A stretch of DNA of 28,496 nucleotides, taken from the IMG/VR virus record IMGVR_UViG_3300002514_000083, positions 1 through 28,496 of that record; one strand, given 5' to 3'. Below are positions 1 to 28,496 of this stretch, in pieces; within the stretch, counting starts at the first letter, position 1, and every line of letters begins with the position of its first letter. This DNA comes from a virus. The notes under the pieces were generated by a model that searched no databases, was not told the DNA's origin, and saw only the letters and a list, made by a program, of their open reading frames with translations. Position numbers and translations under genes: made by a program.

Positions 1-647
<647 letters not shown>

Positions 648-905
648 GTGCCTAAGTACGCTTACAAATGCAAAGAATGCGATCATGCTTTCGAAGCCGT
701 TCATGGAATGTTCATGAAGCTTCGAAACTGTGACGAGTGCACCGCCGATGGTTCTCTGTTTAGGGTTCCGTCAGTGGCTTACTCTACCAAAAGCAAAGCA
801 TCGTCAGAGAAGAAAACTGGTGAGCTTGTGAAAGAGTTTATCCGCGATGTAAAAAAAGAAGTAAAAGAAGAGAAGAAAAAAATGAAAGAGGAGCTTGACA
901 GATGA
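648..905 (+). CDS. FmdB-family-like zinc ribbon protein
   Basis: The start is a GTG directly after the preceding TAA, giving 85 residues. The N-terminus MPKYAYKCKECDHAFE matches the FmdB/CxxC regulatory-protein opening (typically MPxYxYxCxxCGxxFE). Two CxxC knuckles at C8/C11 and C28/C31 would bind one zinc ion. The C-terminal third is a highly charged lysine/glutamate helix (about residues 52-85) that could form a coiled coil or bind nucleic acid. FmdB-type proteins are often annotated as putative regulators, but no firm biochemical role is established, and in phages they are common small orphans. The gene overlaps the next start as ATGA. Confidence 0.8.
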   Translation: MPKYAYKCKECDHAFEAVHGMFMKLRNCDECTADGSLFRVPSVAYSTKSKASSEKKTGELVKEFIRDVKKEVKEEKKKMKEELDR

Positions 906-1324
906 ACCTAGTAGTGTTATTGGTGCTAGGTGGGGCATTGATTGTCTCATTACTACTTAATGTATTCTTTGTTTGGTATTTAAGAAATCTTGTATCTCGC
1001 CTCCATTTCGTTTCAGAAAACCTTGGTGTTCTCGTGGATGAGACTATCTCTTTCCGCGATCACTTGGAATCTGTACATGAACTGGAGGCATTCTACGGAG
1101 ATGAAACTCTCGGTAGTTTAATTCGACATGTCGGACAATATTCTGAAACTCTTGTTGATTTCGAAGAAATCTACACGCTTTTGGACGAAGATGAAGAAGA
1201 AAATTTAGAGGAGATAGATGTTTATGACTACGAGCGACAAAGCGAAGGTGGTGAAGCTACCGACACCGCCCAAGAAGAAACGCAGAAAACGAACAAAAAG
1301 ACTGTATTTTACTCAGGTTCATGA
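902..1324 (+). CDS. Small membrane-anchored phage protein, unknown function (140 aa)
   Basis: The ATG overlaps the preceding stop (ATGA) and follows an AGGAG site at about 889-893. Residues 3-27 form one strongly hydrophobic helix (LVVLLVLGGALIVSLLLN then VFFVWYL). A soluble, acidic tail rich in Glu/Asp follows, with clusters LLDEDEEENLEEID around residues 92-105. The tail most likely faces the cytoplasm, because Arg residues follow the helix (positive-inside rule; inference). The last 35 residues are encoded in the segment that also encodes the start of the late sigma factor in another frame. There is no lipobox or lytic motif. It could be a spanin-like or membrane regulatory protein, but nothing in the sequence decides this. 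Confidence 0.7.
   Translation: MNLVVLLVLGGALIVSLLLNVFFVWYLRNLVSRLHFVSENLGVLVDETISFRDHLESVHELEAFYGDETLGSLIRHVGQYSETLVDFEEIYTLLDEDEEENLEEIDVYDYERQSEGGEATDTAQEETQKTNKKTVFYSGS
1209..1213 (+). promoter_or_regulatory. Ribosome binding site of the late sigma gene, inside the upstream gene
   Basis: AGGAG lies within the coding region of the small membrane protein. It is spaced 4 nt from ATG 1218 and 10 nt from ATG 1224. It supports a true out-of-frame overlap rather than a later sigma start. Confidence 0.6.
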
Positions 1325-1961
1325 GGATGCAATTATACAATATGTTAAGACTGAAAGTATAAAAGAAAGAACAGAACTGTATGTAAAATATATAGAGCCG
1401 GCTTTTGGCGAGATGGTTGATAAGATAGTGTTTACTTATAAATTTACTACTCTTCCAAATATTGATGCGCTTAGAGATGAGTGCAAAATATGGCTCATAA
1501 CTATTCTTAGTAAATACGATCCCAACAGAGGGTCTAAGGCTTTTTCTTATTTTAGTGTTATTACTAAAAACTGGTTTATCCATCAGACAAAAAAGAGAAG
1601 CAAAAAGAGAAGAACGGAGGTTGAGCTTTCGGTACTATCAAAAGAACTAGAACTTAAACACATATCGACCACAAACCCTTATGATAAAAATCGAGAAACA
1701 AAAGAATTCTTAGGCCTGCTTCGCGAAGAAATAGACTCTTGGGAGCACGAAGATATGAAGCCCAACGAAGAAAAGGTTCTTAACGCCATCCGGATGCTTT
1801 TTGATGAGGCTGATAATATCGAAATTTTCAATAAGAAAGCTATTTACTTATATATGAGGGAAATTACTGGACTTAATACAAAACAGGTTGTTAACAGCCT
1901 AAACAGTATGAGGGCCAAGTATAGAGTTTTCCGATGCAACTGGGATAAAGGCGACTTATGA
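1218..1961 (+). CDS. RNA polymerase sigma factor for late transcription (T4 gp55-like)
   Basis: The protein has 247 residues. A very basic N-terminus (KKKRRKRTKR, about residues 19-28) precedes a helical region. Residues 96-124 (TILSKYDPNRGSKAFSYF, then SVITKNWFI) match the sigma region 2 signature of gp55-type factors, where a D-P-x-x-G-x-x-x-F-x-Y-F pattern contacts the -10 DNA and core polymerase. Residues about 205-238 (AIYLYMREITGLNTKQVVN) resemble a helix-turn-helix of region-4 type, longer than in T4 gp55 (185 aa). Its role would be to direct host RNA polymerase to late promoters such as those of the downstream tail genes. The start is either ATG 1218, only 4 nt after AGGAG (1209-1213), or ATG 1224, 10 nt after it. 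Both overlap the upstream gene by about 100 nt. No T4-like clamp-binding tail is visible at the C-terminus. Confidence 0.82.
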   Translation: MFMTTSDKAKVVKLPTPPKKKRRKRTKRLYFTQVHEDAIIQYVKTESIKERTELYVKYIEPAFGEMVDKIVFTYKFTTLPNIDALRDECKIWLITILSKYDPNRGSKAFSYFSVITKNWFIHQTKKRSKKRRTEVELSVLSKELELKHISTTNPYDKNRETKEFLGLLREEIDSWEHEDMKPNEEKVLNAIRMLFDEADNIEIFNKKAIYLYMREITGLNTKQVVNSLNSMRAKYRVFRCNWDKGDL

Positions 1962-2251
1962 AAGACTTAGACCACTACCTTGGAAAAGCAATCAAGAACA
2001 TTCAGGATGACCGTGAGGTCACCAGAGAGCTTCTTGATGATGTGATCCGCTATATTGGCAAGAACGAAGAGAATCACAAGTTCGTTGGCCAGACCGCGGC
2101 CAAGTATGTGGAGACACTTCAGAGATCAAACGAGCAGCTAGTAAAAGTATCTTCCCTTATCCAGAAGCAACAAGCAGGATTATCAGAAGGATTATCAGAA
2201 GATGATAAGGCTGATATTTTTGATATGCTGCAAGACAAAGAGGGGGAATAA
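1958..2251 (+). CDS. Small phage protein with acidic-hydrophobic C-terminal tail (97 aa)
   Basis: The ATG overlaps the sigma factor stop as ATGA, behind an AAAGG site. The protein is helical and charged: a bundle-like stretch at residues 18-70 (ELLDDVIRYIGKNEE, AAKYVETLQRSNEQLVKV) is followed by a Gln-rich linker, a GLSE duplication and an ending of DDKADIFDMLQDKEGE. I do not recognise the family with certainty. Its position directly after the gp55-type sigma and its short acidic tail with bulky hydrophobics (IFDML) suggest a clamp-binding late co-activator of T4 gp33 type; this is inference only. Alternatives are a small terminase-like or scaffold-like protein. Confidence 0.7.
   Translation: MKDLDHYLGKAIKNIQDDREVTRELLDDVIRYIGKNEENHKFVGQTAAKYVETLQRSNEQLVKVSSLIQKQQAGLSEGLSEDDKADIFDMLQDKEGE
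2177..2200 (+). repeat. In-frame 12-bp tandem duplication
   Basis: The unit GGATTATCAGAA occurs twice in a row (2177-2188 and 2189-2200). It encodes GLSE twice in the linker before the acidic tail of the 97-aa protein. It is probably a simple slippage duplication that lengthens a flexible linker. Confidence 0.9.
2241..2248 (+). promoter_or_regulatory. Ribosome binding site that fixes the hydrolase start at 2256
   Basis: AGGGGGAA at the very end of the preceding gene lies 7 nt before ATG 2256 (MAWWNKKD). The longer frame starting at 2202 would overlap the upstream gene by 50 nt and lacks a comparable site. The N-terminus starting at 2256 is also typical of a soluble phage protein. Confidence 0.75.
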
Positions 2252-2255
2252 ATTT

Positions 2256-3986
2256 ATGGCGTGGTGGAACAAGAAAGATAAAGACGAACCTTCTAGTAGA
2301 ACTAGACATTTTGACTATGATGATAGACTTCCCATTGAAGTCGACAATCCAGCCAGCCGGTATGAAACTTTCATTGAAGACAACAATAACGATACGAACA
2401 AAGCCCGCGCCGCAATGATCGGCATGCTCAATAACGCTGCAAACTCTACATTGGGATATCCCAGTGAACTATCTTACGATCCGGAGTTCGGCGCTGAGTT
2501 TTTTGATCCGGACAATCCGACACTTACAGAATTTGACTTCACGCACAATACTATGGAAGTCATCGGCGAAATATTTAAAAAAAACCTTAAACCACAATCC
2601 ATCGATGGACGCGCAGTTCAATTTGGAATAGTGTGCGCCATAGAGGAGACCCCCGTTTTCTCCCACCCAGATTATCTCACACATCAGCCGCCCAAGCAGA
2701 TAGGACAGCACAAGGGCTATAGAGTAATGGCGCCTGCGATCCACCAGAACTTCGGAAATCCGCTAGCCGAACCCAATCCCATAAAAAGAGAAGAATACAT
2801 AAGAAGGCTCCCACTGATAACAGATTGGGAGGATAAATTCTCTCTTGTCCCCGGCTCTTTAATTAAGTTTAAATTTGAGAATCCGCGTCAGGTTTTCGGT
2901 GACTCTCCCGGATCGGTTGTGGAGGTTCTCAACGGAGGACGACCACGAAAGATGCCAGAGTGGGCCGCCGAGGATCCCAGTATCAAGGAAATTATGGAGG
3001 AGGCAGCCATGGAGGATGTACCGGTAACTCCCATTGGTCCGATACCGGAACAACTCAAAGATATATGTTCTGGCAACGATGTCCTTAAACTCGCACTGAA
3101 GTATTGGGGGACAGATTATATAGACGACGCCGAGGTCTTGAGATCGAGGAAGACATACGCCAAGGACGAGCCGGTCCCCGAAGGCAAGGACCCGGACGAT
3201 TACGCGAAGAAGGGAGATCCAATCCCAGGCACCGCGACAAAAAAGAAATCCGATGGGTTGGTTTGCACCACTTTTACGCAACAAGTTTTTGCAGATTTGG
3301 GGTTCAATGTATTCACAAGCCCGGTTTTCTCGTATGATGGAACTTCAACCGGCGCCGCTGGCGATGCCGGCTTCAAAAAAAACAAAGAAACTGGAGAACT
3401 AGAAAAAAAGATTCTCGTTGCGGCCATGTTCAACAGGTGGGGTGGCGGGGAGTTTTTTCATCCATCCGTGGGCTCATCGACCGGCAACTTGGAGGAGATC
3501 TTTTTGCACTTCGACTGCGGGTACAGAGTCCATAACTATAAAGACGCCAAGCCAGGTGATTTTCTTGGATATACTTATCATACTAATAAATACCCCGATC
3601 CAGACTCCCAGGGCCACGCTTCTATAGTTTGGTCACCATGGGACGGAAAAGGTATGAAAATCTTAGGAGCGCATCGGAGTTCCGGCAGGGTATCTATAAT
3701 GTCTGTAAATCCAGCCGGCTGGGATAATTATGAATTTGTAAGGTTTAGAATGGAAGGCCGATCAGATTGCCCGGAGGCTGACGAAGATGCTCTCCCGACC
3801 CCGCCACCACTTGGCAAGGATTTGACTAAAGCAGAGGCGATAGCAAGATATGAAGAGTCTGGGTGGGTTGTTGCTTGGCCCGAAGCGGACCGGGTCGCTG
3901 TGGATCCTAGCTATAAGTCGGCAGCTCAAATAAGTGCTGAGGCACAGGCCAGTACGAGTATTCCGACCACCCCTGACGAAGTATAA
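2256..3986 (+). CDS. Baseplate-associated peptidoglycan hydrolase with NlpC/P60-like domain
   Basis: The protein has 576 residues. Residues about 190-235 contain VPGSLIKFKFENPRQV followed by a GSVVEVLNGG strand, like the OB-fold of gp5-type baseplate hub proteins. Residues about 280-480 resemble an NlpC/P60 (peptidase C40-like) fold. They show LALKYWGTDY, then C337 in GLVCTTFTQQVFADLG, then DAKPGDFLGY, then H454 in QGHASIV, which gives the expected order of nucleophile Cys, the PGD turn and His. Such enzymes cut the peptide stems of peptidoglycan. On a tail tip this would open the cell wall at infection, as the lysozyme domain of T4 gp5 does. About 45 charged residues separate WGTDY from the catalytic Cys, longer than usual. 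The C-terminal about 70 residues are Pro/Ala-rich and low in complexity. Substrate and tail location are inferred. Confidence 0.72.
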   Translation: MAWWNKKDKDEPSSRTRHFDYDDRLPIEVDNPASRYETFIEDNNNDTNKARAAMIGMLNNAANSTLGYPSELSYDPEFGAEFFDPDNPTLTEFDFTHNTMEVIGEIFKKNLKPQSIDGRAVQFGIVCAIEETPVFSHPDYLTHQPPKQIGQHKGYRVMAPAIHQNFGNPLAEPNPIKREEYIRRLPLITDWEDKFSLVPGSLIKFKFENPRQVFGDSPGSVVEVLNGGRPRKMPEWAAEDPSIKEIMEEAAMEDVPVTPIGPIPEQLKDICSGNDVLKLALKYWGTDYIDDAEVLRSRKTYAKDEPVPEGKDPDDYAKKGDPIPGTATKKKSDGLVCTTFTQQVFADLGFNVFTSPVFSYDGTSTGAAGDAGFKKNKETGELEKKILVAAMFNRWGGGEFFHPSVGSSTGNLEEIFLHFDCGYRVHNYKDAKPGDFLGYTYHTNKYPDPDSQGHASIVWSPWDGKGMKILGAHRSSGRVSIMSVNPAGWDNYEFVRFRMEGRSDCPEADEDALPTPPPLGKDLTKAEAIARYEESGWVVAWPEADRVAVDPSYKSAAQISAEAQASTSIPTTPDEV

Positions 3987-4006
3987 GGACAATAAAGGTT
4001 TAAAAA

Positions 4007-5467
4007 ATGGGCGATATATACTATGATGAAAAAGGACTAAAAGAGTTCGCGCAGACCCTTCAGGTCGATATTGAGACCGCGAGAAGCCTATATGAGTCGT
4101 CCCTTGCTCTTACGGGAGACAAGGCAACACAGACAAAGTGGGGGCCAGGAGAGTACGATCCAAACGCAGAAAAAGATGATGTGTCTCCAACTGCATCTGG
4201 AGGTTCTTCAGCCTCCGGCGACAATGCTGGGATGGTCATCATTCCCGGCGAAGATCAAGTCGAGCCGGATACGCCAAACGCAACCGATGGAACTCCGCCA
4301 GGATATGAAGAACCGCTAGATATCGCAGATGTTAGAGAGGAGGAAGATTTAGATGACGGATGGGACGCAGAACAGAAAGATGCTGAATCAGAAACGCCGG
4401 AAGAGTTACTCAACGACTTCAAAAACTGGACGAAAAAATCTATAAGCCCTTTTGATGGTGCGGCGCCCGAACTCCTTGAGGCGCTACAAAGAGCGGAACA
4501 TATACAAAAAGGAAAGAACAATGGTGTTCTTTCGGAATCGGTACCGGCATATAATAGGAAGATTCCGGGTACAGGCACACCCAACAAACCGCTAGAGTAT
4601 ACAAGTGAAGAAATATTAAACTACACCAAGGGCGGCCGCGCACCCAACAACGCTTGGATCATTGTAGGCAGAGATAGATCGGCTAGCCCAACTTCGGGAT
4701 ATGGAGGAAAGGGGCACACCAGAGCCGGCGCCATAGATCTTGTTGTTGGTCTTCAGGGCCATGGCCCGAACCACGAGATGGCGGTTGAAAAGAATTTTGG
4801 TAGCATGAATACGGGCATGCCCGGTGACGCGGCTCGAATTTACATATCACAGAGAGCAGACATCGATGACTACTTTGGAATATGCAGGGGTTTTGTCGGC
4901 AGGTCCATGACGGATTCGGCCATAGGAATAAAGGCAGACTCAGTAAGGATCATGGCCAATAAGGGTATAAAAATAGTTACAGGTGGCGGACCACAACAAA
5001 AAACATCTCTATACGGAGACATCGGCATTACATATGGCATCGACTTGATAGCTGGAAATAGAGACTTCCCGGCCGCCTGGAGTGGGGACGATGTATTGGA
5101 ACCTACCCAGATGTATTTGCAGCCAATCCCAAAAGGAAACAATCTTGCAGAGTCCCTATCAAAGATACTTGATTCTTTGGGGTCCCTAAATAACATAGTT
5201 AAAGAGTTGGCTCTCAGACAAGCGACTATCAACACTGTACTTTGTACAAATCCATATCTTGGTGTCGGTAATTGGGGCGCCCTCGTCGTGTCTTCTTTGA
5301 ATCCGGCCGCCATTGGGGCAGTACAGACAAACAGTGTATTAATAAATACGGGCGTCATCGGCGCACTAAGTATACACGAAAAGCGACTAGGGTGGATCAA
5401 TCGTACTTATCTGATGCCAGGCGCCAGCCCTGTGTATATCAATAGCCGTTATAATAGGACAAATTAG
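4007..5467 (+). CDS. Virion structural protein, probable baseplate spike/hub component
   Basis: The protein has 486 residues, with the start behind AAAGG (3994-3998). Residues 1-40 are a short helical head. Residues about 45-135 are a Gly/Ser- then Asp/Glu-rich disordered linker. Residues about 215-340 carry NNAWIIVGRDR, RAGAIDLVVGLQGHGP, DAARIYISQRADID and IGIKADSVRIMANKGIKIV. The last is the alternating strand pattern seen in phage spike and gp5-type beta-helix regions. The C-terminal 130 residues look like a helical trimerisation segment (SLSKILDSLGSLNNIVKELA) followed by a hydrophobic region. The position just after the tail hydrolase suggests they form the puncturing device together (inference). 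I recall related proteins from marine T4-like phages, but no enzymatic motif is seen. Confidence 0.65.
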   Translation: MGDIYYDEKGLKEFAQTLQVDIETARSLYESSLALTGDKATQTKWGPGEYDPNAEKDDVSPTASGGSSASGDNAGMVIIPGEDQVEPDTPNATDGTPPGYEEPLDIADVREEEDLDDGWDAEQKDAESETPEELLNDFKNWTKKSISPFDGAAPELLEALQRAEHIQKGKNNGVLSESVPAYNRKIPGTGTPNKPLEYTSEEILNYTKGGRAPNNAWIIVGRDRSASPTSGYGGKGHTRAGAIDLVVGLQGHGPNHEMAVEKNFGSMNTGMPGDAARIYISQRADIDDYFGICRGFVGRSMTDSAIGIKADSVRIMANKGIKIVTGGGPQQKTSLYGDIGITYGIDLIAGNRDFPAAWSGDDVLEPTQMYLQPIPKGNNLAESLSKILDSLGSLNNIVKELALRQATINTVLCTNPYLGVGNWGALVVSSLNPAAIGAVQTNSVLINTGVIGALSIHEKRLGWINRTYLMPGASPVYINSRYNRTN

Positions 5468-5469
5468 AA

Positions 5470-8400
5470 ATGCCTAAAATAAAAAATATACAGAACAAGA
5501 CCAGCTTAGATTCCTTCGCTCAAGATCAGAGAGCTTTTTCAGCCGGACCCGGCGCAGCAAAAAGAAAGAAAAGAAAAGACAAGCTACCTAAAGCTTCAGG
5601 CCCCCCAAAGGCCAAGTCTATTTCTGGCGCCACCGGAGATCTCGATTCTCAGGTTGAGGCATTTAGATTTTTAGAGTGTGATCCGATATCAATTAATGGC
5701 GCAGAGCCTGTGGAATGTCCAGTTTGTCGTCCAAATCCAAACGCTTATGTTCCAGATTATACTCTCATGACTCCTGGTAATACTTATTTTGACGGAAAGA
5801 CTTGTACATATTGTTATATGTTAGAAGTTGCCCCGCCGAACCGCGGCGGCCCAAAAATTTCTGAATTAAAGAACCCAACTAAAAAACAGGAAGACATTAA
5901 GAGGATAGGAATAAGAAATCTTCTAGAATACCATGGCAAGTCTGATGTTGCTGTGGTGTACTATTATGAAGAAGAAGGGTATAAAACAGATACCGAAACC
6001 GAAGCGAATCTCATACTCAGTGCCGCCGGCGCCGGCGCTGCCACCGGTGCGGCGATAGGATCCGCCGCCACTCCCGTTGGCGCAGTCATTGGAGCAACAA
6101 TCGGCGCCATTGTCGGCATAGGAGCCGCAATCGCCATTCCGGATCCGGTACCAGGCTATGTTTTGAGAGCAGAACAGAGAGATGTAGTTGAGGAGTTGCT
6201 TGATTATACAGAGATCAGATATACGGTACCAATCCAGATTAAGGGCCGAACAAAGATTGCTGTATGTATCGACGCCGAAGCGTGGTCAAGGGTGCCGGCA
6301 AAGCTCGTTACGGATCCGGATACTCCATTTGAAACTGATTATGAGGTTACTTTTACTGGAGAAGATTTTGAGCCCATGTTCAAGAGAGCCGCCGGAGACT
6401 CATTTTTGGGTTTATACCTTTACGCCGGCGGATTTAGGTTATATCAAAAACAGCTAGAAAAGTGGAGAAATCTGGAAGGGGGGATGCTTAAAACAATTGA
6501 CGGAAACAAGTCTGCCATATTAGATCTTGAGTTCGAAGCCGAGATGCTGCTGCACTTCCGCGACAATGTTATGGAAATAATTGATGAAGCAACCGGGTTG
6601 TCGATGACAGATCTGGAGAAGATAACTTTTAAATTTGAACCAACAGAAGATCCGACCACAGTTACAAATCCGAAAATAAGATTAAAACAGATGATCTTCA
6701 ATAAGCCAGGATGTCCAGAGATAATATTCAGCAACGAAGATGAAGAGGGCAAGGGGTTTTTCCGTAAATTGATCGGCAAGAGTCCATTCAAGGCATCTCG
6801 TAGTCTTTACTATGTTGGCTCCCTCCCGGATATGGACAAGGATCTGACTGCTGGTGAGCCCGTCCCATGGCTAGAATTTGTATTAAAGTATACATATCCA
6901 ATGTTGCAGGTGTCCTATGATTCAGATAACTTAAATTTATTTAACGATCCATCGCTTGGCGCTTGTTTAGCAGATTCTCTTCTTGACGAAGAAGGCGTTA
7001 TCGGAGCCATGATGGAGGCACTGGGGGCTGAACTTTCAGCCTTGCCTGACGCAATACTCGGTGGGCTAGCAGAAAACTTGTGTTTAACGCAGGAACAGAT
7101 GGAGGAAAAAGATTTTAAACTCGGAGACCAATTGGACGAAGATCTATCCAAAACATGGGAAGACGCCAAATCTGAGATAGGAAAAGGAGATCCTTATTTA
7201 GACTCAGTGTTCATATATCTGGAATCGATCCTAAAGAAAAAGAAGTCAGATGATGAAACCATGGGCACCATCTGGGATACTTTGATGTCTAGATTGGGCT
7301 ATTGTGGCTGGATTGCCTTAATAATGAAGGCTCTCGACTGCCTTATGCAGGGAATGGATCAGGAGTCTTTTATGAAGGCTACCGTTGAAGCGTGGCTCCT
7401 AGAGGCCAATGATTATGTTTTGCAGGGTGTTATCGCCGGCCTACCACAAGAAGATAAAGATCGAATTCAGGCCCTGTCCGATGAAAAGTATGCAAATCTC
7501 CCTCCGCCATGGGATACAATGGCTTACCAGATAGGATCTTATAATTCACCCGGTATGACGACCAGTGAAGCATATGAGGCCATCATGGCTGGCGAAACTG
7601 GAGCAGGAGAAGAGGCAGATGCTGCACAGGAAGCCAGCGCAGAGGAGGCCGCGGCCGAATATACAACATCTCAAGTAACCATACATACAGACTATGAGGC
7701 CAAAAAAGCTGACCTCGAAGCCCAAGAGATGTCGGATGAATACAAAGTCGCCGCCCTGAAGATTCTAGAAAAAGAATATGAAGACGCACTATATGATCTA
7801 AAGTACTCACCGGCAGATCCAGCCAGTGCCCTAGAGGGAGATGAAAAGTTCTGGGGAATAGCTTATTCACCTGAGACGGACGACTTCTCTTTCGGAGAGG
7901 GTTCAGCCGGCGCCGGAGGGACCTATGGAGAAGCCATGGGCGATGTTCAAAAAGAGGTTTTTGATGCATACAGGAACCTTCTTTTGGATGCTGTCGGTGT
8001 CGATGTTCTCTTTGGAATGATATCAAAAGCGCCTGGTGGTGGAATAATTGGGCAATTTTTCAAAACTATTCCTTGTAAGTTGCCACCTCCATGGACTTTC
8101 GATCCACAGCTTGATAGTTTCTTGAATACGCTTGAATTTGATATGTGTCAAATCGCTGGAGGCAAAGTGTTTGATATCACCATGCCGCACTTGGCGGACA
8201 GATGGAGACTCAGTGACTTCAATCTGCACAAGCAGCTTTGGAACGCCGTCAAAATAGCCATGAAAAAAGCAGTTGTAGCCATTGTTGTTGCAATGCTTAG
8301 GGGCCTTATAAATTCCTTGTTAACCGCCGCATGCGATGCCCTTAAAATGCTTGGGGCAAACTTAGCTGACCTATATGACGGCAGCGATCATTTTAGAAAC

Positions 8401-11400
8401 CTGTTGTTAGAAAATCTATGTCCAGACGCCTCTGCCGATCAACTCAACGCGTCTTTGAAAAATTTCTTTGGCGCACTAGGAGGGCCAGACTCTGATTGTC
8501 TGGCTTCGCTTTCAAATGGAGAGATGGGAGAATATATAGACGACATATCTTTGATGCTGACCCAAGAACAAGTTATGCAGCTATTACAAGGAAATGCAAC
8601 CCCTGAAACTCTTGCTTTGGCGACGGAAACGGCCAGAATTTCCACCTCCGAGTGCATCCGTGATCTCTTTTCAGATCCTGCTGCAATTGCGCAATTCTTC
8701 AGATCTCTCAATATATTTGTCCCCGCCAACGCCTTCGAGAGATATATTCCGGATCTTCCAGTTTCCCCGTGTCCCCCTGGAACATATGCTAGGATAGAGG
8801 ATATAAAATGTGGCCTTCTGTCCAAGAAGGGACTCAGCAAGAAAGAGTGCCGAGAAGAGCTTGATAAATTAAAAGATAAGTCGATTCAAGACTTGCAGGA
8901 TCTCATTAACCTTATGGAGAACGGACCCCTTGCTGACTTCCCTCCCATCCAATCTTCCGCAGAATGCCCAGTCGATGGTTTTTATCCCAACAACCCGGGC
9001 CCAGTCGATGGCCAAGCGAATTCTTCAGTTTCCGCATTATTGCTTTCCCCTATAGAAACAGGGGTAATCAAAGATTTAATGGATTCAGATGGAGTTCTTA
9101 ACAATATCTTGGCTGATACTGAAGGCCGGCGTTGGACATCACACAACACCAAGGTTAGATGGTTTGGAGCACCCCTTGCTCGCCAAATGGGAATTTTTGG
9201 GTGGAACTGTGATGACTCTATCAAAAATCCAGATGGCGGCGGCTCTGTCGATCAATTTGGGAATACATTATCTGGGCAAGATGCAGGCACCCAGAGCTGG
9301 ATCATAAATTTGGGCGCCGGCGCGCAAGGAGGTTTTCCTCCGACAGTCGGAGCATGGATGGCCAAGAAATTTAGATCAATGAATCCTGAGCTTAAAACCG
9401 CGATTATACCCTCTGGATATTCTTCTTTGGCCGAAGCCAAGGCCGATGTCGAAGAGAAAGAAGCCATAAACGCCGAAAGAATAGAAGCAAGACAAAAATA
9501 TGTTTCAGCGTTTATTAAGGAGCACGGAATAGATAGCGTCAATGCTACATCTGATTCCGCGGAACTTGCCGGAATGCTACGGAAAGCTTGCTACTCTGCA
9601 AGGGTTTTTGAAAAAGGCATTCGACACAATTGGGAAGAAGTGGAAGACTATGAAGTCCCGGCATCTGTATATTGGCTTGAAATCTTATTAACTGGTGGCG
9701 AAATAGATTGTTGCGGCACCGAATTTCTTGGAATGGGCCACTCCGCGGTATACTCAGTCCAACAAGTAAAACCAACCGGTTGGTCTGATTCCTCACAAGA
9801 ACTAGCAGGCACAGAGGGGAAAATTTTTGTAGACCACTACCCTGCCGACGACTGGAAGCTAATAGATGTGCCCGACATTATGACTCCGGATTTATCTTTG
9901 AGCTATTCGTCGCACGACACCAACGATGAGGGCGAACCTACATTTAGTTTTAATCTTGCTTATGATTACAATCTCCCCGACAAAGATGGGTTTATCGGCA
10001 AAAGAAATGACTACACTATTCGGATTAAGGTCACAACGGCCAGCCCGCCAGAAGAAGATGAATATGCAGAAGGACAATTCTCAGAACCAATCATTACAGG
10101 AAAAGCTTATTCTTGGACGGACTACAGCTTTAAAGTGGAGGCGAACTTAGACAAAGACACAAGACGATACATCAATGAACTTCCAATGAGCAATCATGTT
10201 AATGATTCGTGGCAAGCTGAAGTTTTCTATCGTATGATTTCTAAATCAATAATCGACGCTTCCAGTAATAAGAGCGAGACATCTGCCGCTCTGGCTGCTG
10301 ATTCCGTCAGGGCATATTTTTCTACTTCCGGATCCGGCAAAAAGTTTGATGATATCACTTCTGGATTTTTTAGGAGACTCGCAAATAGGATATCAACAGG
10401 GCGCTCATTTGCAAACCCCAATATAGATATTGACGATTCTGACGCAGATGAAGCCGGCTTTTTAGAGCCGGATGTTTCAAATATTGTATCTGATGATGTC
10501 CCTAGTGATCCTGTTATGGCTAACATTGCAACAGGTTTTTCATATGGATACAATCAAGACGGGCCAGAAATTATATTCCTTGACAATGAAACATACGGCG
10601 GCCCACTAGGAAGGCTCTTCCCGGATCTGGTACCTCCTCCTTTTTATGTCGCACCTCCTAAATATACCGGCTGGAAAGAGATTGCAGAAGCATTTGTCCC
10701 TAGTCCAGATGGGTGTGACCCTGCGCGTGGCCCTCTCTTTACTCTCGGCGACCTTGAGCAAAAAGCTTCTCAGCTAACATCGAAACTGGAACAAGACGAG
10801 AGATTTTCACAGGATCCGTTGTGTACGCAAGAGGCGCCATATGATAAAATATTTGAAAATTCTACAATAGCAAATATTGATAGCGTTCTACGCGCAGCCA
10901 CTAGAGTTTATATCACAGAAGCATTTATGAGAGCAGTTCCTATAATTTCTCAATTTGAGTTTAACAAAGACAATATTGAGTCTGGAATTGTTGAGTTTAT
11001 TGTTGAGAGAATAAAGAGGGGATTAGAGCCCGATGGGGTTTCTAAATGGTTATGGTGGAACGATAAGACAAATGATGATGATTATTACTACAGATTCATT
11101 GAGCAGGCATTTAATGTTGTATCTAAAAAGGTTGATTCTAAAATTTTAGATCCTGAAAAGGATTTTAATTCCGAAGAGAAAAGAGCATATAACACAATAA
11201 AAACAAAAATTGCCGAATTTTATGAGAAAAATGATGGTGATCTAGCGGCTCTTTCTTTCTCGGCAATAAAACATCAATCTTTTATGGCGAACATGTTCGA
11301 TAACACGGCTACCGCAAAATTTGGCGGAATAGGCGCAGGATCGTCAGATTTCTCTAAAGGAGCAGCAGAGAAGGCGAAGGAGTATGCCTTTGAGCTAATG

Positions 11401-12759
11401 ATAGATGAGACAATAGACTCCGCGTTGGTATTTGTAAAAAGAATGGTTAGAGAGGAAATACCTATTGTTGGCAACATGTTCAATTCGAAACTGTATCCAC
11501 CTATAAAGAATATAGATCATCTTTTCTTGTTGAGCCCTGCCTGGATCCGCGGCGCCGTGAATGGAGATGGGCCACTTGATGTAACATCTGATCCGACAAA
11601 AGCTAATAAATATAATATACCATCCGGCCAACACACTTCTGTTTCCGAAGCAATTTCAGAGTTACAATCATCAGGATTAACAGACTTGGCCTCTAGTTTT
11701 GAAACTGCTTATGGTGGTATGAGTGAGTGGCCATTCGTCTTGGAGAAATATGTTCGAATAATTGATCAGGAGTCTGTCCCCGCCGAAGTAGCTAATAGGT
11801 CAGAAAATCTTTATGATATAGTTAACATGTCAGACTGGAAGACATATGTTCAGAGAATAAAATCTCAGGGAGTCACCGGGAAGATATCTGAATTTTTTGG
11901 AAAAACTCCTATAACTGGGGAGACGACACTCGATAGCGGGCACACCCACGAATATGAGGTAGACGAGAAAGGAAATGGATTTGCTTTTAGGGTATGTGAG
12001 GATAAAGACGGCCTTGATTGTCATGTACATAGGATAATAAATTGGAAAGTAAAAGAGTCCGACGATCACGAACACGACCTCCCCATGCCGGCTTGGAGAT
12101 TTGGGTTGCGTTTGTGTTATTTACCAGAAGCAGATGAGAGCAATACATTCCGGCCAATAATTTCAACGATAGATAAAGAGGCGAGGATGAGAGAAAAGGC
12201 ATATGAATTAGCTAGTCCTGAAGGATCTAGGTTCTTGATCCCCATCGCGTCCGCAGAATTAGAAATACCAGATCAGGAATTTTCCTCTTTCGATCCAGAA
12301 TCATATGATGTATATTGTCTAATTCCGGAATTGATAAAGAGCGCAGAGTATAAATCGTTGTTTAGGTATGTTTTTCCGTTCCATAGATTTTTGTCTTTGT
12401 TAACTATTTATTGTATGCAAGGTTTTTACGATTCGCTAGGTAATGAAGGCTGGCCTGATCAGGGCGGCGATATGTGGGAAAATAGAGGAGGCAACTTTTG
12501 GAGCAGCTTTAGTGGCTGGGAGAGGGCTGATGAACAGGTTTTCAGCAACTCAAGAGAGGCGGCCAAGAACGCACTTAATGCTCTGTACGAGACAACCCAA
12601 GCGGAATATAGTTCTGAGACCTCATCCAAGGCCGCAGCCCTGTCGTTTGCTGAATTGCTTAAACCAAAACTTAATTTCGAAGACGGCTTGCGTTGGTGGC
12701 AAAGAGGAAAGAGAATCAAAAATAGTCCGTTTAACATGGACGGCGACAACTGTAAATAA
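5470..12759 (+). CDS. Giant virion structural protein with zinc ribbon, glycine zipper and His-x-His pairs (2,429 aa)
   Basis: A single uninterrupted frame. The N-terminus has a basic patch (KRKKRKDK, 31-38). A zinc ribbon follows, with CPVC at 83-86 and CTYC at 112-115. Residues about 183-225 are a Gly/Ala zipper (GAGAATGAAIGSAATPVGA and onward) able to insert in or pack against membranes. Residues about 705-778 are an Ala/Glu-rich coiled coil. Residues about 925-960 form a hydrophobic helix pair (KKAVVAIVVAMLRGLINSLL). PPPW motifs precede Cys-rich segments. Near the C-terminus three His-x-His pairs occur at 2158/2160, 2185/2187 and 2200/2202, in a GHTHEYEVDEKGNG context. Placed between spike and gp25, it is a baseplate or tail-tip component, possibly ejected into the host. 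It is not a typical tape measure, because long repetitive helices are missing. The ribosome site is weak. Function is unassigned. Confidence 0.72.
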   Translation: MPKIKNIQNKTSLDSFAQDQRAFSAGPGAAKRKKRKDKLPKASGPPKAKSISGATGDLDSQVEAFRFLECDPISINGAEPVECPVCRPNPNAYVPDYTLMTPGNTYFDGKTCTYCYMLEVAPPNRGGPKISELKNPTKKQEDIKRIGIRNLLEYHGKSDVAVVYYYEEEGYKTDTETEANLILSAAGAGAATGAAIGSAATPVGAVIGATIGAIVGIGAAIAIPDPVPGYVLRAEQRDVVEELLDYTEIRYTVPIQIKGRTKIAVCIDAEAWSRVPAKLVTDPDTPFETDYEVTFTGEDFEPMFKRAAGDSFLGLYLYAGGFRLYQKQLEKWRNLEGGMLKTIDGNKSAILDLEFEAEMLLHFRDNVMEIIDEATGLSMTDLEKITFKFEPTEDPTTVTNPKIRLKQMIFNKPGCPEIIFSNEDEEGKGFFRKLIGKSPFKASRSLYYVGSLPDMDKDLTAGEPVPWLEFVLKYTYPMLQVSYDSDNLNLFNDPSLGACLADSLLDEEGVIGAMMEALGAELSALPDAILGGLAENLCLTQEQMEEKDFKLGDQLDEDLSKTWEDAKSEIGKGDPYLDSVFIYLESILKKKKSDDETMGTIWDTLMSRLGYCGWIALIMKALDCLMQGMDQESFMKATVEAWLLEANDYVLQGVIAGLPQEDKDRIQALSDEKYANLPPPWDTMAYQIGSYNSPGMTTSEAYEAIMAGETGAGEEADAAQEASAEEAAAEYTTSQVTIHTDYEAKKADLEAQEMSDEYKVAALKILEKEYEDALYDLKYSPADPASALEGDEKFWGIAYSPETDDFSFGEGSAGAGGTYGEAMGDVQKEVFDAYRNLLLDAVGVDVLFGMISKAPGGGIIGQFFKTIPCKLPPPWTFDPQLDSFLNTLEFDMCQIAGGKVFDITMPHLADRWRLSDFNLHKQLWNAVKIAMKKAVVAIVVAMLRGLINSLLTAACDALKMLGANLADLYDGSDHFRNLLLENLCPDASADQLNASLKNFFGALGGPDSDCLASLSNGEMGEYIDDISLMLTQEQVMQLLQGNATPETLALATETARISTSECIRDLFSDPAAIAQFFRSLNIFVPANAFERYIPDLPVSPCPPGTYARIEDIKCGLLSKKGLSKKECREELDKLKDKSIQDLQDLINLMENGPLADFPPIQSSAECPVDGFYPNNPGPVDGQANSSVSALLLSPIETGVIKDLMDSDGVLNNILADTEGRRWTSHNTKVRWFGAPLARQMGIFGWNCDDSIKNPDGGGSVDQFGNTLSGQDAGTQSWIINLGAGAQGGFPPTVGAWMAKKFRSMNPELKTAIIPSGYSSLAEAKADVEEKEAINAERIEARQKYVSAFIKEHGIDSVNATSDSAELAGMLRKACYSARVFEKGIRHNWEEVEDYEVPASVYWLEILLTGGEIDCCGTEFLGMGHSAVYSVQQVKPTGWSDSSQELAGTEGKIFVDHYPADDWKLIDVPDIMTPDLSLSYSSHDTNDEGEPTFSFNLAYDYNLPDKDGFIGKRNDYTIRIKVTTASPPEEDEYAEGQFSEPIITGKAYSWTDYSFKVEANLDKDTRRYINELPMSNHVNDSWQAEVFYRMISKSIIDASSNKSETSAALAADSVRAYFSTSGSGKKFDDITSGFFRRLANRISTGRSFANPNIDIDDSDADEAGFLEPDVSNIVSDDVPSDPVMANIATGFSYGYNQDGPEIIFLDNETYGGPLGRLFPDLVPPPFYVAPPKYTGWKEIAEAFVPSPDGCDPARGPLFTLGDLEQKASQLTSKLEQDERFSQDPLCTQEAPYDKIFENSTIANIDSVLRAATRVYITEAFMRAVPIISQFEFNKDNIESGIVEFIVERIKRGLEPDGVSKWLWWNDKTNDDDYYYRFIEQAFNVVSKKVDSKILDPEKDFNSEEKRAYNTIKTKIAEFYEKNDGDLAALSFSAIKHQSFMANMFDNTATAKFGGIGAGSSDFSKGAAEKAKEYAFELMIDETIDSALVFVKRMVREEIPIVGNMFNSKLYPPIKNIDHLFLLSPAWIRGAVNGDGPLDVTSDPTKANKYNIPSGQHTSVSEAISELQSSGLTDLASSFETAYGGMSEWPFVLEKYVRIIDQESVPAEVANRSENLYDIVNMSDWKTYVQRIKSQGVTGKISEFFGKTPITGETTLDSGHTHEYEVDEKGNGFAFRVCEDKDGLDCHVHRIINWKVKESDDHEHDLPMPAWRFGLRLCYLPEADESNTFRPIISTIDKEARMREKAYELASPEGSRFLIPIASAELEIPDQEFSSFDPESYDVYCLIPELIKSAEYKSLFRYVFPFHRFLSLLTIYCMQGFYDSLGNEGWPDQGGDMWENRGGNFWSSFSGWERADEQVFSNSREAAKNALNALYETTQAEYSSETSSKAAALSFAELLKPKLNFEDGLRWWQRGKRIKNSPFNMDGDNCK

Positions 12760-12771
12760 GGAGACAAGAAA

Positions 12772-13149
12772 ATGGCAGGAGGATTATCTATAGTATTGCC
12801 GTTGGCGATCAGCACGAGAGATGGTGCTTATGCATTACATGATAAATTATCAGATGTTGCGCGCCAGAACTTAAAGATGATCATTTTAACTTCGCCAGGA
12901 GAAAGGGTCATGGCGCCAAGTTTCGGGGTTGGGATTCGATCATACTTGTTCGAACCTCTTAACCCCTCAACTAATGTCTTGATATTGTCTTCCGTGCGAA
13001 CACAGGTGAGCAAATATCTTCCATATATATCTCTTCAAGATTTGCAGGTATTAGAATTCGGAGACGACAACATGATCAATTTGAGAATCAAGTATTCCAT
13101 ACCATCGATAAAGGTTGTGGATGAATTTATATTTCCCATTTCTGTATAA
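12772..13149 (+). CDS. Baseplate wedge protein, gp25/W family
   Basis: The protein has 125 residues, close to T4 gp25 (132 aa). It starts 7 nt after AAGGAGA (12758-12764). It matches the gp25/W fold (GPW_gp25): an N-terminal segment with VARQNLKMIILTSPGERVM and then PSFGVGIRSYLFEP (residues 30-62) holds the family's conserved Glu-Arg followed by P-x-F-G, and an alternating strand region ends in LRIKYSIPS. In contractile tails gp25 bridges the wedge core (gp6/gp7) and the first sheath ring, and it acts like sheath's inner template. The gp6 homologue follows directly, which is the expected order in T4-like and P2-like baseplate operons. This is one of the most secure assignments in the window. 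Confidence 0.93.
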   Translation: MAGGLSIVLPLAISTRDGAYALHDKLSDVARQNLKMIILTSPGERVMAPSFGVGIRSYLFEPLNPSTNVLILSSVRTQVSKYLPYISLQDLQVLEFGDDNMINLRIKYSIPSIKVVDEFIFPISV

Positions 13150-13167
13150 GAAATAATAAATGTCAAA

Positions 13168-13177
13168 TACTATTTAC
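13168..13177 (+). promoter_or_regulatory. Candidate late promoter element TACTATTTAC upstream of gp6
   Basis: The 46-bp gap between gp25 and gp6 contains TACTATTTAC 18 nt before ATG 13196, with GGAGAG (13185-13190) as ribosome site. The same 10-mer sits in the only other gap of similar size (27902-27911), and AATGT precedes both by 4-6 nt. Position and sharing suggest a -10-like element read by the gp55-type sigma. It is not the T4 consensus TATAAATA, so the assignment is tentative. Confidence 0.4.
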
Positions 13178-13195
13178 TAAAGATGGAGAGATCAT

Positions 13196-14992
13196 ATGGC
13201 CAGAAGAAAGGTACCAGTTAAATACACGAGTAGAGATTTCGAGACCATAAGAAACGATCTCGTAGACTACGCAAAAAGATATTACCCAGATACATTTAAG
13301 GATTTTAGCGAAGCTTCTTTCGGTTCTTTGATGCTGGACACTGTTGCTTATGTTGGGGACATGTTATCTTTCTATGTAGACTATCAAGCCAATGAGTCAT
13401 TTCTTGATAGCGCAACCGAACGAGACAACATAATTCGAATCGCAAAGGAGCATGGATATAAATATCAAGGCGCCGCCACAACTGTTGGCGAGGTCACATT
13501 TTATGCGCTAATACCCGCAAACACCTCTGGCCTAGGCCCCGACAGCCGATATTTTCCCATTCTTAAAAAGAATTCAACAGTTTCAGGCGCCGGCGCCTCA
13601 ACCTACATTCTCACAGAAGATGTTAGATTTGATAATCCCGGAAACTATGTTGTAGCTTCCCGAACCGATCCTACTACTGGTCTTCCCACCCAATACGCAG
13701 TCAAAGCAAAGGGGCCTGTTGTTTCTGGGATTTTTGGTATAGAAGATATTACCATAGGAAACTTTGAAAAGTTCAGAAAAGTTCCTATTAATGTCTCCCA
13801 TGTAGCAGAGATATTACAGGTACTAGATGCTGACGGCAATGAGTATTTTGAAGTAGAATACTTAACACACGATGTAGTGTATAAGTCTGTGCCGAACAGG
13901 GATGCGAACACCAGAGACAACGCCCCTTCTTTGCTCAGACCATTTTCTGTACCAAGAAGGTTTACGGTTGAACGCGGCGGAGGCGCAACATGGCTGCAAT
14001 TTGGCCAAGGATCAGATTCAGAAATCTCTTCTCCCACTGTAGCCGAACCATCAACAGTGATATTAAAGCGCCATGCTAAGAGTTATGTAACAGACTCAGC
14101 GTTTGACCCATCTGACCTGATGGGCACAGACAAGCTCGGAGTTGGGCCGGCCAACACCACGCTAAGAGTTTTTTATCGTAGAAATGCCGGCATTGATTCA
14201 AATGCGGCCGTTAGCGCCGTAAATTTAGTGTCGAACGCCATTGTTGAATTCAACGATCCTTCTTTACAAAATACCCCAACCGCCAGAGATGTTATTGGTT
14301 CTCTGGAATGCTCTAATGAGGAGCCGATTAACGGCTCTGTTTCTACTCCAACTTTGGAAGATATCAGGAGAGAAACATTGAATTTCTTCCCAACTCAAAA
14401 CAGGGCAGTTACGGCTTCTGACTACGAGGCGTTGGCCTATGCGATGCCGGCCTCACTCGGCGCCTTAAAGCGATGCCGTGTGGTAAGAGATCAAGATTCC
14501 TTGAAGAGGAATTTAAATATGTATGTTCTCGCAGAGAACACCACCGGCCGATTGGCAACTGCGAATTCCGCCCTCAAACAAAACTTAAAAGAATGGCTAA
14601 ATAGATATAGGATGGTTAACGATACGATAGATATTTTAGATGCTAAGGTTGTTAATATAGGGATAGAGTTTACAGTGCTGTCTGATGTCTCCGTCAACAA
14701 ATATGATGTTTTGTCTGCATGCACAGAAAGGCTTAGAACGGACTTAGCAAGGGAGATGTACCTTGGTGAACGATTTTATCTAACAGAAGTTTATAAAATA
14801 TTGAATAGGGTACCGGGAGTTGCTGACGCTCTAAGCGCGAAGATAGTCAATAAGAGTGGGGGCAAATACGCCCAAACAGGCTTAAGTATTGATAATTTTA
14901 TGTCAACGGACGGCAGATATCTTTCTTGTCCAGATAATGTTGCTTTCGAAATAAAATATCCTAAAGTAGATATACAGGGAACTGTTAAATAA
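13196..14992 (+). CDS. Baseplate wedge protein, gp6/J family
   Basis: The protein has 598 residues, near T4 gp6 (660 aa). The N-terminus MARRKVPVKYTSRDFETI and the helical segment SFGSLMLDTVAYVGDMLSFY, followed by YQANESFLDSAT and IAKEHGY (about residues 20-90), are characteristic of gp6/Baseplate_J proteins. The middle is beta-rich. The C-terminal third has RAVTASDYEALAYAM (about 402-416) and REMYLGERFYLTEVYKILNRV (about 519-540), matching the J-type C-terminal domains. gp6 dimers form the continuous ring that ties baseplate wedges together around the hub and rearrange on sheath contraction. The gene follows gp25 after a 46-bp gap with a candidate promoter, and its stop overlaps the next ATG by one base (TAATG). 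Confidence 0.93.
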   Translation: MARRKVPVKYTSRDFETIRNDLVDYAKRYYPDTFKDFSEASFGSLMLDTVAYVGDMLSFYVDYQANESFLDSATERDNIIRIAKEHGYKYQGAATTVGEVTFYALIPANTSGLGPDSRYFPILKKNSTVSGAGASTYILTEDVRFDNPGNYVVASRTDPTTGLPTQYAVKAKGPVVSGIFGIEDITIGNFEKFRKVPINVSHVAEILQVLDADGNEYFEVEYLTHDVVYKSVPNRDANTRDNAPSLLRPFSVPRRFTVERGGGATWLQFGQGSDSEISSPTVAEPSTVILKRHAKSYVTDSAFDPSDLMGTDKLGVGPANTTLRVFYRRNAGIDSNAAVSAVNLVSNAIVEFNDPSLQNTPTARDVIGSLECSNEEPINGSVSTPTLEDIRRETLNFFPTQNRAVTASDYEALAYAMPASLGALKRCRVVRDQDSLKRNLNMYVLAENTTGRLATANSALKQNLKEWLNRYRMVNDTIDILDAKVVNIGIEFTVLSDVSVNKYDVLSACTERLRTDLAREMYLGERFYLTEVYKILNRVPGVADALSAKIVNKSGGKYAQTGLSIDNFMSTDGRYLSCPDNVAFEIKYPKVDIQGTVK

Positions 14993-16554
14993 TGGCCATT
15001 AAAAGATATTTTGCAAAATCTGATAATACAATAACTAACGCCTTTGAGGAGAATTTATCCACAAGGGCGACGGGTTCTAATATGGGCGCCTCTGATATTC
15101 TGGAAGTGTTTTCAATATATGGACAGGCAAACTCATCTTCTGCTGAAAAATCCCGCGCATTGCTTAAGTTTGATGTTACTGCATCAGCGAACTCTATAAA
15201 ACAAGATAGAACAGACGGGAAAATTCCAGTCAGCGGTAGCGTTAGTTTCTATCTGAGAATGTTTAATACTCCTCATAGCCAAACCCTTCCAAAGGATTTT
15301 ACAATGGATGTTTCTGCTGTTAATGGTCACTGGAAAGAAGGCTCTGGACTAGATATGGACGCATACAAAGATAAGGGAAGCTCAAACTGGATTAATCGTC
15401 TAACATCGTCTGCTGGCATTACAACCTGGACAAAAGAGGGTGGAGATTATTATGTTGATACAACTTCTTCCTTCACCGCATCTTTCCCTGTCGGCGTTGA
15501 GGATATTGAACTTGATATCACTACCCTTGTTGAGCAGTGGGTAAGCTCGTCTGCTAATTCAAAAGCAGCCGTAAATTTAGGATCTAAAAATGACGAGGGT
15601 GTGGGCGTATTTATATCAAACACTTATGAGTCAGCTAAACGATCCTATTACACTAAGAAGTTCTTTGGGAGAGGTACCGAGTTTTTCTTTAAGCGACCAT
15701 GTATTGAGGCTCGATGGGATTCTTCGAAAAAAGACGATAGAGGAAATTTCTATTATAGTAGTTCTCTTGCTACGGCAGAGGATAACATGAACACGCTTTA
15801 TCTGTATAATTATTTTCGAGGACAATTGAGAAATATTCCCGCTGTCGGTACGGGCAATATCTGTGTAAGCTTCTTTTCTGGTAATGCCGGCGATTCCGCG
15901 CCAAGCGGATCAGCACTTATTTTGGTTTCTGATGGATCTAGCGTCCGTACAGCGGCGAATACAGTTGTTACGGGAGGCTATGTTTCAACGGGCATCTATA
16001 CGGCCAGCCTTGCTCTCACCGCTGCATCGACTCCTCTTAGTACGCTCTATGATGTATGGTTTAAATCTGCCGATACAGTTTCTGACTCGACAACGGCCGC
16101 AACTCGTTACCATACTGGCTCGATAAAGCCAAAAAGTATCAGCGTCTCATCAATGGCGCCATCAACAGAATATGTTTCCAGTATTACAAATTTGAAAACC
16201 GTATACCGCGATGACGAAACAGCGCGCTTCAGAGTTTACACTCGCCAAAAAGATTGGAGCCCAACTATTTATACTAAGGCAGTCGCGCAAGCAGAAACCA
16301 ATATAGTTGAGAGTGGTTCGTATGAAATTCACAGAGTCGCAGATGATTTGAAAATTATTCCATATGGGACGGGAAGCCTCCGACATACTCAAATGTCTTT
16401 TGATGTATCTGGAAGTTACTTTGACTTAGGCATGAACATGCTAGAGCCTGGTTATATGTACGGAATAAAATTTGCTTATTATAACAACTCTGTCGGATCT
16501 TGGGTCGAACAACCAGAAACATTTAAGTTTAGGGTCGAATCGAGGCAGAGTTAA
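14992..16554 (+). CDS. Virion structural protein with DNRLRE-like domain
   Basis: The protein has 520 residues, translationally coupled to gp6 through TAATG. The N-terminal about 235 residues show the pattern of DNRLRE-type beta domains: an opening with KSDNTITNAF, ASDILEVFSIYG, SRALLKFDVTA, then NGHWKEGSGLDMDAYKDKG with SNWI, and DIELDITTLVEQWV. DNRLRE domains are all-beta modules found mainly in cell-surface and phage tail proteins, often linked to carbohydrate or surface binding. The remainder is beta-rich and Ser/Thr-rich, with small repeats of Y-x-S-x-I type, and ends in a compact strand region (GYMYGIKFAYYNN). The gene lies between gp6 and the gp7-position giant, so a baseplate-surface role is likely (inference). 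There is no signal peptide or catalytic motif. Confidence 0.62.
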   Translation: MAIKRYFAKSDNTITNAFEENLSTRATGSNMGASDILEVFSIYGQANSSSAEKSRALLKFDVTASANSIKQDRTDGKIPVSGSVSFYLRMFNTPHSQTLPKDFTMDVSAVNGHWKEGSGLDMDAYKDKGSSNWINRLTSSAGITTWTKEGGDYYVDTTSSFTASFPVGVEDIELDITTLVEQWVSSSANSKAAVNLGSKNDEGVGVFISNTYESAKRSYYTKKFFGRGTEFFFKRPCIEARWDSSKKDDRGNFYYSSSLATAEDNMNTLYLYNYFRGQLRNIPAVGTGNICVSFFSGNAGDSAPSGSALILVSDGSSVRTAANTVVTGGYVSTGIYTASLALTAASTPLSTLYDVWFKSADTVSDSTTAATRYHTGSIKPKSISVSSMAPSTEYVSSITNLKTVYRDDETARFRVYTRQKDWSPTIYTKAVAQAETNIVESGSYEIHRVADDLKIIPYGTGSLRHTQMSFDVSGSYFDLGMNMLEPGYMYGIKFAYYNNSVGSWVEQPETFKFRVESRQS

Positions 16555-16556
16555 AG

Positions 16557-19500
16557 ATGGGCATAAAAGATTTATTCAGTGAAAAGACAACAGGAATAAT
16601 TGCAAAAACCAGCCTCGAAGAAGAGGTTGTTCGCAATACTCCTGAGTTAGAGTCTTCAGAAAATATAAAAGAACAAAGAGAAAGAATAGATCGATTTATT
16701 CCTCTTGTAGATTTCAGCGATCCAAACAACTTTGTTCATTATGGTTCGGCCGAGGCCTACTATAAGGATGCGATTTCTCGCATATACAATCAATATCCTT
16801 ATGATGGTACCGCTCGCGAGAAGCAAGAATTCTTTAATAAGTCAGCATATCTTGACTTATATTTGTTTGAAAATGAATATCCACGCACAACTGGTTATAT
16901 TAATTTTTCTGCTGATGGGTGGGGGACTATTTCAAGCCCAGGTTCTGCTTTAACTGGTGCTGGTGATAGTCCTCACGGAGGGTTCGGTGCCCCTGCCTCC
17001 GCAGACTTAGAATACATTAAGGTTGTCGGCGGCCCACATACCGCCTCCGGTGGCATGTCTGGCTCTTTGGCATTGACATTTGATGATTCCAATATTTACA
17101 ACTCTGATATTTATGGCTTCGAAGGTGTCGATTCCATGGGCAGAGTGGGTACGCGAGAATCAAACCTTAAATTTGATTTGTCGAAAGGAGTTTCAACAGA
17201 ATTTTGGATCAAAAAAGGAGATTATCAATATGGACGAGCTAGAGGCTCGGTCATGATCGTCTCCAGCACGCCCAGTGAATACGACGGCCACTATCTTGTC
17301 ATGTCGTCTTCTGACGGAACAGGAAGGCAGTATCAATTTGATGATGATCAAGACGGATCCCAGACCGGCACCACTTTGACTAATCCTCGTCGTGTGCGCA
17401 TCGATATCACTGGCGATTCGTCGGCAAATGCTATAGCTGCTAAGGTTGTTACAGCAATTAATCACGAGAACGGCCATAACGGCAAAATAATCGCATCGCA
17501 GCCCAGCGCCATGAGCAATGTAGTTCAGCTAATACAGGCGACTCATGGTCCCGCGGGAAATCATGGTATTTTCAATTACTTCTCTCTGCCTCCGCATAAT
17601 ACCCCTATCAGTGCCGTGCCCGCCCACACGGTATATCAGCCATATAGTTTCTCATCCTCAGTAGATTTTATCTCCCCCACATCACGCGTTGCCCACCGAG
17701 CCCGGCCGGCAGAGGAAGCAGTCTTTGATCTCTGGAATGGGGCCGCCTCATCGAGCGTTGGATATGGACGATTGTTGATAACCTTGTCTGGTAGCAGCAA
17801 CTCAGAGAATCCGTTTAAAGTTCATCTCGCTTCTGGTTCGAATGTATGGGATATGTCTTTTGGAGGATCAACCACCACCACTGCATCCCTAAAAGATACT
17901 TGGAACCATGTTGCTTTCACATTCCTGTCCAGTTCGGCCGATAACCAGTTGCAGACAAATTTTTACTTAAACGGGACCCTACAAGATTCTCAGACGACCA
18001 CCACGGTTCCCTTTGGTCAAGTGACCGGCTCTCTTATCGCATATATCGGCGCCCTTCAAACAGCGCCTTCCGGCAACTCCTATTTTGATGGTACCAGCGC
18101 AGCGCTTAATATGACTGGATATGGTAAGTTTTCTGGCTCTCTTGACGAGTTCCGCTATTGGAAAAGCAAAAGAACAGAAAGAGATATTCAGAGAAACTGG
18201 TGGACTCAAGTTCGCGGCGGAACAAACAAGGACATTGCGAACGCCGAATTGGGCGTTTATTATAAGTTCAACGAAGGAATTACGGGCACAAGCTCAGTCG
18301 ATAGATCTGTTTTAGATTACTCCGGCCGCATTTCAAATGGAGACTGGGTTGGGTACCCAAGCAGCAATGCTAGAAACACTGGATCGGCCATCATCTCCGC
18401 CTCCGCAGCCCCATCAGAATTTGAAGATCCGATTATATACTCGCATCATGACGAGGTTCAATCTCTTTATAATACGCTTGCTGCAACCGGCAGTGTATAT
18501 GATAATCAGAACAATGCGAGCATAAAAGATTCTATTCCTTCGTGGATCCAAGAAGATGAGGAACTTAACGGCGCCGGCCACTTAGATAAAATTACGCAGA
18601 TTATGGGATCATATTTTGATACTCTGCATTTACAGGTGGAGAGCCTTTCAGAATTCGCAGAAGCTTCATATCCAACAGCCAGTCATATGAAAACGGTACC
18701 GTTTTCAGATCACTTGTTGAGTTCACAAGGGCTTTATGCACCAGAAATATTCGTCGAAGCTAGCATCCTTGAGCATTTCGCGAATCGAAAAGATGATAAA
18801 GAATACTCTGTTGATATAAATGATGTAAAGAATCAAATTTATCAGAACATATACAACAACCTTATCTTTATTTATAAATCAAAAGGAACTGAAAAAGCGT
18901 TCCGCAACCTCATTCACTGCTATGGGCTTGGGGATGAAGTTATCAAATTTAATGCTTACGGCAACAATACGACATTTAAGCTCGATGATACATATTATAA
19001 TAGCACAATAAGAAAAAATTATATCGATTTTAACAGCCTTGATCGTTTCGGCGGAACGGTATATCAGAATTCTTCTAGTAATACTGAAACTACTGATGTG
19101 ACCTATGTTTCCGGAACAAACGCCAACTTTGCAAACACGGCAGAGGTGGAGGTCATCTTCCCACGAAAACTCGAATTTTCAGACACTGGCCATTTCTATA
19201 CTCCGTTTTTGTCCGCATCAATCTTCGGCTACCACACGGCTTCAGCGGATCCATCCAAGTTCAATTGGCCGGCCAACACTATACTCGATCAAAACTTTGA
19301 AATTTACGCTGTCCGGACACATGAAGAATCAAAAGATGTATATTTCCAGATAACCTCAAGCGCGCTTCCGGGATTTAGCCTGACTAGTAGTGTATACAGC
19401 AATGTATATGATAATCAAAAGTGGAACTTCGCAGTTAGATTCAAAGATGCAAAGTGGCCCTATTCTACGGGCATCACTGGATCTGGTACCCCCAATGATG

Positions 19501-22500
19501 TTAAAATGGAGTTTATCGGATACAATACTGAATATGGCGTAGTCAAAAATCAATTTTCCTTAACTGCATCGGGTCTCAATGATAAATTCTTGACCGGACA
19601 TAGGAGATACTATGCTGGAGCCTCACGAACCAACTTCACCGGCGCCATCGCAACAAATACAGATGTAAAAATATCATCAGTGCGCCATTGGGCCACATAT
19701 CTTAATGATGCCGTAATTAAGGCACACTCTCTGGATCCAGAAAACTTTGGTGTTCTTCATCCTGCCCGTAATACCATATTTGCCGCAGACTCCACAGATT
19801 ATAAGGTCGACAACAATGAACTCTTAGAGAGTGAAACGCTGGCCTTGCACTGGGACTTCTCACAAATAACCGGCTCTGATGCGCTTGGTCAGTTTGAGGT
19901 TGACGACGCTTGTTCAGGATCCGTATCTCTTCGATCTCGTTATCCAAGTGACGGAAACTTATCGCACATCATAGCCAATATGTACGCCGGCCGCGGATAT
20001 TTCCCTTCTACAACAAGCTCCGCTAAAGTCGTTGATAAGAATTATGTCGCATCTTCAAAGCAAAGACTGCCGGAAGTAGTTAATAGTGATGATGCAGTTA
20101 ATGTGTTGTCGCAGGACGACGATCTTTTCCCCAGCGATCCCGCAGTTTCACAGACATTCTTTGCTTTTGAAAAGAGCATGTACGGAATAATCTCTCAGGA
20201 GATGTTAAATATATTCGGAACGATTGTTGAGTTTAATAATCTTATTGGCGAAGTAACAAGCAAATATCGCAGCGGCTACAAAGACTTAGACAGGTTGCGC
20301 GCACTATTCTTTGAGAAAATCGAGAACAATCCGGATCTCGACAAGTTTATCGATTACTATAAATGGATCGATAATTCTTTGTCTGTAATGATCCAGCAGC
20401 TAGTTCCAGCTTCAGCAAATGTTGCAGACGAGATCAGAACTGTTGTTGAGAGCCACATTTTCGAAAGAAGTAGCTACCGGCACCAATATCCGATGGTCAA
20501 CGATCTAAATACCGCGGCCACGGCGATTGAGGGGGTTGAGGGGGGCGTGAAAGGAATAGGGGAGCTTGCCTATGACTGGAAACATGGCCACGCCCCCGTA
20601 AGTGATGCTCAGGGCACAAATGCTCTTTGGTGGAGAGAAAGAGCAGGTAGGGACAATGCACGCTTCGGAACATCCACATCGATAAACAGCGCCAGAGGAT
20701 CCATTAACGATATTATACTGAGTTTTAATTCTTCTTCTTATAGTAAAGAGCACTTTGGCGGGCAGGGAACAGACAGATATCAGGGATCCTCTTATTCTTT
20801 GAGGCAGCTATCTTCCCCGTTTAAGCTTACTGCGGATATTAAATCATCTCCTGATCGACTTATCCATGGCGGCTATAACTTTCCAAGATCACAAAAACCT
20901 GATCTTGTGGCCAATATCATCCGACCGGGCTCCCCTACGAGCTTGAAGGTTTCGAAAGGTAGCTTTAAGGATATTGCCGCGGCTGAAACTGGGAAGCCTA
21001 TTGTCGAAACAAAAAGAAGGTTTGAACAAACAACAACAGACAACTCTTCTATAAGCGGAGAATTTGAAGGAGATGGAAAAGCCGAGGTGTTCTCTCCAGT
21101 GGTACTGTACAGTTCATCTGCGACCACCGGATACATATCCAACACTAGCAATGTAGAGTTCGCAGGCTATCATACAGATGTCTATGGTCCATCATACGAA
21201 ACTCCAATGCAGGGCCCCTTTACTGGTGAGCATGTTGGAGGAAAGCAACATAGGCATATTTCTCCCACTATAAACCCTGCACTAACTTCTTCCGACAACC
21301 GCCCAGAAGCATGGGAGGTACATAACGGAAATACCTTTACAACCAGAAGTTCCATGCATTACCCGCCGGCGTATGCTAGTTATCATCGTGATGGCCTGGC
21401 CAAACGACCGGTTAATATCAAGAATGTACAGTATTCAACGGCCTCTGCTATTCTAGGAAACTATTCAAATACTTATGAAATTGTGCAGACTTCTGACCGG
21501 TCTATTAATAAAAGTGATTTCGTCAGAAATGAAGGGTACAGTAGCGCTAGCGCCGGAACAGAGGTGTTTTCAGATCTGGTGGACTACACAAAGCCCACGA
21601 GAAGAAAGACGCCTCATGTTATTGTTGAAAGATTTTCTGCTCCTGGAGATCCAGCTACCATGGGTGATGCAGCCGGCGGCTCTGGTTTGGATTTCTCGTC
21701 TGCACAATATTCTCCATATAATAATTTAAATTACAGAAATCTTGTAATTCGACAACCATTGCAGTCTCAATTGGTCGAGAGATCTGAACAATTTGGAATT
21801 CGTTCCGGTTCTTTCATTTCAGAGGCTGAATATTATACTTTGAATACCACTGCGAGCTATCACAAGGTTAACGCAAATAAACTTCAGCGAATAGTCTATA
21901 CAAATGACCAATTCGGAGGCAACGCCGCGGCGTGTGGAACTGGCTCTATGTATGATAACTATTATGTTCAACACATGATTCCAAGATCTGATAGGCAATA
22001 TACTTGGATAAATGCGTCCGTCTTGAGCAGTGATCCAGAATCTCTTGGCTATTTCCCAAAAGATGGTCTTGCGTCCTCATCCGCGGGATTGGTCGCTGCT
22101 GTGAGCTTTGTTAGTTCCAGCGCCATGGGTGCGGAAAATCTCTTAGGTAGCGCTGTTGGGACTGTGCCGGTACCGTATGCGAGAGCTACTAATCCTGCCG
22201 AGTTTACGCCCGTTGATTTTGTTGGGCTTAATACATCTATAGTAGAGCCAATATCGGGTTCAGATTTTACCCTAGGGTATGCTTTACCGGCATCTTCTTA
22301 CAATTATTATAACTGGGCCGACATGGGCGCCTATGCTCTGGCAACATCAAACCCCGAATCGTTCTTACAAAGAATTGGCTATTGGACCGCGACAAACAAA
22401 ACTTTCCGCGACGATGCATATGCGCTAAATTCTATTCTCTCCCACCGCAACGGCCCATACGGTCACCCAACTTGGAAGCAAATTAGGGTTGGCGAAGGCG

Positions 22501-25500
22501 CTCTAGCAAGATTTTATCGTAGAAACAATATCTATACCCACACTCCACTTGGGGGTGTCGAAAAAACCGTAAGCACTCCAAATGGCCTCATGACTGTTAG
22601 GGACAAATATGCATCATCACTATTTATTTCTCAGTCCGTTGTTACTTCTAGGTGTAAACCAATTACACAGCAGTTGTTGGTTAAGTCTGGAGTGAGGCGC
22701 ACTATCGAAGTCAGCGCTGATTATATCAAGGCCGTTGTGGTCAGATCAACATATGCAAACGGCATAACATACTTTGATGATAATAATTTCAACCAAAAGA
22801 CTGGAATTAAGGCAAGGAGAGGGTTCTCTTCTTATGATGAGATAAAGAAAATGTATCTTTACGGCGCACTGGACTCCACAACCAGTCCAGTAGTTGGAGT
22901 AAGAAGGGTTCACTATTCAGAGGTGGTATATCCGTCAATCGCCAATTCATATACAAACAAGGTCCGCGGCAGAACAGGCTATCAGAATAACTTCTGGAGA
23001 GACAGCAGAACAGACAGGACAACTCTTGCAGCAACCAAGAAGGATAGAAATTCCATGGGTTATGTCCTTGCACAGAGTGCTTGGGCCCTTGATGCCGATG
23101 AAACTTTTGCAGAACAGACGCAGACGACATATCCGGTCACTGGTGGGTTAGTTGGCCATGCTGCAACGGGCTATAAGCCCGGTGAGTTGCAAAATCGAAA
23201 TGTGCAGTTCCACTCAGGCAGTCGACAAGGCGGCGGCCGGAAGTTCTTAAGAGGCGGCCCTCTATACTCTCGATACCACATAATGCCAACAACAGCCTCA
23301 GTTATACCGCGGTGGGGTATGGTTGGAGTTCAAAACCACTTGAGAACCCCTGGTATTTCAGACTACAACTTCGGCCTACATAAAGGTTCAATGTTCCGAG
23401 GACAGGCGAAATGGGAAGCAGGCACCAAAGCAGGGAGAGCTTATGGTACCGCAAGCGCGTTCACCGCCTCGGCCCGGGCCCCATTCGCTGATACTTATGA
23501 TGAATGGTTTTCCGAGATAAGATCAAAAGGACAGGCGATGTCCATCATTCCAGAGTTTCGCATAAGCGAGCATATGAGTTTCTATAAGAACAATGATTAT
23601 GATTTCACAGTGACGAATCCGATAGCTTTACAAATACCAGGCGCGCCAACTGGATCTAATATACCGCAAAACGAGTCAGAAGATAAATTCTATAAAGTGT
23701 TTACAAATTCAGACTTCCTTAAACATTTTGATATCATAAAAGACGACCACAAGGACTTTGTTGAGCCATGGTCTATAACGATAAAATGCAAGGCAATTAA
23801 GAAATTCATCGCATATGATGGGTTCTATCCAGCAGAGAGAACTTTGCAGATGGCGTCACAATTCTCGAAATCGTATGGTAGCCACATTAAATATACGGGC
23901 GCCAACCGCGCCCAGGCCGCGGCCTTAAGGTCATTTGTTACGCCACTCTTCGCACCGGGAATCCTTTATAATACCATCAAATCAGGCATTGCCGTTGATT
24001 ACCCGATTATGACCGGCTCATTCGCCAAACGGCCCATCTTCGACCTGAACAGCGCCTATACTGATCCCGCCACCGCAACCGGCGAATATCAACAACAACT
24101 TTATTCTGCTTCATTTGCTATAGCTAGTAACTCTAGGCCAGTAGCTGCAACCTACGATCACGGCCATGGCTGGGATAAGAGAATACCATTCGAAGCGCTT
24201 CTGGAACCAGAACGCTATATGTCGTATGTTAATATCGCCGATGACGAGCCTAGCCCCTACTGTTGGGTGGATGCTACATCATCCTGGGCCGGCCGGGGCA
24301 ACAATTTATATAAATATATGATGCACAATTTCTTGGCGGAGACAACAAGTTTCTTTATGAAAGGTGGTACCACAACATCGCTTAAATCAAAGCCAGAGTC
24401 AGAATGGTTGTCCATAACGCCCGGCAGACCATATGGTATGAGAATCAAGATTCGCCGAAGTATGAACTCTGTTAAGCCCCCGACCGGTCCATGGGGAGAA
24501 TTTCCACTTCCACAAAATGCGGCATTGTTTAGCGCATATGAGCCTGAAGTCGTCGAAATTGGAGATTACGAGGCCACGCAGATGCGAGCCATGGGCGCGG
24601 GGAGCAACAATGCAACGCCGAGAGAGAATTTTACAATGTACAGCCGTCCGTCTGCTTTCGGTCCGCCCCTTGCCGGAGTCATGCCCACCAACAACGCCGG
24701 CATGTATCGGGCCAGTGGATCTATTTTCGAATTTGGTTCTGATAACGGCATATACGGTTCCCACACTCCTCCATATTATGATGGAGAATCATGGATTGAC
24801 ATAGTGCACTACTCCAAGGGATTAGTTGCTGTTTCCAGCAGCCACCCGACCAGGCCGCACACATGGGCCATGGTCTCTGGAAGTGATGTCGAATATCCAG
24901 CATACCAGCCAACAATGACTGAGATTTTCTCTCTGGCCAACGCCGCCGTGTTCAACTCTGGAGATGGAGGTACACCAGGAGATGGAACTTTTGTTAGGTA
25001 TTGGCGCTATGATCAAGAGGAGCTGGGCAGAAACCTAGGTTCAGCGATACCAAGCTCTTATCACCGGTACAACGCGGCTGGAATAGGGCCCGCCGGCGGG
25101 AGCTATATTAACAATTGGGCAATGCAAGGCGATGCAAGTTTGAACATTTTCAAGCAGGACGGGACTCGCTGGTCTATCGAGTCTAAATTCGAAACCCCAA
25201 TGCTTAATTTTAACCATGTTACTTCTTCAGATGGTACTTTCACGCCGCGAGATTCTCTGGATGCTAGCAGCACCATACCGAGAGGAATGTGGCATCAATT
25301 TGGTCGCCTTCCAAAAGCCGACGAAGGTGTGTTTCTTGAAGTTACTGATATTCCGGATGGTTGGCTTGCAAATCATCCAAGCGCAACCTTGATTCATGAT
25401 CCTGCTGGCATCATAAGCGCCAACAATCGAACCCCGCGAATCCATGATAATCTCACCTCGGCAAACATCTCAACAATATCTTATTATAATCAGTATAATT

Positions 25501-26846
25501 TGCCCCAAGCATCTTTTTCTGCGTTTGGATCGGATTATTCGGTTCAAAGTATGGGTTCATTGATCGATGTTTGTGGCTTTGGTACTGCCCCTAAAAAATT
25601 CGGCAAATTGCGAGGATCAAAAAAGATTTGGGAAGCTATAGTTGCAATACCGTTTATTATTAAAAAAGGAAGGAGAAAGTTTTTCACCCTGCCACCTGAT
25701 GACTCTGGCGTAATGCCAGGCCCATCCATAGCAGATCAGATGATCAAGATGCAAAAATATGTTATACCGCCAAAATTCGATTTCACTAGAAACGATACAG
25801 CCAAGAAAATCGCCATGTATATCTTTGAGTTCGAGCATAAACTTGATAAAGATGATCTCTCGCACATTTGGCAGAACTTGCCGCCAAAACTTGGCGTCAA
25901 GGCAGAGTCGGCGCGAGCAACAGTCTCTCACGAGCTGTTTACAAATGAATTAATGGGGAATTGGAAGTCAGTTGCTAACCTACAAGCTACCACTACAGAG
26001 CGCTCTGGGATCAAATCAGAGGTGAGATGGATGGTGTTTAAAGCGAAACAAAGAGCAAAGACAGACTATTTTGGTACCATGGGCAACGCCCAACATTCGG
26101 CATATGCAGATATACCGGAGTATAGCTATAACTGGCCATATGACTTCTGCTCAATTGTTGAGATGGCGAGCCTTGAACCGGAGATTGAGTTCGGAGTGGA
26201 AGAAATGAAGCTCAAAGATGCAGTGCAAGCAAAATTGAACGCTGAAGCTGAAGCTTGGTTTGGCGCGACACTAGGCACAGTTGGCGGTACCTCCGCCGGC
26301 GCAGCGCAGTTCCAATCCATTCTCAGTACAGGCCCCGCCGGAATCACCAATAACATCAGCGCATTCACCAGTAATTTAGTCACAGACGAAGACAAGAAAG
26401 CACAGCGCTCCGCAGAGTGGGCCAACTTCATGGCCTCTTCCAATAAATCCCTCACCGGCGTATGGGATGATTATGCTAACGACCTCGCCATCGATGAAGG
26501 CGTCGACGAGTTCAATTGGGGTAGCTTTACTTCTCTCCTCTCCTCTATTCTTATCATTATCGGGGGTACCGTCGCGGCCATCATGACCGGTGGCGCCGCC
26601 GGCGTCCTAATCATGGGCCTAGCCGCGGTGTCCTCAGCGTTGTCCGCCGCCGGCTCCGGATATCTCTATGCTAGATACCCCGAAGCCATTGCTGAAAAAG
26701 TGGAACCTATCCTCTGGCGGCAACAGGGAAACTGGATTAACAATGCTGTAATCCCCACGGCCAGAGACAGAGAGCATGGAACTCATTTCTTGAAAACCAC
26801 CAGTACTGGTACCAGCCACAGCATCACCGGTGGAGGCAACTTATAA
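16557..26846 (+). CDS. Giant tail/baseplate protein with LamG domains and tail-protein-I-like core (3,429 aa)
   Basis: One open frame of 10.3 kb. The N-terminal about 100 residues end in NKSAYLDLYLFENEYPRTTG. Residues about 200-570 form a LamG/concanavalin-like domain (STEFWIKK, VFDLWNG, TWNHVAFTF, FYLNGTLQDS, GSLDEFRYWK). It is split near residues 221-387 by an inserted beta module (IVSSTPSEYDGHY, DANAIAAKV-like segment). Residues about 765-790 read IYNNLIFIYKSKGTEKAFRN, resembling the KGT motif of tail protein I / gp7-type wedge proteins. A second LamG-like region is near 905-1085. Residues about 3324-3370 are a Gly/Ala hydrophobic segment (LIIIGGTVAAIMTGGAAGVL). The position after gp6 is that of T4 gp7, so it may be the wedge's long arm combined with receptor-binding domains. 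The ribosome site is GAGG (about 16541-16544). Boundaries and function of the middle 2,200 residues are not resolved. Confidence 0.75.
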   Translation: MGIKDLFSEKTTGIIAKTSLEEEVVRNTPELESSENIKEQRERIDRFIPLVDFSDPNNFVHYGSAEAYYKDAISRIYNQYPYDGTAREKQEFFNKSAYLDLYLFENEYPRTTGYINFSADGWGTISSPGSALTGAGDSPHGGFGAPASADLEYIKVVGGPHTASGGMSGSLALTFDDSNIYNSDIYGFEGVDSMGRVGTRESNLKFDLSKGVSTEFWIKKGDYQYGRARGSVMIVSSTPSEYDGHYLVMSSSDGTGRQYQFDDDQDGSQTGTTLTNPRRVRIDITGDSSANAIAAKVVTAINHENGHNGKIIASQPSAMSNVVQLIQATHGPAGNHGIFNYFSLPPHNTPISAVPAHTVYQPYSFSSSVDFISPTSRVAHRARPAEEAVFDLWNGAASSSVGYGRLLITLSGSSNSENPFKVHLASGSNVWDMSFGGSTTTTASLKDTWNHVAFTFLSSSADNQLQTNFYLNGTLQDSQTTTTVPFGQVTGSLIAYIGALQTAPSGNSYFDGTSAALNMTGYGKFSGSLDEFRYWKSKRTERDIQRNWWTQVRGGTNKDIANAELGVYYKFNEGITGTSSVDRSVLDYSGRISNGDWVGYPSSNARNTGSAIISASAAPSEFEDPIIYSHHDEVQSLYNTLAATGSVYDNQNNASIKDSIPSWIQEDEELNGAGHLDKITQIMGSYFDTLHLQVESLSEFAEASYPTASHMKTVPFSDHLLSSQGLYAPEIFVEASILEHFANRKDDKEYSVDINDVKNQIYQNIYNNLIFIYKSKGTEKAFRNLIHCYGLGDEVIKFNAYGNNTTFKLDDTYYNSTIRKNYIDFNSLDRFGGTVYQNSSSNTETTDVTYVSGTNANFANTAEVEVIFPRKLEFSDTGHFYTPFLSASIFGYHTASADPSKFNWPANTILDQNFEIYAVRTHEESKDVYFQITSSALPGFSLTSSVYSNVYDNQKWNFAVRFKDAKWPYSTGITGSGTPNDVKMEFIGYNTEYGVVKNQFSLTASGLNDKFLTGHRRYYAGASRTNFTGAIATNTDVKISSVRHWATYLNDAVIKAHSLDPENFGVLHPARNTIFAADSTDYKVDNNELLESETLALHWDFSQITGSDALGQFEVDDACSGSVSLRSRYPSDGNLSHIIANMYAGRGYFPSTTSSAKVVDKNYVASSKQRLPEVVNSDDAVNVLSQDDDLFPSDPAVSQTFFAFEKSMYGIISQEMLNIFGTIVEFNNLIGEVTSKYRSGYKDLDRLRALFFEKIENNPDLDKFIDYYKWIDNSLSVMIQQLVPASANVADEIRTVVESHIFERSSYRHQYPMVNDLNTAATAIEGVEGGVKGIGELAYDWKHGHAPVSDAQGTNALWWRERAGRDNARFGTSTSINSARGSINDIILSFNSSSYSKEHFGGQGTDRYQGSSYSLRQLSSPFKLTADIKSSPDRLIHGGYNFPRSQKPDLVANIIRPGSPTSLKVSKGSFKDIAAAETGKPIVETKRRFEQTTTDNSSISGEFEGDGKAEVFSPVVLYSSSATTGYISNTSNVEFAGYHTDVYGPSYETPMQGPFTGEHVGGKQHRHISPTINPALTSSDNRPEAWEVHNGNTFTTRSSMHYPPAYASYHRDGLAKRPVNIKNVQYSTASAILGNYSNTYEIVQTSDRSINKSDFVRNEGYSSASAGTEVFSDLVDYTKPTRRKTPHVIVERFSAPGDPATMGDAAGGSGLDFSSAQYSPYNNLNYRNLVIRQPLQSQLVERSEQFGIRSGSFISEAEYYTLNTTASYHKVNANKLQRIVYTNDQFGGNAAACGTGSMYDNYYVQHMIPRSDRQYTWINASVLSSDPESLGYFPKDGLASSSAGLVAAVSFVSSSAMGAENLLGSAVGTVPVPYARATNPAEFTPVDFVGLNTSIVEPISGSDFTLGYALPASSYNYYNWADMGAYALATSNPESFLQRIGYWTATNKTFRDDAYALNSILSHRNGPYGHPTWKQIRVGEGALARFYRRNNIYTHTPLGGVEKTVSTPNGLMTVRDKYASSLFISQSVVTSRCKPITQQLLVKSGVRRTIEVSADYIKAVVVRSTYANGITYFDDNNFNQKTGIKARRGFSSYDEIKKMYLYGALDSTTSPVVGVRRVHYSEVVYPSIANSYTNKVRGRTGYQNNFWRDSRTDRTTLAATKKDRNSMGYVLAQSAWALDADETFAEQTQTTYPVTGGLVGHAATGYKPGELQNRNVQFHSGSRQGGGRKFLRGGPLYSRYHIMPTTASVIPRWGMVGVQNHLRTPGISDYNFGLHKGSMFRGQAKWEAGTKAGRAYGTASAFTASARAPFADTYDEWFSEIRSKGQAMSIIPEFRISEHMSFYKNNDYDFTVTNPIALQIPGAPTGSNIPQNESEDKFYKVFTNSDFLKHFDIIKDDHKDFVEPWSITIKCKAIKKFIAYDGFYPAERTLQMASQFSKSYGSHIKYTGANRAQAAALRSFVTPLFAPGILYNTIKSGIAVDYPIMTGSFAKRPIFDLNSAYTDPATATGEYQQQLYSASFAIASNSRPVAATYDHGHGWDKRIPFEALLEPERYMSYVNIADDEPSPYCWVDATSSWAGRGNNLYKYMMHNFLAETTSFFMKGGTTTSLKSKPESEWLSITPGRPYGMRIKIRRSMNSVKPPTGPWGEFPLPQNAALFSAYEPEVVEIGDYEATQMRAMGAGSNNATPRENFTMYSRPSAFGPPLAGVMPTNNAGMYRASGSIFEFGSDNGIYGSHTPPYYDGESWIDIVHYSKGLVAVSSSHPTRPHTWAMVSGSDVEYPAYQPTMTEIFSLANAAVFNSGDGGTPGDGTFVRYWRYDQEELGRNLGSAIPSSYHRYNAAGIGPAGGSYINNWAMQGDASLNIFKQDGTRWSIESKFETPMLNFNHVTSSDGTFTPRDSLDASSTIPRGMWHQFGRLPKADEGVFLEVTDIPDGWLANHPSATLIHDPAGIISANNRTPRIHDNLTSANISTISYYNQYNLPQASFSAFGSDYSVQSMGSLIDVCGFGTAPKKFGKLRGSKKIWEAIVAIPFIIKKGRRKFFTLPPDDSGVMPGPSIADQMIKMQKYVIPPKFDFTRNDTAKKIAMYIFEFEHKLDKDDLSHIWQNLPPKLGVKAESARATVSHELFTNELMGNWKSVANLQATTTERSGIKSEVRWMVFKAKQRAKTDYFGTMGNAQHSAYADIPEYSYNWPYDFCSIVEMASLEPEIEFGVEEMKLKDAVQAKLNAEAEAWFGATLGTVGGTSAGAAQFQSILSTGPAGITNNISAFTSNLVTDEDKKAQRSAEWANFMASSNKSLTGVWDDYANDLAIDEGVDEFNWGSFTSLLSSILIIIGGTVAAIMTGGAAGVLIMGLAAVSSALSAAGSGYLYARYPEAIAEKVEPILWRQQGNWINNAVIPTARDREHGTHFLKTTSTGTSHSITGGGNL
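17221..17717 (+). other. Inserted module (~165 aa) that splits the LamG domain of the 3,429-aa protein
   Basis: The first LamG strand (STEFWIKK) and the next expected strand (AVFDLWNG) are separated by about 165 residues of a different beta module. It includes MIVSSTPSEYDGHYLVMSS, RQYQFDDDQDGSQTGTT, RVRIDITGD and AIAAKVVTAINHENG. I recognise this module type as a recurring unit in large marine-phage structural proteins, where it also occurs outside LamG. The edges are estimated from the interrupted LamG pattern. Confidence 0.5.
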
Positions 26847-27886
26847 TGACATTTTTTAATCCAAAAGAAGAAGTTTTAGACATTCAACTTACCCAATATG
26901 GTAGGCATCTCCTATCTAAGGGAAAGATGAAGCCAGTTTATTATGCATTTTTTGACGAAGGAGTCACCTATGATTTTAAGCACGCAGGAATGCACGAGGA
27001 CAAAAACAGCGCTGAGGCCAGAATACAAGAAGAAACGCCATGGCTGAAACCCCGTCATTGTTTCACAGGAAGGGACGAGTTCCTTTTTGATGGCGTTGGA
27101 GACATCGAAGATAGAAAAGAACTAGCCACTTACGAGAAGCTATTCACCCTTCCAGAGCCACTTGGGACTAGTGATTTGGGATCGACAAAGATGCCTTATT
27201 TTTCTTTAACTTGCTTAAAGGGAGATTCTTTTAACAGTTCAATCAACTATATGACTGGTACTTTGCGTACAAAAAACATCACTACAGGCTCTACAACCTA
27301 CTCAAATCAGTTATTAAAGATTCCTCAAGTCGACGCTTCAATCGAATATAAGGTGGCTGTAGTTGACCCAGAAGATTCTTTTACTAGATTCAGGGTGGAT
27401 CCGGCACTTTCATCACAAAAAGTTTATAATAATGGTCTCTCTGTGGTTGTTGGTGCTGACGAAATGCTATTGCTGGTCGAAGAAGGAAATGCCACATGTG
27501 ATAATAGAAACTTTGATGTTGAAGTGTTTGAGATGACTGGACTAACAGGCTCTCTGGGGGAAGAAGTGCTCATTCCTCTTTCCTTCATTAAACCAATAGA
27601 GATGGTCGAGAACAATATCTTACTGGATCCAAAAGAGGCTAGGCAGAAAGCTGGCCGCACAAAGGGACATACAATTGAAAAGGATCCGTCATTTGTAGAA
27701 TATTACTTTAATGTAGATGTCGATGATGAAATAGGAAAAAATGTTATCTGTAGTTCCATTACTAGAATGAAGAAACAAGGGAGAAGTTTTTACTCCCCTT
27801 GCGGCATCGATTTTGATTGTCCAGATCTAAAAGATGTGCTTACTATCGATATTTATGGTAGCGATGCTGACGGAGAAGACTGCTAG
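26846..27886 (+). CDS. Conserved phage structural protein of unknown function (346 aa)
   Basis: The ATG overlaps the preceding stop as TAATG, with a strong GGAGG site at 26832-26836. The N-terminus (FFNPKEEVLDIQLTQYGRHL, then KGKMKPVYYAFFDEGVTYD) is a signature I recognise from virion proteins of T4-like marine phages. Its function is not established. Residues about 100-250 are beta-rich, with DVEVFEMTGLTG near 225-236. Residues about 255-320 carry a helical, charged segment. The C-terminus has several Cys (C298, C317, C323, C346) near a CGIDFDCPD segment, and the last residue is Cys. It follows the giant baseplate gene, which suggests another tail-tip or neck-proximal component. No enzymatic motif is seen. 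Confidence 0.75.
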   Translation: MTFFNPKEEVLDIQLTQYGRHLLSKGKMKPVYYAFFDEGVTYDFKHAGMHEDKNSAEARIQEETPWLKPRHCFTGRDEFLFDGVGDIEDRKELATYEKLFTLPEPLGTSDLGSTKMPYFSLTCLKGDSFNSSINYMTGTLRTKNITTGSTTYSNQLLKIPQVDASIEYKVAVVDPEDSFTRFRVDPALSSQKVYNNGLSVVVGADEMLLLVEEGNATCDNRNFDVEVFEMTGLTGSLGEEVLIPLSFIKPIEMVENNILLDPKEARQKAGRTKGHTIEKDPSFVEYYFNVDVDDEIGKNVICSSITRMKKQGRSFYSPCGIDFDCPDLKDVLTIDIYGSDADGEDC

Positions 27887-27901
27887 TATTAATGTGCGAG
27901 T

Positions 27902-27911
27902 TACTATTTAC
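27902..27911 (+). promoter_or_regulatory. Candidate late promoter element TACTATTTAC upstream of the last gene
   Basis: It lies in the 46-bp gap 27887-27932, 21 nt before ATG 27933, and is identical to the 10-mer in the gp25-gp6 gap. AATGT occurs 6 nt upstream, as in the other copy (4 nt there). The leader downstream carries an AGAGGA ribosome site (about 27915-27922). Tentative, as for the first copy. Confidence 0.4.
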
Positions 27912-27932
27912 AACAAGAGGAACAATTAGGTC

Positions 27933-28496
27933 ATGGCAGCAAAAGTAGATCTTTCTAGTATTTTCGACAACGCTTTGCCGATGGCGTATGTTCGTAAGAT
28001 TACTCTGTCTGAGGGGGATGTGGGTTCGAACAGGAGAGACCCGAACGACAAATCACAAAAAACCAACATTACAAAAAACCAGTATGGAAAGGCGAAGATT
28101 AGATCTGGAGTAAAAAGCTCAAAAGGATATGAGGGCTCAAGAAACATGACGGTCACCGTTGATTTGGTCCTCAAGGATGCTTACGGCACAGACGGCCAGC
28201 CGTTCTGGTTTAATAACGATGAGCTTTTAAGATACTTGAACATTCGTGTAATATTGTGCAAAGATAAGGCCACTGGTCGTAAATTTCTTAAGAATGGAGT
28301 ACGACCGCTAGCCCTCAGTGAAGCCAAGACCTCCAGCCAAATTGAAGAAAAAATCATTGCACTTAAAAAATCTGGCTCTATAGAACTTAAAAGCCAAAGA
28401 AGAGGCACCGCCGGCAAAAAAAAGACGATATACTCTGTTCCCTATTCTGTTAGTTTTACTGTCGATGAGCTTTATCCTGATCATTTATCGATATTC
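27933..28496 (+). CDS. Phage structural protein, N-terminal part (3' end outside window)
   Basis: ATG 27933 opens a frame that runs 188 codons to the window edge without a stop. The N-terminus is MAAKVDLSSIFDNALPMAYV. The beta-type stretch GSRNMTVTVDLVLKD and then WFNNDELLRYLNIRVILC lie at about residues 70-110. A Lys/Arg-rich segment with KSGSIELKSQRRG around 150-162 precedes YSVPYSVSFTVDELYPDHL at the visible end. It is soluble in appearance, with no signal peptide. I do not recognise a named family. Its place after the conserved 346-aa protein in an all-structural run suggests a virion protein. Confidence 0.65.
   Translation, partial: MAAKVDLSSIFDNALPMAYVRKITLSEGDVGSNRRDPNDKSQKTNITKNQYGKAKIRSGVKSSKGYEGSRNMTVTVDLVLKDAYGTDGQPFWFNNDELLRYLNIRVILCKDKATGRKFLKNGVRPLALSEAKTSSQIEEKIIALKKSGSIELKSQRRGTAGKKKTIYSVPYSVSFTVDELYPDHLSIF

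Follow-up and report, generated by a model that had tools for sequence, protein, structure and literature searches.

Do two intergenic gaps that share a 10-mer mark the late promoter of an uncultured phage? The question was raised by an earlier note on the window (the whole stretch of viral DNA analysed here, 28,496 nt), which proposed that the shared word may be a late promoter different from that of T4. The window is an exact match to 28,496 bases of a 74,646-base IMG/VR record (G001, IMGVR_UViG_3300025141_012665), and all its predicted genes run rightward.

The 10-mer TACTATTTAC occurs twice on the coding strand of the window, at 13168-13177 and 27902-27911, with no third copy there and no further one in the 38,360-base record G000. 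As had been noticed, it lies in two gaps of equal length (13150-13195 and 27887-27932, plus strand, both 46 bp), the match is exact, and its distance to the ATG is nearly the same (18 and 21 nt from the end of the word). These are also the only sizeable gaps in the window, the next largest measuring 20 bp; an apparent 88-bp gap at 1325-1412 was an artefact, since the gene caller had set the start of the sigma ORF (1218-1961) too late.

The first gap separates a gp25-like baseplate wedge gene (12772-13149, plus strand; phrog_261, E 2.9e-21) from a gp6-like one (13196-14992, plus strand; phrog_10646, E 2.6e-24; phrog_219, E 5.3e-24), and contains GGAG at 13185-13188, a likely ribosome-binding site. 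The second gap, with GAGG at 27917-27920, precedes the last gene of the window (27933-28496, plus strand, with the remainder beyond the window), which encodes 1205 aa and has no PHROG match and no Pfam match above the cut-off. Two giant genes of 2429 and 3429 aa (5470-12759 and 16557-26846) flank the gp25-gp6 baseplate genes.

From the window alone the case is modest, since a shared word of at least 10 letters arose between two Markov-matched 46-mers in 16 of 3000 simulations. Scanning the window with up to two mismatches to the 10-mer gave no excess (22 seen vs. 24.3 expected), so the signal is the exact word. The pentamer AATGT, described as lying shortly upstream, does precede both copies, but its spacings differ (9 and 11 nt, first base to 10-mer). 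We rejected it as part of the signal because it lacked conservation at 20 intergenic sites of relatives and 63 sites of four further genomes.

To go beyond the window, we gathered relatives with two different baits. The gp6 protein (window 13196-14992) gave a first set of 27 loci in viral contigs, and the sigma of the window gave 67 non-redundant loci, a set from which four full-size relatives were taken (172-195 kb: G028, G031, G033, and G030). With our own gene caller, all 8-mers were ranked by how far they were enriched in the stretch 8-40 nt before gene starts relative to the remaining sequence. This ranking replaced a de novo EM motif search of all upstream regions, which was swamped by the ribosome-binding site to the point that even a ACTATTTA seed drifted away.

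The relatives narrowed the conserved part to the 8-mer ACTA[T/A]TTA, usually followed by T, and the final C of the 10-mer in the window is not conserved. They point to ACTATTTA as the functional core and to ACTAATTA as its minor form. In the window, the exact core, a candidate late-promoter element, lies on the plus strand inside the two 10-mers, at 13169-13176 before gp6 and at 27903-27910 before the 1205-aa gene.

When eight divergent records were pooled, ACTATTTA came top of the 7298 8-mers found upstream, with 20 copies there and 19 elsewhere (p 2e-22); G001 by itself (74.6 kb) likewise put it first, at 7 and 4 copies (p 3e-9). Its 24 one-base variants included a single one with clear enrichment, ACTAATTA (4 upstream, 1 elsewhere, p 2e-6); the runner-up had p 0.02. 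The enrichment before other genes over coding background, which the earlier note had proposed as a check, was thus found in G001 and again in all four independent full-size relatives, where the word ranked first with 20 upstream and 7 elsewhere in G028, 9 and 7 in G031, 15 and 5 in G033, and 10 and 4 in G030. When the gene starts were shifted circularly 1000 times, the observed counts were never reached in any of the five genomes: 19 vs. a mean of 1.35 (maximum 6) in G028, 9 vs. 0.70 (5) in G031, 15 vs. 1.03 (5) in G033, 10 vs. 0.69 (5) in G030, and 7 vs. 0.30 (3) in G001.

Other samples of the sequence pointed to the same word. In the 67 loci around sigma relatives, ACTAATTA ranked first (15 upstream, 17 elsewhere) and ACTATTTA third (12 and 19) of 21,348 words. 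The intergenic DNA of the four full genomes contained ACTATTTA 60 times vs. 4.3 expected under an order-3 model, the top z-score of any word, and 109 of the 188 ACTAWTTA copies in 11 records sat 5-60 nt before a start; for the control, the same word reversed, it was 7 of 95. What counts against a promoter is that about half of the ACTATTTA copies of the divergent set (19/39) fall outside the upstream windows. Besides, G020 (IMGVR_UViG_3300009418_004726) has no ACTATTTA in 51 kb despite a 60% identical sigma, a weak test because the record has only 31 genes.

Regarding the genes that carry the element, it precedes one whose product (~300-330 aa) begins with MAFLDNSG in all 11 records of the window clade, and the 75 nt upstream of that gene show nothing else that is evidently conserved. 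In Flavobacterium phage immuto, TATATTTA precedes the orthologue by 21 nt; in Microcystis phage Mel-JY01, CATATTTA precedes it. In the full genomes, the element is found before the neck protein gene gp13 (4/4), the tail tube gene (2/4), and gp6 (2/4), G031 having it before gp25 instead. Among 25 first-set records, 17 have the exact site before gp6; the eight records without it within 60 nt include G022, with ACTAATTA, and G011, with ACTACTTA. For the family of the 1205-aa gene, the orthologue in G022 has ACTATTTA 16 nt upstream and a third member, in G020, does not. The DNA primase gene lacks the element in 6/6 cases. Two observations count against late use: the genes for TerL (0/4) and the major capsid protein (0/4) have no element within 600 nt, and a NadR-like gene and another that we take, from our own reading of its sequence, to be PhoH-like do carry it, neither being obviously late.

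A conserved ACTAATTA was also seen inside the terminase gene of G028, G031, G033, and G030, ~308-322 nt upstream of gp20. It corresponds to the codons Asn-Lys-Leu-Ile, with Leu always encoded by CTA, which makes up 11-15% of Leu codons, and possibly represents an internal promoter for gp20.

As a control, we ranked upstream words against same-strand coding DNA in known phages. The first-ranked words were TATAAATA in T4 (21 upstream, 7 coding), CTAAATAA in Aeh1 (with ACTAAATA, 10/3, fifth and GCTAAATA, 8/2, sixth), AATAAATA in S-PM2 (11/7), and CATAAATA in Ochrobactrum phage OC (10/2). The top words of T4, Aeh1, and S-PM2 agree with the late promoters described in excerpts of two papers (PMC2988020, PMC2984593), which give the letters TATAAATA for T4 (PMC2984593) and [AG]CTAAATA, with C at -12, for Aeh1 (PMC2988020). 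Thus, for the gp55-encoding phages whose late promoter is known, the ranking puts that promoter first. The T4 word itself was not enriched in the clade, with no upstream copy in G001, G028, G031, and G033, and 2 upstream and 5 coding copies in G030.

Matched to T4 positions -13 to -6, the clade element reads A at -13, C at -12, T at -11, A at -10, T or A at -9, T at -8, T at -7, and A at -6. T-11 A-10 and T-7 A-6 are common to it and the T4-like late promoters compared here. It shares C-12 with Aeh1, has T at -8, and differs from TATAAATA at -13, -12, -9 (mostly), and -8. The layout is that of T4 late promoters with gp55, namely an 8-bp -10-like element without a -35 element, ~20-26 nt before late genes, and a gp55-type sigma encoded by the phage; however, T4 has T A and A A where the clade has A-13 C-12 and W-9 T-8. 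Aeh1 is similar in A or G at -13, C at -12, T-11 A-10, and T-7 A-6, and differs in having AA at -9/-8 where the clade has WT. The cyanophage S-PM2 (NATAAATA), a marine T4-like phage, shows the same layout, but with A at -12 and AA at -9/-8. Since ACTAWTTA departs from the reported consensus forms (TATAAATA, NATAAATA, and [AG]CTAAATA), we classed it as a variant of the T4-type late promoter. No -35 signal stood out at the 20 intergenic sites or at the 63 further ones, which leaves a single -10-like element. The cryo-EM study of T4 gp55 (PMC7892883) reports flipping of bases -12, -9, and -8 into pockets of the sigma, and these three are among the positions changed in the clade.

The putative reader of the element is a gp55-like late sigma of 247 aa encoded at 1218-1961 (plus strand). 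That the phage encodes a gp55-type sigma had been suspected from the window, and both profile and fold agree: phrog_234 matches at E 3.4e-5, and the best structural alignment of the AlphaFold model (pLDDT 79, pTM 0.42) is with open-complex T4 gp55 (7d7c_F; Z 10.8, rmsd 4.9, 126 residues), with other sigma families close behind in the ranking (Z 8-10.7, the next at 10.7). Foldseek alone gave no match to the model at E <= 0.001.

T4-type gp55 has ~185 aa, with region 2, a helix-loop-helix, and a clamp-binding tail only. The clade sigma is larger than gp55, with ~80-100 extra C-terminal residues that include invariant positions and have no T4 gp55 counterpart. They form a conserved helical domain (window 1668-1958, residues 151-247, NKKAIYLYxREITGLNTKQ...), which was predicted alone as four helices (pTM 0.74) and gave no confident Foldseek match on its own. 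Its identification as sigma region 4 was not upheld: whole-model alignments reach residue 246, but with an rmsd near 20.

In the alignment, the T4 pocket residues N13 (an uncertain column), L54, R57, H95, and T99 correspond to T, I, T, F, and S in the clade, and Y97 is unchanged. A single pocket residue behind the promoter change was rejected, since phages that read AAATA have the same residues (F at 95 in both S-PM2 and OC; S at 99 in Aeh1); no one-residue code follows.

By profile, sigma relatives were found in 8 of the 27 gp6-bearing records, many of the others being short fragments, and the seven other than that of the window are 54-73% identical to it. At least 577 candidate stretches encode a sigma relative among the matches listed. 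Seven loci (L215-L221) lie in MAG contigs labelled Flavobacteriales, Winogradskyella, Methanoregulaceae, and Nitrosopelagicus, some labels thus being archaeal. Some of these contigs are probably mis-binned phage contigs, and on account of their binning we left the MAG loci out of host assignment.

We conclude that ACTATTTA (consensus ACTA[T/a]TTA) is very probably the -10-like element of the late promoter of this phage, read by its gp55-like sigma. A late promoter differing from that of T4, as the earlier note had it, is therefore supported by the enrichment, the placement before structural genes, and the sigma, in an amended form: the element is ACTAWTTA(T) rather than the 10-mer, AATGT is excluded, and the sigma has an extra domain.

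The nearest cultured relatives are immuto and Mel-JY01, whose sigmas are 28% and 26% identical to that of the window. Immuto has the upstream words TATATTTA and ACTATTTA, and Mel-JY01 has ATATTTAT; both share TT at -9/-8 with the clade and differ from it in having mostly A at -12. The TATATTTA count of immuto mixes in a host-like GTTGC class, and we rejected these sites as wholly late, since most have GTTG-like bases ~25 nt upstream of the word. The immuto genome (MW353176) also presents a repeated early-type promoter, AGTTGC-N17-TATATTTAGGTATCAATAATTAAAAC, before a run of short genes, for example at 67621-73812.

Immuto is where a host sigma factor, primary or alternative, could be taken for the reader instead of the phage sigma: many of its TATATTTA sites lie 17-18 nt after GTTGC, before short genes, and resemble a two-part host-type promoter. 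Bacteroidota promoters (TTTG...TAnnTTTG) slightly resemble TATATTTA, and a 60% identical sigma relative was found in a Flavobacteriales MAG contig. However, the ACTATTTA class has no upstream partner, the window-clade genomes have a separate canonical TTGACA/TATAAT class, and the series ACTATTTA, TATATTTA, [AG]CTAAATA, and TATAAATA tracks the carriers of gp55-type sigmas, so we regard reading by a host sigma as improbable.

This second class, a TTGACA-like hexamer followed after 16-18 nt by a TATAAT-like one, precedes 22, 8, 27, 13, 6, and 3 genes in G028, G031, G033, G030, G001, and G010, respectively, vs. 3, 3, 6, 3, 0, and 1 in the antisense control. CTTGACAT and CTTGACAA are over-represented in the intergenic DNA of window-clade genomes. 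Of 972 genes, 5 have both promoter classes upstream, vs. 7.8 predicted by independence, so strict exclusivity of early and late promoters is not established and was rejected as unproven. Downstream of structural genes, three gaps of G001 (oriented; 67991-68013, 68539-68577, and 70945-70986) share CGTGTTATA, an extended -10-like word, followed by AT-rich DNA.

The position of the word just upstream of ribosome-binding sites would also suit an element of the RNA 5' leader, such as a translational operator or a ribonuclease cleavage site, present in the transcript as ACUAUUUA. Against this, its spacing to the start codon is variable (mostly 15-40 nt, median 22 nt), a spread resembling that of the late promoters of T4 and Aeh1 (median 26 nt in both), and it lines up with known late promoters base for base. 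Terminator-like hairpins are also commoner in gaps with the element (9/45) than in those without it (15/209, p 0.013), as at the border of a transcription unit; this support is modest, and the association is absent in G030 taken alone. An RNA-level element is thus very unlikely.

In most close relatives, the bases directly upstream of gp6 are TTTACTATTTAR or a near form, and this is where the gp25 gene ends (Thr-Ile-stop). Among 17 records with such an end, several near-identical (G008, G009, and G010; G006 and G007) and the independent cases therefore fewer, Thr is ACT in 16/17 and Ile is ATT in 16/16, the remaining record having Thr there. The stop codon is TAA in 8 and TAG in 9, and neighboring codons vary freely; overall, ACT makes up 32% of the Thr codons of the relatives and ATT 49% of their Ile codons. 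It is the word that is kept rather than the peptide. That the word is non-regulatory and merely encodes the gp25 C-terminus, as its place in most records could suggest, has next to no probability: gp25 stops earlier and the word persists alone in the gap in the window, in G002 (gp6 61% identical), and in G022 (53%; as ACTAATTA), which already contradicts it, the codons are nearly frozen to ACT ATT, and the word also precedes unrelated genes.

For a late promoter read by the phage sigma, we propose that the gp55-like sigma encoded at 1218-1961 would join the core of the host RNA polymerase and read ACTATTTA without a -35 element. Taking the T4 register, transcription would begin ~6 nt downstream of the word, with predicted +1 positions at ~13182 and ~27916, and the leader of 14-17 nt would carry the ribosome-binding site ahead of the structural genes. 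Early genes would be served by ordinary sigma70 promoters (TTGACA-N16/18-TATAAT), and we infer late timing for the genes behind the element. In immuto, early starts would lie at GTTGC-N17-TATATTTAGG, and late starts 5-8 nt downstream of ACTATTTA or TATATTTA without GTTGC.

The clade sigma differs from T4 gp55 in its extra C-terminal domain, and the T4 partners gp33 and gp45 were undetected in the clade. Neither gp45 (PF02916, phrog_223) nor gp33 (PF16805) had a profile match in five clade records or in immuto, and phrog_223, the one gp45 model applied to Mel-JY01, had none there. All three models find the control phages T4 and Aeh1, the PF02916 match of Aeh1 falling below the cut-off. For gp44, the four full genomes showed weak AAA-type matches only, G001 and immuto showed no match, and Mel-JY01 matched at 6e-77. 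It is possible that gp45 and gp33 are present in the clade but diverged below profile detection, as Mel-JY01 illustrates for gp45: its gp44 match is strong, yet gp45 goes undetected there. More tentatively, and in our view rather doubtfully, the gp55-type late program of this group might have dropped the replication-coupled machinery (no gp45 clamp, no gp33), with the helical C-terminal domain of the sigma doing the job of gp33 or of sigma region 4, and the promoter reset at the bases flipped into the gp55 pockets. If so, late transcription would be independent of a phage sliding clamp, unlike in T4.

Among open-licence papers, to which our literature search was limited, we found no published description of the ACTAWTTA motif, and the Far-T4 paper (PMC4360716) contains no mention of promoter, gp55, sigma, late transcription, or motif. 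In excerpts of PMC5780444, the late genes of Ma-LMM01 are reported as sigma70-like; thus, this layout is not universal among T4-like phages.

ACTAWTTA is likely a T4-type late promoter with a changed consensus, common, as far as sequence comparison goes, to a broad group of uncultured aquatic phages and present in a related form in two cultured ones. The result is a consensus late promoter for a large group of aquatic phages, most of them uncultured, so that sequence alone suffices to mark late genes in their genomes. Together with the sigma sequences, TATAAATA, [AG]CTAAATA, TATATTTA, and ACTATTTA make up a natural series of variants in which the pocket-flipped bases change, so that the sigma-DNA code becomes testable. 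Finally, with an extra domain on the sigma, and with gp33 and gp45 undetected, it may be asked whether the coupling of late transcription to replication by a clamp is general in T4-like phages.
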